Shown piece by piece: positions 1 through 64,000 of a stretch of DNA of 64,000 nucleotides; position 1 is the stretch's first letter; each line of letters starts with the position of its first letter. The translations under genes were made by a program, and so were the position numbers. A model generated the notes under the pieces. The model worked only from the letters and a program-made list of their open reading frames with translations. It was not told where the DNA came from and made no database searches. The DNA comes from Mesorhizobium sp. (GTDB taxonomy: Bacteria > Pseudomonadota > Alphaproteobacteria > Rhizobiales > Rhizobiaceae): assembly GCA_004017535.1 (NCBI GenBank), contig SAJS01000005.1, forward strand, positions 124,001 to 188,000, read 5' to 3'.

Positions 1-443
1 TTGCGGTCCTTGCGCCAGCCGGCGACGAGGTCGAGATCCTCGGTCAGCAGGCGATAGACCATGCGCGGAATGTCGAAGGGGTCGTTCTGCAGGTCGCCGT
101 CGAGCGTCGCGATGACGTCGCCGCGCGCGGCGTCGAGGCCCGCCTGCATGGCGGCGGTCTGCTTGTAGTTGCGCACCAGCTCCACGCCATGCACATGCGG
201 CCCGTATTGCGCCGCCAGCCGGCGGATCTCCGCGGGCGTGGCATCGGTGCTGCCATCGTCGACCAGCACCACCTCCCACGGCTGGCTGTAATTCTCCATC
301 GCCTGATGGATCCGCACAAGCAGCGGCTCGACATTGTCGGCCTCGTTATACATCGGGATGACGATGGAGAGCTTGTGCTCGGGCATGACGGCGCCCTCGG
401 GCAATCCCGATGCGGGGATGGGAAGCACGTTCATCGCGGTCAT
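1..443 (-). CDS. Glycosyltransferase family 2, DPM1/ArnC-like (3' end outside window)
   Basis: Only the N-terminal ~147 residues are inside the window. The GT2 fold is clear: after a short leader comes the Rossmann strand LSIVIPMYNEADN, then VVLVDDGSTD (nucleotide-sugar binding) and the metal-binding region ATLDGDLQNDP. This pattern is typical of polyprenyl-phosphate mannosyl/glucosyl/aminoarabinosyl transferases, which load a sugar from a nucleotide donor onto undecaprenyl or dolichyl phosphate at the inner membrane. I chose the ATG at 443 because it overlaps the stop of the upstream gene as ATGA, suggesting translational coupling; an internal ATG at 386 would also give the family N-terminus. 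The sugar cannot be deduced. It is probably one operon with the flippase-like and GT39 genes. Confidence 0.9.
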   Translation of the reverse strand, partial: MTAMNVLPIPASGLPEGAVMPEHKLSIVIPMYNEADNVEPLLVRIHQAMENYSQPWEVVLVDDGSTDATPAEIRRLAAQYGPHVHGVELVRNYKQTAAMQAGLDAARGDVIATLDGDLQNDPFDIPRMVYRLLTEDLDLVAGWRKDR

Positions 444-1411
444 TTCCTTGCCGGTCCCGCCGCCGGGGTTTCCGGCAGCGTCGATTTCGAGGGGAACAGC
501 CAGGCGATCGCACCCGTTGCGACCGCCGAGCACAGGATGAAGAGATGCAGCGCCAGCGCCGCCTGCAGGCCGTCCTTCATGGCGATGCCGGAATAGAGCA
601 GCGCCGCGGCGGCGCCCGCCTCATAGGTGCCGAAGCCGGCGACGCCCTGCACCGGCAGGATGGCGGCTGCCTCAGCGCCGACGGCGCCGGGAAAGGCGGT
701 CTGGAACGAGGTGTTGAGCAGCATTGCGAGCAGCCAGCCCTGCACGCCGAGCTTCAGCGCCCAGTTGGCGATCGTCCACCACCAGCCATAGCGCGAGCGC
801 CCCGTGGCCTCGGTGAAGATGTCGCGCAATTTGCCGAGCTTTGAGACGATCCTGCCGCCCGCCGCCCAGTTGTGCGGCGCGCGTGCCCAGCGCGGCAGGT
901 ACCATGCGGCGGCGATCAGCGCCGCGATGCCGGCGGCCCTCAGCGCCGGATGCAGGCCCGGCCAGACCAGGCAGGCCAGCACGCCGACGACGAAAGCATC
1001 CTGCAGCCTGAACCAGAGAAGAGAGGCGCTGGCGCGCACGATCGAGACGCCGAACACTTGACGCAACAGGATCGGAAAGGCCGTCTCGCCGCCGCGGAAG
1101 GGCACGACGTTGATCATGGCATTGTGGATCAGGATGACGCGTAGCGTTGCGCCGAAGCGGCCGTTCACATCGTCGCGGAACTCGTCGCAGACGCGCAGCG
1201 CCCTGAGCACATAAGTGACGAACAGCGCTGCCGCTACCGCCACGAAGGCGCCGGGCGTGATGGAGGCGAAGGCATCGCCAACCATCTTCCAGCGCTGGTC
1301 GCTGGCAAGCCATGCCAGCAGCGCCAGGGTGACGATTATCGAGAATGCTCTTTTCAACCAGTACTCCGCCGGCTTCAATCGCCGCGTCAGCGGCCGCGCC
1401 GCAATGTTCAT
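440..1411 (-). CDS. Flippase-like membrane protein (UPF0104 / lysylphosphatidylglycerol synthase TM-region family)
   Basis: A polytopic inner-membrane protein of about 323 residues with roughly eight hydrophobic segments. It carries the family-typical NVVPFRGGE and ILPVQGVAGFGTYE signatures seen in AglD/MprF-TM/HpnL-like proteins. The frame stays open upstream to 1549, but the ATG at 1411 (MNIAARPLTRR) starts just before the first membrane segment and avoids overlap with the GT39 gene. Its stop overlaps the start of the GT2 gene by 4 bp. In such cassettes the protein is often proposed to move or help use lipid-linked sugars, but no substrate is established here. Lysylphosphatidylglycerol synthesis is unlikely because the catalytic GNAT-like domain is absent. 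Confidence 0.82.
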   Translation of the reverse strand: MNIAARPLTRRLKPAEYWLKRAFSIIVTLALLAWLASDQRWKMVGDAFASITPGAFVAVAAALFVTYVLRALRVCDEFRDDVNGRFGATLRVILIHNAMINVVPFRGGETAFPILLRQVFGVSIVRASASLLWFRLQDAFVVGVLACLVWPGLHPALRAAGIAALIAAAWYLPRWARAPHNWAAGGRIVSKLGKLRDIFTEATGRSRYGWWWTIANWALKLGVQGWLLAMLLNTSFQTAFPGAVGAEAAAILPVQGVAGFGTYEAGAAAALLYSGIAMKDGLQAALALHLFILCSAVATGAIAWLFPSKSTLPETPAAGPARK

Positions 1412-1502
1412 CGCTACGCGGCCGTCCGCCGGCCGCCTGGCCGGCCGATTGCCGCCTAATGGCCAACCGCGTCCAGTCCATGGCCCCGCCTCAACGGCTC
1501 CC

Positions 1503-3116
1503 TCACGGGCGGGTGATCCTATAGACCAGCAGCGTATCCGAATCCACAAGCTTGGTTGCAGTCTTGTCGAGGTGGTCGATCACCCCGTCATGATGTTCGA
1601 TGAACCGCCGGTCCTCATTGTCGGCAGCCTCCTTGGCGGTGCCGAAATAGTCCGCGCCCTGCGCGCGCAAGTCCTCGAGCTGCGCGATCGCGGTCGCGTC
1701 GTCCTCGACGAATTTCGACCACTCGACATCGCCGCCGCCGGGCGGGAACACCCAACCGCGCACCCGGCTGTAGTAGATTGCGACGGGGTCGCCGACTTCC
1801 GGTGCGATGGCGACGACAAGCTCGCCAGGCTTGACCATGTGCGCCAGCTCCTCGCCGAGCCGCTTGCCGTTCATGGCGATGGGCGCCTTCATCGTTCTGA
1901 GCAGGGGAAAGGTGGAAAGCGCCAGGGCCAGCACCGCGATGAAGACCGAGCGCATGATGACGGCCGGGGTGAGCGCCGTTCGGGCGCCGAGCGTCGCCAG
2001 CACCAGCGCCCCACGGCCGCAGAACATCGCCAGCGGCACGTGGAAGATGTGGTAGTTCCATGGATTGCTGGTGATCTCGCGCGCCGCCGCGACATAGACG
2101 ATCGCCGCCGCCGCGAGCCAGACGTAGGGAACGGCCGAAAGGACCCGCTCACCGGTTTCTTCCCCGGGCTTGGGCGGCATCCAGAAGCCAATGGCGATCA
2201 GCGCCATGAACGGGTAGCCGTAGAACCACCAGACCGAGGTGTTCCAGACCGACTTGAGGTAGAAACTGTTCTTAAAGAACGTCCAGAAGCCGGAATCCCA
2301 GATATAGCCGCTGCCAGCGACATGGTAGGGCGGGTAGCTGCGACCGAGATAGACCGCCCAGCTGAAATAGGCGGCGATGACGGCAAAGCTCAGCAACCCG
2401 GCCATAAACACCTCGGCCGCCTGCTTTCGCCTGCCCATCACGATCCAGCAGGTCATCAGGTAGACGATGACGGCGCCGGCAGCGAGTCCGGGCGGCTTGG
2501 CCAGCGCGCCAAGCGTGAAGCTCAACGTTGCCAGTGGCAGTAGCGACGGCTTGCCGCCGGCCCAGTATTTCACGAACAGCCATACGCCGAGTGTCACCAG
2601 CGCAAGCATCGACGGATCGGGCAGGAACGAACTGTCAATCATCGCCGGTCCCGGCATCAGCGCATAGGCAAGCGCTGCCGCGTGCGCATGCGCCTCGTCC
2701 CAGCAGAGCGCGGTCAGCCTGTGCAGCGAAAACACGGTCACCATGCCGAACAGCGCAGCGATCAAACGGCCGAACCAGTCATGCCAGCCAAAGAGTTGGT
2801 ACAGCAGCGCGGCGGAATAGCTGACGATCTGGAATTCCCGGCCCTGGTAGCTGGGTCCCGGGCCGGTCCAACTGACCTCGGGAAAAAAGATGTTCCAGTT
2901 GCGCTGCTGGAAATTGTCGGCCATCATCGCGGTGCTTGTCTCGCGCCAGCTGAAGGCGTCGACCAGTGGCTGGGTGATGTTGTGAAAACGCGCTATTGCG
3001 GCAACCAGCAAGATCGCCAGCAGGATCGCGGTGTGGATGTGTGTGGCGCCGCCGGCCCGGCGCATGTCGGCAAACCCCGCGCCTCGCGCCTCGCTTGTTT
3101 CTGCGCTGTTTAACAT
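1503..3116 (-). CDS. Glycosyltransferase family 39 / ArnT-PMT-like membrane protein
   Basis: About 537 residues with an N-terminal anchor (AILLAILLVAAIARF), a first periplasmic loop with acidic residues (LVDAFSWRE), many transmembrane helices, and a soluble C-terminal domain ending near VIDHLDKTATKLVDSDTLLVYR. This is the topology of GT-C transferases (GT39/GT83), which move a sugar from an undecaprenyl-phosphate donor to an acceptor in the periplasm. The start at 3116 is supported by an AGGGGG sequence nine bases upstream; an ATG at 3164 is also in frame. With the downstream flippase-like protein and GT2 it forms a plausible donor-synthesis, translocation and transfer set. The acceptor is unknown. 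Confidence 0.82.
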   Translation of the reverse strand: MLNSAETSEARGAGFADMRRAGGATHIHTAILLAILLVAAIARFHNITQPLVDAFSWRETSTAMMADNFQQRNWNIFFPEVSWTGPGPSYQGREFQIVSYSAALLYQLFGWHDWFGRLIAALFGMVTVFSLHRLTALCWDEAHAHAAALAYALMPGPAMIDSSFLPDPSMLALVTLGVWLFVKYWAGGKPSLLPLATLSFTLGALAKPPGLAAGAVIVYLMTCWIVMGRRKQAAEVFMAGLLSFAVIAAYFSWAVYLGRSYPPYHVAGSGYIWDSGFWTFFKNSFYLKSVWNTSVWWFYGYPFMALIAIGFWMPPKPGEETGERVLSAVPYVWLAAAAIVYVAAAREITSNPWNYHIFHVPLAMFCGRGALVLATLGARTALTPAVIMRSVFIAVLALALSTFPLLRTMKAPIAMNGKRLGEELAHMVKPGELVVAIAPEVGDPVAIYYSRVRGWVFPPGGGDVEWSKFVEDDATAIAQLEDLRAQGADYFGTAKEAADNEDRRFIEHHDGVIDHLDKTATKLVDSDTLLVYRITRP

Positions 3117-3411
3117 GTGGAGCAGCCCCCTGCCGAAGCTATTCTGGCGACATCCAATCGCCAAGCAAGGTCAGACTATCACAACATTGTAATATCCCTG
3201 GTTAACTAACGGCTTGTAGTGATCACTTGAGCCTCGACTCAGTTGACATCCGGCCGCGCGCGGCTGTTAATAGGCTTAAGGGCGCTGATCGCCCCGCCAT
3301 CGGGGCCGGCGGGGCTCGGGCATCGTGACGGCTCGCGGCAGGCTCGAAGAAACATCTTCCAGATCATTGGTCCTCGGCCTCGCCACATCGGGGTCGAGAG
3401 GGGGCATCAAT
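3117..3411. other. Divergent intergenic region between GT39 and DUF995 genes
   Basis: About 295 bases that must hold the promoters of both flanking genes. The part near 3170-3270 is AT-richer than its surroundings and contains one GGTTAAC half-site near 3200. I see no convincing palindrome, RNA motif or additional gene. Confidence 0.5.
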
Positions 3412-4020
3412 ATGCGTACGGGCATCGGAAAGACAGCTGAAACCACATCGTCATGCGAACCGGGGCGACTTGAGTTCAGCCGGCCCCATCGGCTTGCGAG
3501 AGGCTGCTGGCTGGTTCCGCTCCTGGTCGCCTGCGGCCAGCTTGCTTTCAGCGGCGCCGCCGGCGCGGCTCCGGCGAAGACCGGTGCGACGGTCGAGGCG
3601 GCCGCCAAGCCCGACATTGCTCCGACGGCTTTCGAGCTGCAGCTTCTCTATGCCGACCGCACCTGGAACTGGAAGAACGGCGCCGCCTATTTCGGAATGG
3701 ACAGGCGCTTGCATGCCTGGACGAAGGGGGAGGATTCGCCCGCCGTCGGCGAAGGCCGCTGGCTGGTGACGGAAAAGGGCAAGATGTGCATGGAACTTGC
3801 CTGGCGGTCCAAGACCTACTCCACCAAGCCGCAGCGTACCTGCTACAGCCATCGTGTCGACAAGGGCAACATCGAGCAGCGCAAGGATCCCGATGGCACG
3901 TGGTATGATTTCAAGCACGCCAAGGACGATCCCGCCGACGAGCACCAGAAGTTCGAGGCAGGCAACACCAAGGGCGGGCAGTTTGATGAAACCCGCAAGC
4001 TGATCGACAGCAAGAGCTGA
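3412..4020 (+). CDS. DUF995 family protein
   Basis: About 202 residues. A hydrophobic stretch at residues ~33-55 (GCWLVPLLVACGQLAFSGA) is probably a signal anchor or a long signal peptide. The rest is the DUF995 domain: WNWKNGAAYFGMDRRLHAW, then GEGRWLVTEKGKMCMELAW, a second cysteine in RTCYSH, and DGTWYDFKH. The function of DUF995 is unknown; it is a common periplasmic family in Rhizobiales. The ATG at 3412 follows GAGAGGGGG by seven bases; an upstream in-frame start at 3325 has no such support. It stands alone, convergent with galE. Confidence 0.85.
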   Translation: MRTGIGKTAETTSSCEPGRLEFSRPHRLARGCWLVPLLVACGQLAFSGAAGAAPAKTGATVEAAAKPDIAPTAFELQLLYADRTWNWKNGAAYFGMDRRLHAWTKGEDSPAVGEGRWLVTEKGKMCMELAWRSKTYSTKPQRTCYSHRVDKGNIEQRKDPDGTWYDFKHAKDDPADEHQKFEAGNTKGGQFDETRKLIDSKS

Positions 4021-4124
4021 AGCAATTCCAGCAAAGGTGTGAGCGGTTAGGCCCGGCGGCTGATTGCGCTCAGGCAACCGGCGCAAGAGCCGGCCGCAAA
4101 AATAGGAGGCTCGCTGAGCCGGCC

Positions 4125-5252
4125 TTAGCCGAACTCAGCGAGCCCACGCCCCGACACATTACTCACAGGGCCGACCGCCGGCCTTGCGGGCCGGCGTTTC
4201 TGATTGACGTTAGCGCCGCGCGGCGCGCGCAATGCGCGCGGCATGGCGGCCGAAGCGCCGGAATCGCGCAAGGCCGGACCGAGCCCGAAGAAGGGTGCGG
4301 CCGTCCTGACGATGGTGTCGATGTCGGAAAGTTGCGCCACGAAGCCCAGCTGTTCGCGCGCAAGGCCGGGGTCGGCGAAAAGCCCGGCCGGATCGCCGGG
4401 GCGTCGCGCCTTGTACATGACCGGGACCGGCCGCGATGTGATCCGCTCGACCGCGTCCATGATCTGCCTGATCGAGACCCCGCGGCCGGTGCCAAGGTTG
4501 ACAGCAAGGCTTTTGCCGCCGGCTTCCAGATGCATGAGGGCCTTGAGATGAGCCCGTGCGAGGTCGCCGACATGAATGTAGTCGCGCACGCAGGTACCGT
4601 CCGCTGTCTCGTAGTCGGTGCCGAAAACCTCGATCGCCTCGATCATGCCGGACGCCGCCATCAACACCCTGGGAATGAGATGGGTTTCCGGCGTGTGCCA
4701 TTCGCCAAGCTCGCCCTCGGGGTCGGCGCCGCAGGCGTTGAAATAGCGCAGGATCGCGTATTTCGTGCCGTAGGCCGAGGCATGGTCCTTGATGATCTGT
4801 TCGCCCATCAGCTTGCTGCGGCCGTAAGGGCTGATCGGGTTCTGCGACGAGGTCTCGCGCACGGGCAGCGCCTCGGGCATGCCATAGGTCGCGCAGCTGG
4901 AGGAGAAGATGATGTTGCCGATGCCGTTCGCCCGCGCGGCCTCGAGCACGGCGATCGTGCCGGCGACATTGACCGAATAATAATCCGCCGGGTCACTGAC
5001 CGACTCGCCGACATAGGCGAGCGCGGCGAAATGAACGATCGCCTGCGGCCTGTGGATGGCGATGGCCCGCTCGAGCGCGCCGCGGTCGCGGATATCGCCG
5101 ACCACCAGCGGACCCCAGGCCACCGCCTTCTCGTTGCCGCGGCTGAGATTGTCGTAGACCACCGGCAGGTAGCCGGCCGCCGCCAGCTGCTTGCAGGTGT
5201 GGCTGCCGATGAAGCCGGCGCCGCCCGTCACCAGGATGGAGCGGGCACTCAT
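4125..5252 (-). CDS. galE: UDP-glucose 4-epimerase
   Basis: An extended SDR that interconverts UDP-glucose and UDP-galactose for polysaccharide synthesis in the cytoplasm. Visible features are the NAD-binding GGAGFIGSH near residue 10, the epimerase segment [13 protein letters not shown], the catalytic serine run FSSSCATYG, the YGRSK Tyr-Lys pair, and [11 protein letters not shown]. The first ~330 residues cover the family. The last ~40 (from about [13 protein letters not shown]) are a low-complexity Ala/Arg/Pro tail encoded over GC-rich inverted repeats, so the original stop may have been lost or bypassed by a frameshift. Its start overlaps the stop of the upstream UDP-glucuronate decarboxylase gene as ATGA. 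Confidence 0.95.
4176..4200 (+). terminator. Possible hairpin terminator at the galE 3' end
   Basis: An 8-bp perfect stem (CGCCGGCC / GGCCGGCG) with a five-base loop is followed by TTTCTG. It lies inside the C-terminal tail of galE and could end transcription from the DUF995 side. The T tract is weak. Confidence 0.35.
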
Positions 5253-6307
5253 AGAGCGAAAGCCTCGCCGGAGGACAGATGGCCGCCGCGCGAGGTCCCG
5301 GGCTGCCGGCGGCCCAGCAGGGCTTCGAAATAGGCCGTGGTGTGGGACAAACCTTCGCTGAGCGCGATTCTCGGCTCCCAGCCGAGATGCTGCCTGGCGA
5401 AGGAAATGTCGGGTTTGCGCTGCCGGGGATCGTCGACCGGCAGCGGCCTGTGCACGATCCGCGAGCGGGAATTGGTGTAATCGAGTACGAACTCGGCCAG
5501 TTCCATGACGGTGAACTCGCCGGGGTTTCCGAGGTTGACCGGATGGTTCGGCGCGGTCGGCAACCGCATCAGCCGCATAAACCCTTCGATCAAGTCGTCG
5601 ACATAGCAGAAGGAGCGCGTCTGAGTGCCGTTGCCGTAGACGGTGATATCGTCCCCGCGCAGTGCCTGGACGATGAAATTGGAAACCACGCGACCGTCAT
5701 CGGGCCGCATGCGCGGCCCATAGGTGTTGAAGATGCGCGCCACCCGGATATCGAGGCCGTAGGTTCTCGCATAATCGAAGAACAGCGTTTCTGCCGAGCG
5801 CTTGCCTTCGTCGTAGCAGGCGCGCGGGCCATGCGTGTTGACATTGCCGAAATAGCCTTCGGGCTGCGGATGCACCAGCGGGTCGCCATAGACCTCGGAG
5901 GTCGAGGCCTGGAATATCTTGGCGTTGTGGCGCCGGGCAAGTTCCAGAAGGTTGATTGCCCCGAGCACGCTGGTCTTGAACGTGTGGATGGGATCGGCCT
6001 GGTAGTGAGGCGGGGACGCCGGGCAGGCAAGGTTGTAGATTTCGTCGACGGCGAGATCCGTCGGCAGCGTATCGACGACGTCGTGACTGATACAGGTGAA
6101 TGCGGCGTCGCGCGCGATGCCGGCTAGATTGTATCTCTTGCCGGTGTGGAAATTGTCCAGGGCGATGACTTCATACCCGTCCGCAAGCAGCCGCTCGCAC
6201 AGATGAGAACCCAGGAATCCCGCTCCGCCGGTGACCAGGGCCCGGCCGCGATCGATGCTCTTTCGACCCGATCTATCCGGCTTGAGAACTTTGATGACCC
6301 TATTCAT
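5249..6307 (-). CDS. UDP-glucuronate decarboxylase (UDP-xylose synthase)-like SDR
   Basis: About 352 residues. After a basic N-terminus come [10 protein letters not shown] (NAD binding), LDNFHTGKR, and the segment [18 protein letters not shown], which is highly characteristic of UXS enzymes. The catalytic YDEGKR (Tyr-x3-Lys) and a C-terminal substrate segment ([10 protein letters not shown]) follow. UXS enzymes convert UDP-glucuronate to UDP-xylose for exopolysaccharide or LPS. The start at 6307 has GAGG five bases upstream. It is coupled by a 4-bp overlap to galE, so both likely feed nucleotide sugars to a surface polysaccharide. A dTDP-glucose dehydratase is the main alternative, but the PASPPHYQ segment argues against it. 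Confidence 0.88.
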
Positions 6308-6803
6308 GGCAACCTCGTACGCACACACACTACCGTTCCGGGACGGGGGCTCTGCCCGACCAGGTCACAAAGGCGATTCCTCCGCATGTGCGGAACCGCC
6401 TGCACTGATGTGCGTCATGATTTTCTGAGTTCGCGAGGCTGTCGCTCTACGGCTTGTCTTCGCCGCATAAGCGTCCCTTACGCCCCTAAGTCGCGATCCA
6501 CGATTCGGTTGCCACCACCGCAGACTGCTCGCCCAAATTGCACACCCAACACGCATAAAGATATACCGGTCGGCCGGGTAGTCAACTAAATTAGCGTTTC
6601 GTTAACCTCACGCCTTCGCGATTGGTTAACCGCGTGGGGTTGCTTGCTGGCTCGCGAGCGGGTGAGGCGCTGCCTTGGACCGTTTTGTGGCCGGTGCCGC
6701 ATTCGTCGGATTGCGGAAGCATGTTGGAAGAAGCTTTGGGCGTCATCCCTCAAGCCTCGAAGCAACGCCATCATGACGCCGGGTCGAGAATGCCTCACCG
6801 TTT
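6308..6803. other. 496-bp intergenic region upstream of the UDP-xylose synthase gene
   Basis: The half nearest the UXS gene is AT-richer and probably holds its promoter. GTTAACC at 6601-6607 and GGTTAAC at 6624-6630 form a 7-bp inverted repeat with a 16-base spacer. No gene with credible codon use or ribosome binding site is seen here. Confidence 0.5.
6591..6607. promoter_or_regulatory. CtrA-like half-conserved site TTAG-N7-TTAACC
   Basis: The spacing matches the alphaproteobacterial CtrA full site (TTAA-N7-TTAA), with one mismatch in the first half. It lies about 285 bp upstream of the UXS start, which is far for direct control. It is a candidate only. Confidence 0.3.
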
Positions 6804-7157
6804 CTAGATGTTCTCGGCGGCCGCCCCGGAACTTCTGGCGAAGCAATGCGACTGCTGTCCGAAGCCGCTTGGGCCGCAAACAAAAGCAGCGTGCCCAAGG
6901 TAAGGATTGGCGCTTACAACAGGAGCCGGGCGAGCCAGGTTACCTGTCTGGGCGGGCCGGCTCGGCTTCAGGTCGATTAAGGCGGCGCTGCCGCTTTGCG
7001 ATACGTTGAATGAGGTCGACTGACCGAAGTTGAAGTACTGGCAACCGGAAGTTGCCAGCAACACGCCCAAAACGAAAAAACGGCGCAGGGCCTTGATCGG
7101 CATCAGAAAATTGTTGTTGGGGCAGGGCCGGCTTAGGCCTCGATAAGCCATCAGCAT
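6804..7157 (-). CDS. Small putative lipoprotein
   Basis: A 117-residue protein with a hydrophobic segment FFVLGVLLATSGC that ends in a lipobox (Cys at about residue 39), followed by a Ser/Pro-rich stretch and a C-terminal motif VCGPSGFGQQSHCF with two cysteines. I recall similar Cys-Gly-Pro-Ser-Gly-Phe-Gly motifs in small rhizobial hypothetical proteins, but no function is known. The start at 7157 has GAGGGG nine bases upstream; ATG at 7103 would give a more usual short lipoprotein n-region. It would be anchored in an envelope membrane. Confidence 0.6.
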   Translation of the reverse strand: MLMAYRGLSRPCPNNNFLMPIKALRRFFVLGVLLATSGCQYFNFGQSTSFNVSQSGSAALIDLKPSRPAQTGNLARPAPVVSANPYLGHAAFVCGPSGFGQQSHCFARSSGAAAENI

Positions 7158-7370
7158 GAAGCAAATCCCCTCAAGCGCGCGGCGCTTATGTTCGAATCAT
7201 GATCAGCGGCCCGCCCAAGCTCATTATGGCAAACCTGGTTAATTTAGCGATAGCTGTTTGGAGCTTCCGCGGATTTTTCTGTCCCCGCAAGAGGGCGAGA
7301 CGACTTACGGCCCGACATCCCGCTGCCTCGCGTGACGATGGATAAGTGGGGCGGCAGACCGTGGCCAACC

Positions 7371-7399
7371 AAATGGCCCGCGTCGCCGCGGGCCATTTT
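7371..7399 (-). terminator. Strong hairpin downstream of the AhpD-like gene
   Basis: A perfect 12-bp stem AAATGGCCCGCG / CGCGGGCCATTT with a 4-base loop, flanked by short T runs on both strands. It sits 31 bp beyond the stop of the minus-strand gene at 7430, so it most likely terminates that transcript. Confidence 0.7.
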
Positions 7400-7429
7400 G
7401 TCACCTTCGGGCCACTTGCGCCTGAACCC

Positions 7430-7903
7430 TTATTCTCCGCCCATCTCTTTCTTGAACTGGTCGAGATCGACCTGCATGCCGTTGAAGATGGTGCTCCAGT
7501 GACGCGTTAGCGCCGCCATGGCGACGGCTTCCTGGATCTCCTGGTCGGTGGCGCCGGCGCGCCTGGCGTTTTCGGTGTCAGACCAGATGCAGTAGCTGCA
7601 GGGAATCTGCGCCGCGACCGCCAGCGAGATCAGCGACTTCTCCTTCGGCGTTAGCGCCGTCTTGTCGCTGAGCTCGATGGCCTTGACCTCGGCCCAGGCG
7701 CCGGGCAGACCGGCTTTCGGGAACTGTTTGACGAAGCTCGGCACGCCGCCCATCGTCGACTGGATGTCCTTGAGGGTGGCGTCGTAATCATCGGCCCGGG
7801 CAGGCGCGGAAGCGAACGCCACGGCAAACACGCCGGCGACGGCGATGAGCGAGGCGGAACGAAGGCAGGAATGCACGGCTGAGGCGATGCGAATGACTGA
7901 CAT
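7430..7903 (-). CDS. Secreted carboxymuconolactone decarboxylase / AhpD-like protein
   Basis: A 157-residue protein. Residues ~1-37 are a signal peptide ending ASAPARA, and the rest is a carboxymuconolactone decarboxylase (AhpD-like) all-helical domain. The CSYC thiol pair near residue 102 and the conserved downstream H (ALTRHWS) correspond to the AhpD catalytic motif, so a thiol-peroxidase or reductase role in the periplasm is possible; a secreted member of this family is uncommon. It is divergent from a TetR gene, and two palindromes lie in the shared promoter, so it is probably the regulator's target. Confidence 0.88.
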   Translation of the reverse strand: MSVIRIASAVHSCLRSASLIAVAGVFAVAFASAPARADDYDATLKDIQSTMGGVPSFVKQFPKAGLPGAWAEVKAIELSDKTALTPKEKSLISLAVAAQIPCSYCIWSDTENARRAGATDQEIQEAVAMAALTRHWSTIFNGMQVDLDQFKKEMGGE

Positions 7904-7928
7904 GATGTTCTCCTCTGGTTTTTGTTAG

Positions 7929-7972
7929 CCTTACGATGTAAGGTATGCGAAAGATGAACCTTACAGTGTAAG
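7929..7972. promoter_or_regulatory. Twin TetR-type operators
   Basis: Two near-identical palindromes, CCTTAC-GAT-GTAAGG (7929-7943) and CTTAC-AGT-GTAAG (7960-7972), have centres 30 bp apart, about three helical turns. They fill the 84-bp gap between the divergent AhpD-like and TetR genes. Positions and symmetry are seen directly; binding by the adjacent TetR protein is inferred. Confidence 0.75.
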
Positions 7973-7987
7973 TTGTCAAGCGCTGCC

Positions 7988-8653
7988 ATGGATGCATCGA
8001 GCAAAAGAAAGCGCCTCCGCGGAAAGCTCTCCCGCGAGATGATCGAGGATGCCGCCTTCGAGGTGATCGAGCGGGAAGGGCTGTCCGGCTTTTCGATGCG
8101 CAAGCTCGCCGCCAGGCTCGGCTGCGAGGCGATGAGCATCTATCACCACTTTCCCTCGCAGGCGCATCTCTACGAGTCGCTGGTCGATCGCCAGATGAGC
8201 GGGCTCGTCATCCCTGGCCGTGATCTGCCCTGGCGCGAACGGGCCCGCATCGGCATGCAGGAGTTCCGCCGTGTCGCCACCGAGCACCCGGCCTTCGCGC
8301 CCTTCATCGTTGTCTACCGCATGAACTCGCCGCCCTGCCTTGCCAAGCTCAACGCCATTATCGGCCTGTTCGAGGATGGCGGTTTCGGCCCCGAGCTCAG
8401 CGCCCGCTTGTTCCGCGCCGCCGGCTACTATCTGATGGGCGCGATCCTCGACGAGACGGCCGGCTACGCCAAGGGACCTTCGGCCGTCACCACGGTCAGC
8501 AATGAGGAGCTGGCGCGCGACTATCCGAGCGTTGTGAAGGCCGGTGCCTATTTCGGCAGCGCCGGCTTCGACAAGACATTTGAGCTTGGCCTGGAAATGT
8601 TTCTGGACGAGATGGAGCGGGTCCGCGAAGCTGCCCGAGGGGAAGACCGCTAG
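7988..8653 (+). CDS. TetR family transcriptional regulator
   Basis: About 221 residues. The N-terminal helix-turn-helix is visible as MIEDAAFEVIEREGLSGFSM then LAARLGCEAMSIYHHF, the classic TetR recognition helix with Y-H-H-F. The C-terminal part is a helical ligand-binding domain. The ATG at 7988 gives a basic N-terminus; a TTG at 7973 would overlap the second operator. It probably represses itself and the divergent secreted AhpD-like gene through the twin palindromes. The stop codon TAG is the first three bases of a palindromic repeat. Confidence 0.88.
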   Translation: MDASSKRKRLRGKLSREMIEDAAFEVIEREGLSGFSMRKLAARLGCEAMSIYHHFPSQAHLYESLVDRQMSGLVIPGRDLPWRERARIGMQEFRRVATEHPAFAPFIVVYRMNSPPCLAKLNAIIGLFEDGGFGPELSARLFRAAGYYLMGAILDETAGYAKGPSAVTTVSNEELARDYPSVVKAGAYFGSAGFDKTFELGLEMFLDEMERVREAARGEDR

Positions 8654-8716
8654 AGCAATTCCAGGAAAAGTGTGGGCGGTTTTCCGTCCGGAATTGCGTC
8701 AAAAAAGATAGAGCGG
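8651..8716. repeat. Palindromic repeat family A (short copy)
   Basis: Begins TAGAGCAATTCC and contains nested inverted repeats (GCAATTCC ... GGAATTGC, with GAAAA ... TTTTC inside), then runs into GATAGAGCGG. Longer copies of the same unit occur at 26310-26413 and 59438-59543. This copy lacks the distal half. Its first bases provide the stop codon of the TetR gene. Confidence 0.85.
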
Positions 8717-8752
8717 ACAGCCGCCAGCCGAACAAACCAGCCAAGGGTCTGA

Positions 8753-9376
8753 ATGCGCTTCCTCTCTGTCCTTCTCCTCATCGCCGGTGCCGCCATCGGT
8801 ATCTTCTATCCCTGGGCGATGGGCAACTTTTCCGGCCATGCGATCGGCACTTATCGCGTCTATGAAGGCGGCCGCTTCCGGCCGGTCACCGTGCTACTCG
8901 ACGCAGGCGATGCGCCGGTGCGGGTGCTGGTCGACCTGACCGCGCGGGCCGAACGGGTCGCCGGCCGGCAGCGCACGGTGCTGACGCTGACGGCGGCGAG
9001 CGGCGGCCGCACCGCGCTGGCCTCAGCGCTCTCCTTCAACCATACCGACAATCCACGCCAGGCCAGCCCGCAACTGCCCGACAAGATCTTTCGCGACGAG
9101 GCCGGCGTTATCGACAGGATCACGTCCGGTCCTTACGTCTTCACCGTCGGTCCCGGCGATACCGACGGCATCGACATGCGCGCGGTAGATCTCGTGCTGC
9201 GCGCCGGCACCGGCTCGATCGACGAACGCGCTGCGCCGGCCGGCTACACGCTGATGGGCGTCGGCCTTGCCGGCCTGGTGCTGTCGCTTGTCTTCGGCCG
9301 CCGCGGCGGAGGCCATCCGCAAAATCCCAATTCGCAGCCGCCACCGCCGCGCTGGGGCCGCGGCGGTGCGCCATGA
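8753..9376 (+). CDS. Two-pass membrane protein of unknown function
   Basis: A 207-residue protein with an N-terminal transmembrane segment (FLSVLLLIAGAAIGIFYPW), a ~140-residue extracytoplasmic domain (YRVYEGGRFRPVTVLLDAGDAPVRV...), a second transmembrane segment near residue 175 (LMGVGLAGLVLSLVFG), and a Gly/Pro-rich cytoplasmic tail. I do not recognise a family. It lies between the TetR gene and rlmJ with repeats on both sides. The stop TGA is part of a REP-like palindrome, so the Pro-rich end may have been altered by that insertion. Confidence 0.75.
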   Translation: MRFLSVLLLIAGAAIGIFYPWAMGNFSGHAIGTYRVYEGGRFRPVTVLLDAGDAPVRVLVDLTARAERVAGRQRTVLTLTAASGGRTALASALSFNHTDNPRQASPQLPDKIFRDEAGVIDRITSGPYVFTVGPGDTDGIDMRAVDLVLRAGTGSIDERAAPAGYTLMGVGLAGLVLSLVFGRRGGGHPQNPNSQPPPPRWGRGGAP

Positions 9377-9425
9377 GCATGATCCGGAAAAATGTGAAGC
9401 ACGCTTTTCGGACGACATCATGCTC
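9374..9425. repeat. REP-like palindrome family D
   Basis: GAGCATGAT (9375-9383) pairs with ATCATGCTC (9417-9425), and an inner pairing CCGGAAAA / TTTTCGG is imperfect. It fills the gap before rlmJ, and its left edge forms the stop codon of the preceding gene. Confidence 0.7.
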
Positions 9426-9442
9426 ACTAAAGTGAGGCCGGC

Positions 9443-10291
9443 ATGAATTATCGCCACGCCTACCACGCCGGCAATTTCGCCGATGTCGTCAAACATGCCG
9501 TGCTTGCGCGCCTCGTCGAGTATCTCAAGCAGAAGGACAAGGCTTTTCGCGTCATCGACACCCATGCCGGCATCGGCCGCTACGATCTTGCTTCGGTGGA
9601 GGCCGGCAAGACCGGCGAGTGGCAGGGCGGCATCGGCCGGCTCACCGAGGCGACGCTCGAGCCGCAGGCGGCGGCGCTGCTTCAGCCCTATCTGGAAGCG
9701 GTGCGCGCGCAAAATCCCGATGGCGGCCTCAAGCATTATCCCGGCTCGCCGCTGATCGTTCGCCATCTCCTGCGCAGCCAGGACCGGCTGACGGCGATCG
9801 AGCTGCACCCCGAGGATGCCGTGCGGCTCAAATCGGTTTTCGCGGGCGATTTCCAGGCAAGGGTGATCGAGCTCGACGGCTGGCTGGCGCTCGGCGCGCA
9901 ACTGCCGCCGAAGGAAAAGCGCGGCTTGGTGCTCATCGATCCGCCCTTCGAGGAGGAAGGCGAGTTTTCTCGCCTCGTCGAAGGACTTCGCAAGGCGCAC
10001 CGGCGCTGGCCGGGCGGCATCTACGCGCTCTGGTATCCGATCAAGGACCGCAAGGCGGTGACGGCCTTCCGCACGGCGCTGAAGGAGACAGGCATTCCGA
10101 AGCTGCTCGATATCGCCTTCGAGATCAGGCCCGCCTCGGACGAGGCCAGCCTCGACGGCAGCGGGCTGGTGGTGGTCAATCCGCCCTACACGCTGGAAAG
10201 CGAGTTGAAGGTCCTGCTGCCCGCCCTCCATAAGGTGCTCGCCGTCCGGCAACCGTCGCGCTGGACCTCTGATTGGCTGGCGGGCGAGTAG
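9443..10291 (+). CDS. rlmJ: 23S rRNA (adenine2030-N6)-methyltransferase
   Basis: A 282-residue protein matching RlmJ from its first residues: NYRHAYHAGNFADVVKH is the signature N-terminus. It continues with the SAM-binding DTHAGIGRYDL and the catalytic N6-adenine motif IDPPFE (DPPY class) near residue 173. The enzyme methylates A2030 of 23S rRNA in the cytoplasm using S-adenosylmethionine. Length equals the family norm. It stands alone, preceded by a REP-like palindrome and convergent with an AraC gene. Confidence 0.95.
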   Translation: MNYRHAYHAGNFADVVKHAVLARLVEYLKQKDKAFRVIDTHAGIGRYDLASVEAGKTGEWQGGIGRLTEATLEPQAAALLQPYLEAVRAQNPDGGLKHYPGSPLIVRHLLRSQDRLTAIELHPEDAVRLKSVFAGDFQARVIELDGWLALGAQLPPKEKRGLVLIDPPFEEEGEFSRLVEGLRKAHRRWPGGIYALWYPIKDRKAVTAFRTALKETGIPKLLDIAFEIRPASDEASLDGSGLVVVNPPYTLESELKVLLPALHKVLAVRQPSRWTSDWLAGE

Positions 10292-10306
10292 GGCGCCTGC
10301 GTTCGC

Positions 10307-11149
10307 TCAAGCCAACGCCGAGGGCGTCACGCCGGTCAGCCGCCGGCTTTCGCGGATCAGATGCGCCTGGTCGGCGTAGCCGGCCTCGATGGCGAGCAGC
10401 GCGGTCGAGGCTTCGCCCTGCTGCCGCTGCATGCGCCGGAACCGGTGGAAGCGCAGGATGCGGTCGAGCGTCTTCGGACCATAGCCGAAAGCGTCCTCGA
10501 AGCGCCGGCGCAGCGTCCGCTCGCTCATATGCAACTGGCGTTGCAGGAACGGAACCAGCGGCGTTTCCGGCGGCAGACCTTCGTCGATGACGTCGAAAGC
10601 CCGGCCCATCTGCGGATCGAGCGCAGCGCGTCCTTGCGTGTGCGCGCCGATCGTCTCCTCCAGGCGCCGAACCAGGTCGGCGAGGTTGGGCGTCGCTCTG
10701 ATCCGGTCTGAAAGCTCGCGGCTGCGCGTGCCCCACAACTCACCGAGATCAAACCGCCCGCCGACGATTTCGCCGGCCGGCACGCCGAGCCAGCCCGCCG
10801 CCGCGCCTGGCCGGAAGCGGAAGCCGACGATCACCGCGCCGGCCGGCGGCGCCTCGATTTGCGGCTCCTTGTCCGGCCCGGCCACGCGGAACCGGCCATC
10901 GATCCATTGCAGGTCGATCGTCGCGTCCGGCGTGATGACGATAGGGGGAACGGTCCGCCCGTCCATGCGATGGACCCAGACAGCGGAAAAGGCATCGGCC
11001 AGCCCGCCGGCAACGGGCCGCTCCCGAAAGAAGCCGGTGGTCTGTGCCAGGACCGGTTCCATCTCCTCTCCGATCTGCTCAAGCGAGGTTGCCGGATCGG
11101 TGTGACGGTCATTTTGGCCGAAATATTCAATGCCGGCCGCGTCATCCAT
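10307..11149 (-). CDS. AraC family transcriptional regulator
   Basis: A 280-residue protein. The C-terminal ~100 residues are the AraC double helix-turn-helix: LHMSERTLRRRFEDAFGYGPK followed by AIEAGYADQAHLIRESRRLTG. The N-terminal half (VWVHRMDGRTVPPIVITPDATIDLQW ... VGFRFRPGAAAGWLG) is the sensor type found in many AraC-like proteins of this length. It is divergent from the VOC and DoxX genes, which are therefore its likely targets. No clear palindrome is visible in the shared promoter. Confidence 0.88.
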   Translation of the reverse strand: MDDAAGIEYFGQNDRHTDPATSLEQIGEEMEPVLAQTTGFFRERPVAGGLADAFSAVWVHRMDGRTVPPIVITPDATIDLQWIDGRFRVAGPDKEPQIEAPPAGAVIVGFRFRPGAAAGWLGVPAGEIVGGRFDLGELWGTRSRELSDRIRATPNLADLVRRLEETIGAHTQGRAALDPQMGRAFDVIDEGLPPETPLVPFLQRQLHMSERTLRRRFEDAFGYGPKTLDRILRFHRFRRMQRQQGEASTALLAIEAGYADQAHLIRESRRLTGVTPSALA

Positions 11150-11244
11150 GGCAAAACGGAGCGAACTTCACGGCGCTTCACGCGCTCGCATCGGACCGCA
11201 TCCGTTTGCGACTGTGGTCACGAATATAGAAAGGAGTGAGAGAA

Positions 11245-11667
11245 ATGAAAGCTCGCATCACCGTATTGACGCTCGGCGTCGATGATCTGGAAGCCTCCCT
11301 CAAATTCTATCGCGACGGCCTCGGCCTGCCGACGGAAGGCATCATCGGCCGCGAGTTCGAGCATGGCGCCGTCGCCTTCTTCGAGCTCGCCGGCGGCCTG
11401 AAATTCGCCATCTACGAGCGCGCCAGCATCGCCTGGGATTCCACGGTGCCGCAAAGCGGCCGCAGCCCGACCGAATTGACCATCGGCCACAATGTCGGCA
11501 GCGAGGCCGAGGTCGACGCGGTGATGGCCGAGGCCGTCAAGGCCGGCGCGCGCGTGGTCAAGCCGGCGCAGAAGACCTTCTGGGGCGGCTATGCCGGCTA
11601 CTTCCAGGATCCCGACGATCATCTGTGGGAGGTCGTCTACAATCCAGCCTTCATCCCCGAGGACTGA
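11245..11667 (+). CDS. VOC superfamily (glyoxalase/bleomycin resistance-like) protein
   Basis: About 140 residues with the paired beta-alpha-beta-beta-beta modules of vicinal-oxygen-chelate proteins: LTLGVDDLEASLKFYRDGLG at the N-terminus and GGYAGYFQDPDDHLWEVVYNP at the C-terminus, with the usual metal-ligand Glu. The substrate is not predictable. The start at 11245 follows AAAGGAG by eight bases. It is followed 36 bp later by a DoxX gene and lies divergent from an AraC regulator, so these are probably one small regulated unit. Confidence 0.85.
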   Translation: MKARITVLTLGVDDLEASLKFYRDGLGLPTEGIIGREFEHGAVAFFELAGGLKFAIYERASIAWDSTVPQSGRSPTELTIGHNVGSEAEVDAVMAEAVKAGARVVKPAQKTFWGGYAGYFQDPDDHLWEVVYNPAFIPED

Positions 11668-11703
11668 ACGGAGCCACGCATGTCATCGAGAGAGGAGGCC
11701 GCC

Positions 11704-12066
11704 ATGCCTGTTCAAATGATCCAAGCTGTCGGCGCGCTCTTCATCGGCGGCGTGTTCGTCTTCGCCGGCATCGAGCATTTCGCGAAATTCGGGGCGATGC
11801 GCGACTACCTGGCCGCGCAGAAATTTCCGGCTCCGGCGCTGATGCTGGCCGCCGGTTCGACCGTCGAGATCATCGCGGGCTCGCTGCTCGCCGTTGGCAT
11901 GACCAAGCCATTAGCCGCGGGCGCGCTGATCCTCTTCACGCTGGCGACGAACCTCACGCTGCTGCGTTTCTGGGCGACCGCGGGGCCGGAGCGCCAGGTG
12001 CTGCGCAACGCCTTCCTGATCAACATTGCCGTCATCGGCGGGCTGCTGCTTGCCGGCACTTACTGA
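11704..12066 (+). CDS. DoxX family membrane protein
   Basis: 120 residues with four hydrophobic helices. The DoxX N-terminal pattern GALFIGGVFVFAGIEHF, then LMLAAGSTVEIIAGSLLAVG and a final NIAVIGGLLLAG, is visible. DoxX proteins are small inner-membrane proteins linked to redox or detoxification functions; the exact role is unknown. The ATG at 11704 has AGGAGG at ideal spacing, so the upstream ATG at 11680 is unlikely. Cotranscription with the VOC gene is likely. Confidence 0.85.
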   Translation: MPVQMIQAVGALFIGGVFVFAGIEHFAKFGAMRDYLAAQKFPAPALMLAAGSTVEIIAGSLLAVGMTKPLAAGALILFTLATNLTLLRFWATAGPERQVLRNAFLINIAVIGGLLLAGTY

Positions 12067-12176
12067 TCGAACGGCAAATCCGCAACGAAGCTCTGCGGAA
12101 ATCATTGTTTTCGCGACCGCTTGACCGCCGCCAAGCGAATCCGCACAGTGCGTGCAACCGACCTTGAGAGGCTGTC

Positions 12177-12629
12177 ATGACTCGCTTCGCCCATTCCGCT
12201 CTTGCCGCGCTGGTTGCGCTGTCCACTCCCTTTGCCGCTCCGCTTGGCTTCACCCGGGCGGCGCAGGCCGCCGACCTTTCCGTCTACAGCGGCGACGATG
12301 GTAGCGTCTGCGGCGAGGCATGGGTGCTGAACAAGATCACCGACCGCTTCTCCTATCAGGTGCATCACGTGCCGCATCTGCCGGATGTCGCGATCACCGA
12401 TTTCCGCGACATCCGCCAGCATCGCTACGAGCCGGCGAGCGAGGAATGGCCGATCGGCCGCCACTATTGCCGCGCCACCGTCAACCTGTCGGACGGCCGC
12501 GACCGTTCGATCTTCTATCTGATCGAGGAAGGCCAGGGCTTCGCCTCGATCGGCGACAATGTCGAATTCTGTGTCTTGGGCTTCGATCGCTGGCTGGTCT
12601 ATAACGGCCGCTGCCGCGTGCTGCGCTAG
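12177..12629 (+). CDS. Secreted protein of unknown function
   Basis: A 150-residue protein with a signal peptide (about residues 1-32, ending AAQAA) and a mature domain with four cysteines (VCGEAWVL, HYCRATV, EFCVLGF, GRCRVL) that could form disulphides in the periplasm. Conserved-looking segments are SYQVHHVPHLPDVAITDFRD and RDRSIFYLIEEGQGFASIG. I do not recognise the family. It is followed by a long inverted repeat. Confidence 0.75.
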   Translation: MTRFAHSALAALVALSTPFAAPLGFTRAAQAADLSVYSGDDGSVCGEAWVLNKITDRFSYQVHHVPHLPDVAITDFRDIRQHRYEPASEEWPIGRHYCRATVNLSDGRDRSIFYLIEEGQGFASIGDNVEFCVLGFDRWLVYNGRCRVLR

Positions 12630-12668
12630 GCTGTGCCGGCCGGCAAACGGTTGAGGTAAGCGCTCTAC

Positions 12669-12830
12669 GGCGCCCCCCTCTGGCCTGCCGGCCATCTCCC
12701 CCACAGGTGGGGAGATTGGCAGTTTCGCCGACCCAGCTTCCCCTTCGTTCGCTGGAGATTGGCGAAAGCCGGCGTGACATCTGATCTCCCCCCTTGTGGG
12801 GGAGATGTCCGGCAGGACAGAGGGGGGCGC
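12669..12830. repeat. Palindromic repeat family E with 35-nt arms
   Basis: The left arm (12670-12704; begins GCGCCCCCCTCTGGCC) and the right arm (12796-12830; ends GAGGGGGGCGC) are nearly complementary over about 35 nt and enclose about 90 bases. Each arm contains CATCTCCCCCAC or its complement. The same arms recur in the opposite arrangement at 17551-17740, and fragments occur at 41441-41516. It fills the gap between the secreted protein and the sigma factor gene. Confidence 0.85.
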
Positions 12831-12862
12831 TGTCCCTCCGACTGTCGGAACTAGGGTCTCTC

Positions 12863-14113
12863 TCAACCGCCTCCACCACCAGCCCGCGCAAGCAACAGCG
12901 ACCGTTCCCGCTCATTGCCGGCCAACCCGGCGGCGCGGCGGAATTCGGCGCGGGCTTCGTCCATCCGTCCGAGCTTCGCCAGGAGATCGCCGCGCACCGT
13001 GGGCAACAAATGCGTATCCTTGAGCCGCGGTTCGTCCCGCAGCGCGTCGGCGATCGCCAATCCTTGCGCCGGTCCGAACGCCATGCCGGCAGCGACCGCC
13101 CGGTTGACTTCGACGATGGGCGAGGGCGCTGCAAGCGCAAGCGCCTGGTAGTATGCCGCGATGGCGATCCAGTCGGTGTCGGCCGCGCTCACGGCGCGCG
13201 CATGGCAGGCGGCGATCATCGCTTGCAGCTGATAGGGGCCAGGTGTCGGCGTCAGCGCCATCGCGCGGTTCAACCCATCGAGGCCGCGCCGGATCAGCGA
13301 CCAGTCCCAGCGGCCGCGGTCCTGGTCGAGCAGAAGGACAGGGTTGCCCGTCGCGTCGATGCGGGCGCCAAAGCGCGACGCGCTGAGCTCCATCAGGGCC
13401 ACCAGCCCGAGCGTCTCGGGCTCCTGCGGCACCAGGGCCGCCAGCAGACGGCCGAGGCGCATTGCCTCGCCGCAGAGATCCGTGCGCAGCCAGTCCGGTC
13501 CGGCGGAAGCGACATAGCCTTCGTTGAAGATCAGGTAGATCACCTCCAGCACGGCGCCGAGGCGCTCGCGCCGCTCCTGCCCGCGCGGCATCTCGAAGGC
13601 GATGCCGGCTTCGCGCAGCGTTCTTTTGGCGCGCACGATACGCTGGGCGACGGTCGCCCCCGGCGCCAGGAAGGCGCGTGCGATCTGAGGCGTCGACAGG
13701 CCGCCGAGCATCCTGAGCGCAAGCGCCGCGCGCTGTTCGGGCGGCAGCACCGGATGGCAGGCGGTGAAGATCAGCCGCAACAGATCGTCGTCTATATCCT
13801 CGTCCAGCGCTGCCTCGATGTCGGGCATCTCACGCTCCAGCTCGGCGAGGTCGACGGCCAGCTGGCGATGCTTGCCGTCGATCAGCACGGTTCGGCGCAG
13901 GCGGTCGAGCGCCCGGTTGGTGGCGACCCGGGTCAGCCAGGCGGCCGGATTGTGTGGAATGCCTTCCCCAGGCCAGCGTTCCAGAGCAGCCAAGAAAGCA
14001 TCCTGCACCACCTCTTCGGCCAGCCCGACATCGCGCAAATAGCGGGTCAGCCTGGCGGCTAGCCTTGGTTGCTCTATCCGCCAGACCGCTTCGATCGCCG
14101 CCGTGGCGGTCAA
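12863..14113 (-). CDS. ECF RNA polymerase sigma factor with C-terminal extension (ECF42-like)
   Basis: About 416 residues, much longer than ordinary ECF sigmas. Sigma region 2 is seen as RYLRDVGLAEEVVQDAFLAALERWP and AAWLTRVATNRALDRLRR, and region 4 as LPPEQRAALALRMLGGLSTPQIARAFL. The remaining ~220 residues are a helical TPR-like extension typical of the ECF42 group, which is usually paired with a YCII/DGPF protein, as here. The only sensible start is TTG at 14113, which overlaps the stop of the YCII gene (TTGA). The upstream reading frame is a shadow of that gene. Targets are unknown; the YCII partner is likely cotranscribed. Confidence 0.88.
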   Translation of the reverse strand: MTATAAIEAVWRIEQPRLAARLTRYLRDVGLAEEVVQDAFLAALERWPGEGIPHNPAAWLTRVATNRALDRLRRTVLIDGKHRQLAVDLAELEREMPDIEAALDEDIDDDLLRLIFTACHPVLPPEQRAALALRMLGGLSTPQIARAFLAPGATVAQRIVRAKRTLREAGIAFEMPRGQERRERLGAVLEVIYLIFNEGYVASAGPDWLRTDLCGEAMRLGRLLAALVPQEPETLGLVALMELSASRFGARIDATGNPVLLLDQDRGRWDWSLIRRGLDGLNRAMALTPTPGPYQLQAMIAACHARAVSAADTDWIAIAAYYQALALAAPSPIVEVNRAVAAGMAFGPAQGLAIADALRDEPRLKDTHLLPTVRGDLLAKLGRMDEARAEFRRAAGLAGNERERSLLLARAGGGGG

Positions 14114-14514
14114 CCCTTCAGCTCGCCGAACCCTTCGGCGACCTTCTGGACGTCCTCTGGAAAATCGGTCATCTCGAAAACGCGCCGGACCTCGATGACG
14201 TCGTTTTCTCCGGCCGGACAGCGCCGCGCCCATTCCACGGCTTCCTCGGGCGAGCGCACGTCGATCACCCAATAGCCGCCGAGCACTTCCTTGACCTCCG
14301 CGAACGGGCCGTCGGTGACGGTGGGCTTGCCCCCCTTGAAGGAGACCCGTGCGCCCGAGGACGGCGGATGCAGCCCGTCGAGCGCCAGCAGCACGCCAGC
14401 ACGCTTTAGCTCTTCATTGTATTTCATCATCGTCGCCACGGCTTCCGCTTCGGGCCTGACGTCGGGAGCTGCGGTCGCGTAGCCGCCGGGGATCATCAGC
14501 ATCATGAAACGCAT
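14110..14514 (-). CDS. YCII / DGPF domain protein
   Basis: A 134-residue protein with the N-terminal RFMMLMIPGGYA, the diagnostic TDGPFAEVKEVLGGYWVIDV near residue 66, and a C-terminal helix. DGPF proteins are small ferredoxin-like-fold proteins routinely encoded next to ECF42 sigma factors and thought to act with them, although the mechanism is not established. Its stop TGA overlaps the TTG start of the sigma factor gene, indicating translational coupling. Confidence 0.9.
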   Translation of the reverse strand: MRFMMLMIPGGYATAAPDVRPEAEAVATMMKYNEELKRAGVLLALDGLHPPSSGARVSFKGGKPTVTDGPFAEVKEVLGGYWVIDVRSPEEAVEWARRCPAGENDVIEVRRVFEMTDFPEDVQKVAEGFGELKG

Positions 14515-14693
14515 CGGTGTGTCGTCCTTCGTTGGTTGGTTGCGATGATACGACGAACGGGGATCGGCGGAATCGACAGGCGATGCGAATTATTTCGCGA
14601 TGCCGCCGACCGGGCGAAGCGGCGTGGCGGTTTGCGAGCCACCGCAGGCCTCGTCCGCTGGCGCCGTCCCAGGCTGCCTTGCCGCCCGACAGG

Positions 14694-15317
14694 TCAGGTA
14701 GCCCGGCTGCCTGACAGATAGGCCGAGATCAGCTCGACGAGCTGCTTCTGCAGTTCCGGCGCGTCGAGCATGTTGCGCCGTGCCGCGTTGTGGATCACGC
14801 CCTCGACCGCCGAGGAGAGCACGCGCGCCATCGTCTCGGTGTCCTTGCGGCGCTTGCGGTACTGCGCGACGGCCGCGGCGTAATGTTCGAGATAGCGCGC
14901 CTGGAACGAGGCATGCGCGGCGCGTGAGCCGCGGTCGCCGGGCGCCTCGTCGAGCAGCACCTGGTGCAGCGTCGGATGGATCGAGTGCGCGCCGATCATG
15001 CCGCGCACCAGCTCGCGCGCGAACTGCCTGAGCGGCTTCTCCTCCGCCGACGCTTCGCGAATCACCGACAGCACATGATCGAAGTGACGGCGCCGGATCG
15101 CTTCGACCAGAGCGAGCTTGTCGGGAAAATACTGATAGAGCGAGCCGATGCTCACGCCCGCGGCCTCGGCCACCTTGTTGGTGGAAAAGCCGGCCCAGCC
15201 GAGTTCACTCAGAACGTGAGCACCGGCTTCGATGATCGCCTCGACGGTGGCGATCGAACGCGCCTGGCGCGGCTGCTTGCGCATGCGTGCGGCCGGCTTT
15301 GCAATGCGAGTAGACAT
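14694..15317 (-). CDS. TetR family transcriptional regulator
   Basis: A 207-residue protein with a basic N-terminal tail, then a TetR helix-turn-helix: VEAIIEAGAHVLSELGWAGFS and KVAEAAGVSIGSLYQYFPDK. The C-terminal helices (EGVIHNAARRNM) form the ligand domain. It is divergent from the DinB gene at 15389 with a 71-bp shared promoter containing an imperfect inverted repeat, so it may control itself and that gene. Confidence 0.88.
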   Translation of the reverse strand: MSTRIAKPAARMRKQPRQARSIATVEAIIEAGAHVLSELGWAGFSTNKVAEAAGVSIGSLYQYFPDKLALVEAIRRRHFDHVLSVIREASAEEKPLRQFARELVRGMIGAHSIHPTLHQVLLDEAPGDRGSRAAHASFQARYLEHYAAAVAQYRKRRKDTETMARVLSSAVEGVIHNAARRNMLDAPELQKQLVELISAYLSGSRAT

Positions 15318-15334
15318 GCTGGCCCGTCTCCCGA

Positions 15335-15359
15335 GAATATGAAGAGGATACTCACATTC
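15335..15359. promoter_or_regulatory. Candidate TetR operator (imperfect inverted repeat)
   Basis: GAATATGA (15335-15342) and TCACATTC (15352-15359) pair in seven of eight positions with a nine-base spacer, between the divergent TetR and DinB genes. Confidence 0.35.
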
Positions 15360-15388
15360 ATTTCACCAACGCAAATGGGGCCGCGAAG

Positions 15389-15904
15389 ATGAGTGCCAAG
15401 ACCTTGCTGAAGAGCCTGCTTGCCTACCATGCCTGGGCGAATGATGAGCTCCTGGAGACGCTTGCCGGATTGGATCCGTCGGGCGGCGCGGCAGAGCGAC
15501 ACGCCGCGATCCGCCTGATGAACCATATCCATGTCGTGTCGCGGATCTTTGCCGCGCATCTGGAGGGCGTGGCCCACGGCTATGCGGGCGACAATGCGCC
15601 GGACACGCCCGAGCCGCGCGTGCTGCGCGCCAACCTGGCCGAGGTCGACCGCTGGTATCTCGGCCATCTCGAAACCGTTTCGGAGCAGGCACTTGCCGAG
15701 CCGATCGCCTTCACCTTCACCGATGGCGACAAGGGCTGCATGACGAGGCAGGAGATGCTGACCCATGTCGTCCTGCACGGCGGCTATCATCGCGGCGAGG
15801 TCGGCCGAATGTTGGCCGGGATCGCGGTCTCGCCGCCCTGGGACACCTACGCCGTGCACCTGCACCGGGTCGAACCGGCGCGCCGCCTGCAGGTCGGAAT
15901 ATGA
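15389..15904 (+). CDS. DinB family protein
   Basis: A 171-residue four-helix DinB/YfiT-like protein: LLKSLLAYHAWANDELLETL at the start, an internal LMNHIHVVSRIFAAHL, and a C-terminal HVVLHGGYHRGEVGRML that carries the conserved His ligands of the metal site. Family members include thiol S-transferases, but this one's substrate is unknown. It lies divergent from a TetR regulator. A second DinB protein is encoded at 29273. Confidence 0.87.
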   Translation: MSAKTLLKSLLAYHAWANDELLETLAGLDPSGGAAERHAAIRLMNHIHVVSRIFAAHLEGVAHGYAGDNAPDTPEPRVLRANLAEVDRWYLGHLETVSEQALAEPIAFTFTDGDKGCMTRQEMLTHVVLHGGYHRGEVGRMLAGIAVSPPWDTYAVHLHRVEPARRLQVGI

Positions 15905-16287
15905 GCTTGAAGCTCGCTTTCAAACGCGCAAGCTTTGACCGCCTCGCGTGGCCGGTTCATCTGTAGATGTTTTCGCTGGACAAGATGAAGCCGGTGTTCA
16001 GCGGCGGGTTCTCTATTGTGAGCACTCTGCTCACATTGCGATATAAGCTTATGCCGCGAATGGATGGATCATCGGGTGATAGAAGCCACGCGAAAATCTG
16101 TGCGCCGGGCCGTCACTTCGAAAGTGACAGATTCGCTCACAATTTTTCGATGAGATGCATCTTGGTGTAACCAAAATTCAATAACTGAAAATCATTGTGT
16201 TGCTTCGCTGGCTAGACAGTCGCGAGTCAGATATGCATGAGCATGCCGGGTCACTCACGACCTTAGGCAAAACGCAAGGGGCATCGC
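15905..16287. other. 383-bp intergenic region with an orphan palindrome
   Basis: It separates the DinB gene from the histone-like gene. Its central part is AT-richer than its surroundings and probably contains the promoter of the histone-like gene. It contains a perfect palindrome at 16017-16035. Short open frames in it lack ribosome binding sites. Confidence 0.5.
16017..16035. promoter_or_regulatory. Perfect palindrome TGTGAGCA-N3-TGCTCACA
   Basis: Two 8-bp arms with a CTC spacer form a typical dimeric-regulator operator. It is about 250 bp upstream of the histone-like gene and about 110 bp after the DinB stop. No regulator gene is adjacent in the correct orientation to suggest a partner. 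Confidence 0.45.
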
Positions 16288-16674
16288 ATGGCAAAGACCA
16301 CAACCAAGGCGCCGGCGGCGAAAGCGCCGGCAAAGAAGCCGGCAGCTAAGGCTGCCGCGAAACCTGCAGCAGTGAAAAAGGCAGCGGCACCGAAGGCAGC
16401 CGCCAAGGCTCCGGCCAAGGCAGCAGCGAAACCGGCCGCGAAGGCCGCAGCAAAGCCCGCCGCCAAGGCCGCAGCAAAGCCGGCCGCGAAGCCGGCCGCG
16501 AAGGCCGCAGCAAAGCCCGCCGCAAAGGCAGCAGCCAAGCCCGCCGCCAAGAAGCCGGCAGCGAAGGCAGCGGCCAAGCCCGCCGCCAAGGCTCCGCTGA
16601 AGGCCGCCGCCGCCAAGGCTCCGGCAGCCGTCAAGAAGGCAGCTCCGGCGAAGAAGCCGGCCGCCAAGAAGTAA
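16288..16674 (+). CDS. Histone H1-like Ala/Lys/Pro-rich DNA-binding protein
   Basis: A 128-residue protein made almost only of Ala, Lys and Pro in repeats such as KAAAKPAA and KKPAAKA. This composition matches the C-terminal tails of eukaryotic H1 and bacterial H1-like (Hc1/AlgP-type) proteins, which bind DNA non-specifically and compact the nucleoid. There is no globular domain, so it would be disordered in solution. The repeated GCCGCCAAG-type codons make the gene prone to repeat-length change. It is monocistronic and followed by a strong terminator. Confidence 0.85.
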   Translation: MAKTTTKAPAAKAPAKKPAAKAAAKPAAVKKAAAPKAAAKAPAKAAAKPAAKAAAKPAAKAAAKPAAKPAAKAAAKPAAKAAAKPAAKKPAAKAAAKPAAKAPLKAAAAKAPAAVKKAAPAKKPAAKK

Positions 16675-16784
16675 TCGCGTAGCTTCGCTTGGCGAACCGC
16701 AACGGGTGAGGGCGGGTGCTATTCAGGCACCCCTCTCGCCAATTCGGTGTCTGAGCGAGCGGAGTCGGAGCGGACGCTCCTCCT

Positions 16785-16832
16785 AAAGCTCTCGGAAATT
16801 TGCCGCTAGGCAAACCTTCCGGGAGCTTTTTT
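16785..16832 (+). terminator. Rho-independent terminator after the histone-like gene
   Basis: AAAGCTC-T-CGGAA pairs with TTCCG-G-GAGCTTT around an internal TGCC / GGCA stem, followed by TTTTTT. Confidence 0.85.
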
Positions 16833-16943
16833 GTTGCCGCGTCCGCGCCGGCCGGACGTGGCTAATCCGGATCGGCTTTGCTGGGCCGTTGCCCTGGAGG
16901 TACCATTCGGTCAACAGTGCGGCAGACAACTGGGAAATCGATC

Positions 16944-17540
16944 ATGCCGAAACTGCTCTATGCTTCCACGTCCCCCTATAGCTCGAAGGTCCGCATGGCG
17001 GCCGTCTACGCCGGCATCGCCATCGACCTCGTGCCGGTCAAGACGGAGGACAAGCCCGCCGAACTGATCTCGGCCAATCCGCTCGGCAAGATCCCGGTGC
17101 TGGTGCTGGAGGATGGCCGCTCGATCCATGACAGCCGCACTATTACCCAGCATCTCAACCGGCTGTCGAAGAACGCGCTGTTCCCGCGCAACCCCGACAA
17201 GCGGCTCGAGGCGGAAGTTCTCGAGGCGCTGGCCGACGGCATTTGCGACTGCGCGCTGTCGATGGTCTATGAGCGGCGGACGCGGCCGGAAGAGATGGTC
17301 TACCAGCCCTGGCTCGACCGCCAGTGGGGCAAGATCACCACCGCGCTCGACCTCATCAACGCCAACCCGCCCAAGCTGCCCAAGAAGATCACCGCCGGCC
17401 ACATGGCGTTGCGCGCCACGCTTGGCTATCTCGCGCTGCGCTTTTCGGGCCAATGGGAGAAGGGCCGCAGCCGCCTGGTCCGCTGGGCCGCGCGTTTCGA
17501 TGAAAAATTCCCGGAGCTGAAGGGCAGCGTGCCGGGGTAG
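16944..17540 (+). CDS. Glutathione S-transferase family protein
   Basis: A 198-residue protein with an N-terminal thioredoxin-like domain (LLYASTSPYSSKVRMAAVYAG; ANPLGKIPVLVLEDGRSIHDSRTI, with the cis-Pro and the Asp-Ser glutathione-binding pair) and an all-helical C-terminal domain (YQPWLDRQWGKI). The catalytic residue is probably the N-terminal Ser/Tyr of STSPYS. The substrate is unknown. It is followed by repeat family E. Confidence 0.88.
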   Translation: MPKLLYASTSPYSSKVRMAAVYAGIAIDLVPVKTEDKPAELISANPLGKIPVLVLEDGRSIHDSRTITQHLNRLSKNALFPRNPDKRLEAEVLEALADGICDCALSMVYERRTRPEEMVYQPWLDRQWGKITTALDLINANPPKLPKKITAGHMALRATLGYLALRFSGQWEKGRSRLVRWAARFDEKFPELKGSVPG

Positions 17541-17550
17541 ATACAGCCAG

Positions 17551-17740
17551 TCTCCCCCCTTGTGGGGGAGATGCCCGGCAGGGCAGAGGGGGCGCTGTCC
17601 CGCCGGTGTCTCAGTCCTTGCCAGGCATGCCCTGCTATCAAAGACAAAGGTCGGGCGACCTCGATAGTAGGCATTCCTTCGCGCCCCCCTCTGGCCTGCC
17701 GGCCATCTCCCCCACGAGAGGGGAGATTGGCAGCTTCGGC
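17551..17740. repeat. Repeat family E, arms in reversed order
   Basis: The first arm (from about 17551) reads TCTCCCCCCTTGTGGGGG then GATGCCCGGCAGGGCAGAG. The second (from about 17680) reads GCGCCCCCCTCTGGCC then GCCATCTCCCCCAC. The modules are the same as at 12669-12830 but their order is inverted, showing that each arm is a separable unit. The segment between them has no credible gene. Confidence 0.8.
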
Positions 17741-17807
17741 CTCTCGCCTGCTTGAACAACCACCCGCTCCATGCTTGCCTGACATAATCAAAGTCGGAGT
17801 GGTGAGC

Positions 17808-18185
17808 ATGGCAAAGCCCTCTACCAGCGTCGCGCCCGACCCGATGGTCGACCGCTTGCGTGCCGGCCTCGGCGGACGCGCCTTCACCGAGCAGAAGATG
17901 TTCGGCGGCACCTGCTTCATGATCGACGGCAACATGCTCGTCGGCACCTCGAAGCGCGGGCTCCTCGTACGCGTCGGCAAGGACGCGCATGCTGCTGCGG
18001 CCGCTCGTCCCCATGCGCGCCCGATGGAAATGGGCGGGCGCTCGATGGAAGGCTACCTCCACGTCGGGCCGGAAGGCACGGCGAGCGAGGCCGAGCTCGC
18101 CTTCTGGCTCGATCTCGCTCTGGCCTTTGTCCAGACACTGCCACCGAAGGACAAATCCGCCAAGGTCGCAAAGAAGCGCGCGTAA
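17808..18185 (+). CDS. TfoX N-terminal domain protein
   Basis: A 125-residue TfoX_N/YjhX-like protein: MVDRLRAGLGGRAFTEQKMFGGTCFMIDGNMLVG is the characteristic beta-rich start, and the helix AELAFWLDLALAFVQTL is followed by a Lys-rich tail. Stand-alone TfoX_N proteins are widespread and of unknown function; they are not necessarily competence regulators. The ATG at 17808 has GGAG nine bases upstream; the open frame farther upstream runs through repeat DNA. Confidence 0.85.
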   Translation: MAKPSTSVAPDPMVDRLRAGLGGRAFTEQKMFGGTCFMIDGNMLVGTSKRGLLVRVGKDAHAAAAARPHARPMEMGGRSMEGYLHVGPEGTASEAELAFWLDLALAFVQTLPPKDKSAKVAKKRA

Positions 18186-18269
18186 GCCGCTGACTCGCCA
18201 CTTTCCGGGCGGCGATGTGTCAGTATCGGCTGCGCCGGCGATGACAAACGCATGGCCAAGGGGGAAGCG

Positions 18270-18686
18270 ATGGCACTCAGCGGGCATTGCATGTGCGGAG
18301 CGGTCACCTGGACATATTCCGGCGACATCATCCGCAATCTGGTCTGTCACTGCGCCGATTGCCAGCGTGCCACCTCGTCTCCCTTCACCGCCTTCCTGGG
18401 ACTGAGGGCCGATGAGCTGAGCTGGGCCGGCGACATCAGGCACTATGAAAGCAGCACGGACACATTTCGAGGCTTCTGCCCGTCCTGTGGCACCAGGCTC
18501 TACTTCCGCTCGACAAGATGGCCTTCGGAGATCCACGTTCACGCGGCCACCATGACCAGTCCGGGCGACTACCTGCCGGACGCTCAGGTCTTCATGCAAT
18601 CGCGCTTGAAATGGCTGGACCGGCTGCCATCGACCCCGACCCACGATGGTTTCCAGCGACAGCCGGCGCGTCGGTCGGGCGCCTGA
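18270..18686 (+). CDS. GFA family (glutathione-dependent formaldehyde-activating-like) zinc protein
   Basis: A 138-residue protein with the GFA/CENP-V zinc ligands: SGHCMCGAVTW, then CHCADCQRATSSPF, then GFCPSCGTRLYF. These cysteines bind the structural and catalytic zinc ions. GFA itself combines formaldehyde with glutathione, but most family members are uncharacterised. The start at 18270 follows a GGGGGA sequence. Confidence 0.87.
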   Translation: MALSGHCMCGAVTWTYSGDIIRNLVCHCADCQRATSSPFTAFLGLRADELSWAGDIRHYESSTDTFRGFCPSCGTRLYFRSTRWPSEIHVHAATMTSPGDYLPDAQVFMQSRLKWLDRLPSTPTHDGFQRQPARRSGA

Positions 18687-18706
18687 CGCCTTTCCGCCGG
18701 GCCAAC

Positions 18707-18738
18707 AAAAAAAGCCGGGCGCAAGGCCCGGCTTTTCC
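18707..18738. terminator. Bidirectional terminator between the GFA and Omp25-like genes
   Basis: AAAAGCCGGGC pairs with GCCCGGCTTTT around a short loop, with A/T runs on both sides. It serves two convergent genes. Confidence 0.88.
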
Positions 18739-18758
18739 GTGTCGTGGCTTCGAACGAC

Positions 18759-19403
18759 TTAGAACTTCATACCGACGCCGAACGTGACGCGGTTGTCCGA
18801 GGACTTGACCTTGCCGGTGTCGCCGAAGTTCTTGCTGCCGTAATCGGTGTAGCGATACTCGACGCGGCCAAACACGTTGTCCGTGATCTTGATGTCGGTA
18901 CCGGCACCGGCGGTCCAGCCGAGCATGCCCTTGCTGTCATGCGCGCCGAGGGTGTCGTCGATCTTCTGGTTCTTGGCAGCGAGACCGCCCGTGCCGTAGA
19001 GCAGGATTTCCGGGGTCACGGCATAGCCGAGGCGAGCGCGCAACGAACCCTCAATGCCCGACTTGGCGGACAGGCCGTTATCCGAGCCCTTGGTGCCATT
19101 GTAGCCGAGATCGGCTTCAGCACCGTACACGAAGTTTTCCTGCTGCCAGTTGTAGCCGCCGAAAACACCGCCGATGAAGCCCTTGGTCTTGGCGTCGACG
19201 CCGGGGGCCTTCACATGGCCGCCGAAGCCGTAGCCCAGATTGATACCGGCATAGGGGCCGGCCCAGGAAGCAACCGGAAGCTCGGCAACCGGAGCGGGAG
19301 CCGGCGGCTCCTCGGAAACGACGTCGGCCGCAAAGGCAGTACCAGCAAAGGCGAACAGCCCGAGCGCGGCGGCAAGCGGCGCGAATTTAAGATTGGTCTT
19401 CAT
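18759..19403 (-). CDS. Omp25/Omp31-like outer membrane beta-barrel protein
   Basis: A 214-residue protein with a signal peptide ending AGTAFAAD, a Pro-rich linker (EEPPAPAPVAELP), and an eight-strand-type barrel: WAGPYAGINLGYGFGG, FIGGVFGGYNWQQ, YGAEADLGY, LRARLGYAVTPEILLYGTGG, FGRVEYRYTDYG, and a terminal FGVGMKF with the C-terminal Phe recognised by the BAM complex. Brucella Omp25 and rhizobial RopB-like proteins have this form. The start at 19403 has AAGGAG seven bases upstream. It is likely abundant in the outer membrane. Confidence 0.92.
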   Translation of the reverse strand: MKTNLKFAPLAAALGLFAFAGTAFAADVVSEEPPAPAPVAELPVASWAGPYAGINLGYGFGGHVKAPGVDAKTKGFIGGVFGGYNWQQENFVYGAEADLGYNGTKGSDNGLSAKSGIEGSLRARLGYAVTPEILLYGTGGLAAKNQKIDDTLGAHDSKGMLGWTAGAGTDIKITDNVFGRVEYRYTDYGSKNFGDTGKVKSSDNRVTFGVGMKF

Positions 19404-19814
19404 TGTTATACTCCTTAAGCCACAAGACACTTAGGCTTGGTTGTTCATGAAACGCCCCGGCCCGTCCGGGGGGATAAACGAGCTTGGCGTTTAACGGTTC
19501 CGAATGTCGTGCTGAAATGCGGCTGAAGCGAACCTGAACTTGGGTCATTCCCGGGCGCGAATGAGGCCGAAAGGTGACGTTGCATCTTCGCAACAGCGAA
19601 TGTCAGCAGGCTAATCATGTTGCGCTGCACATCGCTTGGTTCAAGGGGTCGAGCAACATATATTGCCGGCAATGGCGCCCTGAATCCGGCGGGGCGGAAG
19701 CGCATCCGGGCCGCTTCGCCACATTCCTGCCCCAGGTGGAAATGGCATTTAACGCTTGGCCCGTCATATTGTGCCGGCTTCCCGGAATCGTGAAGCCGAT
19801 TGAGGATTGACACC
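19404..19814. other. 411-bp intergenic region upstream of the Omp25-like gene
   Basis: It contains the promoter of the Omp25-like gene at its left side and probably that of the SDR-uvrC cluster at its right side. No repeat of the families seen elsewhere, no RNA motif and no credible gene were found. Confidence 0.45.
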
Positions 19815-20579
19815 ATGAAACAGGCCACGGCCGTCGCGCTGGTGACGGGTGGAGCAAGGCGGGTCGGCAAGGCGATCGTCGAGGATCTGGCCGCCAATGG
19901 CTTCGCAGTCGCCATTCATGCCAACCGTTCAGGCGCCGAGGCCGAGGCGCTGGCGGGGAAGATTACGGGCGAGGGCGGCCGCGCCGCTGTCGTCGCCGCC
20001 AACCTCACCGACATGGATGCGGTGGGTGGTCTCATCGGTCGCGCGCAAGCCGCGCTCGGGCCTGTGACGCTGCTGGTCAACAACGCCTCCCTGTTCGTCG
20101 ACGACAGCGTCGAGGATTTCGACTGGCAGGCCTGGGACCGCCATTTCGCCATTCATGTGAAGGCGCCCGCGCTTTTGGCGCAGAATTTCGCCCGCGCGCT
20201 GCCGCAAGGCGAGGACGGGCTGATCGTCAACATGATCGACCAGCGCGTCTGGCGGCCGACGCCGCGCTATTTCTCCTATGCGCTGTCGAAATCGGCGCTG
20301 TGGACGCAAACTGAGATGCTGGCGCAGGCGCTCGGGCCGCGCATTCGCGTCAACGCAATAGGTCCCGGGCCGACACTGAAGAACAAGCGCCAGGACGACG
20401 ATGATTTCGGCAAACAGGTCGAGGGCCTGATCCTGAAGCGCGGCCCGCAATTGCCTGAATTCGGCGCCACGATTCGCTATCTCTGGCAGGCACGCTCGGT
20501 GACCGGCCAGATGATCGCGCTCGATGGCGGCCAGCATCTTGCGTGGCAGACGCCCGATGTGACAGGCATGGTGGAATGA
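19815..20579 (+). CDS. SDR family oxidoreductase (pteridine-reductase-like)
   Basis: A 254-residue classical [18 protein letters not shown] (the Arg-Arg favours NADPH), LLVNNASLF, a catalytic YALSKSAL (Tyr-x3-Lys), [11 protein letters not shown], and C-terminal [22 protein letters not shown]-type SDRs next to uvrC are common in Rhizobiales and resemble dihydropteridine/pteridine reductases, but the substrate is unproven. Its stop overlaps the uvrC ATG as ATGA, so the two are translationally coupled. Confidence 0.88.
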
Positions 20580-22657
20580 GTCCCGCAGCCCAAAAACACA
20601 GACGCAACGGCGCCGCCGACGACCTGCCCCCCGATGTCGATCTCGACGTCGAGGACGAGGCGGCTGAGGAGATCGTCGAACCCGAGGCTTTGCCGACTGG
20701 CCCCGATGTCGCCTTCACGGCCATCGACTGGACGCCGCATGCCGGTGATGCCGACGGCATGGTCGGCGCCGAGGTGATCCAGACCTTCGTCAAGCGGCTG
20801 CCCAACCAGCCCGGCGTCTATCGCATGATGAACGCCGCCGGCGACGTGCTCTATGTCGGCAAGGCGCGCAGCCTGAAGAAGCGCGTCACCAACTATGCTC
20901 AAGGGCGGTTCCACACCGCCCGCATCGGCCGGATGGTGCGCGAGACTGCGACGATGGAATTCGTCGTCACCCGCACCGAGATCGAGGCGCTGCTGCTCGA
21001 GGCGAACCTCATCAAGCGGCTCAGGCCCCGTTTCAACGTGCTGATGCGGGACGACAAGTCCTTCCCCTATATCCTCTTGACCGGCGATCATGTCTCGCCC
21101 GGCATCTACAAGCATCGCGGCGCGCGATCGCGAAAAGGGGACTATTTCGGTCCCTTCGCCTCGGCCGGCGCGGTCGGCCGCACCATCAATTCGCTGCAGC
21201 GCGCCTTCCTGCTTCGAAGCTGCACCAACTCCTTCTACGAGAACCGCACGCGGCCCTGCCTGCTCTACCAGATCAAGCGCTGTGCCGGTCCCTGCACCGG
21301 CGAGATCTCGCATGAGGGCTATGCCGAGCTGGTCGCGGAGGCCAAGGATTTCCTCTCCGGCCGCAGCCAGAAGGTGAAGACCGAAATCTCGGCCGCCATG
21401 CAGCAGGCCTCGGCAGAGCTCGATTTCGAGCGCGCCGCAATCTACCGCGACCGGCTTGCCGCGCTCTCCCATGTGCAGGCGCATCAGGGCATCAACCCGC
21501 AGACGGTGGAGGAGGCCGACGTCTTCGCCATCCATCAGGAGGGCGGCCAGACCTGCATCCAGGTGTTCTTCTTCCGCACCGGCCAGAACTGGGGCAACCG
21601 CGCCTATTTCCCCAAGGCCGATCCGGCGCTGGAGCCGGCTGAGGTGCTGGGCTCGTTCCTGGCGCAGTTCTATGACGACAAGCTGCCGGCGCGCACGCTG
21701 CTTCTGTCGCAGGTCGCGCAGGAGCAGGAACTGCTCGCCGAAGCGCTGTCCACCCATGCCGGCCGCAAGATTACGATCTCGGTGCCGCAGCGCGGCGAGA
21801 AGAAGGACCTGGCCGATCACGCGCTGCAGAACGCCCGCGAGGCCCTCGGCCGCAGGCTGGCCGAAACCTCGACCCAGGCGCGGCTGCTGCAGGGATTCGC
21901 CGAGACCTTCGGCCTGGCAAAACCGCCGGTGCGCATCGAGGTCTACGACAACTCGCACATCATGGGCACCAATGCGGTCGGCGCCATGGTCGTCGCCGGG
22001 CCGGAAGGGTTCGTGAAGAACCAGTACCGGAAATTCAACATCCGCTCGACCGAGATCACGCCGGGCGACGATTTCGGCATGATGCGCGAGGTGATGCAGC
22101 GGCGTTTCTCACGGCTGCTCAGGGAGCATGGCGACGAGCAGCCCGGCACAACCGCGGACGATGCGGGTGACGAGGATCTGGTCGCCGGCAATGGCGGTTT
22201 TCCGGCCTGGCCCGACGTCATCCTGATCGACGGCGGCCAGGGCCAGATGACGGCGGTGCGCCAGATCCTTGCCGATCTCGGCGTCGAGGATCGGGTTGTC
22301 GCCATCGGCATCGCCAAGGGCCCGGACCGCGATGCCGGCCGCGAGCGCTTCTTCGTCAAGGGCAGGGAAAGCTTCATGTTGCCGGTGCGCGACCCGGTGC
22401 TCTATTTCGTCCAGCGCCTGCGCGACGAGGTGCACCGCTTCGCCATCGGCTCGCATCGCGCGCGCCGCAAGAAGGAGATGGTGAAAAGCCCGCTCGACGA
22501 GATCGCCGGCATCGGCCCCGGCCGCAAGCGCGCCCTGCTGCTCGCCTTCGGCACCGCCAAGGCGGTCAGCCGCGCCGCGGTCGAGGACCTGGTCAAGGTC
22601 GACGGCATTTCCGAGCATGTGGCGAAGCTGGTCTACAATCATTTTCATGAGAGCTGA
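20576..22657 (+). CDS. uvrC: UvrABC excinuclease subunit C
   Basis: A 693-residue protein. After an acidic Asp/Glu-rich leader ([19 protein letters not shown]) comes the GIY-YIG nuclease domain ([19 protein letters not shown]), a cysteine cluster ([12 protein letters not shown]), a UVR motif ([18 protein letters not shown]), the RNase-H-like nuclease ([30 protein letters not shown]), and two C-terminal helix-hairpin-helix motifs ([29 protein letters not shown]). It makes both incisions in nucleotide excision repair with UvrB. Coupled to the SDR gene by a 4-bp overlap. Confidence 0.97.
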
Positions 22658-22800
22658 GGCGGTTGGGCCGGGATGTCCCGAGGGGTACCTCACAACGCCC
22701 CTCACGCCATTTTTCCCTGTCCAATCGAATCTCGGCTGTTGACCCCCTACGTTGGCTTCTGATTTGAGTACCTGTGGCGGCGGAGATTTCCCGAGACGAT

Positions 22801-23397
22801 ATGGCACAACGCGCGTTCAACCTGCCGAACATCCTCACCTACGCCCGCATCGTCGCGGTGCCGCTGGTCGTGCTGTGCTTTTTTCTTGAAGGCCATCTGA
22901 AGTCGTCCGACTTCGCCCGCTGGTCGGCACTGGTCATTTTCCTGCTCGCCTCGATCACCGATTACTTTGACGGCTATTTCGCGCGCGCCTGGCAGCAGAC
23001 TTCCAACATCGGCAAGATGCTCGATCCGATAGCCGACAAGTTGCTGGTCGCCACCTGCCTGCTCCTGCTCGCCGCCGACACCGATCGCCATGGCGGCATC
23101 GCCGGCTGGTCGCTGTGGGCGGCGATCATCATCTTGTGCCGCGAGATCCTGGTTTCGGGCCTGCGCGAATATCTGGCCGCCTTGAAAGTGTCGGTGCCGG
23201 TCACCCAGCTCGCCAAATGGAAGACCACCATCCAGATGGTCGCCATCGCCTTCCTGCTGGTCGGCCCGGCCGGCGACAAGATCTTTCCGCTGACTACCCA
23301 GATCGGCCTGGTGCTGCTGTGGGTCGCCGCGCTCGTCACACTCTACACCGGCTATGATTATTTCCGCGCCGGCCTCAAGCACATCATGGACGAGTGA
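22801..23397 (+). CDS. pgsA: CDP-diacylglycerol-glycerol-3-phosphate 3-phosphatidyltransferase
   Basis: A 198-residue inner-membrane enzyme of phosphatidylglycerol synthesis. The CDP-alcohol phosphotransferase signature D-x2-DG-x2-AR-x8-G-x3-D-x3-D is intact (DYFDGYFAR ... GKMLDPIADK) near residue 55, and the family N-terminus FNLPNILTYARI is present. The ATG at 22801 is preferred; a GTG at 22774 is in frame. It is followed five bases later by moaD, as in many Rhizobiales. A paralogous CDP-alcohol transferase is encoded at 56941. Confidence 0.94.
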   Translation: MAQRAFNLPNILTYARIVAVPLVVLCFFLEGHLKSSDFARWSALVIFLLASITDYFDGYFARAWQQTSNIGKMLDPIADKLLVATCLLLLAADTDRHGGIAGWSLWAAIIILCREILVSGLREYLAALKVSVPVTQLAKWKTTIQMVAIAFLLVGPAGDKIFPLTTQIGLVLLWVAALVTLYTGYDYFRAGLKHIMDE

Positions 23398-23402
23398 AGA
23401 CA

Positions 23403-23660
23403 ATGTCCACGAAGCTCATCTATTTCGCCTGGGTGCGCGAGCGGATCGGCAAGCCGGAAGAGGATGTCGAGCTGCCGGCCGGCATCGAGACGGTGGGCGA
23501 CCTGCTGCGTTGGCTGAGATCGCGCGGCGAGGAGTATGAGAACGCGCTGCAATATCCGGACGTCATTCGCGTCGCCATCAACCAGGAACATGTCGGCCAC
23601 CGCGAGAAGATAGCGGGTGCGCGCGAGATCGCGCTGTTTCCGCCGATGACCGGAGGCTGA
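23403..23660 (+). CDS. moaD: Molybdopterin synthase sulfur carrier subunit
   Basis: An 85-residue ubiquitin-like protein (KLIYFAWVRERIGK ... LFPPMTGG) ending in the Gly-Gly that becomes a thiocarboxylate and donates sulfur to precursor Z in molybdopterin synthesis. It lies between pgsA and moaE, with a single base before the moaE ATG. A molybdopterin-dependent oxidoreductase is encoded at 43851 as one possible user of the cofactor. Confidence 0.95.
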   Translation: MSTKLIYFAWVRERIGKPEEDVELPAGIETVGDLLRWLRSRGEEYENALQYPDVIRVAINQEHVGHREKIAGAREIALFPPMTGG

Positions 23661-23661
23661 C

Positions 23662-24141
23662 ATGGCCGGCGCCGTCGTGCCCGCCATTCGCATCCAGCGC
23701 GAGGATTTCGACGTCGCCGCCGAGATCGCCGGCCTGACCGGGGGCCGAACCGATATTGGCGCCGTGGTCACCTTCTCCGGCCTTTGCCGCGACGAGCAGG
23801 GCGCGCTGTCGGCGCTCGAGCTCGAGCATTATCCCGGCATGGCGGAGGCGGAGATCGGCCGCATCGCCGCGGAGGCCGTCGAGCGCTGGCCGCTGCAGGG
23901 ACTCAGCGTCATCCATCGCCACGGCAAGATAAGACCGGGCGAAAACATCGTGCTGGTGGTGGCCGCCTCGGCGCACCGGCAGGCGGCCTTCGAGGCGGCG
24001 AATTTCCTGATGGATTATCTGAAGTCGCGCGCGCCCTTCTGGAAGAAGGAGCATCTCGCCGACGGCTCAGAGGGCGGTTGGGTCGAGGCCAAGGAAGCCG
24101 ACGACCAAGCGGCGGACCGCTGGAAGAAACCGGGTCAATAA
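23662..24141 (+). CDS. moaE: Molybdopterin synthase catalytic subunit
   Basis: A 159-residue protein with the MoaE pattern: GAVVTFSGLCRDE, ELEHYPGMAEAEI, VIHRHGKIRPGENIVLVVAASAHRQAAFEA, and the catalytic-site Lys region LKSRAPFWKKEH near the C-terminus. It joins two MoaD subunits to form molybdopterin synthase. The distal end (WVEAKEADDQAADRWKK) is a short tail. The gene is followed directly by a duplicated REP unit that begins at its stop codon. Confidence 0.95.
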   Translation: MAGAVVPAIRIQREDFDVAAEIAGLTGGRTDIGAVVTFSGLCRDEQGALSALELEHYPGMAEAEIGRIAAEAVERWPLQGLSVIHRHGKIRPGENIVLVVAASAHRQAAFEAANFLMDYLKSRAPFWKKEHLADGSEGGWVEAKEADDQAADRWKKPGQ

Positions 24142-24269
24142 TGCATGTCGCCCAGAAGTGCGCAGCGGTTCTGGGGCAACGACATGCATCAGAAAAAACG
24201 CCCGAATGCATGTCGCCCAGAAGTGCGCAGCGGTTCTGGGGCAACGACATGCATCAGAAAAAACGCCCG
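24140..24269. repeat. REP-like palindrome family C, perfect 2 x 65-bp tandem duplication
   Basis: Two identical 65-bp units (24140-24204 and 24205-24269). Each contains ATGCATGTCG ... CGACATGCAT with an inner CCCAGAA ... TTCTGGG pairing, so each folds into one long hairpin; the tail AGAAAAAACGCCCG is repeated as well. No mismatch is seen between the two copies, indicating a recent duplication or gene conversion. Confidence 0.92.
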
Positions 24270-24340
24270 TTCGGCCATCGAACCACCGCAATCCTTCCCG
24301 AGCTTGCCGATCGGTTTGATTTGCTTGGCAGAGCAATCTC

Positions 24341-24754
24341 ATGCTGGACCGCGTCGCGGAGTTCTTCATCTTCGGGCTGGTGCCGCTGGTCGTCGGCGTG
24401 CTCGCCGTGCCGGAAGTGACCAAGGCCGGCGAGCAGGCCATCGCGGGCGAGGTGACCTATCGCGAGCGCATTGCCCTGCCGTCTGACGCCGTGCTGGTGG
24501 TCGAGCTTGCCGACGTCTCGCTGGCCGATGCGCCGGCAATCGTGATCGCCAAGCGCAGGATAGCGCCCACCGGCCAGGTGCCGATCAAGTTCGAGATCGA
24601 TTTCGACCCCAAGGCGATCCAGAAGGGCCGGACATACGCGCTGCAGGCACGCATCACGGTCGGCGAGCAACTGATGTTCGTCACCGATACAAGCCACCAG
24701 CTCGATCCGCTGGCCGGCAAACCCCAGGCGGTGTTGGTGAAGATGCCGCGCTGA
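24341..24754 (+). CDS. YbaY/YscW-like extracytoplasmic protein
   Basis: A 137-residue protein with a hydrophobic N-terminal signal or anchor (FFIFGLVPLVVGVLAV) and a beta-rich domain typical of the YbaY / type III secretion lipoprotein chaperone YscW family: GEVTYRERIALPSDAVLVVELADVSLADAP, then KFEIDFDPKAIQKGRTYALQARITVGEQL. No lipobox cysteine is present, unlike E. coli YbaY, so it may be membrane-anchored or cleaved. Its function is unknown; there is no type III secretion cluster nearby. Confidence 0.8.
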   Translation: MLDRVAEFFIFGLVPLVVGVLAVPEVTKAGEQAIAGEVTYRERIALPSDAVLVVELADVSLADAPAIVIAKRRIAPTGQVPIKFEIDFDPKAIQKGRTYALQARITVGEQLMFVTDTSHQLDPLAGKPQAVLVKMPR

Positions 24755-24936
24755 CGTCGGGCGCCCTCTGGACGGCCGCGACTTTTTCAGCCTGGAAACC
24801 GTGCTCGCCGGAATAAACCGCCGGCGCCAGGCGTTGACCTATGCAGATGGCGGGCAGGCAAAGGGACAAACGTCCCTTCACTCAAACCGCCAGACCGAAT
24901 GCGCGGGATCGATCTGGCACTCAATGGAGACCAGAT

Positions 24937-25206
24937 ATGAAAAAGCACATGCTCATTCTCGCAGTCACAAGCGCATCGCTGATCGCCTTCGCCGGTTTTG
25001 CCCGCGCGGACGACCATCTGTTCAACGCCACGCAGCATGGCCTCAGCCCCGACGGTCAGCCCTTCCAGACCAACAAGGCCGGCCATAGCGGCGACCTTGC
25101 GCCTGGACAGGGCAGCCCGTTCAGCGGCGAGGAGACGAAGACGCCGGCCACGGACACAGAGGCGGCGAACGCCCATGCCAATGTGAAAGACCGTCAAGCC
25201 AAGTGA
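24937..25206 (+). CDS. Small secreted protein of unknown function
   Basis: An 89-residue protein with a clear signal peptide (KKHMLILAVTSASLIAFAGFARA) and a short hydrophilic mature part rich in Gly, Thr and Ala (DDHLFNATQHGLSPDGQPFQ ... KDRQAK). Low complexity suggests disorder. The start at 24937 follows GGAGACCAGAT. No family recognised. Confidence 0.7.
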   Translation: MKKHMLILAVTSASLIAFAGFARADDHLFNATQHGLSPDGQPFQTNKAGHSGDLAPGQGSPFSGEETKTPATDTEAANAHANVKDRQAK

Positions 25207-25213
25207 TTCCTTT

Positions 25214-25240
25214 GCCCGCCGGGAGGGGCGGCGGGTTTGT
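25214..25240 (+). terminator. Possible terminator before the fluoride riboswitch
   Basis: A GC-rich dyad (CCCGCC / GGCGG, loop about seven bases) followed by GGGTTTGT, just after the small secreted protein gene. Confidence 0.4.
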
Positions 25241-25275
25241 CACAATTGACCCCACCGCCTCAACCGCCTAGGCTC

Positions 25276-25333
25276 GCCCGAAAATGGGGATGGGGTTCCC
25301 CCGAAACCGCCTTATGGGCTGATGACTCCTGCC
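25276..25333 (+). promoter_or_regulatory. Fluoride riboswitch (crcB motif) aptamer
   Basis: The conserved crcB-RNA blocks occur in order: GGGGATGGGGTTCCCCC, AAACCGCC, then GGCTGATGACTCCTGCC, with the pseudoknot-forming loops in place. The aptamer lies about 100 bases upstream of two crcB genes. Known members bind a fluoride-Mg cluster and allow expression of fluoride exporters. The exact 5' boundary is approximate. Confidence 0.9.
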
Positions 25334-25366
25334 AGGCGTGCTCTTGCGCGGCAGGATCTGTTTTTT
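25328..25366 (+). terminator. Riboswitch expression-platform terminator
   Basis: CCTGCC (25328-25333) pairs with GGCAGG (25350-25355), followed within five bases by TTTTTT (25361-25366). The 5' strand of this stem is the last part of the aptamer core, so ligand binding would compete with terminator formation. This points to control by transcription termination. Confidence 0.75.
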
Positions 25367-25436
25367 CTGCTCGCATCGTGCCTGATTTCGTGAGGTGATT
25401 CCCGTGCGGGAATCGCGTTGGAAAGGCATTGAGACG

Positions 25437-25871
25437 ATGACCCTTGCGGCCTGCGCCCTGGTCCTGATCGGCGGTTTCCTCGGCGGCGTATCACGGTTCT
25501 TCCTCTCCGGCGTGATTGGCCGCGGGGTCGGCGAGACCTTTCCCTGGGGCACGCTGGCGGTCAATGTCTCCGGCGCCCTTGCCATCGGGGCCTTCGCCGG
25601 TGCCGCGCGGGCGGTGGGCGGCGTCTTCGCCAGCGATCTCATGCGCGATCTCATCGTCGTCGGCTTGTTCGGCGGCTACACCACCGTGTCGTCCTTCTGC
25701 CTGCAGACACTCAACCTCGCGCTCGACGGGGAGGGGCGGCTCGCGGTCTTCAACGTTGTCGCCTCGTCGGTTCTGTGCGTGCTGTTCGTCGCCCTCGGCT
25801 TCTGGGCAATTGTCTGGGTGGCTGAGTCAGCCACCTGGGCGGCTGGTTCGGCTACCGGGGCAGCGGGCTGA
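25437..25871 (+). CDS. crcB1: Fluoride channel CrcB/Fluc, subunit 1
   Basis: A 144-residue protein with four transmembrane helices and Fluc signatures: GGFLGGVSRFFLSG (the TM1 Gly-Arg motif), FPWGTLAVNVSGALAIGAFAG (the key Asn in TM2), and GLFGGYTTVSSFCLQT (the Phe/Thr track in TM3). The last ~15 residues (SATWAAGSATGAAG) are a low-complexity tail. It is preceded by the fluoride riboswitch and followed three bases later by crcB2, so the channel is probably an antiparallel heterodimer of the two. Confidence 0.92.
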   Translation: MTLAACALVLIGGFLGGVSRFFLSGVIGRGVGETFPWGTLAVNVSGALAIGAFAGAARAVGGVFASDLMRDLIVVGLFGGYTTVSSFCLQTLNLALDGEGRLAVFNVVASSVLCVLFVALGFWAIVWVAESATWAAGSATGAAG

Positions 25872-25874
25872 GCG

Positions 25875-26312
25875 ATGACGGACAGACAGGCGGCAATGCG
25901 GCTTTATCTGGCGGTCGGCTGCGGCGCGGCGATCGGCTCCCTGACCCGCTTCCTGTCGGGCTATGTGATCGTCTCGCTGCTCGGCCTGAACGCTCTATGG
26001 TCGACCGCTTTCGTCAACGTCGTCGGCTCCTGGGTCATCATGGCCTTTGCCACGCTGACCGGACCGGACGGGCGCATGATGGTCGGACCAGCCAGCCGCA
26101 ACTTCGTCATGGCCGGCTTCTGCGGCGGCCTCACCACGTTTTCGGCGATGAGCCTCGACACCTTCATCCTGCTGTTCGAGGGCGACTTGCCGCTGGCCGC
26201 GACCTATCTCATCAGTGTGATCGGGCTGTCGCTCGCCGCGGCGTGGCTGGGTTATCTCATGGCATCCAGGCTCAACCGCTTGCCGAAAGGCAGTCAGGCA
26301 ACAGGTAGCTAG
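25875..26312 (+). CDS. crcB2: Fluoride channel CrcB/Fluc, subunit 2
   Basis: A 145-residue CrcB paralogue: [17 protein letters not shown] in TM1, [19 protein letters not shown] in TM2, and [18 protein letters not shown] in TM3. Sequence divergence from crcB1 is what is expected for obligate heterodimeric Fluc pairs. An ATG at residue 8 is an alternative start. The stop TAG is formed by the first bases of repeat family A, so the last residues (QATGS) may differ from relatives. Confidence 0.92.
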
Positions 26313-26413
26313 AGCAATTCCAGGAAAAGTGTGAGCAGTTTTCCGTCCGGAATTGCGTCAAAACAAAGAGATAGAGCGGTTCGCCGTTTCTGTGAAACGG
26401 TGAAACGCTCTAG
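26310..26413. repeat. Palindromic repeat family A (full copy)
   Basis: It begins TAGAGCAATTCC and ends AAACGCTCTAG, about 104 bp, with two successive hairpins: GCAATTCC/GGAATTGC, then GAGCGGTTCGCCGTTTC / GTGAAACGCTC-type pairings. It lies between crcB2 and the DUF190 gene and would be transcribed with them if they form an operon. Confidence 0.88.
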
Positions 26414-26423
26414 GGAGGAAAAC

Positions 26424-26768
26424 ATGGAACTTCCCGCGCAATGCGCGCTGCTCAGGATCTTCTTCGGCGAGGACGACAGGGCGGCCGACGGCAAGCCGCT
26501 GCACGAGGCGATCGTCATCAAGGCGCGCGAAGCCGGCATGGCCGGCGCCACGGTGCTGAGAGGTCCGCTCGGCTTCGGCCGCTCCAGCGTGCTCCACACC
26601 GCCAAGATCCTGCGCCTGTCGCAGGATCTGCCCATCGTCGTCGAGATCGTCGACGCGCCGGAGAAGATCGATGCGCTGATCCCTGCGATCAAGGCGCTGA
26701 CGAGTGAGAAGAGCTGCCTGATTACCAGGGAGAAGGTCGAGGTCATCCGCTACGGCAACGGAGACTGA
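26424..26768 (+). CDS. DUF190 domain protein
   Basis: A 114-residue PII-like-fold protein: CALLRIFFGEDDRAADGKPLHEAIVIKAREAGMAGATVLRGPLGFG, then ILRLSQDLPIVVEIVDAPEKI and a final strand LITREKVEVIRYG. DUF190 genes often sit beside crcB genes and have been suggested to influence ion transport, but no mechanism is established. The start at 26424 has GGGAGGAAAA upstream. Whether it shares the riboswitch transcript depends on the intervening repeat hairpins. Confidence 0.88.
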   Translation: MELPAQCALLRIFFGEDDRAADGKPLHEAIVIKAREAGMAGATVLRGPLGFGRSSVLHTAKILRLSQDLPIVVEIVDAPEKIDALIPAIKALTSEKSCLITREKVEVIRYGNGD

Positions 26769-26773
26769 TCCCC

Positions 26774-26880
26774 AAAGCATGTCTCCCGAAAGTGGGAACC
26801 GGTTTCGGGATAAAGACATGCGCAAAAACCAAAAACCTAAAGCGCACGGAGCGAATCCGAAGGACGGCGACGCGCTTTAG
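26774..26880. repeat. Palindromic repeat family B
   Basis: Bipartite: GCATGTC-TCCCGAAA ... TTTCGGG ... GACATGC forms hairpin one, and TAAAGCGC ... GCGCTTTAG forms hairpin two, about 107 bp in all. Other copies are at 27843-27947, 31690-31796, 39910-40012 (second half replaced) and 60088-60139 (internally deleted). Confidence 0.9.
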
Positions 26881-26890
26881 GAACCCTCGA

Positions 26891-27097
26891 TCAGCGGTAG
26901 CGAAGACGACGGCCGATCGTATCCTCGTCGAAAATGCCGGCGGAAAACAGCTTCATGGCTTCGATCGCCAGGTCCGAGGCCTCGGAACTGCCGCGGGCAA
27001 TGCCTCGCTCCACGCAGACCTGATCATAGATGCGCTTCAGCAGGACAAGATCGTCCGGATAGGCAACGCCGCTCTTGGAAATATGGGGACCAATCAT
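26891..27097 (-). CDS. Small conserved cytoplasmic protein
   Basis: A 68-residue hydrophilic protein (MIGPHISKSGVAYPDDL ... DTIGRRLRYR), predicted helical with no membrane segment. The start at 27097 has GGAGG five bases upstream, which is strong support. Similar short proteins beginning near a YPDDL motif occur in rhizobia as I recall, with no known role. It lies downstream of ndk on the same strand, beyond a terminator. Confidence 0.7.
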   Translation of the reverse strand: MIGPHISKSGVAYPDDLVLLKRIYDQVCVERGIARGSSEASDLAIEAMKLFSAGIFDEDTIGRRLRYR

Positions 27098-27212
27098 CGC
27101 GTCCTCCGTTGTGGTACGGAAGCGCGACAGAGGTTCGCGGGGGCGGGTGAACCCTCTATCGCTAGAGCTGGCTACCATAGGTTGATCTGCCCACGGCGCA
27201 TTTACCCATGTT

Positions 27213-27245
27213 AAAAAGGCAGCCCAAAGGGCCGCCTTTGTTTTC
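27213..27245 (-). terminator. Terminator of ndk
   Basis: On the minus strand GGCGGCCC-TTT-GGGCTGCC is followed by TTTTT. The plus strand also ends in TTTGTTTT, so it may act in both directions. It lies about 60 bp after the ndk stop. Confidence 0.82.
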
Positions 27246-27303
27246 GGCAGATTTCAGAGCGATTCCACGAAGCGGTTTTCCGTTCGGGATCGTGTCAGAT
27301 AGA

Positions 27304-27726
27304 TCAGCCGACGATCTCGGTGTCCGAGAACCAGTACTTGATCTCCTGCGCGGCTGTCTCCGGCGCGTCGGAGCCGTGCACCGAGTTCTCGCCGATCGAC
27401 AGCGCATGCACCTTGCGGATGGTGCCTTCGGCGGCGTTTGCCGGGTTGGTGGCGCCCATCACTTCGCGATTCCGGGCGATGGCGTTCTCGCCTTCCAGCA
27501 CCTGCACGATTGTCGGCGCCGACGACATGAATTCTACCAGCTCGCCGAAGAACGGACGATCCTTGTGGACGGCGTAGAAACCTTCGGCCTCGCGGCGGCT
27601 CATCCACACGCGGCGCGATGCGACGACGCGCAGGCCGGCGTCTTCCAGCATCTTGGTGATGGCGCCCGTCAGGTTGCGCCTGGTCGCGTCCGGCTTGATC
27701 ATGGAGAAGGTGCGTTCGATCGCCAT
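27304..27726 (-). CDS. ndk: Nucleoside diphosphate kinase
   Basis: A 140-residue enzyme that transfers the gamma-phosphate between nucleoside di- and triphosphates. It has the family N-terminus [12 protein letters not shown], the nucleotide-binding [29 protein letters not shown], and the active-site His in [13 protein letters not shown] (near residue 117). Length is exactly that of bacterial Ndk. The start at 27726 removes a spurious N-terminal extension and has AAGGACG upstream. Confidence 0.97.
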
Positions 27727-27842
27727 TGGGTCGTCCTTGTTCTCGGGAATGGAAATTGGAGTGGCGGGCTCTATACAAGCCGCCCGGCAGCTTGCCAAGG
27801 GGAGGCGGCTTCTGGTCAAGGCGGGCGCTTTGCGGGATAATT

Positions 27843-27947
27843 AAAGCATGTCTCCCAAAAGTGGGAACCGGTTTCGGCATAAGACATGCGTACAATCTAA
27901 AACCTAAAGCGCATGGAGCGAACCTGAAAGATCGCGACGCGCTTTAG
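27843..27947. repeat. Palindromic repeat family B
   Basis: Same two-hairpin structure as 26774-26880, with TCCCAAAAGTGGGA in the first stem, ending GCGCTTTAG. It lies between ndk and a small membrane protein gene, about 115 bp upstream of the ndk start. Confidence 0.88.
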
Positions 27948-28007
27948 ACGGCTGCATGCGTTTCGGGCGCTTGCTCCCGAACGCTCGCGGCGGCGGAGCC
28001 GGAGGCG

Positions 28008-28214
28008 ATGAACTGGCCTTATCTCAGACGCGGCGACATTGTGGGAATCGTATTCATGGCGCTCATATGCGCCGTGATCGCCGTCTTCCTGCTGATCCTG
28101 CCGCCGCGGGATCACAATTTCGGCTTCGGCCCGGAATGGCAATGTACGCGCATGGGTGAAGGCGATCCGATCTGCGTCAAATTGATCGACAAGGACGCGC
28201 TCAAGCGGAATTAA
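28008..28214 (+). CDS. Small single-pass membrane protein
   Basis: A 68-residue protein: a short N-terminus (NWPYLRRGDIVG), one transmembrane helix (IVFMALICAVIAVFLLILPP) and a ~35-residue domain with two cysteines (WQCTRMGEGDPICVKLIDKD). The Cys pair suggests a disulphide outside the cytoplasm. It has GGAGGCG just before the ATG. The family is not recognised. It is convergent with a DUF1905 gene, overlapping by 4 bp. Confidence 0.65.
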   Translation: MNWPYLRRGDIVGIVFMALICAVIAVFLLILPPRDHNFGFGPEWQCTRMGEGDPICVKLIDKDALKRN

Positions 28215-28528
28215 AGCGCGATCTCAATGGTCACGATCGGCGCGTCTCCGGCCTTCAGTCTCTCACTTTGCCGCACCGACGCCTTGACCGGCAACAGCAG
28301 GCTGCCCGTCGTCTTGTCGGGAAAAAGCGAAGTGGTCCATTTTGTCTTGCCGATGACAGCCGTCACACCAAGCGAGCCCCAGGGGCGCGCCAGCCCCGCC
28401 ATCGCCGCCTTGATCCGCGCCGCAACATCCGTCGGCAGCGTGATGAAATGCCAGCCGCCCTTGCCGGGGTAGACCCAGATCCCGCCCTGCATCTCATAAC
28501 GCAGCATGGCAATTCCGACGGCCGTCAT
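28211..28528 (-). CDS. DUF1905 domain protein
   Basis: A 105-residue beta-barrel-like protein: GGIWVYPGKGGWHFITLPTDVAARI, then WGSLGVTAVIGKTKWTTSLFPDKTTGSLLLPVKASVRQSERL, matching DUF1905 (fluoride-barrel-like fold, function unknown). The ATG at 28528 overlaps the stop of the GST gene as ATGA, so the two are coupled; an internal ATG at 28507 is the alternative. Confidence 0.85.
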   Translation of the reverse strand: MTAVGIAMLRYEMQGGIWVYPGKGGWHFITLPTDVAARIKAAMAGLARPWGSLGVTAVIGKTKWTTSLFPDKTTGSLLLPVKASVRQSERLKAGDAPIVTIEIAL

Positions 28529-29217
28529 GCCGCCGCCGCGACCTGCCGTCCGATACCGCCATGCAGGTCGAGGCAGCGCTCGAACCAGCGGGCGATGCTG
28601 TCGCCGTCGTCTAGCAACTGGAAAGGCGAGGCAATGCGCCCCCATTGCAGCGCCCCGAACACGATGTAGTCGGCAAACAGCGGCGCCTCGCCGCCGATGA
28701 AAGGCTGGTAGGTGAGCGTCGAGCGCAGCGGTTCCAGCGCGGCGCGGAAAGCCGCGAGTCCGGCGTCGCGGTTGGCCACGACCTCTTCCAGCCGCTTGCC
28801 GTAGCGCTGCTCGCGGCTGTCGCGGAAATAGGCGGCCTTGGGCTCGTCTTGCATGTCATGCAGATCGGTCAGCGCCACCGTCGCGACGTAGGGATGGATG
28901 GTGAATTGCGACCAGCGCTCGATGAAGCGCGCCAGCGCCTTGCCGCCATCGCCGCCGAATAGCGTGGGCCGATCCGGATAGGCTTCGTCGAGATAGAGCG
29001 CGATGGCGAAGGAATCGGCCACCACGCGCTCGCCGTCGCGGATCACCGGCACCGTCTTCGACAAGCCGCTCTCGACTTTCGGCACATCGAGGAAGCGCGT
29101 CGGCACCTTGGTGACGGCGAGCCCCTTATGCGCCAGCGCCATCTTGGTCTTCCAGCAATGCGGGCTGAACGGGCGGCCGACGTCATGGCCGACGAGGTCG
29201 TAAAGCAGAATGGTCAT
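28525..29217 (-). CDS. Glutathione S-transferase family protein (beta-etherase/FzlA-like form)
   Basis: A 230-residue protein. Its N-terminal thioredoxin domain is DLVGHDVGRPFSPHCWKTKMALAHKG followed by KTVPVIRDGERVVADSFAIALYLDE, and the C-terminal helical domain is YQPFIGGEAPLFADYIVFGALQW. The SPHCWKTKM segment is like LigE/LigF-type GSTs. The substrate is unknown. It is cotranscribed with DUF1905 and divergent from a DinB gene 55 bp away. Confidence 0.87.
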   Translation of the reverse strand: MTILLYDLVGHDVGRPFSPHCWKTKMALAHKGLAVTKVPTRFLDVPKVESGLSKTVPVIRDGERVVADSFAIALYLDEAYPDRPTLFGGDGGKALARFIERWSQFTIHPYVATVALTDLHDMQDEPKAAYFRDSREQRYGKRLEEVVANRDAGLAAFRAALEPLRSTLTYQPFIGGEAPLFADYIVFGALQWGRIASPFQLLDDGDSIARWFERCLDLHGGIGRQVAAAA

Positions 29218-29272
29218 TGGCGGGTCCGTTGCTGCGGGTTACGTAGAGCCAGAATTCGTGGCGAACCGGTGG

Positions 29273-29788
29273 ATGATGAAACAGCATTTCATGATGTTTG
29301 CGGCCTATAATCAATGGGCCAACCAGCGTCTCTACGATGCCGCGGCCCACCTCAGCGACGAGGAATTCAACCGCGACACCGGCGCCTTCTTCGGCTCGAT
29401 GATGGGAACGCTCAATCATATCCTGACTGCCGATCGCATCTGGATGAAGCGCTTCACCGGCGAGGGACAGGCACCGTCTTCCCTTGACGCCATTCTTTAC
29501 AAGGCGCTGCCACCCTTGCACAGCGCGCGCGAGGCGGAGGACAAGCGGATCATCGACTGGGTCGGCGGCATGAGCGAAAAGGCGCTCGCCGGCCGCTTCT
29601 CCTATATGACCCTCTCCGACATGCGAACTGTCTCGCAACGCGTGGCACCCGCGCTCAGCCATTTCTTCAACCACCAGACCCATCATCGCGGCCAGGCGCA
29701 CATGGTGCTGACCGTGCTCGGCCGCCCCTCGGTGCCGCTCGATCTGGCGCTGTTCCAGCGCTCCGAGGAAGGTCGCGCCTATGCCTGA
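29273..29788 (+). CDS. DinB family protein
   Basis: A 171-residue DinB/YfiT-like four-helix protein: MMFAAYNQWANQRLYDAAAHLSDEEF, TLNHILTADRIWMKRF (first His), and HFFNHQTHHRGQAHMVL (the His cluster of the metal site). The double ATG at 29273/29276 fits the family start; an earlier in-frame start would run into the promoter of the divergent GST gene. The role is unknown; bacillithiol-type transferases are relatives. Confidence 0.87.
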   Translation: MMKQHFMMFAAYNQWANQRLYDAAAHLSDEEFNRDTGAFFGSMMGTLNHILTADRIWMKRFTGEGQAPSSLDAILYKALPPLHSAREAEDKRIIDWVGGMSEKALAGRFSYMTLSDMRTVSQRVAPALSHFFNHQTHHRGQAHMVLTVLGRPSVPLDLALFQRSEEGRAYA

Positions 29789-30059
29789 AGCGCTCTAGCC
29801 GGGAACGCCTACAGCGAGTTGCTCAGCAATAGCTGGGAAAACGGCCCGAGGGAAGAATGGTGCGAGGCATTTTAAGAAAAATCTAATACACTTTAGACGG
29901 CAGATAACAGCAACCGCAAACCAAACCTCATTCTTGCGAACGAGCCGGCGAAACCGGACGAAATCTCACGCGTAACTCTTCCGTGTATTCAGCAGCAGTA
30001 TGCAGGCAATGCTTGCATGCCGCAGTGCTGAGTGAGTTGTAACTGAAAAGGAGAGTGTT

Positions 30060-30635
30060 ATGCGCAATATTGTTGGGAAAGCCGCCGCTACTCTGACACT
30101 TGGCACGATTATGGCCGTTCTGGCCATGCCTGCGAATGCGGCAAGCATTGGCGTCGGCGCAGGCGCATCTGTTGGGGGCTCTGGCGGCGTCAACGCTGGC
30201 GTCGGAGCGTCGGTAGATGGCACCGGAGGCGTCAATGCCGGTGTTGGCGCTTCGGTTGGCGGGACGAACGGCGTGAACGCCGGCGCGGCTGCATCGGCGG
30301 GCGGAACGAGCGGTGTCGACGCTAGCGCCACAGCGTCGATCGGCGGCCCCAATGGCATCGACGCGAATCTTGGCGCCAATGTCGGCGACATCGCCAACGC
30401 GACCCTTGGCCTCGGCACCGGTGATGAGGCCGGCGTCGGCGTCGGAAGGCTCTCGACCCTGAGCGCACCGAACACTGTTGGGACTCCGGATGCTGTCGCC
30501 ATGAAGAGTGCGGTGGCTGAGATGTCCGGCACGAAATTGACCCGGATGAAGAAACGTTGCGCCGACGTGCTCTCCAGCGAAGGCACCTATGACGCTGATC
30601 TCAGGACGCTCTGCCTGATGATTTCGCGTCGCTGA
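30060..30635 (+). CDS. Secreted protein with six 14-residue Gly/Ala repeats
   Basis: A 191-residue protein. Residues 1-27 are a signal peptide (ending PANA). Residues 36-119 are six consecutive 14-residue units with consensus ASVGGTxGVNAGVG; the last is degenerate. A C-terminal domain (residues ~145-191; KLTRMKKRCADVLSSEGTY ... RTLCLMISRR) has two cysteines. The repeats alternate small and aliphatic residues and could form a solenoid or an extended Gly-rich fibre outside the cytoplasm. Related C-termini are recalled from rhizobial hypothetical proteins. GGAG lies six bases before the ATG. Confidence 0.82.
   Translation: MRNIVGKAAATLTLGTIMAVLAMPANAASIGVGAGASVGGSGGVNAGVGASVDGTGGVNAGVGASVGGTNGVNAGAAASAGGTSGVDASATASIGGPNGIDANLGANVGDIANATLGLGTGDEAGVGVGRLSTLSAPNTVGTPDAVAMKSAVAEMSGTKLTRMKKRCADVLSSEGTYDADLRTLCLMISRR
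30165..30374 (+). repeat. Five in-frame 42-bp repeats (sixth degenerate to 30416)
   Basis: Each 42-bp unit encodes one 14-residue repeat of the secreted protein. Units 1-3 are most alike at the DNA level; units 4-5 have drifted, suggesting amplification from the 5' side. Confidence 0.8.
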
Positions 30636-30759
30636 GATATGCTGCAAGACAGCTTGGTCGGGAGTGCCGGACCGGCCGTGAGGCTCTGCGGCATCTCCTA
30701 CCGCATCGCCGCCATGGCTGGCGGCGCGTTGACGAGAACCCTCGGCCAGTCGGAAAACT

Positions 30760-30784
30760 GCCGCCTTTGGCGGCGGGCTTTCTG
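30760..30784 (+). terminator. Possible terminator after the repeat-protein gene
   Basis: A perfect 6-bp stem GCCGCC-TTT-GGCGGC followed by GGGCTTTCT. It is about 125 bp after the gene stop. The T tract is poor. Confidence 0.4.
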
Positions 30785-30905
30785 CTTGCCTGCCGTCACG
30801 GGAGGTCCCGACGGCCTGTTAACCACACCTGCATTGAAGCTAATATGTTAGGACTTCCTTTGCGCTCGCGCTCCACAATAAGCCGGTAGCAGTGGGAGCA
30901 ACGGC

Positions 30906-31691
30906 ATGCGCATCGATTTGTCCCCGACAAGCTGGGGCAGGGTCGTGGTGGTCACCGCCGCCGGCACAGCCTTTTTCATTGCCGTCGCCTTCTCCGTCGA
31001 TTCCTTCAATTTTCCCTCGCTGTCGCCGCAGGCGCTGCTCTGGGCGAAACTCACGGATCTTTTCCTGCCGCTTGTCCTCGGCGGCTCCTTTCTGTTCTTC
31101 CTGATGTGGAAGATACGCCAGCTGGCAATCACGCAAAAGGAGCTCAGCGTCATCGCCGCGACCGACAGCTTGACCGCGGTCTTCAACCGCGGCGCTTTCT
31201 CGATGCTGGTCGAGGCCTATCTCGACCAGGCACGCAACCAGACTGTCGCCGACGCCGGCGCGCTGCTGATCGTCGATGCCGACCATTTCAAGTCGATCAA
31301 TGACCGCCTGGGCCACGACTGCGGCGACCAGGCGCTGAGGTTGATCGCCGCGACGATCAAGGGGCAACTGCATGGCGCCGACATCGTCGGACGCATCGGC
31401 GGCGAGGAATTCGCGGTCTTCCTGCCCGGCGCCGATGCCACACGTTCCTTCTTGGTCGCCGAATCCATCAGGCGTCGCATTCGCGAGGCCGAGTTTGCCC
31501 CCGACGGGCGGCCCTGGCCGCTTTCCGTGAGCATCGGCGGCATCGCTTTCAGCGGCCCGACCACCTACCACGACATGTTCCAGGTCGCCGACCGCCATCT
31601 TTACAAGGCCAAGTCCAACGGCCGCGACCAGGTGAGCTTCGAGAGCCGGCGCAGCGGGACGGCTGGCAATGCCGGCGGCACCATGCACTAA
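30906..31691 (+). CDS. Diguanylate cyclase with membrane anchor
   Basis: A 261-residue protein. Two transmembrane helices (VVVVTAAGTAFFIAVAF and LFLPLVLGGSFLFFLMW) are followed by a short linker helix and a GGDEF domain: ATDSLTAVFNRGAF, DADHFKSINDRLGHDCGD, and an active-site GGEEF near residue 164. Catalytic residues for making c-di-GMP from two GTP are present. The inhibitory-site RxxD is changed to HGAD, so product inhibition at that site is probably weak. The stop TAA is formed by the first bases of a family B repeat. Confidence 0.93.
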   Translation: MRIDLSPTSWGRVVVVTAAGTAFFIAVAFSVDSFNFPSLSPQALLWAKLTDLFLPLVLGGSFLFFLMWKIRQLAITQKELSVIAATDSLTAVFNRGAFSMLVEAYLDQARNQTVADAGALLIVDADHFKSINDRLGHDCGDQALRLIAATIKGQLHGADIVGRIGGEEFAVFLPGADATRSFLVAESIRRRIREAEFAPDGRPWPLSVSIGGIAFSGPTTYHDMFQVADRHLYKAKSNGRDQVSFESRRSGTAGNAGGTMH

Positions 31692-31796
31692 AGCATGTCT
31701 CCCGAAAGTGGGAATCGGTTTCGGGATAAAGACATGCGTAAAATCAAAAATCTAAAGCGCATGGAGCGAATCTGAAAGATCGCGACGCGCTTTAGG
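31690..31796. repeat. Palindromic repeat family B
   Basis: Full two-hairpin copy (AAAGCATGTCTCCCGAAA ... GCGCTTTAG), starting at the stop codon of the diguanylate cyclase gene. Confidence 0.9.
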
Positions 31797-31878
31797 CGTC
31801 CCTTGGCGCCATCAAATGGTCCGTTCATCCTTTAGCGGCTAGTGTCGGCGGCTGGCCTCAGCCGATCCGCGAGCGACA

Positions 31879-32147
31879 GTGTTCGATCTCATCGACTTCA
31901 AGGCGGTGCTGATCATCGCCCTCATCTTCACCCCGCTGGAGCAGCTCCTGCCGCTCGAGGCTCTGCTCACCGCCGACATCGGCTTCTATCTTGCCCATCG
32001 CGCCTTCCGCGCGGTGCCGTTCCTGTGGCGCTTCCAGCCATCCACCACTCGATCGAGGAGATGGACTGGCTGGCTGCGCGCCGCGTGCACCCGGTGGACC
32101 AGATCCTGACCAGGCCGAAGCCTCAGCCGCCGGCAAACCCGGAATAA
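31879..32147 (+). pseudogene. Decayed sterol desaturase / fatty acid hydroxylase family gene
   Basis: The start reads FDLIDFKAVLIIALIFTPLEQLLPL (GTG start) and jumps directly to ADIGFYLAHRAFRAVPFLWRF, the second half of the family core, so a long internal part is missing. At about 32035-32038 one base is lost, after which the next frame reads AIHHSIEEMDWLAARRVHPVDQIL, the His-box region (HAIHHS) of these di-iron hydroxylases. The sequence then ends early. An internal deletion, a frameshift and a 3' truncation together mark it as non-functional. Confidence 0.82.
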
Positions 32148-32239
32148 CGGTAAGGAAAAGCCTCTCGTCAGGTGAACTGGCCCGGGGGCAGTTCATTGGC
32201 GGCGGGCCTGCCCGGGACGATGGTCGTTTGCCGTAAGGT

Positions 32240-32542
32240 TCAGGCGGCAAAGCCGCCATAGCCGCGCGCGACCGGCTTCACCGAAACGATCGGCTGGTCC
32301 GACGGCCACAGAATGCCGGCCGTCACCGCGAAGGTGATCAGCGCATCGCGCGCGGCCTCGGCCGAGATTTCTCCGCTCCGCGCGGCCTCGCAGGCTTTCA
32401 CCGCGGCGCCGTAGCTGATGCGCCGGCGCGACGGCGGAAACTCGGTCAGGAAGTCATGCATATCAAACAGCGAGGCGATCATGCGCTTGTGGCCGGCGCC
32501 GACGGTAAGGGCGACCGGGGTGAAGAACATTCTGTCGTACAT
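32240..32542 (-). CDS. DUF982 domain protein
   Basis: A 100-residue protein matching the rhizobial DUF982 family: FFTPVALTVGAGHKRMIASLFDMHDFLTEFPPSRR, then YGAAVKACEAARSGEISAEAARDALITFAVTAGIL. The function is unknown; many paralogues exist in rhizobial genomes. The ATG at 32542 removes an implausible Arg/Pro-rich extension. It lies 143 bp downstream of the helicase gene on the same strand. Confidence 0.87.
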   Translation of the reverse strand: MYDRMFFTPVALTVGAGHKRMIASLFDMHDFLTEFPPSRRRISYGAAVKACEAARSGEISAEAARDALITFAVTAGILWPSDQPIVSVKPVARGYGGFAA

Positions 32543-32684
32543 TGAGACCTCGTCTGTTGGCTGCGGAGGCGGCGGGCCTCCGGACGCCACACAACGCGGG
32601 CGTGCGGCGTGAGGTTCCGCGCACGCGGATTTTTCCGTCCTGGACCTGATCCGTCGCGTGAATCGGCAGGAGGGGACAGGCGGC

Positions 32685-34766
32685 CTATTTCCACATGCCG
32701 CGCATGCGGGCGCCAAGGTCGACCTTGACGCCCGGCCGCTGGCGCGGGTCGTCCTTGAGCGCCGCACTCGCCCAGGACGACTGCTCGAAGGCCGGAAGCA
32801 TTGAGGCCGGGATGAAGCGGGTGCGCGAGGCATAGACATGGCGGTCGCCGCGCGCCGCCTGGTTGTGCGGGTAAAAGCGCTGCGGCACGACGAGATGCAG
32901 ACTGTCCTTGGCCCGGGTCATCGCCACATAGAGCAGCCGGCGTTCCTCCTCGATATCCTCCTTGGTGCCGACGCCGAGATCGGCCGGGATGCAGCCGTCG
33001 ACCGTGTTCAGCACGAAGACGTTCTTCCATTCCTGGCCCTTGGCGGAGTGGATGGTCGACAGGATGAGGTAATCCTCGTCGCGATGCGGCGGCCCGGCCT
33101 GGTCGCTGGTGGCGTCGGGCGGGTCGAGCGTCAGCTCGGTCAGGAAGCGTTCGCGCGACGGGTAGGTCGAAGCGATCTGCTCGAGCTGCAGGAGATCGGC
33201 GCGTCGCGTGAACGCATCCTCATGGATGCGTTCCATATGCGGTTCGTACCAGAGCCTGATCCGCTCCAGATCCGCCGGCCATTTGGCGCCGGCGCGTAAG
33301 CCGCTATAGATGTCGAGGAACACCGGCCAATCCTGCGCCGCGCGCTGCGGCGGCCGGAAGCGGGCAAGGCCGAGCGTCTCGTCGAGCGATGTCGCCATGG
33401 CATCCACGATCTGCGAGGCGGCGGACGGGCCGATGCCCGGCATCAACTGCAGCACGCGGAAACCGGCGACGCGGTCGCGCGGGTTCTCGGCGAAGCGCAG
33501 CATCGCCAGCATGTCCTTGACATGCGCGGCGTCGAGGAATTTCAGCCCGCCGAACTTGACGAAGGGGATGTTGCGGCGCGTCAGCTCCACCTCCAGCGGC
33601 CCGCTGTGGCTCGAGGTGCGAAACAGCACCGCCTGCGCCTTCAGCGCCGTGCCGGCCTCGCGTTCGGCCAGGATCGCCTGGCAGACATAATTCGCCTGCT
33701 CGGCCTCGTCGCGTACGCTGACCAGCTGCGGCCTGTGCGAGGACCGGCGCTCGGTCCACAGATTCTTGGTGAAGCGCTCGCTGGCCTCGCCGATCACCTT
33801 GTTGGCTGCGGCAAGGATCGTCTCACTCGAGCGGTAATTGCGCTCCAGCATGACGACCGCGGCTGCTTGCGCGAACTGCTTTGGGAAATCGAGGATGTTG
33901 CGCACTTCGGCGGCGCGGAAGGAATAGATCGACTGCGCGTCGTCGCCCACCACCGTCAGGCCGGCGCCGTCCGGCTTGAGCGCCAGAAGGATCGAGGCCT
34001 GCAACCGGTTGGTGTCCTGGTATTCGTCGACCAGCACATGGTCGAAGCGGGAACCGAGGTGAGCGGCGATTTCCGGCTCGGCCGCCATCTGCGCCCAGTA
34101 GAGCAGCAGGTCGTCGTAATCGAGCACGTTCTGCGCCTGCTTGGCCTCGACATAGGCCGCGAACAGCTCCTTCAGTTGCTCCGCCCATGCCGCGCACCAG
34201 GGGAAGGCGGAGCCTAGCACCTCGTCCAGTGGCGCCTGTGCGTTCACCGCGCGCGAATAGATCTGCAGGCAGGTGCCTTTGGTCGGGAAGCGGCTTTCTG
34301 TTTTCGAGAATCCCAGCTCGTGCCGTGCGAGGTTCATCAGGTCGGCCGAATCCTCGCGATCATGGATGGTGAAGGCCGGATCGAGCCCGATCTGCTCGGC
34401 GTAGTCGCGGAGCAGCCTGGCGCCGATGCCGTGGAAAGTACCTGCCCAGGCGAGAGCGTCGGCGATGATCGCCGCGTCGCGCCCCAGCACCTCGCCGGAA
34501 ATGCGCTCGACCCGCTTGGCCATCTCGGCCGCGGCACGACGGGAGAAGGTCATCAGCAGGATGCGGCGCGGATCGGCGCCCTTGACGATGAGATGGGCGA
34601 CGCGATGCGCCAGCGTGTTGGTCTTGCCGGAGCCGGCGCCGGCGATCACCAGCAGCGGCGCCGCCACCTTGCCGTCGCCATGCACCACCGCCAGCCGCTG
34701 CTCATCATTCAGCCGGGCAAGATAAGCGGGCGTCTCGAAGGACGAATCACGGGCGGCGATGTTCAT
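32685..34766 (-). CDS. UvrD/Rep-type superfamily 1 DNA helicase
   Basis: A 693-residue 3'-5' helicase with motif Q (LNDEQRLAVVHGDG), Walker A GAGSGKT near residue 42, motif Ia LMTFSRRAAAEM, Walker B LVDEYQDTN near residue 246, GDDAQSIYSFRAAEV (motif III), LERNYRSSETIL (motif IV), and the C-terminal ILSTIHSAKGQEWKNVFV and RRLLYVAMTRAKDSLHLV (motifs V/VI). It is like short UvrD/PcrA homologues rather than AddA or RecB, since no nuclease domain is present. A role in DNA repair or replication is likely. No operon partner. Confidence 0.93.
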   Translation of the reverse strand: MNIAARDSSFETPAYLARLNDEQRLAVVHGDGKVAAPLLVIAGAGSGKTNTLAHRVAHLIVKGADPRRILLMTFSRRAAAEMAKRVERISGEVLGRDAAIIADALAWAGTFHGIGARLLRDYAEQIGLDPAFTIHDREDSADLMNLARHELGFSKTESRFPTKGTCLQIYSRAVNAQAPLDEVLGSAFPWCAAWAEQLKELFAAYVEAKQAQNVLDYDDLLLYWAQMAAEPEIAAHLGSRFDHVLVDEYQDTNRLQASILLALKPDGAGLTVVGDDAQSIYSFRAAEVRNILDFPKQFAQAAAVVMLERNYRSSETILAAANKVIGEASERFTKNLWTERRSSHRPQLVSVRDEAEQANYVCQAILAEREAGTALKAQAVLFRTSSHSGPLEVELTRRNIPFVKFGGLKFLDAAHVKDMLAMLRFAENPRDRVAGFRVLQLMPGIGPSAASQIVDAMATSLDETLGLARFRPPQRAAQDWPVFLDIYSGLRAGAKWPADLERIRLWYEPHMERIHEDAFTRRADLLQLEQIASTYPSRERFLTELTLDPPDATSDQAGPPHRDEDYLILSTIHSAKGQEWKNVFVLNTVDGCIPADLGVGTKEDIEEERRLLYVAMTRAKDSLHLVVPQRFYPHNQAARGDRHVYASRTRFIPASMLPAFEQSSWASAALKDDPRQRPGVKVDLGARMRGMWK

Positions 34767-35139
34767 CGCCCATCAAGCATCGTTTCCGCTTTGTTCGCAA
34801 TAATTTCCTCGCGTTGCGGGAGAGCCGGGAGGGGACCGCAGCGGCCGGAGAGGAGGCTGAGCCGGTGGTGGGTGGGCGCATGCATTGTCTATGGAGCGCT
34901 GGTCGACCCCCACTCCGTCTCGGCTTCGCCGAGCCACCTCTCCCCCGATCGACGGGGTTGAGGAAAAGCGCCGAGCTTCCAGCAACGCTCCCTTCCTTTC
35001 CCTCCTGAGGGGGAAAGGTGGCGCTGCGAAGCAGCGACGGATTGGGGGAACCACGTGGCAAGCAAACCTCAGGTCGATCAGTCACGCCGTCACAGACGAT
35101 GTATGCATGGCGTAGACGAAGGTGGGGCGAGCAAGGGCG
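34767..35139. other. Intergenic region with a degenerate palindromic element
   Basis: About 370 bases. From about 34905 to 35053 there is a mosaic of short inverted repeats: GTCTCGGCTTCGCCGAG, CCCCGATCGACGGGG, CCCTCCTGAGGGGG and GCGCTGCGAAGCAGCG, bounded by CCCCCACTCCGTC and GACGGATTGGGGG, which are imperfectly complementary. It is probably related in type to the element inside the EamA gene. No credible gene was seen. Confidence 0.6.
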
Positions 35140-35310
35140 CTACCGATTCGGCTCCACCCCCATTGCCGCTGACTGGCGCCGCAACTTGCGCCTCTCATCG
35201 CCCGGCATGTCCAGCGGCGCGACATCGCCGGGCACTTCGTCGATGATCCTCACGGCGACGCGATAGGCGGTGTAGGCGAAAAGGCCGGTAAGCAGCAGGC
35301 GGATCATCAT
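35140..35310 (-). CDS. Small single-pass membrane protein (56 residues)
   Basis: An open frame of 56 codons starting MMIRLLLTGLFAYTAYR, with one N-terminal hydrophobic helix followed by a charged tail (IIDEVPGDVAPLDMPGDERRK). GAGGAG lies only three bases before the first ATG and six before the second, strong support for translation. Codon third positions are GC-rich like neighbouring genes. The family is unknown. It is divergent from the small lipoprotein gene at 35436. Confidence 0.68.
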   Translation of the reverse strand: MMIRLLLTGLFAYTAYRVAVRIIDEVPGDVAPLDMPGDERRKLRRQSAAMGVEPNR

Positions 35311-35435
35311 TATCTCCTCATGCGGTTCGATTGGCTTTCAACCGGACGCGGGCCGGTTGGTTCCCCCTCACGCGCAACCAAACCGCCACCGCCTCGTTTG
35401 CCCTTTATGAAAGGGGCGAACGAGAGGAGGTCGTC

Positions 35436-35618
35436 ATGATGAAGCTTCCTGTGCTGCTGGCTCTTGCGGCAGGGCTCGTGCTCGCTGCCTGCGACAACAG
35501 CGTGCAACCCACCAAGGCGCCGGGCGACGAGGTCAACCAGAACCCTCAGGTTGACAAGAACCCGGTGCCGAAATCGACCACGGGCGGCGACCAGCCGGGC
35601 ACGCCTCCGAAGCAATAG
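35436..35618 (+). CDS. Small lipoprotein
   Basis: A 60-residue protein: MMKLPVLLALAAGLVLAACD is a lipoprotein signal with lipobox LAAC, and the short mature part (NSVQPTKAPGDEVNQNPQVD ... PGTPPKQ) is hydrophilic and Pro/Asn-rich, probably disordered. GAGAGGAGG precedes the ATG by five bases. Function unknown. Confidence 0.75.
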   Translation: MMKLPVLLALAAGLVLAACDNSVQPTKAPGDEVNQNPQVDKNPVPKSTTGGDQPGTPPKQ

Positions 35619-35829
35619 GGCAGGGCGAGTTGAATTGTCGTCAGCTTCGAACGAAGAAGGCCGGCGCTGCTTGGGAGGAAGCTGGATAGCGCCGGCCAAG
35701 CGGGAAATCAGGCCCGCCGCGCAATCCAACATACCTGAGTCTCGGCCTTTCGTCATGGTGCGATCGCGCTAGCCGGCTACAGTCAGTGGAAACACCCGGA
35801 AAATCCTGACGCTGCGCGAGTGGCGCTGC

Positions 35830-36798
35830 TTACGCCACCGCCGCGCGTGCCGGCTGTCCGCCGGCGATCTCGGTGTCGAGCTGGCGCTGCGTCAGCGCCG
35901 CTTCGGCCAGGATCCAGTGCTTGAACAGCTCCACCTTGCGGGCGCCGAGCGCCTTGATGGGGCTGACGAAGTACCAACCCGCCGTGTTGGGGTGATGGAC
36001 CGCGAAGGGAGCCACCAGCCTTTCGGCGCGGATATCGCTTGCCATATAGGCGCGGTTGGCGACGGCAAAGCCCATACCGGCATTGGCCGCTTCGTAGGAC
36101 ATCATGCAGCTATCGAAATAGACGCTTCTCGTCTCGCCAAGCACGAAGCTCGCGCCGGCGAAGCCCAGCCACGACTGCCAGTTCTGCGTGCAGGTGTCAG
36201 AATGCAGCAGCGTGAAGTAGCGCAGATCCTCCGGCACCACCCTCGACAGCGGCTTGTCGCCCAGCACGTCGTGAAACAGCTTGCGGCTGCACACCGGCGT
36301 CAGGTCTTCCTTGAACAGCAGTTCCGAGGTGAGGCCGGGGAAATTGCCGTCGCCGTAGCGGATCTCGAGATCATATTCCGAGGTCGAGAATTCATGCGTG
36401 GCGTAGGATGTCGACACCCGCATCTCGATGTCGGGATATTGCTGCTGGAAGGTCATCAGCCTGGGAAACAGCCAGCGCGCCGCGAAGGTCGGCAGCACGC
36501 AGATCCGCAGCACATGCGCCTGCGACTGGCCGGTGGCCTCCATGCTTGCCGCCACGATCCGCTCCAGCGCCTCGCGCACGCGCGCCACATAGGTCTCGCC
36601 CTCCGGCGTCAGCGACACCGCGTTGCCGCCGCGCTCGAAGATCTTGAAGCGCAGCTGGTCCTCCAGGCTTTTCACACGCTGGCTGACGGCGGAAGCGGTG
36701 ATAAACTGCTCCTCGCCGGCGCGCGTGAAATTCCTGTGCCTCGCAGCGCTTTCCACGATTTTCAGCGAGTTGAGGTTGACCTGACTGAGCAGACGCAC
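35830..36798 (-). CDS. LysR family transcriptional regulator (GcvA-like)
   Basis: A 322-residue protein with an N-terminal winged helix (NLNSLKIVESAARHRNFTRAGEEQFITASAVSQRVKSLEDQL) and a periplasmic-binding-like effector domain (VLRICVLPTFAARWLFPRLMTFQQQYPDIEMRVSTS). The GTG at 36798 is the only start before the helix-turn-helix, with AAGG nine bases upstream. It is divergent from the 2OG-oxygenase-like gene, the obvious candidate target. Confidence 0.9.
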   Translation of the reverse strand: MRLLSQVNLNSLKIVESAARHRNFTRAGEEQFITASAVSQRVKSLEDQLRFKIFERGGNAVSLTPEGETYVARVREALERIVAASMEATGQSQAHVLRICVLPTFAARWLFPRLMTFQQQYPDIEMRVSTSYATHEFSTSEYDLEIRYGDGNFPGLTSELLFKEDLTPVCSRKLFHDVLGDKPLSRVVPEDLRYFTLLHSDTCTQNWQSWLGFAGASFVLGETRSVYFDSCMMSYEAANAGMGFAVANRAYMASDIRAERLVAPFAVHHPNTAGWYFVSPIKALGARKVELFKHWILAEAALTQRQLDTEIAGGQPARAAVA

Positions 36799-36862
36799 GG
36801 GGTTCGACCTTAAGCTGGGCTTACGCTACCACCAGCATTCCTAAATTTACAGGGGTAGGCGT

Positions 36863-36879
36863 TTAAATGACTGTTAACC
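36863..36879. promoter_or_regulatory. CtrA-type site TTAA-N7-TTAACC
   Basis: A perfect match to the alphaproteobacterial CtrA full site (TTAA, seven bases, TTAA, here followed by CC). It is centred about 40 bp before the ATG of the 2OG-oxygenase-like gene and about 70 bp before the LysR GTG. Binding is inferred. Confidence 0.6.
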
Positions 36880-36909
36880 AAGTGTTGCCCCCATCTTGGA
36901 GAAAGTACA

Positions 36910-37743
36910 ATGAACGCCCATACAATTCCCGAACTGCGTTGTGCAATGAGCCGTGAGGCCATCATTGGTCATGAGACCGCCTGGAAAGTCTCGACCTTCG
37001 GCGTCGCCCAGTATCGTCACGGTTACGACCCGGCTCTGCTAGCCGCAATCGAGGAAGCCGCCCTGAAGCTGAAGGCCAGCCATGCCGTTCACAAACACCT
37101 CGACCTCACCTTTATCACCGGCGCCGACCGCTATATTCCCGAGATCAAAGAGCTTTTACACGACAAGCTGCGCTTGGAAAGTCTGTCCGACATGATGGGC
37201 ACCAAGCTCGAACCCTATCCGCTGTCGATCGTCGGTTCGACCGTCACCTTCATGAACCCCAGGGATGGTGCCGTCGAATGGCATTGCGACGGCGTCCCGG
37301 TGACGGAACTCATCCCGCTGTCGATCAGCGACCCTCTCATCGGCGGTCATCTTGAGATCTACTGCGACGATTCCGAGACCGGCCGGTCGATCCTGGAATC
37401 CGGCCGCGACCTGCCGCGCAACAAGATCATGCGCATCGACCACAAGATGAACTACGCCACGCTCGGCCAGTTCCTGGGCGTGCTCCACCGCACCGCGCCG
37501 ATCCAGCTCGGCGAGCGCGTCACGCTTGTGCTCAACCAGCGCTCGGCGACCAAGCCCTATGTCGACGACAACCGCATGTTCTACCTCGCTGCCGACAACG
37601 ACCATGACCGTGCCTGGGTGAACGAGCTGGCCGAGGATGTCTGGACCAACCAGCTGCCCGCCTATCGCCGCCATGCCGAGGAGCATCCCATGCCGCAGCC
37701 GGCCGCGGAGACGGTTTCCGGCGGGGCAAGGGAGTCGTGGTAG
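36910..37743 (+). CDS. Putative Fe(II)/2-oxoglutarate-dependent oxygenase-like protein
   Basis: A 277-residue cytoplasmic protein. A possible HxD metal motif is seen in DGAVEWHCDGVPVTELIPL (His and Asp near residues 120-122), and LGVLHRTAPIQLGERVTLVLNQRS near residues 185-208 could supply the distal His and the 2-oxoglutarate-binding Arg. The pattern fits a double-stranded beta-helix oxygenase acting on a small molecule, but no family name is certain. It is divergent from a LysR gene with a CtrA-type site between, and its stop overlaps the start of the EamA exporter, suggesting modification and export of one compound. Confidence 0.6.
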   Translation: MNAHTIPELRCAMSREAIIGHETAWKVSTFGVAQYRHGYDPALLAAIEEAALKLKASHAVHKHLDLTFITGADRYIPEIKELLHDKLRLESLSDMMGTKLEPYPLSIVGSTVTFMNPRDGAVEWHCDGVPVTELIPLSISDPLIGGHLEIYCDDSETGRSILESGRDLPRNKIMRIDHKMNYATLGQFLGVLHRTAPIQLGERVTLVLNQRSATKPYVDDNRMFYLAADNDHDRAWVNELAEDVWTNQLPAYRRHAEEHPMPQPAAETVSGGARESW

Positions 37744-38900
37744 TGACCAACGATCCGGTCGAGCGCCAGCCGCCCTCAGCGTCGCTGAGCCTCGGCCCGG
37801 CCGTGCCGGACTGTCGAGACCGTTCCAGCGCCGCCCCCGCGGCGGCGCTGGCCTTCGCCCTCGGCGCCGTGGCGCTGTGGGCGACCAACGCCCTGGTCGG
37901 CAAGACGCTGCTTGCCCTCTATCCGGTATCGCAAGTGCAGTTCCTGCAATTTTGCGGGGCGGCCGTCGTGTTTGCGCTGATCCGGCTGATAAACGCCTCT
38001 CCTTCTCCCCTTGTGGGAGAAGGTGGATCGGCGCGTAGCGCCGAGACGGATGAGGGGTGTTCCAGCGAAGTGAGACGTTGGCGTTCCCTGGAACACCCTT
38101 CATCCGACCTCGCCTTGCGAGGTCACCATTCGGGGGCGAGTCACGGGTCTCGCCCCGTCCTTCGGACCCCACAAGGGGAGAAGGGGACGTTCGCGCTCGC
38201 CTATGCCGTCGGCTTCCTGGGGCTGGTCGGCACAATGGTGCTGCAATATATCGGCTTCGCCTCCATGCCGGTCATCGAGGCGAACCTCGTCGCCTATACC
38301 TGGCCGCTGATGACCGCCGCGGCGGTTATCCTGCTGGGCCGGCCGCGCCGTCCTCTGTTGCTTGGCCTGGCCGCGGCTGTCGGCTTCGTCGGCGTCGCGC
38401 TGGTCATTTCCGGAGGGCGCGCCCATTTTTGGTTCAACAGGGCCTGGTTCGAAGGCGGCAGCGTCGTCGGCTATCTCGCCGCTTTCGGCTCGGCGCTCTG
38501 CATGGCCTTCTACTCGCTTACTGTCGGCCGCCTTGGCGTGCCGCCGGAGCGGCTGCTTTTGCCCTCGGCGCTGATCGGCGTCGCGCTCACCTTTGCCTGG
38601 TCCCTGCATGACGGCGCTGGACGCCTGACCGGTGCGCACCTCCTGCTCGGCCTCTATCTCGGCGCCGGCCCGATGGGGCTCGGCTACTATTTCTGGTCGA
38701 GCGCGGCAAAGCTCGATCACGGCGGCAGGATAGCGGTCGTCGCCTATCTGACGCCGATCGCTTCCACGTTTCTGCTGACCCTGTCGGGCGAAAGCCTGTC
38801 GATGACGGCTGTTGCCGGCGCCGTCCTCGTCATTGGCAGCTGCCTCGCGGTCGGCATCGAAGGTACGGAGACCAGGCACAATGTCCAGAATGCCCGTTGA
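37743..38900 (+). CDS. EamA/DMT family transporter interrupted in frame by a palindromic repeat
   Basis: A 385-residue predicted transporter; family members are ~300. Ten transmembrane segments can be traced: AAALAFALGAVALWATNALVGK (TM1), then after an extra segment FALAYAVGFLGLVGTMVLQYIG onward to MTAVAGAVLVIGSCLAVG. Residues ~86-149, in the loop after TM2, are hydrophilic and encoded by a ~190-bp repeat (37998-38187) with terminal inverted repeats; the reading frame stays open through it. It starts with GTG at 37743, overlapping the oxygenase stop (GTG at 37737 possible). Whether the protein still folds is unknown. It probably exports a product of the upstream enzyme. Confidence 0.82.
   Translation: MTNDPVERQPPSASLSLGPAVPDCRDRSSAAPAAALAFALGAVALWATNALVGKTLLALYPVSQVQFLQFCGAAVVFALIRLINASPSPLVGEGGSARSAETDEGCSSEVRRWRSLEHPSSDLALRGHHSGASHGSRPVLRTPQGEKGTFALAYAVGFLGLVGTMVLQYIGFASMPVIEANLVAYTWPLMTAAAVILLGRPRRPLLLGLAAAVGFVGVALVISGGRAHFWFNRAWFEGGSVVGYLAAFGSALCMAFYSLTVGRLGVPPERLLLPSALIGVALTFAWSLHDGAGRLTGAHLLLGLYLGAGPMGLGYYFWSSAAKLDHGGRIAVVAYLTPIASTFLLTLSGESLSMTAVAGAVLVIGSCLAVGIEGTETRHNVQNAR
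37998..38187 (+). repeat. Palindromic element with terminal inverted repeats inside the EamA gene
   Basis: Left end TCTCCTTCTCCCCTTGTGGG (37998-38017) and right end 38168-38187 are inverted repeats matching in 19 of 20 positions. Inside, GGATGAGGGGTGTTCCAG pairs with CTGGAACACCCTTCATCC (17 of 18), ACCTCGC-CTT-GCGAGGT forms a hairpin, and GGGGCGAG pairs with CTCGCCCC. The whole unit could fold into one large structured RNA. No coding signature of a transposase is present. Confidence 0.88.
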
Positions 38901-39102
38901 CGAGAACGAACGTCGCGCCAGACAGGAGGCGCACTGGCTGGTCAGGGAATTTGGCGCGGAAGCGCCGCTCTATGCGGCCATGAAGGCGGAAAAGGCTATC
39001 GAGCAAAAGGATTTTGGCCGCTGCGCGCGCTGGAAACGCGTGCTGGAAATCCTGTCGGACAGCCCTTCGGCGAATGTCGGGCGCGGCGTCGCCGTCAAAT
39101 GA
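38881..39102 (+). CDS. Small conserved cytoplasmic protein
   Basis: A 73-residue hydrophilic protein (SRMPVDENERRARQEAHW ... ARWKRVLEILSD), predicted helical, with many charged residues. It overlaps the end of the EamA gene by 20 bp and is likely cotranscribed. Similar short proteins with AMKAEKAIEQKD-like cores occur in rhizobia as I recall; the function is unknown. ATG at 38890 is an alternative start. Confidence 0.65.
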   Translation: MSRMPVDENERRARQEAHWLVREFGAEAPLYAAMKAEKAIEQKDFGRCARWKRVLEILSDSPSANVGRGVAVK

Positions 39103-39446
39103 GCGATTTGCCCCGGCGTCGCCGAATCGCGAATGGCCCACATCCAGCCGGCGGATTGTCGTTGCCGAGGCCGGACTTGGCCTGAACTTCGATTTTTCAG
39201 CAACTTCCTTGGCCGACCCAGTGCAACCGGAGGTTATACCTATCCAGCCGGACCGCCGGTTCTGTAAAGCATCTGTTATAGCTATTAGAAATCCTAACTT
39301 GCGCGTTTGCAGCTCGCGTAGAAACAATACCCCGTATTGAGTCGCGTAGCTTTACTGACTCTGGACGGTCCGTTGGGGGACAAGTCCAATTCGATACACC
39401 GACAAAAGTCTTAAAAACGAGCTGGCGATTTGAGGGCCGGCAGAAG
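39103..39446. other. Intergenic region upstream of the MucR gene
   Basis: About 344 bases. The right half (39230-39420) is clearly AT-richer than the rest of the window and should contain the mucR promoter, possibly with MucR self-binding sites, which favour AT-rich DNA. No gene or strong palindrome was found. Confidence 0.5.
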
Positions 39447-39899
39447 GTGAAAAAATTGTCCAACATCGACGATAAGACCGCAATCGAACTGACCGCCGAC
39501 ATTGTCTCCGCCTATGTCGGCAACAATCCGCTCCCTGCTTCCGGCCTGCCTGATCTGATCGCCAGCGTCAGCGCGTCGGTGCGCAAGCTCGCCGGCGGCA
39601 GTGTCGTCAAGGAGGCGGTGGCGCTGACGCCCGCTGTCAACCCGAAGCGTTCCGTCTTCCCGGATCACATCATTTGCCTGGAGGACGGAAAGAAGTTCAA
39701 GTCGTTGAAACGCCACCTTGCGACCGATCACAACCTGACGCCGGACGAATACCGCGCCAAATGGGGCCTGCCTGCCGATTATCCGATGGTGGCGCCCAGC
39801 TATTCGGCGACCCGCTCGGCGCTGGCCAAATCTTCCGGCCTCGGCCGCAAGCCGGCCGGCGGTGACGCGGGCAAAGGCAAGCGCAAGGGCAAAGCCTGA
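39447..39899 (+). CDS. MucR/Ros family transcriptional regulator
   Basis: A 150-residue protein: an N-terminal helical oligomerisation part (ELTADIVSAYVGNNPLPASGLPDLIASV), then the Ros-type zinc finger HIICLEDGKKFKSLKRHLATDH with Cys, Asp and two His ligands, and LTPDEYRAKWGLPADYPMVAP, with a Lys/Gly-rich tail. MucR proteins are AT-rich-DNA-binding regulators of exopolysaccharide, motility and symbiosis genes in rhizobia and of virulence in Brucella. It starts with GTG at 39447. It is monocistronic and followed by a repeat. Confidence 0.94.
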   Translation: MKKLSNIDDKTAIELTADIVSAYVGNNPLPASGLPDLIASVSASVRKLAGGSVVKEAVALTPAVNPKRSVFPDHIICLEDGKKFKSLKRHLATDHNLTPDEYRAKWGLPADYPMVAPSYSATRSALAKSSGLGRKPAGGDAGKGKRKGKA

Positions 39900-39909
39900 G
39901 GCCGGACCT

Positions 39910-40012
39910 AAAGTATGTCTCCCGAAAGTGGGAACCGGTTTCGGGATAGACATGCTTAAATCAAAAACTTGAAGCAGGTAGCGTGAATCCTTTTTCTCGC
40001 GACCTGCTTTAA
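39910..40012. repeat. Hybrid copy of palindromic repeat family B
   Basis: The first half is family B (GTATGTCTCCCGAAA ... TTTCGGG ... GACATGC). The second hairpin is unrelated to the other copies: GAAGCAGGTAGCG ... CGCGACCTGCTTTAA. This shows that the two halves are exchangeable modules. Confidence 0.85.
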
Positions 40013-40116
40013 GGCAATGAATGACGCCGCGCCATCGTCATGGCGCGGCCGTCGGACCGCGCGGCATGTTGCGTCGCTGCGTGGCTGGTTTCCGAAAACG
40101 CGCCGAACACCCGGCA

Positions 40117-40311
40117 TCAGTTGCGGGGCGCCTTGTTCTCGTGGTGGCGGTCGCGATCCTGCTCGGCGGCGAGGCTGTCCGCCTCGACGGCGGTCATTTC
40201 AAGAAAATAGACGAGCATCTGGTAGCGCGTGCGCGAGAGCATCTTCGCCAGCCTGCGCACGATCTCCGCCACATATTTCAGCGTTCGCAGATCGTTGACC
40301 GCTTCGCCCAT
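40117..40311 (-). CDS. Small helical protein of unknown function
   Basis: A 64-residue protein (GEAVNDLRTLKYVAEIVRRLAKMLSRTRYQMLVYFLEMTAVEADSL...), predicted mostly helical, basic in the middle, with no signal peptide. AGGAG lies six bases before the ATG. Upstream on the same strand are three 16-bp direct repeats that could be a regulatory array. The family is not recognised. Confidence 0.68.
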   Translation of the reverse strand: MGEAVNDLRTLKYVAEIVRRLAKMLSRTRYQMLVYFLEMTAVEADSLAAEQDRDRHHENKAPRN

Positions 40312-40328
40312 CGTGAGCTCCTGACATA

Positions 40329-40377
40329 GCCGAGTTATTGTTGGGCCGAGTTATTGTTGGGGCCAAGTTATTGTTGG
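40329..40377. repeat. Three 16-bp direct repeats
   Basis: GCCGAGTTATTGTTGG occurs at 40329-40344 and 40345-40360, and with one change at 40362-40377. They begin 18 bp upstream of the ATG of the small helical protein gene, so they lie in its promoter or leader. The AT-rich repeated core stands out from the GC-rich surroundings. Confidence 0.8.
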
Positions 40378-40613
40378 CGCTCACGCGCGACTCGCGGCAC
40401 GCTCACAGATTTGCAGTTCGCGACGAAAACCGAAATCGATTTTCGACAAGCACAACGGCCGGCCCCGCAGATCCAGGCCCTTTCTTCGTGGTAACGGCCG
40501 CGCAGCGCATAAATATAGGCTGAAGCTGAACTTGTGTTCGTCCGCTTGGCCTGGTTGATTTCCGCGCCGGGAAAGCCGGTGCCGAGCGGCGCCTGGCAGG
40601 GCGGGCGCTTCCC

Positions 40614-41330
40614 TCACCCCTTATACGCGGAACAGAAGGCCGGCGGATTGTTATTGCCGATCATGGCGCAGCCGCGCTTGATCTCGTCGATCATCATGCT
40701 GCATGCGTTCTGGCCATTGCAGGGCGGGTTGGTCGCCGGCGAAACCTGGACGCATTGCGAGACATATTGGTCCGACTTGGCCTTGCCGGCGGATTGCACG
40801 CATGGTTTCGTGTCGTTCTGGCTAGCCTGGGCAGCGGCGGGTTTCGCAGGCGTGGCTTTGGCCGTCGCAGGCGCGGCTTTCGCAGGCGCGGCATCGCCGC
40901 CGCTTTGCGGCACGCAGGAGAGATCGCCCTCCGGGCATTGCAACTGGTGCTGCAACTGCGCCAGTCGCGCCTTGGTCAACTCCGCCTTGCAAGCGCCAAC
41001 CAGGCTCGAATAGATCGAGCCATCGGCATAGGGCTGGGTGCGGAAGGCGCATTCCTTGTCGCGAAATGGGATCCAGGCGCGCTGCGCGTCACGCAGGCGC
41101 TTCAGGTCGGCGGGAGCGAGACGTGCCGCCAGCGCCTTGTAGACAGCGTTGAGCCCCGCGTCGGCCGAAGCGGCATTCGCGGTCGTGCAGGTGGCAAGGT
41201 CGGCCTGCGTCTTCGCCGCCGCGCAGTCGACGGCTGCCGCGCGGGTGGGCGTGGTGAGAAACAGGCCGGCCGCGATCGCGAAAATCGCGACCGCCAGCGA
41301 GGCCGAAAGGAGCGAGGTCTTGCTCGACAT
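40614..41330 (-). CDS. Secreted LprI-like (DUF1311) protein with Cys-rich C-terminal domain
   Basis: A 238-residue protein. A signal peptide (LLSASLAVAIFAIAAGLFLTTP) is followed by a DUF1311 / lysozyme-inhibitor LprI-like domain (VDCAAAKTQADLATCTTANAA, LKRLRDAQRAWIPFRDKECAF), an Ala/Pro/Lys linker (~residues 145-180), and a second domain with about six cysteines (CVQVSPATNPPCNG ... GCAMIGNNNPPAFC). LprI-type domains can inhibit lysozyme; that role here is only a possibility. The start at 41330 has GAGG upstream. Confidence 0.85.
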   Translation of the reverse strand: MSSKTSLLSASLAVAIFAIAAGLFLTTPTRAAAVDCAAAKTQADLATCTTANAASADAGLNAVYKALAARLAPADLKRLRDAQRAWIPFRDKECAFRTQPYADGSIYSSLVGACKAELTKARLAQLQHQLQCPEGDLSCVPQSGGDAAPAKAAPATAKATPAKPAAAQASQNDTKPCVQSAGKAKSDQYVSQCVQVSPATNPPCNGQNACSMMIDEIKRGCAMIGNNNPPAFCSAYKG

Positions 41331-41440
41331 GATCTGCCCTCTGTTTGAAGCAGCCCCCGCGCTTGTGCCAGCATAGGTTGAGACAATGGCGGCGATCAAC
41401 GCCAAATTTGTGACGTGGCAAGCAAAGTGTGACCGGGGAT

Positions 41441-41516
41441 GATTGGCGAAAGCCGGGAGTGAACGATCTCACTGCTTGTGTGGAGATGCCCGGCGGGGCG
41501 GTGGGAGCGCTGCCCA
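41441..41516. repeat. Degenerate fragment of repeat family E
   Basis: GATTGGCGAAAGCCGG, then GGAGATGCCCGGCGGGG and GGGAGCGCTG match the right half of the element at 12750-12836 with many substitutions. It appears to be an old copy. Confidence 0.55.
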
Positions 41517-41529
41517 GCCAGCCTCTCAG

Positions 41530-41769
41530 TCATTCATGGGCGACGGGCCGGAGTTGTTTACCGCTGTCGATCTGGATCAGCAGGTGTTCCGTCGCGCGCC
41601 TCAGCACTGGGGAGATTGGCTGTGTCGGTGCCCCGCCCGTCGCTTCAATTGGAAGAGCAATTGGAGCGGTGTCGCTCTCGAACAGAACCACCTGCGTCGC
41701 CAGCGCCGTTGTCGTGGCGACCTGAAAGAAGATGAAGGCGAGGGCGAGATAGCGGATCACGGGCTGCAA
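41530..41769 (-). CDS. Possible small secreted protein
   Basis: A 79-codon frame whose translation begins with a signal-peptide-like VIRYLALAFIFFQVATTTALA and continues with a short hydrophilic part (TQVVLFESDTAPIALPIEA...). The start would be TTG (41769) or GTG (41760), with GGAG a few bases upstream. No family is recognised and codon use in the 3' half is weak, so this is tentative. Confidence 0.4.
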   Translation of the reverse strand: MQPVIRYLALAFIFFQVATTTALATQVVLFESDTAPIALPIEATGGAPTQPISPVLRRATEHLLIQIDSGKQLRPVAHE

Positions 41770-41885
41770 AACGCTCCGGCCGGCAAACTGGTTCCAATCC
41801 GTCCGGCTTTCGACGACCGGTCCGTGCGAGCCCTCATCAAGGCGTTGCTCTTGCGAAGCGCCGATCTCCCGTGCAAAAGCCCGCT

Positions 41886-43763
41886 ATGCTTATCATCAAC
41901 GACCTTACGCTGCGCATGGCGGGGCGGCTGCTTCTCGATCATGCCTCGCTAACCCTGCCGGCCGGCACCAAGGCCGGACTTGTCGGCCGCAACGGGACCG
42001 GCAAGACCACTTTGTTCAAGGCGATCACCGGCGATTTCCCGTCCGAGACAGGCTCGATCAGCCTGCCGAAGAACACCCGCATTGGCCAGGTGGCGCAGGA
42101 GGCCCCCGGCACCGAGGAGCCGCTTATCGAAATCGTGCTGAAAGCCGATGTCGAGCGCCAGGCTTTGCTCGAGGAAGAGAAGACCGCGACAGATCCGCAC
42201 CGCATCGCCGAGATCCACACCCGGCTGGCCGACATCGACGCGCATTCGGCCGAATCCCGCGCCGCCACGATCCTGGCCGGCCTCGGCTTCGACGATGCCG
42301 CGCAGCGGCGGCCGGCCTCGTCCTTCTCCGGCGGCTGGCGCATGCGCGTGGCGCTGGCCGCCGTGCTCTTCTCCGAGCCCGACCTTCTCCTGCTCGACGA
42401 GCCGACCAACTATCTCGACCTCGAAGGCACGCTCTGGCTGGAGAACTATGTCTCGAAGTATCCGCACACGGTGTTGCTGATCTCGCATGACCGCGACCTG
42501 CTCAACCGCGCCGTCAACTCGATCGTCCATCTCGACCAGAAGAAGCTGACCTTCTGGCGCGGCGGTTACGACCAGTTCGAGCGCCAGCTGACCGAGCAGC
42601 GCGAGCTGCAGGAAAAGAGCCGCGTCAAGCAGGAAGCGCAGCGCAAGCATATGGAATCCTTCGTCGAGCGTTTTCGCGCCAAGGCTTCCAAGGCGAGGCA
42701 GGCGCAGTCTCGCCTGAAGGCGCTGGAGAAGCTGAAGCCGATCGCCGCGGTGGTGAACGACACGGTGCGGCCGTTCTCCTTCCCCGAGCCGGTGAAGACG
42801 GTGGCCTCGCCGATCGTGGCGCTCAACGGCGTCAATGTCGGCTATACCGAAGGCAATCCGATCCTGAAGAAGATGACGCTGCGCATCGATGCCGACGACC
42901 GCATCGCGCTGCTCGGCGCCAACGGCAACGGCAAGTCGACCTTCGCCAAACTGCTCGCCGGCCGGCTGAAGGCCGAGACCGGCTCGATGACCATCGCGCC
43001 GGGCCTGAAGGTGGCGATCTTCGCCCAGCACCAGCTCGATGATTTGCGTCCCGAGGAGAGCGCCTATGAGCATGTGCGCCGGCTGATGCCGGACGCGCCG
43101 GAAGCCAAGGTACGCGCCCGCGTCGCCCAGTTCGGCCTGTCGACCGAGAAGATGAACACTGCGGCCAAGGATTTGTCCGGCGGCGAGAAGGCGCGGCTCT
43201 TGATGGGGCTATCGGCCTTCGAGGGCCCGAACCTCTTCATCCTCGACGAGCCGACCAACCACCTCGACATCGACAGCCGTGAATCGCTGATCCATGCGCT
43301 GAACGATTTTCCGGGCGCGGTCATCCTGATCTCGCACGATCGGCATCTTCTGGAGGCGACAGCCGACCGGCTCTGGCTTGTCAAGGACGGCGCGGTCAAT
43401 CCCTATGACGGCGACCTCGAGGACTACAAAACCCTGGTCACCGGCGTCTCGTCCAACCGTCGCGAGCAGAAGGAAGCCGACAAGGCGTCCAAGGCCGACC
43501 GTCGCCGCGAAGCCGCGCAGCGCCGCGCTGCATTGGAACCACTGGCCAAGGAGATCCGCGCCACCGAGGCGCTGATGGACCGCATCCGCAAGCGCATCGA
43601 CCTCATCGAGGACGAGCTGGCCAACCCGGCCATCTACGAAAAGGATCCGTCCACCGCGACGCGGCTCGCCAAGGAACGCTCGCAACTGGCGCACACGCTG
43701 GCGCTCAACGAGGACAAGTGGCTGACGATGTCGGCGGAATATGAGCAAGGGATAGCGGAGTGA
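41886..43763 (+). CDS. ABC-F family ATPase
   Basis: A 625-residue protein with two nucleotide-binding domains and no membrane part: first Walker A GRNGTGKTTL with signature SFSGGWRMRV and LLLLDEPTNYLD; linker helices ~residues 230-290 (RVKQEAQRKHMESFVERF, the P-site tRNA-interaction region); second Walker A GANGNGKSTF with LSGGEKARL and FILDEPTNHLD; and a basic coiled-coil C-terminus (KEADKASKADRRREAAQRR). This resembles Uup/YheS-type proteins that act on ribosomes or DNA. It is monocistronic, ending at a strong hairpin. Confidence 0.93.
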   Translation: MLIINDLTLRMAGRLLLDHASLTLPAGTKAGLVGRNGTGKTTLFKAITGDFPSETGSISLPKNTRIGQVAQEAPGTEEPLIEIVLKADVERQALLEEEKTATDPHRIAEIHTRLADIDAHSAESRAATILAGLGFDDAAQRRPASSFSGGWRMRVALAAVLFSEPDLLLLDEPTNYLDLEGTLWLENYVSKYPHTVLLISHDRDLLNRAVNSIVHLDQKKLTFWRGGYDQFERQLTEQRELQEKSRVKQEAQRKHMESFVERFRAKASKARQAQSRLKALEKLKPIAAVVNDTVRPFSFPEPVKTVASPIVALNGVNVGYTEGNPILKKMTLRIDADDRIALLGANGNGKSTFAKLLAGRLKAETGSMTIAPGLKVAIFAQHQLDDLRPEESAYEHVRRLMPDAPEAKVRARVAQFGLSTEKMNTAAKDLSGGEKARLLMGLSAFEGPNLFILDEPTNHLDIDSRESLIHALNDFPGAVILISHDRHLLEATADRLWLVKDGAVNPYDGDLEDYKTLVTGVSSNRREQKEADKASKADRRREAAQRRAALEPLAKEIRATEALMDRIRKRIDLIEDELANPAIYEKDPSTATRLAKERSQLAHTLALNEDKWLTMSAEYEQGIAE

Positions 43764-43801
43764 TTAGCCAATCTCCCCCACAAGGGGGGAAGATTGGCTA
43801 A
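43764..43801 (+). terminator. Hairpin between the ABC-F and oxidoreductase genes
   Basis: TTAGCCAATCT (43764-43774) pairs perfectly with AGATTGGCTAA (43791-43801), with CCCC/GGGG inside. The inner part is a family E fragment. There is no U run, so it may be a structured spacer rather than a true terminator. Confidence 0.5.
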
Positions 43802-43850
43802 TTGTCTCTGGCCCTACACCTCTACCTTAAAACCCGCTACACAGCCCCGC

Positions 43851-45956
43851 ATGAACCAGCACGCCAAGCTCCGGATCGGCCATTCGGCCTGTCCGCATGA
43901 CTGCCCCTCCACCTGCGCGCTCGAAGTCGAACTGCTCGACAACAACCGCATCGGCCGCGTCCATGGCGCCAAGGCGAACAGCTATACGGCCGGCGTCGTC
44001 TGCGCCAAGGTCGCGCGCTATGCCGACCGGGTGCATCATCCCGACCGGCTGCTGAAGCCGCTGGTGCGCGCCGGCGCCAAGGGGGAGGGCGCCTGGAAGG
44101 AAGCGAGCTGGGAAGCGGCGCTCGACCTCGTGGCGGAAAAATTCATCGCGGCCGAGGAGAAATACGGCTCGGAGACCGTCTGGCCATATTTCTACGCGGG
44201 CACGATGGGGCTGGTGCAGCGCGACGGCATCGAGCGGCTGCGGCATGCGAAGAAATATTCAGGCTTCTTCGGCTCGATCTGCACCAATCTCGCCTGGACA
44301 GGCTGGATGATGGGGGCGGGCGCCTTGCGCGGTCCCGATCCGCGCGAGATGGCGAAGGCCGATTGCGTGGTGATCTGGGGCACCAATGCCGTGGTCACCC
44401 AGGTCAACGTCATGACCCATGCGATGCGGGCGCGCAAGGAACGCGGCGCGAAGATCGTCGTCATCGACATCTACGACAACGCCACGATGAAGCAGGCCGA
44501 TCTTGGCCTGGTCTTGCGGCCCGGCACCGACGGCGCGCTCGCCTGCGCGGTCATGCATGTGCTGTTTCGCGATGGCATGGCCGACCGCGCCTATCTCGAA
44601 AAATACACCGATGATCCGCGTGGGCTGGAAGAGCATCTGCGCGCCCGCACGCCGGAATGGGCCGCCGCCATCACGGGGCTCTCCATCGCGGAGATCGAGG
44701 CTTTCGCAAAGCTCGTCGGAACGACCAAGAAGACCTATTTCCGCCTCGGCTATGGCTTCGCGCGCCAGCGCAACGGCTCCATCAACATGCACGCCGCCTC
44801 CTCGATCGCCGCCGTCACCGGAGCCTGGCAATATGAGGGCGGCGGCGCCTTCCATTCCAATTCCGGCATCTTCAAGCTAAACCAGGACGTGCTCGAAGGC
44901 ACCGCGATGCGCGATCCGAACATCCGCTATCTCGACCATTCGCGCATCGGCCCGGTGCTGACCGGTGCTGCGGACGCGCTCTATGGCGGACCGCCGGTGA
45001 CGGCGATGCTGATCCAGAACACCAATCCGGCCAATGTCGCGCCGGAGCAGCGGCTGGTGAGAAAGGGCTTTCTGCGCGAGGATCTGTTCACCTGCGTGCA
45101 CGAGCAGTTCATGACCGATACGGCCAAGCTCGCCGACGTCGTGCTGCCGGCGACGATGTTTTTGGAGCATGACGACATCTACAAGGGCGGCGGCAACCAG
45201 CACATCACGCTCGGCCCCAAGCTGATCGAGCCGCCGGAAGGGCCGCGCACCAATCACTACGTCAATGAAGAACTCGGCAAGCGGCTCGGCGTCGGCGACC
45301 GTCCAGGCTTCGGCCTGACCGAGCGCGAGCATATCGACATCATCCTCGGCAAGCGCGGGCTCGGCAGCTTCGACAGTTTGAAGGCTGAGAAGTGGGTCGA
45401 CCTGCAGCCCGACTTCGACGACGCGCATTTCATCAACGGCTTCGGCCATGCCGACAAGAAGTTTCACTTCCGGCCCAACTGGACCGGGCAGTCGGCGCCC
45501 AACCGGCCGCCGAAAAGCATGGGTCTGTTCGGCCCGGTCGAGCGGCTTCCGGAATTCCCCGACCATGTCGAATTGATCGAGGTGGCGGACGAGGAGCATC
45601 CGTTCCGGCTGGCGACCTCGCCGGCGCGCAACTTCCTCAATTCCAGCTTTGCCGAGACGCCGGTATCGAAAGCCAAGGAAGGCAGGCCGGAGCTGCTTAT
45701 CCACCGCGAAGATGCCGCCGCGCTCGGCATCGAGGATGGCGGCCGCGTCGAGGTCGGCAACCGGCGCGGCGACCTTGTGCTGCATGCCAGGTTCTTCGAC
45801 GGGGTGAAGCGCGGCGTTGTGATCGCCGAAGGCATCTGGCCGAACAGCGCGCATGAGCGCGGCGAGGGCATCAACGTGCTGACCGGCGCGGACGCGCCCG
45901 CACCCTATGGCGGCGCCGCCGTCCACGACAACAAGGTGTGGCTCAGGGCGCTCTAA
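43851..45956 (+). CDS. Molybdopterin-dependent oxidoreductase
   Basis: A 701-residue protein of the DMSO-reductase superfamily. The N-terminus has a [4Fe-4S] ligand set SACPHDCPSTC with a fourth Cys in GVVCAK. Later come molybdopterin-guanine-dinucleotide contacts (VVIWGTNAVVTQVN, KIVVIDIYDN, FRLGYGFARQRNG, MLIQNTNPANVAPEQ) and the C-terminal MGD domain (GIEDGGRVEVGNRRGDLVL). No TAT signal peptide is visible, so it is cytoplasmic. The substrate is unknown. moaD/moaE at 23.4-24.1 kb supply part of its cofactor pathway. The start at 43851 is the first Met before the cysteine cluster. Confidence 0.92.
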   Translation: MNQHAKLRIGHSACPHDCPSTCALEVELLDNNRIGRVHGAKANSYTAGVVCAKVARYADRVHHPDRLLKPLVRAGAKGEGAWKEASWEAALDLVAEKFIAAEEKYGSETVWPYFYAGTMGLVQRDGIERLRHAKKYSGFFGSICTNLAWTGWMMGAGALRGPDPREMAKADCVVIWGTNAVVTQVNVMTHAMRARKERGAKIVVIDIYDNATMKQADLGLVLRPGTDGALACAVMHVLFRDGMADRAYLEKYTDDPRGLEEHLRARTPEWAAAITGLSIAEIEAFAKLVGTTKKTYFRLGYGFARQRNGSINMHAASSIAAVTGAWQYEGGGAFHSNSGIFKLNQDVLEGTAMRDPNIRYLDHSRIGPVLTGAADALYGGPPVTAMLIQNTNPANVAPEQRLVRKGFLREDLFTCVHEQFMTDTAKLADVVLPATMFLEHDDIYKGGGNQHITLGPKLIEPPEGPRTNHYVNEELGKRLGVGDRPGFGLTEREHIDIILGKRGLGSFDSLKAEKWVDLQPDFDDAHFINGFGHADKKFHFRPNWTGQSAPNRPPKSMGLFGPVERLPEFPDHVELIEVADEEHPFRLATSPARNFLNSSFAETPVSKAKEGRPELLIHREDAAALGIEDGGRVEVGNRRGDLVLHARFFDGVKRGVVIAEGIWPNSAHERGEGINVLTGADAPAPYGGAAVHDNKVWLRAL

Positions 45957-46085
45957 CTACTTCGCCGCCTGGGCGTCCAACGCCTTGATCTCTTCTGCGG
46001 CCGCCTTGCGCGCCGCGGCGTCGACACCGGACGCCCGTTTGTCCTTGGCGTAGGCGATCAGCGCGGTGCGCGTGTCCTGTTCGCG
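45957..46085 (-). pseudogene. 3' remnant of an unknown gene
   Basis: On the minus strand a 42-codon open stretch (encoding ALIAYAKDKRASGVDAAARK and an Ala/Lys-rich end) finishes in TAG one base after the oxidoreductase gene. A stop codon lies directly upstream and no start is possible, so it looks like the C-terminal end of a lost protein. It could also be chance coding potential in GC-rich DNA. Confidence 0.3.
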
Positions 46086-46244
46086 CTATGCGGCAGGCTT
46101 GTGCGCGTGGCGCTTCGCGCTTCACATGGCGTACAGCTCGCCTTGGATCGGGACGCTGATGTCGTGTCGTCGCAGCCGCCTCAATCAATTTGACAAGGCG
46201 GCGTGCTAAAGGATTGTCACGACTCGGATTTCGACAGGACCGCC

Positions 46245-47021
46245 ATGCCGCAACCGCTGAAAATTGCCATCGCCGGTGCGCTCGGTCGCATGGGACGGCA
46301 GATGGCGGAGACCGTTGCGGCCGACCCGCGGCTGCAGCTCGTCGCGCGCTTCCATCGGCCGGGCAGCACCGGCGAGGGGTTGGTCGAGCGTGACGAGGCG
46401 CTTTCACTTGCCGATGTGGTGATCGACTTCACCACACCCGCGGCGTCCGCCGAACTGGCCAAAGCCTGCGCCGCACGCGGCGGTCCGGCGCTGGTGATCG
46501 GCTCAACCGGTTTCACCGCATCGGAGCTGGCCGCAATCGCCGCGGCGGCAAAGACCATCGCCATCGTCCGCTCCGGCAGCTATTCGCTGGGACTCAACAT
46601 TCTGACCGGCCTGGTCGAGCAGGCGGCGAGGGCGTTTGAGCCTGATGACTGCGACATCGAAATCCTCGAAGCGCATCATCGCTTCAAGGTCGACGCGCCG
46701 TCGGGCACTGCGCTGATGCTGGGCGAGGCGGCTGCGCGCGGACGTGGCATTGAACTGGACGATGTGGCCAGGCGCGCCCGCGACGGCCTCGTTGGTCCGC
46801 GCGATGCCGGCGAGATCGGCTTTGCCGTGCTGCGCGGCGGCGGCATCGTCGGCGAGCACAGCGTGAGCTTCCTTGCCGAAGGCGAGACGCTCACGCTCTC
46901 GCATGCCGCGGGCGATCGCTCGATGTTCGCCCGCGGCGCCATCGCGGCGGTGCTCTGGGTCGCCCGGCGGCCGCCCGGCGAATACGACATGCGCGACGTG
47001 TTGGGCTTCGGCGCCGTCTGA
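46245..47021 (+). CDS. dapB: 4-hydroxy-tetrahydrodipicolinate reductase
   Basis: A 258-residue enzyme of the diaminopimelate/lysine pathway. The NAD(P)-binding [10 protein letters not shown] lies at residues 11-20, [14 protein letters not shown] and [10 protein letters not shown] follow, and the diagnostic substrate-binding segment is [21 protein letters not shown] near residue 146 (catalytic His, Lys, and the dipicolinate-binding PSGTA). The start at 46245 gives the family N-terminus. It is monocistronic here, as often in Rhizobiales. Confidence 0.97.
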
Positions 47022-47198
47022 CGCGCTTCTATTGCAGGATTTCGTTTCGATAGCCCTCAAAACGGCTGAAAGCCAGCTGAAAGCTTGGCCATGCCATGAC
47101 GGCATTCGCGGCGTTCGCCGTGACTGGCCCGGGAGGGGTCGGCAAGGAGGAGATGCGGCGCAGCCCGGATGGCGCGCCGCACAGGTGGAGGAAGTTAC

Positions 47199-48212
47199 GT
47201 GACCGGTTTTATCTCTAAACACGCTCTTCGTTCGGCGACGCTGACGCTTGCCATGCTTGCCGCGGGCGCGACGACGGCTTCGGCCGCGGACAAGATCTCG
47301 ATCATGGTGGGCGGCTACGAAAAGCAGATCTACCTGCCCGCCAAGCTCGCCGAGGCGCTCGGCTATTTCAAGGATGAGGGCCTCGACGTCGAGCTGCTCA
47401 ACGAGCCGGCCGGCGTCGATGCCGAGAACGAGATGCTGGCGGGCGCGGTGCAAGGCGTGGTCGGTTTCTACGACCACAGCATTGACCTGCAGGCCAAGGG
47501 CAAGTTCGTCGAATCCGTCGTCCAGTTCAGCCAGGCGCCCGGCGAGGTCGAGCTGGTCTCTTCCAAGCATCCCGAAATCAAGTCGCCGGCCGACTTCAAG
47601 GGCATGAGCCTCGGCGTTACCGGCCTTGGCTCCTCAACCAATTTCCTGACCGAGTATCTGGCGGTCAAGAACGGCCTGAAGCTCGGCGAGTTCACTTCGG
47701 TTCCGGTCGGCGCCGGCAACACCTTCATCGCCGCCATGCAGCAGGACAAGATCCAGGCCGGCATGACGACCGAGCCGACGATCTCGCGCTTGCTCAAGAC
47801 CGGCGAAGCCAAGGTCTTGATCGACATGCGCACAATGGACGGCACCAAGGCCGCGCTCGGCGGCACCTATCCGGCCGCCTCGCTCTACATGCAGACCGAG
47901 TGGGTCGAGGCGCACAAGGACACGGTGCAGAAGCTCGCCAATGCCTTCGTCAAGACGCTGAAATTCATCAACACGCACAGCGGCGCCGAGATCGCCGCAA
48001 AGATGCCCAAGGACTATTATGTCGGCGACGAGGAAGGCTACGTGAAGGCGCTCGATGCCGGCAAGGGCATGTTCACCGCCGATGGCGTGATGCCCCAGGG
48101 CGGGCCGGAAACGGTGTTGACCGTGCTCTCTGCCTTCAAGAAGGAACTGCAGGGCAAGCAGATCGACCTGTCGAAGACCTACACCACGGAATTCGTCAAG
48201 AACGTGAAGTAG
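47199..48212 (+). CDS. ABC transporter substrate-binding protein (NitT/TauT/SsuA-like)
   Basis: A 337-residue periplasmic protein with a signal peptide (LRSATLTLAMLAAGATTASAAD) and a type-II SBP fold of the NMT1/SsuA group: IMVGGYEKQIYLPAKLAEALGYFKDEGLDVELLNEPAGVDAE, ADFKGMSLGVTGLGSSTNFLTEYLAVKNG, and PVGAGNTFIAAMQQDKIQAGMTTEP. Ligands in this group include sulfonates, nitrate, taurine and pyrimidine/riboflavin-related compounds; none can be assigned. It starts with GTG at 47199, preceded by GGAGG at seven bases. First gene of a three-gene transporter. Confidence 0.9.
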   Translation: MTGFISKHALRSATLTLAMLAAGATTASAADKISIMVGGYEKQIYLPAKLAEALGYFKDEGLDVELLNEPAGVDAENEMLAGAVQGVVGFYDHSIDLQAKGKFVESVVQFSQAPGEVELVSSKHPEIKSPADFKGMSLGVTGLGSSTNFLTEYLAVKNGLKLGEFTSVPVGAGNTFIAAMQQDKIQAGMTTEPTISRLLKTGEAKVLIDMRTMDGTKAALGGTYPAASLYMQTEWVEAHKDTVQKLANAFVKTLKFINTHSGAEIAAKMPKDYYVGDEEGYVKALDAGKGMFTADGVMPQGGPETVLTVLSAFKKELQGKQIDLSKTYTTEFVKNVK

Positions 48213-48318
48213 CGGCAGGCCGTCGCGAGGTTCCGACCTCGCGCCGTTATGTTCGCCTTGTTTCCACGTCCGGCGATCTCCCGAGCGGCGATCGCCCGCT
48301 ATTGGAGTCTGTTCAATC

Positions 48319-49128
48319 ATGGCTGTCGAAAAGACCGCTCCGGCGATCGAGCTGATCAATGTCAGCCGCCGCTTCCTTTCCCCCACCGGCAAATCGCTGA
48401 CGGCGATCCGCGATTTCACCATGACGGTGGAACGCGGCGAGTTCGTCGCCGTCGTCGGCCCGACCGGCTGTGGCAAGTCGACGACGCTCAACCTCGTCAC
48501 CGGGCTCGCCAGCCCGAGCGCCGGCGAGGTCCGCGTCATGGGCGCGCCGGTCAAGGGGATCGATCCGCGCATCGGCTTCGTGTTCCAGACCGACGCGCTG
48601 TTTCCCTGGCGCACGGTGATCGAGAATGTCATGGCCGGGCCGCTGTTTCGCGGCAAGCCCAAGGCGCAGGCGCAGGCTTCCGCCCGCGACTGGCTGGCAC
48701 GCGTCGGCCTGGCCCGCTTCGAGCAGCACTATCCGCACCAGCTCTCCGGCGGCATGCGCAAGCGCGTGGCGCTGGCCCAGACCTTCATCAACGGCCCGGA
48801 GATCCTGTTGATGGACGAGCCGTTTTCGGCGCTCGACGTGCAGACGCGCGTGCTGATGCATGAGGAGCTGTTGCGCCTCTGGTCCGAGGCGAAGGCGTCG
48901 GTGGTGTTCGTCACCCACGACCTCGAGGAGGCCATCGCGCTGGCCGACAAGGTCTATGTGCTGACCGCCGGGCCGGCGACGGTGAAATCCGTCTACACGA
49001 TCGACCTGCCGCGCCCGCGTATTGTCGCCGACATCCGCTACGAGCAGCGCTTCATCGACTATTCGCGCACCATCTGGGCCGATCTCAAGGAAGAGGTCGA
49101 GACCAGCTACGCCCGCGCGGCGGCGTGA
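48319..49128 (+). CDS. ABC transporter ATP-binding protein (SsuB/TauB-like)
   Basis: A 269-residue ATPase: Walker A GPTGCGKSTT near residue 50, Q-loop FVFQTDALFPWRTV, signature LSGGMRKRVALAQ, Walker B ILLMDEPFSALD, and H-loop VVFVTHDLEEAIALAD. FPWRTV is typical of the NitT/SsuB/TauB branch. It powers the permease encoded 11 bp downstream. Confidence 0.94.
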   Translation: MAVEKTAPAIELINVSRRFLSPTGKSLTAIRDFTMTVERGEFVAVVGPTGCGKSTTLNLVTGLASPSAGEVRVMGAPVKGIDPRIGFVFQTDALFPWRTVIENVMAGPLFRGKPKAQAQASARDWLARVGLARFEQHYPHQLSGGMRKRVALAQTFINGPEILLMDEPFSALDVQTRVLMHEELLRLWSEAKASVVFVTHDLEEAIALADKVYVLTAGPATVKSVYTIDLPRPRIVADIRYEQRFIDYSRTIWADLKEEVETSYARAAA

Positions 49129-49139
49129 GGAGAACCGAT

Positions 49140-50018
49140 ATGACAGATGCCACCGTCAACATCCCGACCGCCGCCTTCCGGCCCGGAACCTCGGACGCCG
49201 AGATCGAAGCCGCAGCCGCCAAGGCCGCCGCGCATCGCCGCCACACCGTCACGTTCTGGCGGCTGGGCATCCTCGTCGTCTTCCTCGCCCTGTGGGAAAT
49301 CGCCGGCCGCATGGCCTGGATCGATCCCTTCTTCTATGCCATGCCGAGCTCGATCGCCGGGCGGCTCTATGAGTGGATCACGGAGGGCACCTCGGAAGGC
49401 CCGCTGTGGTACCACCTCTATGTCACCATGGAAGAGTCGGTGCTGGGCTTCGTCACCGGTTCGGTCGCCGGCATCATCATCGGCGTCGCGCTTGGCCGCA
49501 ATCGCATGGCCGCCGACATCTTCTCCATCTACATCAAGGTGATCAACTCGATCCCGCGCGTCGTGCTGGCACCGATCTTCATCATGATCCTCGGCCTCGG
49601 CCTTGCCTCCAAGGTGGCGCTGGCCTTCGTCATGGTTTTCTTCGTCGTCTTCCACAACGCCTTCCAGGGCGTGCGCGAGGCCGACCGCGCCATGATCGCC
49701 AATGCCCGCATCCTCGGCGCCTCCGACTGGCAACTGACCCGCTCGGTGATCGTGCCGTCGGCGATGAGCTGGATCTTCGCCAGCCTGCATGTCAGCTTCG
49801 GCTTCGCCATCATCGGCGCCATCGTCGGCGAGTTCGTCGGTTCCCGCTACGGTATCGGCCTCCTGATCAATATCGCCAAAGGCTCGTTCGACGCGGCCGG
49901 CATGTATGCCGCGATCGTCATTGTCATGGTGGTGGCGCTCGGGGCCGAGTACCTGATGACGATCGTTGAGAGCCGGCTGGCAAAGTGGCGTCCTCAGCCT
50001 CTGCACGAGACGCAGTGA
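49140..50018 (+). CDS. ABC transporter permease (SsuC/TauC-like)
   Basis: A 292-residue BPD-type permease with about six transmembrane helices and the EAA loop FQGVREADRAMIANARILGASDWQLTRSVIVPSAMSW that docks on the ATPase. The start at 49140 has GAGGAG seven bases upstream; the N-terminal ~45 residues are hydrophilic. Last gene of the three-gene importer; convergent with the histidine kinase gene 7 bp away. Confidence 0.94.
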   Translation: MTDATVNIPTAAFRPGTSDAEIEAAAAKAAAHRRHTVTFWRLGILVVFLALWEIAGRMAWIDPFFYAMPSSIAGRLYEWITEGTSEGPLWYHLYVTMEESVLGFVTGSVAGIIIGVALGRNRMAADIFSIYIKVINSIPRVVLAPIFIMILGLGLASKVALAFVMVFFVVFHNAFQGVREADRAMIANARILGASDWQLTRSVIVPSAMSWIFASLHVSFGFAIIGAIVGEFVGSRYGIGLLINIAKGSFDAAGMYAAIVIVMVVALGAEYLMTIVESRLAKWRPQPLHETQ

Positions 50019-50024
50019 GCCGCC

Positions 50025-51377
50025 TCAATTGCCTGCCAGCGGCAGCCGCACCTCGACCTTGAGCCCGCCCGCGGCGGCGTCGCCGAGTGTGACGCTGCCG
50101 CCGGCATTCTCGACCACCTCGTGGACGATGGCGAGGCCGAGCCCGCTGCCTTCCTCGGCCGACCCGGCTATGCGGTAGAAGCGCTCGAAGACGTGCTCCC
50201 GCTCTTCCACGGGAATGCCGGGTCCACCGTCGATGACCGTGAGCTCAGCCTCATCGCCAATGGTCGCGAGCTTGACGGTGACGCTGCCGCCGGCCGGTGT
50301 GTAACGCAGCGCGTTGTCTACAAGATTGACGATCATCTCCCGTAACATCGTCCCGTCGCCGATGACCGGCACGGGGCCGGTTTCCTCGAGGCCGAGGTCG
50401 ATGTCGCGTTCGACTGCCTTCGGCGCATGTGCCTCCAGAACCCGGCGGGCAGCCTCGGTCAGGTCGATGCGATCGGCACGTGGCCGCCGGCTGCCGGGCT
50501 CGGCACGCGAGAGCGTTAAAAGCTGTTCGGCCAGTCGCGCCAGTTTGCCTGAACTTGCCTGCAACGCCACAAGCGCTTCCCGCCGTCGATCCGCGGCGCT
50601 TTCGCGCAACGCATAGCTCGCCTGTGTCGACAGCAGCGCCAGCGGCGTGCGCAGTTGATGCGCGGCATTGGCGATGAAACGCCGCTGCGCCGCCATCTGC
50701 GCCCGCACCCGCTCCATATAGGCGTTGAGCGCATCGATCAGCGGTCGGATTTCGCTCTGCGCGCCCGAAACCTCGACCGGATCGAGATCGCTGCGGCTTC
50801 GCGAGCGCACCGCGTCGCGCAAGCGGATCAGCGGCGCCAGCCCGCGGCGCAGGCCAAGCAGCACGAACACGCCGGCAATGGCCACCAGCGCCAGCTGCTG
50901 GCCGAAGGCGCTCAACCACAGACGCCTCACCATTGCGTCATGCCCTCCGAGCGTCACGCCGACTGTTACCGTGATCGGCGAATCCGCCCCAGCGCCGATT
51001 ACCGTATGGCTTAGCGTGGCGAGCCGCAGACGATGATCGCGAAAGCCGGTCTCGATGCTGCCGCGATCTGTCGCCTTGGGCAGGTCGGGATAGCCGGTGA
51101 GCAGGCGTCCGCCCGCTGTCTTGACATGGTAATAGACCCTGTCACGGTCACCCGTATCGAACATTTCGATCGCCGCCGGCGGAATGGTGGCATCGAGCAC
51201 GCCGTCTTTCACAGCGACCTGCTCGGCGATGGCCCGCGCCGATGCCATGAGCATCCGGTCGGTGACCAGATCGGCAGTCGCGCGCGCATTGCCATGGCTG
51301 GTCCATAGATTGATGGCGGCCAGCCCCGCCAGCGGCAGCACCACCCAGGCCAGCAATTGCAGGCGAAGGCTCCTCAT
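50025..51377 (-). CDS. Sensor histidine kinase (TctE-like)
   Basis: A 450-residue membrane kinase: TM1 (LQLLAWVVLPLAGLAAINLW), a periplasmic domain of ~135 residues with TctE-type features (DRVYYHVKTAGGRLLTGYPDLP), TM2 (LALVAIAGVFVLLGL), a HAMP-like segment, the H-box AAHQLRTPLALLSTQ, and the ATPase motifs NLVDNALRYTPAGG, DGGPGIPVEERE and GSGLGLAIVHEVV. TctE homologues sense carboxylates such as tricarboxylates; the ligand here is unknown. Its ATG overlaps the response regulator stop (ATGA). Confidence 0.94.
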   Translation of the reverse strand: MRSLRLQLLAWVVLPLAGLAAINLWTSHGNARATADLVTDRMLMASARAIAEQVAVKDGVLDATIPPAAIEMFDTGDRDRVYYHVKTAGGRLLTGYPDLPKATDRGSIETGFRDHRLRLATLSHTVIGAGADSPITVTVGVTLGGHDAMVRRLWLSAFGQQLALVAIAGVFVLLGLRRGLAPLIRLRDAVRSRSRSDLDPVEVSGAQSEIRPLIDALNAYMERVRAQMAAQRRFIANAAHQLRTPLALLSTQASYALRESAADRRREALVALQASSGKLARLAEQLLTLSRAEPGSRRPRADRIDLTEAARRVLEAHAPKAVERDIDLGLEETGPVPVIGDGTMLREMIVNLVDNALRYTPAGGSVTVKLATIGDEAELTVIDGGPGIPVEEREHVFERFYRIAGSAEEGSGLGLAIVHEVVENAGGSVTLGDAAAGGLKVEVRLPLAGN

Positions 51378-52051
51378 GGCGTCGGATCGTCTTGGCGCAA
51401 GAGGTAGCCGAGGCCGCGCAAGGTGGCGATCTGGACGCGCGATCCCTCGAGCTTCTTGCGCAGCCGGTGCACGTAGATCTCGATGGCGCTTGGGTCGGCG
51501 TCGGTGTCGAAGTCGTAGATCGCCGCCGAGAGCGCCGCCTTGCTCACCGTGCGTCCGGCCTTGACGACGAGCTGTTCCAGCACCGCATGCTCGCGCGGTG
51601 TCAGCGACAGTGTCGCGCCGGCAAGCGAGAACAGGCGGGTGTTGGTGTCGAAGACGAGGTCGCCGCAGGAAATGACTGGCGCGGTGCGGTCGTTGGCGCG
51701 GCGCAGCTGCACGCGGATGCGCGCTTCCAGCTCCTCGATCTGGAAGGGTTTCGCCAGATAGTCATCGGCGCCTTCGTTGAGGCCCTTGACCCGGCCGTCG
51801 AGGCTGGCATTGGCGGTGAGCACGATCACCGGCACCGGGTTGCCGCGCGCCCGCAGCCTCTTCAGCACTTCCATGCCGCCCATGCGGGGCAGGGCAAGGT
51901 CGAGGATGATCAAGGCATGGTCGCCGGCGGCCAAAGCGTGCTCGACATCCTCGCCGTCATGCACGACGTCGACGACGTAGCTTGCCTGGCGCAGCGTCTT
52001 GCTTAGCCAATCGGCCAATTCGCGATTGTCCTCGACAAGCAGCAGCCGCAT
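51374..52051 (-). CDS. OmpR-family response regulator (TctD-like)
   Basis: A 225-residue protein. Its receiver domain has acidic pocket LLVEDNRE, the phosphorylation-site Asp in ILDLALPRMGG (near residue 51), VIVLTANAS and the Lys in DYLAKPF. The C-terminal winged helix contains LTPREHAVLEQLVVKAGRTVSKAALSAAIYDFD and IEIYVHRLRKKLEGS. It is translated with the kinase gene. The 484-bp upstream region separates it from the DUF680 genes and contains two palindromes, which are not the direct-repeat type usual for OmpR-family regulators. Confidence 0.95.
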   Translation of the reverse strand: MRLLLVEDNRELADWLSKTLRQASYVVDVVHDGEDVEHALAAGDHALIILDLALPRMGGMEVLKRLRARGNPVPVIVLTANASLDGRVKGLNEGADDYLAKPFQIEELEARIRVQLRRANDRTAPVISCGDLVFDTNTRLFSLAGATLSLTPREHAVLEQLVVKAGRTVSKAALSAAIYDFDTDADPSAIEIYVHRLRKKLEGSRVQIATLRGLGYLLRQDDPTP

Positions 52052-52234
52052 CGTTCGTTCGCTGTTTCCTCCCAACCGCGCCGACCTTCGCCGCAGGTGG
52101 CGGGCGGCGTCCGAATTGGTTCCCTGAGGCAACCGATAGTATCGATCCACTCGCAAGGCAAACGCGGTTTCCCGGCGGCCGTCATCCCGGTCATGATGCC
52201 TGCCGGGCTGCTTGCCCGGTCGCGCAAGTGATGA

Positions 52235-52251
52235 AACCGAACCGTTCGGTT
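52235..52251. promoter_or_regulatory. Palindrome AACCGAA-CCG-TTCGGTT (copy 1)
   Basis: A perfect 7-bp inverted repeat with a three-base spacer, the form bound by TetR-type dimers. About 184 bp upstream of the response regulator start. Confidence 0.65.
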
Positions 52252-52393
52252 CAATTAATGTTGACGGTTCGTGCAGCCACGGTGAACGCTGGCAGGTTCC
52301 ATCAGACCGGCGTCTCTACGGATGCTCGCCGTAACCCGTTGATATCAAACGATAAGAGTCTGACCGCTTGGCCTTTCGCCCAATTTCAAGATC

Positions 52394-52412
52394 GAACCGA
52401 ACGGTTCGGTTC
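52394..52412. promoter_or_regulatory. Palindrome GAACCGAA-CGG-TTCGGTTC (copy 2)
   Basis: A perfect 8-bp inverted repeat with the same core as copy 1, centred 160 bp from it and about 130 bp upstream of the first DUF680 gene. Confidence 0.65.
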
Positions 52413-52535
52413 ACAACTTTTCGTGATTGGAAATGGCAACAGGGCCGACCCATTTCGGGGTGGTCCGAGCGACGCGAATTTCCATTACGGCACGCCACTA
52501 GACGGACACGACTTTTGAAATCTGGAGTACCTAAA

Positions 52536-52766
52536 ATGAACAAGATTGCTTTTGCCGCTGCTGCCCTCCTCATCGCCACGAGCGGCGCTTTTGCCGGCAG
52601 CGACCATTACGGTTCCGACAACGTCAATCAGCCGGCCGTGACCGCTCCCGCGGGCAAGGTCGACAACACCATCACGGGTTCGATCCGCAAGTTCGAGCAG
52701 CGCGACCTCCACATCACGCCTGATCAGAACCAGCCGCAGTCGGGCCAGGGCATCTGGGGCCGCTAA
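52536..52766 (+). CDS. DUF680 small secreted protein (first of four)
   Basis: A 76-residue protein: signal peptide NKIAFAAAALLIATSGAFAG, then the family core SDHYGSDNVNQPAVTAPAGK and a divergent end (DLHITPDQNQPQSGQGIWGR). DUF680 is a small exported family of unknown function, characteristic of Mesorhizobium. The upstream TCTGGAGTA sequence is shared with the next two genes. Unlike copies two and three it has a longer, different C-terminus. Confidence 0.88.
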   Translation: MNKIAFAAAALLIATSGAFAGSDHYGSDNVNQPAVTAPAGKVDNTITGSIRKFEQRDLHITPDQNQPQSGQGIWGR

Positions 52767-52817
52767 GCGGCTCCTGTCCCCCCCTCAACCTCAATTCTTG
52801 AATCTGGAGTAACTCAA

Positions 52818-53024
52818 ATGACCAAGATCGCTCTTACCGCCGCCGCCCTTCTCGTTGCCACCGGTGCTGCTTTCGCCGGCTCGGACAATTACGGCTCGGC
52901 CAATGCCAACCAGCCGGCCGCTTCGGTCGACACCTCGTTCACCGCTTCGGTCAAGAAGTCGGACGCGGATGTGCAGAAGCCGGTCGTCACGGGCGCCAAC
53001 CACGACCTGTTCGGCAACCACTAA
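52818..53024 (+). CDS. DUF680 small secreted protein (second of four)
   Basis: A 68-residue protein: signal peptide TKIALTAAALLVATGAAFAG, then SDNYGSANANQPAASVDTSF and an end DLFGNH. It is nearly identical, including its ribosome binding region, to the third copy 262 bp downstream, so the pair arose by recent tandem duplication. Confidence 0.9.
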   Translation: MTKIALTAAALLVATGAAFAGSDNYGSANANQPAASVDTSFTASVKKSDADVQKPVVTGANHDLFGNH

Positions 53025-53079
53025 TCGGGTTCGCCCAGGCAAGCCTTCGACTAACAACCTCGAATCTGGAGTAACTCAA

Positions 53080-53286
53080 ATGACCAAGATCGCTCTTACC
53101 GCTGCCGCCCTTCTCGTTGCTACCGGCGCCGCTTTCGCCGGCTCGGATAATTACGGCTCGGCCAATGCCAATCAGCCGGCCGCTTCGGTCGACACCTCGT
53201 CTACTGCTTCGATCAAGAAGTCGGACGCGGATGCCCAGAAGCCGGTCGTCACGGGCGCCAACCACGACCTGTTCGGCAACCACTAA
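53080..53286 (+). CDS. DUF680 small secreted protein (third of four)
   Basis: A 68-residue near-copy of the second protein, differing at about four positions (including Phe to Ser and Val to Ala or Ile exchanges). The leader CGAATCTGGAGTAACTCAA is also copied. It is followed by a strong terminator, so copies one to three may form one transcript. Confidence 0.9.
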   Translation: MTKIALTAAALLVATGAAFAGSDNYGSANANQPAASVDTSSTASIKKSDADAQKPVVTGANHDLFGNH

Positions 53287-53310
53287 ACGGATCTGTCCTT
53301 GACAGACCTC

Positions 53311-53343
53311 AAAGCGGCGGGCTTGTCCCGCCGCTTTGCTTTT
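53311..53343 (+). terminator. Rho-independent terminator after the third DUF680 gene
   Basis: AAAGCGGCGGG and CCCGCCGCTTT form an 11-bp stem with a CTTGT loop, followed by GCTTTT. Confidence 0.9.
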
Positions 53344-53567
53344 ATGCAGCCGGCTGCCGCGGCCGTGGACTCCGCTTCACAAGTAATTGTATCACAAGCA
53401 TTTGTAATTGTTTGTCTTTTTCCGAGCGAAATCCGGGCTGACGCTGCTGCCGTCGCTGAAAGGGCGGCCACGTCGGGAATAAATCCCGGACGCCACGGGT
53501 CTTGTCGGCAGCGGGGCCATCCTCCCAGGGCCACCGCCGATGAAACCAAGGAACAAGGAAATCGAAC

Positions 53568-53813
53568 ATGACCAGGATCGCTCTCGCCTCTGTCGCAATA
53601 CTTCTCGCCATGGGCTCCGCCTTTGCCGGCAGCGACCATTACGGCGACACCAATGCCAACCAGTCGACCGTGGGCGTCGACAGCGCCTACACGGCGTCGG
53701 TCCGCAAGCACGAGGTTGCCAAGCCGGCCCCCAAGGTCGATAGCACGATCAAGACGGGAGCGAGCGCCGCCACGGATTGGCCGGGCCCGCCCGCGGACAA
53801 TTGGGGCAATTGA
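53568..53813 (+). CDS. DUF680 small secreted protein (fourth of four)
   Basis: An 81-residue protein: signal peptide TRIALASVAILLAMGSAFAG, core SDHYGDTNANQSTVGVDSAY and a unique end (TDWPGPPADNWGN). It is the most divergent copy and has its own upstream region of about 225 bp and its own terminator, so it is probably transcribed separately. Confidence 0.88.
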   Translation: MTRIALASVAILLAMGSAFAGSDHYGDTNANQSTVGVDSAYTASVRKHEVAKPAPKVDSTIKTGASAATDWPGPPADNWGN

Positions 53814-53831
53814 TCCGCTTCTTTGGAAATA

Positions 53832-53862
53832 CCAAAGGCGGCGGGCAAAACCCGCCGCCTTT
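53832..53862 (+). terminator. Terminator after the fourth DUF680 gene
   Basis: AAAGGCGGCGGG and CCCGCCGCCTTT form a 12-bp stem with a CAAAA loop. The T run is short (TTTG), and it may also serve the convergent SixA gene. Confidence 0.8.
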
Positions 53863-53889
53863 GCCTATCGGACCGGCAAGCTTCGGGCT

Positions 53890-54399
53890 CTAGGCCAAAT
53901 CCTTCGGCCGCAGGCAATGCGTCAGCCTGGCGCTGCCGAACGAAAGATCCGCCCAGTCGCCGTCCAGCGTGAACCGCGCAAGCGCCGCCGTCGGGAACTT
54001 CGCTTCGGTCTTCTTGAACACGCTCTCATCCGACCCGGCGCCCGCCAGCCGCAACACAAACTGCTGCAGGCCGGGATTGTGGCCGATCACCAGCAGATTC
54101 GTCGCCTTGGCCTGTCGCACCCGCGCCAGGATGGTGCCGGCTGCTGCTTCGTAGAGCTCCTCGGCAAACTGCGCTGGCGTATGTCCGGACAGTTCCTGGG
54201 CGACGAGCCGCCAGGTATCGCGGGCGCGCAGTGCCGGCGAGACCAAAGCGAGGTCGGGCAGCCAGCCGCGCCGGGCAAGCTCCCGTCCCATCAACGGCGC
54301 GGTCTTCAAGCCGCGTGGGGCCAGCGGCCGGTCGAAATCGGCGAGTGCCGGATCGTCCCAGCTCGATTTGGCGTGGCGCAGGATGAGGAGCTGTTTCAC
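53890..54399 (-). CDS. SixA-type histidine phosphatase
   Basis: A 169-residue member of the histidine phosphatase superfamily: catalytic LLILRHAKSSWDDP (the RH motif at residues 8-9), SPALRARDT, the acid-base EELYEAAAGTIL, and the second His in VIGHNPGLQ. SixA removes phosphate from phosphohistidine in phosphorelay or PTS proteins. The C-terminal ~40 residues (WADLSFGSARLTHCLRPKDL) match alphaproteobacterial forms. The target is unknown. Confidence 0.9.
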   Translation of the reverse strand: MKQLLILRHAKSSWDDPALADFDRPLAPRGLKTAPLMGRELARRGWLPDLALVSPALRARDTWRLVAQELSGHTPAQFAEELYEAAAGTILARVRQAKATNLLVIGHNPGLQQFVLRLAGAGSDESVFKKTEAKFPTAALARFTLDGDWADLSFGSARLTHCLRPKDLA

Positions 54400-54414
54400 G
54401 GGCGTCGATCAGTT

Positions 54415-54924
54415 TCAGGGTGCCGACAACGTCGGCTGAATATATTCATTGTCTGGGACCGGAAGACGACCGTCGGTTTCAACGGTGGCGGCCCACATCT
54501 GGAAGTTCACGATCGCACTGCAGCTTACGACGGCCTCGCCTCGATAGGGGGCTGCATAATAGCAAGCGGCACCAGCCAACTTCTCTTGAAACACAGGTTC
54601 AGCGCCGATCTTGCCAAAGGCGACGCCATCCAAGTCGATAAAGGTCTTGTATCCGCCAAACAGCCTGATGCTTGCCTGCTTACCGCGAAACAGGAGCCAA
54701 TTCTGCCCATCGGAAAATTGCAAAGTGACGGTCCCATCGGCATACCGGGTTTGTCTTATCTCCCCAGCACAAACCTCGGTCAGTCTCTCATTTCTTACAA
54801 CTAGCCGTTTGCATTTGCCACTGACCGACCAACTACCTGACTGAGCAGCCTCAGCTTCATGAGAAGCCGATGCAATCATGGCAAACGCGATGAGAAAGAA
54901 TGTTGTCACAGACCTGTAGGGCAT
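54415..54924 (-). CDS. Secreted protein of unknown function
   Basis: A 169-residue protein with a signal peptide (VTTFFLIAFAMIASASHEAEA) and a mature beta-rich domain with four cysteines (GKCKRLVV, EVCAGEIRQ, AACYYAA, VVSCSAIV), suggesting two disulphides in the periplasm. Conserved-looking segments are FSDGQNWLLFRGKQ and FIDLDGVAFGKIG. Its DNA is somewhat less GC-rich than its neighbours. No family recognised. Confidence 0.72.
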   Translation of the reverse strand: MPYRSVTTFFLIAFAMIASASHEAEAAQSGSWSVSGKCKRLVVRNERLTEVCAGEIRQTRYADGTVTLQFSDGQNWLLFRGKQASIRLFGGYKTFIDLDGVAFGKIGAEPVFQEKLAGAACYYAAPYRGEAVVSCSAIVNFQMWAATVETDGRLPVPDNEYIQPTLSAP

Positions 54925-54956
54925 TCCGCTTCTCCAGTGTCGGAAGCCACATGCCT

Positions 54957-55664
54957 CTACGGCGTGATCCGCGCCAGCTGTTCGAGGTCGGTCTCCTCGC
55001 GCAGCGGGTCGGGCGCCATCACGACCGAGCTTGCGTTCTCCGCATCGTCGGCGAAATGGGCAAGCACGGTGTGGCCCTTGTCCATGCTCGCCTTGCCTTC
55101 GGCGACGAGGCCGAGCGCCAGTGGATAGACCCGATGCTCGGCCTTCAGCACGCGCGCGGCAAGCGTGTCCTCATTGTCGCCGATCATCACCGGCACGGCG
55201 GCCTGCGCGATGATCGGGCCGTCATCCATCTCCGGCGTGACGAAATGCACCGAGCAGCCATGGATGCGCACGCCGGCGCGGATCGCCCGCGCATGCGTGT
55301 CCAGCCCCTTGAAGGCCGGCAGCAGTGCAGGGTGGATGTTGATCATGCGCCCCTGCCATTTCTCGACGAGACCGCGGCCGAGGATGCGCATATAGCCGGC
55401 AAGCGCCACGATCTCGGCGCCGAAGCCGGTGAGCGCGGCGTCGATCGCCGCGTCATAGGCATCCTTGCTCGGATGGTCGGCGCGCTGGATCACCTTGGTG
55501 GCGATGCCGCGCGACTGCGCGATCCCGAGGCCCGCGGCGTTCGCCCGGTCGGAGATGACACCAACGATCTCGGCCGGGTAGGTTGGATCGGCGGCGGCCG
55601 CGATCAGCGCCGTCATGTTGGAACCGCGCCCCGAGATCAGGACGACCGTGCGCTTCCTGCTCAT
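54957..55664 (-). CDS. purN: Phosphoribosylglycinamide formyltransferase
   Basis: A 235-residue enzyme of de novo purine synthesis, using 10-formyl-THF. It has the N-terminal [13 protein letters not shown], the formyl-transfer site [22 protein letters not shown] (Asn-x-His with downstream Asp), and [14 protein letters not shown]. The ~25 residues after the core ([15 protein letters not shown]...) form a short extension. Its ATG overlaps the purM stop as ATGA, so both are made from one message. Confidence 0.96.
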
Positions 55665-56764
55665 AGGCCGATCGAGCCCCGGTAGATGACGCCGGCGTCG
55701 CGGCGCGGCACGATGCGGCCGATCGGCGTCACCGTCTCGCCGGCTTCCTGCAGGACAGCCGCGACCTGCGCGGCCTGGCCGGAGGCGACGGCGAGGATCA
55801 TGCCGATACCGCAATTGAAGGTGCGCATCATTTCTTCCGGCGCGACGCCGCCGGTCTTTGCCAGCCACGAGAACACCGGCGGCACGTCGATCGCCTCGAG
55901 GTCGAGCTCGGCCGAAAAATCCTTGGGCAGCACGCGCGGGATGTTTTCCGGGAAACCGCCGCCGGTGATGTGGGCCAGCGCCTTGATGCCATGCGTGTTG
56001 CGGATCGCCTTCAGGATCGACTTCACATAGATGCGCGTCGGCTCGAGCAGCGCCTCGGCAAGGCTGAGCTCCTCGTTGAACGGCGCCGGATCGCTCCAGG
56101 CAAGACCGCTCGCCGCCACAATGCGGCGCACCAGCGAAAAACCGTTGGAGTGCAGGCCGGAGGAGGAAAGGCCAAGCAGCACGTCGCCTTCGACGATATC
56201 GTCTGTGGGAAGCAACTGGCCGCGCTCGGCCGCGCCGACCGCGAAACCGGCAAGGTCGTAGTCCTTGTCGTGATACATGCCGGGCATTTCGGCCGTCTCG
56301 CCGCCGATCAGCGCGCAGCCGGCCTGCCGGCAGCCCTCGGCGATGCCGCCGACGATCGAGGCGCCCTGGTCCGGATCGAGCTTGCCGGTGGCGAAATAGT
56401 CGAGGAAGAACAGCGGCTCGGCGCCCTGGACGACGATGTCGTTGACGCACATGGCGACGAGGTCGATGCCGATCGTGTCATGCTTGCCGGAATCGATGGC
56501 GATCTTGAGCTTGGTGCCGACGCCGTCATTGGCCGCGACCAGCACCGGATCGGTGAAGCCAGCGGCCTTGAGATCGAACAGGCCGCCGAAGCCGCCGATC
56601 TCGCCATCGGCGCCCGGCCGGCGCGTCGCGCGCACCAGCGGCTTGATCTTCTCGACCATCAGGTTGCCAGCATCGATATCGACGCCCGCCTCGGCATAGG
56701 TGAGCCCGTTCTTGCGCTTGGCCGGATCGCCCTTGCTCATCGTCGGCTCGTCCCTGTTTGTCAT
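55661..56764 (-). CDS. purM: Phosphoribosylformylglycinamidine cyclo-ligase
   Basis: A 367-residue enzyme (AIR synthetase). It has the N-terminal [27 protein letters not shown]-site GFGGLFDL and [48 protein letters not shown], and the C-terminal [13 protein letters not shown] and FNCGIGM. It acts two steps after purN in the same pathway. The start could be 56764 or 56740; neither has a strong ribosome site. It is divergent from a CDP-alcohol transferase gene, the usual rhizobial arrangement. Confidence 0.96.
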
Positions 56765-56940
56765 TGCGGGCTCTTCGCATGAATGGTTTCGGGGAGCAAG
56801 GATGACGCGCGGGTGAGGGAGGTTGTTCCCGAGGAAAGTGCCGGCGAGTGAGGTGATTGGCAGCGTCGCCGCCCCGCCACTTGCGCCAATCTCCCGTCTC
56901 CCTCATCTTTTCCCCAACAAAAGACACGACGGGATCTCAC

Positions 56941-57573
56941 GTGACCCTTCCCAACTTGATCACGATCATGCGGCTGCTGCTCGTGCCCGCCGTGGTGCTG
57001 GCCATGCTGCAGTCGCTTTGGGGCTGGGCTTTCGCCGGATTCCTCGTCGCCGGCATCTCCGACGGCGTCGACGGCTTTATCGCGCGCCGCTGGAACCAGT
57101 CGTCCCGCCTCGGCGCCTATCTCGATCCGATCGCCGACAAGCTCCTGCTTGTCTCGGTCTTCGTCGTCATGGGCTTTACCGGCGAACTGCCGCTCTGGCT
57201 GGTGGTCACCATGGTCTCGCGTGACGGCCTCATCGTCTGCGCCGTGCTCCTGTCCAGCGTGATGAGCCATCCGGTCGAGGTGAAGCCGCTCTTGGTTTCG
57301 AAAGCCAACACCGCCGCGCAGATCGTGCTGGCCGCGCTTGTGCTGGGCGAGCTGGCCTTTGCCGTGCATCTCGGCCAACTGCGGACCGCGCTCATATTGC
57401 TGACCGGGGTCTTGACCGTGGCTTCGGCCGCGGCCTATCTCGTGGCTTGGCTAAGGCATATGAGCGGCTATGGCGAAGGCTCCCGAACGAGCGACTCCCA
57501 GAACGACGTCACCAAGTCGGACAATACCAAGTCGGGCATCGGCGGATCGGGCGGCTCCGGCACGGACGGCTGA
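56941..57573 (+). CDS. CDP-alcohol phosphatidyltransferase family protein
   Basis: A 210-residue membrane protein with the CDP-alcohol signature DGVDGFIARRWNQSSRLGAYLDPIADK and about five helices. It resembles pgsA (22801) but is a separate branch. In Rhizobiales this gene sits beside purM and an AI-2E transporter; the product may be phosphatidylglycerol-phosphate or a cardiolipin-like lipid. The start is GTG at 56941 (MTLPNLITIMRLLLVP); the reading frame upstream is poor. The C-terminal ~25 residues (Ser/Asp/Gly-rich) overlap the next gene. Confidence 0.85.
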   Translation: MTLPNLITIMRLLLVPAVVLAMLQSLWGWAFAGFLVAGISDGVDGFIARRWNQSSRLGAYLDPIADKLLLVSVFVVMGFTGELPLWLVVTMVSRDGLIVCAVLLSSVMSHPVEVKPLLVSKANTAAQIVLAALVLGELAFAVHLGQLRTALILLTGVLTVASAAAYLVAWLRHMSGYGEGSRTSDSQNDVTKSDNTKSGIGGSGGSGTDG

Positions 57574-58735
57574 CCACGATGGCGCCGTGATCGCCGCTGC
57601 CGACAGCACCGGCGGGCTTCGCCGCCAGGTCTTCTTCTGGCTGGCGACGGCGGTTCTGCTGGCGCTGTTCCTCTATGTCTTCTCGGGCATCCTCCTGCCT
57701 TTCGTCGCCGGCATGGTGCTCGCCTATTTCCTCGATCCGGTCGCCGACTGGCTGCAGCGGCTTGGCCTCTCGCGCCTGATGGCGACGGTCGTTATCCTGA
57801 TCGCCTTCATCGTCGTCGTGGTGCTGGCCTTCGTCATTCTGGTGCCGGTGCTGGCGACCCAAATGGCCGATTTCGCCCGCAAGCTGCCGGAATACCTCAC
57901 CCGCCTGCAGTCGCTGCTCACCAGCTTCGACCCGAAGTGGCTGGAGCAGCGTTTTGGCGTCAACGCCGCCGGCCTGCGCGACGGGCTGAACTCGCTCTTG
58001 ACCTCCGGTTTCAGCCTGCTCACCACCGTCTTCACCTCGATCTGGAGCTCCGGCGTGGCGCTGATCTCGGTGGTGAGCCTGTTCGTCGTCACCCCGGTCG
58101 TTGCCTTCTACATGCTGCTCGACTGGGATCGCATGGTGGCCGAGGTCGACGGCTGGGTGCCGCGCGACCATGTCGAGACGGTGCGCGCGCTTGCCCGCGA
58201 CATCAACACCGCCACGGCCGGCTTCGTGCGAGGGCAGGGCACGCTGTGCCTGGTGCTCGGCGCCATGTACGCCACCGGGCTGACGCTGACCGGCTTGAAC
58301 TTCGCCATCCTGATCGGTTTGTTCGCCGGGCTGATTTCCTTCATACCCTATGTCGGCTCGCTGACGGGGCTGGTGCTTGCCGTCGGCGTCGCCTTCGTCC
58401 AGTTCTGGCCGGACTGGACCATGGTGGTGCTGGTGGCGTTCGTGTTCTTCGTCGGCCAGTTCATAGAGGGCAACATCCTGCAGCCCCGGCTGGTCGGAAA
58501 GAGCGTCGGCCTGCATCCGGTTTGGCTGATGTTCTCGCTGTTTGCCTTCGGCGCGCTGTTCGGCTTCGTCGGACTTCTGATTGCCGTGCCGGCCTCGGCG
58601 GCGATTGCCGTCTTGGTGCGTTTCGCCATCGCCCGCTATCTCGAATCTCCGCTTTACAAGGGTCGCGCCACAGAGCCTGTACCGCCTTTGCCAGCCGATC
58701 GCGGTGGCGGCCATCGCGCGAAGCCGCGTGGCTGA
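57470..58735 (+). CDS. AI-2E / PerM-family membrane transporter
   Basis: A 421-residue protein with eight predicted helices: FWLATAVLLALFLYVFSGILLPFVAGMVLAYFLDPVADWLQ at the start and the family-typical FIPYVGSLTGLVLAV and EGNILQPRLVGKSVGLHPVWLMFSLFAFGALFGFVG at the end. Substrates in this family vary (ions, autoinducer). The ATG at 57470 overlaps the preceding gene by 104 bp; a GTG at 57587 would remove the disordered N-terminal ~39 residues and this overlap, and is a real alternative. The 3' end adjoins hda. Confidence 0.85.
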   Translation: MAKAPERATPRTTSPSRTIPSRASADRAAPARTADHDGAVIAAADSTGGLRRQVFFWLATAVLLALFLYVFSGILLPFVAGMVLAYFLDPVADWLQRLGLSRLMATVVILIAFIVVVVLAFVILVPVLATQMADFARKLPEYLTRLQSLLTSFDPKWLEQRFGVNAAGLRDGLNSLLTSGFSLLTTVFTSIWSSGVALISVVSLFVVTPVVAFYMLLDWDRMVAEVDGWVPRDHVETVRALARDINTATAGFVRGQGTLCLVLGAMYATGLTLTGLNFAILIGLFAGLISFIPYVGSLTGLVLAVGVAFVQFWPDWTMVVLVAFVFFVGQFIEGNILQPRLVGKSVGLHPVWLMFSLFAFGALFGFVGLLIAVPASAAIAVLVRFAIARYLESPLYKGRATEPVPPLPADRGGGHRAKPRG

Positions 58736-58757
58736 CGTGGCCGGCGAGCGAACCGAC

Positions 58758-59441
58758 ATGCCGCGCCAGCTGCCGCTCGATCTCGGTCACGGCACCGGCT
58801 ATTCGCGCGACGAGCTCGTCGTCTCGCGCACCAACGCGCAAGCGGCATCGCTGATCGACCGCTGGCCGGACTGGCCGTCGGCGGTGGTCGTGCTGGCCGG
58901 GCCGCCCGGCTCGGGCAAGACGCATCTCGCACGGATATGGCAGGAGCGGGCGCATGCCGTCGCCGTCGAGCCAGGCCGGATCGGCGAGCACATCGCCGGC
59001 CTGGGCATCAGGCCGGCGCTCATCGATGATATCGACAAGGCGGCTATCGATGAGCAGGGCCTATTCCACCTGATCAACGAAGTGCGCGGCGCGGGCTCGA
59101 CGCTGCTGCTTACGGCGCGGCGTTTCCCCTCGGGCTGGCGCGTCGCGCTGCCGGATCTCGTCTCGCGGCTGAAAGCGGCGGCGACGGTCGAGATCCACGA
59201 GCCGGACGATCTGCTCCTTGCCGGCGTCATCACAAAGCTGTTCGCCGACCGCCAGGTCGAGGTCGAGCCGCATGTGGTGCAATATCTGGTGCGCCGCATC
59301 GAGCGTTCGCTCGGCACCGCCATGCGTGTCGTCGAGCGCCTCGACCGCGCCGCGCTTGAGCGCAAGACGCCGATCACCCGGGCGCTCGCGGCCGAGACGG
59401 TCAGCGCCATGGACGAAGGGCAGGGCGAGTTCGATATCTAG
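58758..59441 (+). CDS. DnaA-related regulatory inactivation protein (Hda-like)
   Basis: A 227-residue AAA+ protein similar to the DnaA ATPase core without its DNA-binding domain IV. It has the N-terminal QLPLDLGHGTGYSRDELVV (a clamp-binding motif QLPLDL at the start, as in Hda), Walker A GPPGSGKTHLA, a Walker B-like LIDDIDKAAIDEQ, sensor residues LTARRFPSGW, and a C-terminal lid helix. Hda acts with the sliding clamp to promote ATP hydrolysis by DnaA. A GTG at 58728 is an alternative start. The stop TAG is formed by the start of repeat family A. Confidence 0.9.
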   Translation: MPRQLPLDLGHGTGYSRDELVVSRTNAQAASLIDRWPDWPSAVVVLAGPPGSGKTHLARIWQERAHAVAVEPGRIGEHIAGLGIRPALIDDIDKAAIDEQGLFHLINEVRGAGSTLLLTARRFPSGWRVALPDLVSRLKAAATVEIHEPDDLLLAGVITKLFADRQVEVEPHVVQYLVRRIERSLGTAMRVVERLDRAALERKTPITRALAAETVSAMDEGQGEFDI

Positions 59442-59543
59442 AGCAATTCCAGGAAAAGTGTGAGCGGTTTTCGTGCGGAATTGCGTCAAAACAAAGGGAT
59501 AGAGCGGTTCGCCGTGTTTTCGTGAAACGGTGAAACGCTCTAG
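59438..59543. repeat. Palindromic repeat family A (full copy)
   Basis: CTAGAGCAATTCC ... GGAATTGCGTC ... AAACGCTCTAG, about 106 bp, closely matching 26310-26413. It begins at the stop codon of the hda-like gene. Confidence 0.9.
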
Positions 59544-59549
59544 GACTCC

Positions 59550-59571
59550 CCCCTTCTCCTACAAGAAGGGG
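59550..59571. terminator. Possible hairpin between hda and the small membrane protein gene
   Basis: CCCCTTCT (59550-59557) and AGAAGGGG (59564-59571) form a perfect 8-bp stem. It resembles the ends of the EamA repeat (CTTCTCCCC). No U run is present, so function is uncertain. Confidence 0.4.
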
Positions 59572-59584
59572 AGAAGGCGCGTCC

Positions 59585-59848
59585 TCACGCCCATAGCCCG
59601 GCCAGGTGCCGAGCCAAAAGATACACCCCCGTATGCGCCGCGATGTAACAGGCGGCGACAAGGACGAAGACCATCAGGCCGGCGGATCGCGCCCGGGCGA
59701 CGCCGTTCTGCCGCTTGTTCGGCCGGTTGTTCCAGACCCACAGGGCGGCGCACAAAATTGCCCAGACCACCATGACCGGAACCGCGAAGCCGTAATAGGC
59801 CAAGTAGGCCGGACCGATCAGCGACAGCAGCGCCTCGAGAACTGGCAT
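59585..59848 (-). CDS. Small membrane protein, three hydrophobic segments
   Basis: An 87-residue protein: LEALLSLIGPAYLAYYGFAV and MVVWAILCAALWVWNNRP, then after a basic loop (KRQNGVARARS) GLMVFVLVAACYIAAHTGVYLL. The basic loop should be cytoplasmic. The start at 59848 has AAGGGGG seven bases upstream. The family is not recognised. Confidence 0.68.
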   Translation of the reverse strand: MPVLEALLSLIGPAYLAYYGFAVPVMVVWAILCAALWVWNNRPNKRQNGVARARSAGLMVFVLVAACYIAAHTGVYLLARHLAGLWA

Positions 59849-60151
59849 CGACAATCCCCCTTCTGTCCGAAGTCTAGACCGGCGACAAAGTTGGAAGCGA
59901 GGGGATTGTTCGAGCTGCGGCCGTGGGACCATGAGGGCGTAGCCGTCCCATTCCGGAACAGTCTTTCCGGCATCAGTCTTGCAACACCGACAGTGCCGGT
60001 TGATCCCGGCCCCGGTCGCGTTCCAGATCGGGTTGTAGGCTCGCCGGGCTCGAGGTTGTTGGGGACTCGCCCGGCGGGTTTACCGTCTAAGGCATGTCTC
60101 CCGAAAGTGGGGACCCCGAAGGATCGCGACGCGCTTTAGTGGTCGAATGCA
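59849..60151. other. Intergenic region with a shortened family B repeat
   Basis: About 300 bases. The left part holds the promoter of the small membrane protein gene; the right part is repeat-derived. Near 60000-60070 there are several GC-rich dyads (CCGGCCCCGGTC, CTCGCCGGGCTCGAGG) without an obvious role. Confidence 0.45.
60088..60139. repeat. Internally deleted copy of repeat family B
   Basis: It begins GGCATGTCTCCCGAAA and jumps to GATCGCGACGCGCTTTAG, keeping the two outer ends and losing about half of the unit. Confidence 0.75.
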
Positions 60152-60874
60152 CTAGGTCCGCTTGCCCCTCAGCCCATCCCGCAACCGGCGCAACTGCCGC
60201 CGCCACCACGGCTTCGGCTTGCGCGGGACCAGGACCATCCTGCCGTTGATGACGGCGTCGTCCACCCAGTCATGCACCTGCATGCGCCAATTGACCCCGA
60301 CGCGGGCAAGGAGGGGCAGCGGATCCTCGCCGGTGATCCGGACCAGCTGCGGATCTCTCAGCGCGAGGCGGAAATCGAAACCCTGGGCGATGAGCGCACG
60401 CAGGAACACGATCTGGCGCCGCATGCGGCGGAAGTCGGTTCCCTGGCCGCCGACCATGGTGCGGGCGCCGATCCACTGGTGCAGCCGTTCGCCGGACAGC
60501 GTTTCATTCGGCGGGCGAAAGGAGACCTGCCGGCGCCCGTCCTCCAGGCGGCTGGTCGGCGTCAGCGGGTACCAGAAATCAAGCGGCTCGTGGATCGGCA
60601 CCCGGACGCTGGCGCCGGCAAGCGCGGCCTCGGTCGCGCCGCGTCGGAGGCAGATCGCGCTTCGCGCGGCAAATCCCAATTGCGCGAGCGCATCGAGCAG
60701 CAGCCGGCCGCCACCGACGGCGAAGGCAGCATTGATACGGTCGCCTATGAGGGGAGACCACAGGTCGCGCGGCACCCATGTCAGCCGCCGCCTGGAAACA
60801 TCCACAACGACGATGATGTCGGTGTTGGCGTCCCAATTGTCCCTGTCCAGGATCGCTACAACCACGGCTGCCAA
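60152..60874 (-). CDS. LCP (LytR-CpsA-Psr) family-like protein with short N-terminus
   Basis: A 240-residue protein with LCP landmarks: TDIIVVVDVSRRRLTWVPRDLW near residue 18 (the Asp and the PRD segment that binds polyprenyl phosphate), RINAAFAVGGGRL, and GTDFRRMRRQIVFLRALI near residue 145 (the R-x2-RQ motif). LCP enzymes transfer undecaprenyl-linked glycans to the cell wall in Gram-positives; members in Gram-negatives are little studied. The only start is TTG at 60874, after an in-frame TGA 21 bases upstream, leaving just a stub of the usual transmembrane helix. The 5' end may have been shortened. Confidence 0.7.
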   Translation of the reverse strand: MAAVVVAILDRDNWDANTDIIVVVDVSRRRLTWVPRDLWSPLIGDRINAAFAVGGGRLLLDALAQLGFAARSAICLRRGATEAALAGASVRVPIHEPLDFWYPLTPTSRLEDGRRQVSFRPPNETLSGERLHQWIGARTMVGGQGTDFRRMRRQIVFLRALIAQGFDFRLALRDPQLVRITGEDPLPLLARVGVNWRMQVHDWVDDAVINGRMVLVPRKPKPWWRRQLRRLRDGLRGKRT

Positions 60875-60944
60875 GATGAAGAGCCCTTCTAGTCAGGCCC
60901 CTGGGCCGCGAGATCGGCACGGCTATTTGCTGGGGAAAAAGCGA

Positions 60945-61021
60945 TGGTCGGAGTGGCGTGATTCGAACACGCGACCCCCTGATCCCAAATCAGGTGCGCT
61001 ACCAGGCTGCGCTACACTCCG
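60945..61021 (-). tRNA. tRNA-Pro (anticodon TGG)
   Basis: On the minus strand the 77 bases fold as a full cloverleaf: acceptor CGGAGTG/CACTCCG, D arm GCGC-AGCCTGGTA-GCGC, anticodon stem CCTGA/TCAGG around TTTGGGA (anticodon TGG), T arm GCGTG-TTCGAAT-CACGC, and a discriminator A with encoded CCA. It reads proline CCA and related codons. Confidence 0.96.
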
Positions 61022-61111
61022 ACGTCCCGCGGCGTATAGGGGGCGCACGCCCGGAAGGCAACACAAAAACAGAGCGCGGTTCGATCCGGCCGATGATGCT
61101 GTCCAGGCAGC

Positions 61112-61594
61112 CTAGAGATCGACCTTGGCGACGTTGTCCTTGTACTCCTCCTTCGGATCGTAGCCGAGCAGCATCTTGATACCGGAGACGACGCTGGAGG
61201 CGTCGAGCCAAATCTCGGCCTGTTCAGGCTCGAAGCGAAGCAGCGTCAGCTTCGGATCGTCCCTGCCGCCTTCGAACCACGCTTCCACGTAGCGGTTCCA
61301 CAGCCGGTCGATCATGACCCGGTCGTTATCGATCTGCAACCGGCCTTGCACCGTTGCGAAAAGGTCATGACCCCTGGATACAAACGTCGCCGTTGCCTGG
61401 CTGCCGGAGGAAAGTCCAAGCACAAGCTCGGTTTCCCTGGCGGTGAAGAACCAGATCGGGCCCCTGGCCTCGGCTTCCAGTTGCGCCGTCATGGGGCGAG
61501 GGATGATGTTCGAGCCGTCAAGCCCGATCATCATCGTCATATCCGATTTCAGGGCTTTCCAGAATTTTGCTTCGAGCTCATCGGGCGTCGGCAT
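61112..61594 (-). CDS. Pyridoxamine 5'-phosphate oxidase-like FMN-binding split-barrel protein
   Basis: A 160-residue protein of the general stress protein 26-type: LEAKFWKALKSDMTMMIGLDG, RPMTAQLEAEARGPIWFFTARETELVLGL, then RGHDLFATVQGRLQIDNDRVMIDRLWNRYVEAWFEGGRDDP, and a C-terminal strand LLRFEPEQAEIWL. These proteins bind FMN or FAD and are linked to stress, but the reaction is unknown. It lies between the tRNA gene and a flavin monooxygenase gene on the same strand. Confidence 0.88.
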   Translation of the reverse strand: MPTPDELEAKFWKALKSDMTMMIGLDGSNIIPRPMTAQLEAEARGPIWFFTARETELVLGLSSGSQATATFVSRGHDLFATVQGRLQIDNDRVMIDRLWNRYVEAWFEGGRDDPKLTLLRFEPEQAEIWLDASSVVSGIKMLLGYDPKEEYKDNVAKVDL

Positions 61595-61657
61595 CTCGCT
61601 TCCTTTCCTCAGAGAAAGGCAAACGACCGACCGTCCTGTCTGTTCCTTGTGGCGCGC

Positions 61658-62857
61658 TCAGCGCCTCAGACCAGCGATCTTCCTGGCAATCGCCGCGGCC
61701 TGGATTGTTGCGTTGGCGAAGCAGCCGCGAATGCTGGGCCGCATGCCGGTGAACCAGAGCCCGGGCAGCTTCGGGTTGTTCACGGCACCGTTGAACAGCG
61801 GCACGCCCTTGGCGTCCAGCACGCCGAGCTTGCCCAGCATCGGTTCCAGTCCGGTGCGGTAGCCGGTGGCGGCGATGACGATGTCGGGCGCTATTCGCTG
61901 GCCATTGTCGAGCACGACGCCGTCGCGCCTGAATTCGCGCAGCTGCGGCACGACGATGATGCGCCCGGCCTTGATGGCCTCGACCGCGCCGTCGTCGGCC
62001 GCGATCGCGGTATAGTCGGAGCCGAGCCGGCTGGCGCCGCCCGACGGGGCAGGGGGCAGGCCGTATTTCGTCAGATCTCCGAACACCAGACGCTGCGTTG
62101 CCGCCATGACCGCGTCCGCGAGCCATGTGGGCAGGTTGGCCATGAGCGGCGACATGCGGTGGACCGCGATCTTGCCGATGCGCTTGGGCAGCAGCGAAGG
62201 TCCGTTGCGCGCCGAGAGCCAGATCTGGCCGGTCTCGACGCGGGAAAGATGGTTGAGCGCATCGAAGCCGGAATTGCCGGCGCCGACGACCAGCACCTTC
62301 TTGCCGGCATAGTCGCTTGCCTTTCCGAAATCGGCCGAATGCATGATCCTGCCGGAAAAAACCTCCGTGCCTGTCCAGGCCGGGATGAAGGGCTGCCGGT
62401 CCCGTCCGGTGGCGATCACCACATATCGCGCCGCCTTCAAGCCCTCGCTTGTCCGCAGCAGCCAATGGTCGCCATGGAATTCGATCTCGTCGACTTCCAC
62501 CCCGAAGGCGATCGGCAGCCGGTGCGTATCGGCGAACTCGTTGAGATGGCGCACGACGGCGCTGCGATGCGGGAAGGCCGGCGTCCCCGCCGGATAGGAC
62601 ACGCCGGGCAATGAGGAGAGGTCGCGATGCGTGTTGAGGTGCAGATTGTCGTGGCGGCGGTGCCAAGGTTCGGCCAGCCTCTGCTCGCGCTCCAGGATCT
62701 GCGTCGTCACGCCGGCCCTGGTCAACGCATGCGCGGCGGCAAGCCCGGCGGCGCCCCCGCCGACGACCATCGCGCCGTCCAATATCGCTGGCTTGCCGGC
62801 CCCTGACGGCGAGACTTTCGTATCCGCGCTCATTCGTATCTTTGTCGTCGCCATCAT
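61658..62857 (-). CDS. Flavin-containing monooxygenase-like NAD(P)/FAD oxidoreductase
   Basis: About 399 residues: FAD-binding MVVGGGAAGLAAAHAL, the FMO-type fingerprint FSGRIMHSADF (F-x-G-x3-H-x3-F), NADPH-binding VLVVGAGNSGFDALNHL, and a C-terminal PGLWFTGMRPSIRGCFANA. This is the class-B monooxygenase pattern, close to YUCCA-like or CzcO-like enzymes; the substrate is unknown. Several in-frame ATGs (62929, 62857, 62833) precede the FAD motif with no decisive ribosome site; 62857 is a compromise. Confidence 0.88.
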   Translation of the reverse strand: MMATTKIRMSADTKVSPSGAGKPAILDGAMVVGGGAAGLAAAHALTRAGVTTQILEREQRLAEPWHRRHDNLHLNTHRDLSSLPGVSYPAGTPAFPHRSAVVRHLNEFADTHRLPIAFGVEVDEIEFHGDHWLLRTSEGLKAARYVVIATGRDRQPFIPAWTGTEVFSGRIMHSADFGKASDYAGKKVLVVGAGNSGFDALNHLSRVETGQIWLSARNGPSLLPKRIGKIAVHRMSPLMANLPTWLADAVMAATQRLVFGDLTKYGLPPAPSGGASRLGSDYTAIAADDGAVEAIKAGRIIVVPQLREFRRDGVVLDNGQRIAPDIVIAATGYRTGLEPMLGKLGVLDAKGVPLFNGAVNNPKLPGLWFTGMRPSIRGCFANATIQAAAIARKIAGLRR

Positions 62858-62968
62858 GCCATCAAGTGGCACGACCATGTATCCGATGTATGCCGCTCGC
62901 AGGCCAAAAGGAATAGGTGCGTGTTGCAAGGCCCCCCGGCATTGTGTCGCGGATTTTGCGAGCGCCGG

Positions 62969-63937
62969 CTAATGAACCGAGTCGGCATGGCGATGCACCA
63001 GCTTGAACGCGCCGTCCTCCAGCCGAAACACTTCCGTCACCCGCAAGGTCATCTCGGTAGCCTCGCCGTTCTTGCCGATGCGCGCCTTGGCATGCTGCAA
63101 CCCGCTCCAGAAGGCCAGATCGCCGCTCGCCGAGGCTTGCAGCACCTCGAGGTCGGTGTTGCCGCCTTTGTGGAAGCTTGCGGCATCGCGTTCGTAACGG
63201 CCGGCAACCGCTTCCGCGCCTTCGAGATGGTCGCCGCGCGGTGAGAAGAATGTCGCCGGTCCGGCGCGGGTGACGATCGCCTTCAGCGAGGAGGCATCGC
63301 CATTGACATAGTCCTCGGCGATCTTCTCGCGCTGCTTCATGAAGGCATCGAAGGACGAGCCGCCAGGATGCACCGCCCTGATCCACGTCTCCAGGCTGGC
63401 CATGAAATTCTCGAGGAAGGCGGCGGTCTCGGCATTGGTCACCGCGCCTTTGCCGTCCAAGAGTTCCGCGACACTGCCGATATAGGCCTCCGGCTGCTGC
63501 ATCACCGGCATGTCGAGGAAGACGAAGGTTTGTCTCAGGGCCTGGTTGGAGCCGAAGGCGCCGATCTTGCTTGGGCTGACGCTGACGACGCCTGCGGGCA
63601 GTCCCTTGAACACGTTCTTGCCCGGCGGGCGCGAGCCGACATCGAGCGCATTCTTCAGGCAGCCCGGGATCGAGCGGTTGTATTCCGGGGTGACGAACAG
63701 CACCGCGTCACATTCGAGCATCGCCGCACGGAAGGCCGACCACGCCGCCGGCGGGTCGTCGCCGTCCAGATCCTCGTTGTAGAGCGGCAGGTCGCCGATC
63801 TCGATGAAGCGGCAGCGGACCGAATCCGGCGCGCGGGCAGCCAAGGCCTTGGCGATCTTGCGGCTGAAGGACTGGGCGCGCAGGCTGCCGACAAGCACGG
63901 CGAGCTGCAGGACGGTGTGTTCGATTGCATTGGTCAT
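62969..63937 (-). CDS. NADPH-dependent FMN reductase fused to a SnoaL/NTF2-like domain
   Basis: A 322-residue protein. Residues ~10-185 are a flavodoxin-fold FMN reductase: AVLVGSLRAQSFSRKIAKAL (phosphate loop), FIEIGDLPLYNEDLDGDDPP, FVTPEYNRSIPGCLKNALD, and VVSVSPSKIGAFGSNQALRQ. Residues ~200-322 are an unrelated NTF2/SnoaL-like domain: FMKQREKIAEDYVNGDASSLKAIVT, LEGAEAVAGRYERDAASFHKGG, and ATEMTLRVTEVFRLEDGAFKLVHRHAD. Both are usually separate proteins, so this is a natural fusion. No stop or frameshift separates the two. The second domain may bind the reductase's small-molecule partner. Confidence 0.87.
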   Translation of the reverse strand: MTNAIEHTVLQLAVLVGSLRAQSFSRKIAKALAARAPDSVRCRFIEIGDLPLYNEDLDGDDPPAAWSAFRAAMLECDAVLFVTPEYNRSIPGCLKNALDVGSRPPGKNVFKGLPAGVVSVSPSKIGAFGSNQALRQTFVFLDMPVMQQPEAYIGSVAELLDGKGAVTNAETAAFLENFMASLETWIRAVHPGGSSFDAFMKQREKIAEDYVNGDASSLKAIVTRAGPATFFSPRGDHLEGAEAVAGRYERDAASFHKGGNTDLEVLQASASGDLAFWSGLQHAKARIGKNGEATEMTLRVTEVFRLEDGAFKLVHRHADSVH

Positions 63938-64000
63938 GGCGAAACGTCCGCTTCTGATTGAGGGCTCGCGGCAAGGCTTGCCCGGCCCGGCCGCCCGACC

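Follow-up and report, generated by a model that had tools for sequence, protein, structure and literature searches.

The window analysed here, a stretch of 64,000 nucleotides of Mesorhizobium DNA, carries on its forward strand, at 37737..38900, an open reading frame with a GTG start that encodes an EamA/DMT transporter of 387 residues and hosts a palindromic insert. Assignment of the protein to this family follows from its match to PF00892 (EamA; E 1.6e-18, 67.7 bits against a gathering cut-off of 28.2). The closest NCBIfam models are those of the YddG exporters, all with scores under their cut-offs; on the YddG equivalog model the host protein reaches 64.8 bits, where the cut-off is 300, in comparison to 87.7 bits for an insert-free orthologue. 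The structure matched by the insert-free orthologue L067 is PDB 5i20, which we take to be a YddG. From the end of TM2 (..LIR) to the start of TM3 (VGF..), the window gene measures 222 nt, whereas the same stretch is 60 nt long in 31 of 40 insert-free orthologues and 57-93 nt long in the other 9, in keeping with the protein length of about 320 residues that the earlier note on this DNA had estimated without the insert. Both the orthologue alignment and a predicted structure place the insert between helices 2 and 3, the latter being a low-confidence model (mean pLDDT 43.4) of ten helices in which residues 87-148 form a coil between these two. Judged by the topology of such transporters, this loop is probably cytoplasmic. 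Immediately upstream, a gene of 277 residues (36910..37743, forward strand) overlaps the start of the EamA gene by 7 nt; it has no Pfam or NCBIfam match, is present at all 70 orthologue loci, and served as the source of an independent tree. Annotators should be warned of a reverse-strand open reading frame of 359 residues (37156-38235), which passes through the opposite strand of the insert.

The insert is a palindromic element of 190 nt at 37998..38187 on the forward strand, corresponding to about residues 88-150 and seen in the orthologue alignment; it represents the long-arm form in what we call the window orientation (F1). The inverted-repeat search defined terminal inverted repeats of 20 nt each at 37998..38017 and 38168..38187, with 19 of 20 positions paired (95% complementary). 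Between these lie an A hairpin module (38028..38044) and a B hairpin module (38107..38123), both recognized from sequence, fold and module comparison, which flank a central long hairpin with a loop (38047..38106) built on an inner inverted-repeat pair of 23 nt (38047-38069/38084-38106, 91%), and are followed by a long-arm extension with two small hairpins (38124..38167; sequence and fold). The predicted RNA fold, an outer stem around several hairpins, has an energy of -132.6 kcal/mol against a mean of -80.3 (sd 4.7) for shuffled sequences (z -11.1), and none of 200 shuffles was as stable. The repeat search and fold thus confirm the unit of about 190 bp with its repeat ends and internal hairpins that had been noticed at first sight, and its placement in frame in the loop after TM2 is equally sound, as the reading frame is open throughout 37998-38187. 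In size and in combining terminal inverted repeats with a stem-loop, the unit fits the description of the Rickettsia palindromic elements (RPE; roughly 100-200 bp), and, with its terminal inverted repeats, many copies and no coding capacity of its own, it also answers to the description of a MITE. A target-site duplication is not definable because the loop of the insert-free orthologues is too diverged. Nothing reached the gathering score in an Rfam search of positions 30000-46000.

Copies of the element are abundant in this genome. The 190-nt unit gave 72 BLAST matches in 6.86 Mb, many of which are both strands of one palindrome. Merging these over the loci read left 43 rows, which include fragments and represent 41 distinct places, as two on contig C3 had been counted twice; uniqueness of the unit, which the earlier note had named as an outcome that would count against it, does not hold. 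Across the genus, a short-arm query found matches in 58 of 61 genomes (0-36 per genome among the matches listed), while the long arm is rare, with 1-7 matches per genome in 7 genomes. The family is built from interchangeable modules, namely end arms in a short or a rarer long form, the A hairpin, the central stem and several B hairpins, and the loop of the central stem is of several types and stands in either direction. When L021, L024 and L125 are set beside other copies, the central-hairpin loop is seen to face either way with respect to the A and B hairpins, which suggests that flipping of sequence between inverted arms also takes place in other members of the family. Contigs C2, C5, C19, C25, C26, C28 and C55 of G000 start inside or next to a copy (first 215 bases), as if the repeat had broken the assembly, and the copy number is therefore probably undercounted. 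Among 72,556 plasmid records, 5 match the element, all partially; on the Methylosinus plasmids NZ_CP023738.1 and NZ_CP119870.1, about 50 nt resembling an arm coincide with a gene annotated as an SDR oxidoreductase. The element is a genus-wide, modular and apparently non-autonomous palindrome.

To place the insertion in time, we rely on an orthologue set of 71 genes (70 fetched loci and the window); the insert, whole or as a remnant, is present in 31 of these and absent from 40. The rival expectation set out at the start, that the same stretch might be found throughout the genus, is thus borne out for the 31 genes and fails for the 40, a distribution that points to an insertion that is old but belongs to one lineage, as opposed to a loop ancestral to the genus. 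On the gene tree, 30 rows form a single clade (100/100) in which every member has the insert or a remnant, and outside this clade the loop is short in 40 of 41 rows, the exception being a remnant in L065. On the tree of the upstream neighbour gene (70 rows with L066 left out, obtained by a quick method and unrooted), the division between insert or remnant and none amounts to exactly one change, on a branch with an SH-aLRT of 96. One insertion therefore suffices for the present distribution. That this change was a gain and not a loss is inferred because the insert belongs to a repeat family, as the tree is unrooted and a search of 60 other genera of the family at E 1e-40 gave no orthologue for rooting. 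The short remnant in L065 resembles the right end of the reversed form; this locus lies outside the 30-row gene clade, yet groups with the insert carriers on the neighbour-gene tree. The insert has suffered large in-frame deletions in L044, L046 and L055, and in L057 a different palindrome, open in frame, occupies the same site.

The reading frame is retained wherever it could be followed. In tblastn comparisons, the alignment crosses the insert in one frame in all 29 assessable clade rows, window included; the stops that were seen sit near the C terminus, and the core is free of frameshifts and premature stops in 29 of 29. Left out of this count was L054 (3200-3420), from the M. plurifarium STM8773 assembly, which has a gap of 10 Ns inside the insert. 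The distance between the end arms of the EamA elements is 140, 146, 149 or 182 nt, and all 22 measurable elements have a frame-keeping length and are open, although these rows share ancestry and do not amount to 22 independent trials; ends were not found in L038, L039, L057 and L094, and L054 and the remnants were excluded. Copies elsewhere have a frame-keeping length in 27 of 81 cases (9/21 in this genome, 18/60 at other loci) and are open as well in 13 of 81 (3/21 and 10/60), a set from which EamA loci were removed by DNA pattern, such that a few may have been missed. When the comparison was widened to 117 copies, some of them selected for their open frames, 42 have a frame-keeping length and 24 of these are also open. 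In L094, deletions of one and two bases cancel each other. For 38 pairs of the same form, which are not independent of each other, pN/pS amounts to 0.68 for the insert and 0.22 for the flanks, and synonymous divergence is 0.134 and 0.259, respectively. The flanks are under purifying selection, and selection on the insert is weak at most. The stems are mostly kept, with 6 compensatory pairs over four groups of EamA inserts; as these are few, we do not claim selection at the RNA level. Taken together, the sequences suggest a functioning gene in which the insert is tolerated as a spacer and is probably translated. The earlier proposal of tolerance in a loop gains from the flank pN/pS and the intact frames, while its alternative, a dying gene that had kept its frame by chance, loses by them.

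The insert occurs in both orientations at this one coding locus. The 31 insert rows, labelled from alignments, comprise 11 in the window orientation (F1), 10 reversed (F2), 2 of hybrid form, 3 that differ in their interior (F4), 1 with a different element and 4 remnants, and a nearest-partner comparison supports the F1, F2 and hybrid labels. Mapping these labels takes 18 changes on the gene tree and 17 on that of the neighbour gene, with the orientations scattered over both, and close pairs of opposite orientation exist (L032/L040, L035/L037 and L050/L053). The flanks of L032 and L040 have about 98% of bases in common, with no difference in the nearest 39 and 60; when the L040 insert was compared with the whole L032 genome, its top match was the L032 EamA insert in reverse (89% over 184 nt; 233 bits for the sister insert vs 155 for others), and the other long-arm copy in that genome differs in module order. 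Likewise, the L050 insert is best matched in the L053 genome by the reversed EamA insert of its sister (220 vs 152 bits), such that in 2 of 3 pairs nothing in the sister genome matches better than its reversed EamA insert. In the third pair, copies elsewhere in the L035 genome are closer to the L037 insert (90%) than is the sister EamA insert, which ranks sixth at 84%. The nearest relatives of the L037 insert sit in the EamA genes of other species (98%; 98% over 127 nt; 93%); its best copy elsewhere reaches 94% among the 30 loci, 6 of them EamA, fetched from a search of 99 genomes. Divergence of the insert follows fourfold divergence of the flanks poorly (Spearman 0.18, p 0.09, 90 pairs): the two are comparable in the closest pairs (0.120 vs 0.066; 0.047 vs 0.077), while in some deep pairs the insert has diverged far less than the fourfold sites, for example 0.013 vs 0.294. 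No exchange tract was seen in the nearest flanks, where deep pairs of the same form give 0.157 and those of different form 0.162. Besides orientation, F1 and F2 differ in the type of the central loop and in the left junction, and simple inversion in place as the sole cause was rejected, since both of these change with orientation. Identical long arms occur elsewhere in the genomes, and copies elsewhere approach the short-arm EamA form up to 96.7%; replacement by other genome copies may therefore contribute.

In our interpretation, to which we give a probability of roughly three in four on the sequence data, a copy of the genus-wide palindrome would have inserted once into the TM2-TM3 loop, in the common ancestor of the insert-bearing Mesorhizobium species, and would have persisted as a nearly neutral spacer whose interior is turned over by its own palindromic structure. 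With the frame kept and the gene still selected, the insert would be translated along with the rest of the protein; selection on the transporter would hold its frame and its freedom from stops, and its residues would matter little. As a set of nested inverted repeats, the insert would see its interior turn over faster than the gene: arms may lengthen or shorten and the interior may invert, leaving the orientations scattered over species, and forms may spread by exchange confined to the insert. Inversion would presumably proceed by template switching or by recombination between the arms. A more radical extension, possible but doubtful in our judgement, is that the insert acts as a reversible and exchangeable coding cassette, with an acceptable loop encoded on both strands, that inverts at its site and moves from one species to another while the flanks stay behind; the reversed element is also open in the same frame in 14 of the 22 measured EamA elements. 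Were this true, one transporter gene would possess alternative loops, possibly within one population, with no dedicated recombinase.

The mixture of forms might instead reflect an insertion hotspot, at which many independent insertions struck the loop in either orientation and only those in frame survived. Both orientations and several forms at the site, the two types of left junction, the decoupling of insert divergence from that of the gene and the different palindrome in L057 would all be expected from a hotspot, though we consider it improbable given that the site is filled in 30 of 30 clade rows and vacant in 40 of the 41 others, with one change on the neighbour tree, and that the reversed EamA inserts resemble EamA inserts of other species more closely than the copies elsewhere, none of which exceeds 94% at the loci retrieved in a search of 99 genomes. 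It is also rather unlikely that the loop has been taken into use, with a selected function as protein or RNA. Retention of at least part of the insert in 30 of 30 clade rows, a pooled pN/pS below 1, synonymous divergence lower than that of the flanks and mostly kept stems are consistent with such a function, while the large in-frame deletions in three loci, the unrelated residues encoded by opposite orientations and hybrids, the two closest same-form pairs, in which insert divergence equals or nears fourfold divergence, and the paucity of compensatory pairs argue against it. The very stable predicted fold could suggest that the insert is bypassed or spliced from the message and never becomes protein, and PMC6649704 mentions translational bypassing of palindromes for a yeast mitochondrion; a frame-keeping length and cancelling deletions, as in L094, would be needless if the insert were skipped, and frame-keeping in 22 of 22 measured elements, against chance levels in copies elsewhere, makes bypass very improbable. 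A dying gene is harder still to reconcile with the selected flanks and intact cores, and we regard it as extremely unlikely, even though the insert-bearing protein scores lower than its insert-free orthologue on the YddG model. Single insertion followed by turnover of a translated spacer remains the reading that we favor.

Further host genes were sought among frames that span other copies. In this genome, where all 43 rows (41 distinct places) were checked, a Pfam scan of the 10 element-spanning open frames besides EamA found none with family matches both before and after the element and two with a domain on the downstream side only. For 41 genomes of the genus, the matches listed yielded 36 places with a long open frame; 20 were scanned, again with no family on both sides (L198 has domains, downstream only), and the other 16 comprise 2 EamA genes, 2 that are the other strand of EamA inserts and 12 left out of the scan with the element no more than 28 residues from the frame start. 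The genus search used one reading frame of the element and the matches listed, hence further host genes may exist. The suggestion in the earlier note of a generally protein-invading element is thus not supported, as no second host gene was found among the frames scanned, and the same holds for residence in many unrelated genes, as in RPE, with Pfam families flanking the element on each side in 0 of the 30 further spanning frames scanned.

Our findings carry coding palindromes beyond the Rickettsiales, which live inside cells, into a genus of free-living rhizobia. The mosaic palindromes of rhizobia, RIME among them, are modular repeats that are usually intergenic; set beside RIME by description, the Mesorhizobium element is likewise modular and palindromic, with one copy inside a gene. 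A literature search, most subscription literature being outside its reach, found no description of a palindrome within coding sequence in Mesorhizobium. Among enterobacteria, the small palindromic repeats ERIC/RU-1, RU-2 and RU-3 are described as mostly intergenic, with some fused in frame to genes (PMC2759123); their hosts are different, and reversed forms at one coding site are not reported in the available text of that source. In coding DNA of yeast, template switching between inverted repeats is described to homogenize the arms and invert spacers inside genes (PMC8604942), in tracts of up to five neighboring residues, whereas the insert studied here is of about 60 residues, in bacteria, with a mechanism that we infer. 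The series of orthologues offers natural material for measuring rates of palindrome inversion and exchange inside a selected gene, and for following how repeat DNA turns into protein sequence. The closest precedent is provided by the RPE, translated palindromes that are tolerated in frame within protein genes and were found in 19 reading frames according to PMC2229807. As described there, they share with the Mesorhizobium insert a size of about 100-200 bp, terminal inverted repeats, a long stem-loop and an in-frame position, here in one gene and in 29 of 29 assessable clade members. The RPE occupy many genes, whereas for the Mesorhizobium element we found one host gene and one ancestral event, retained through about 30 species and in both orientations. 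By analogy, the Mesorhizobium case appears to work like an RPE insertion, to which it would add a coding palindrome tied to a single ancient event, kept in about thirty species, and the observation that both orientations are possible for the same coding insert.
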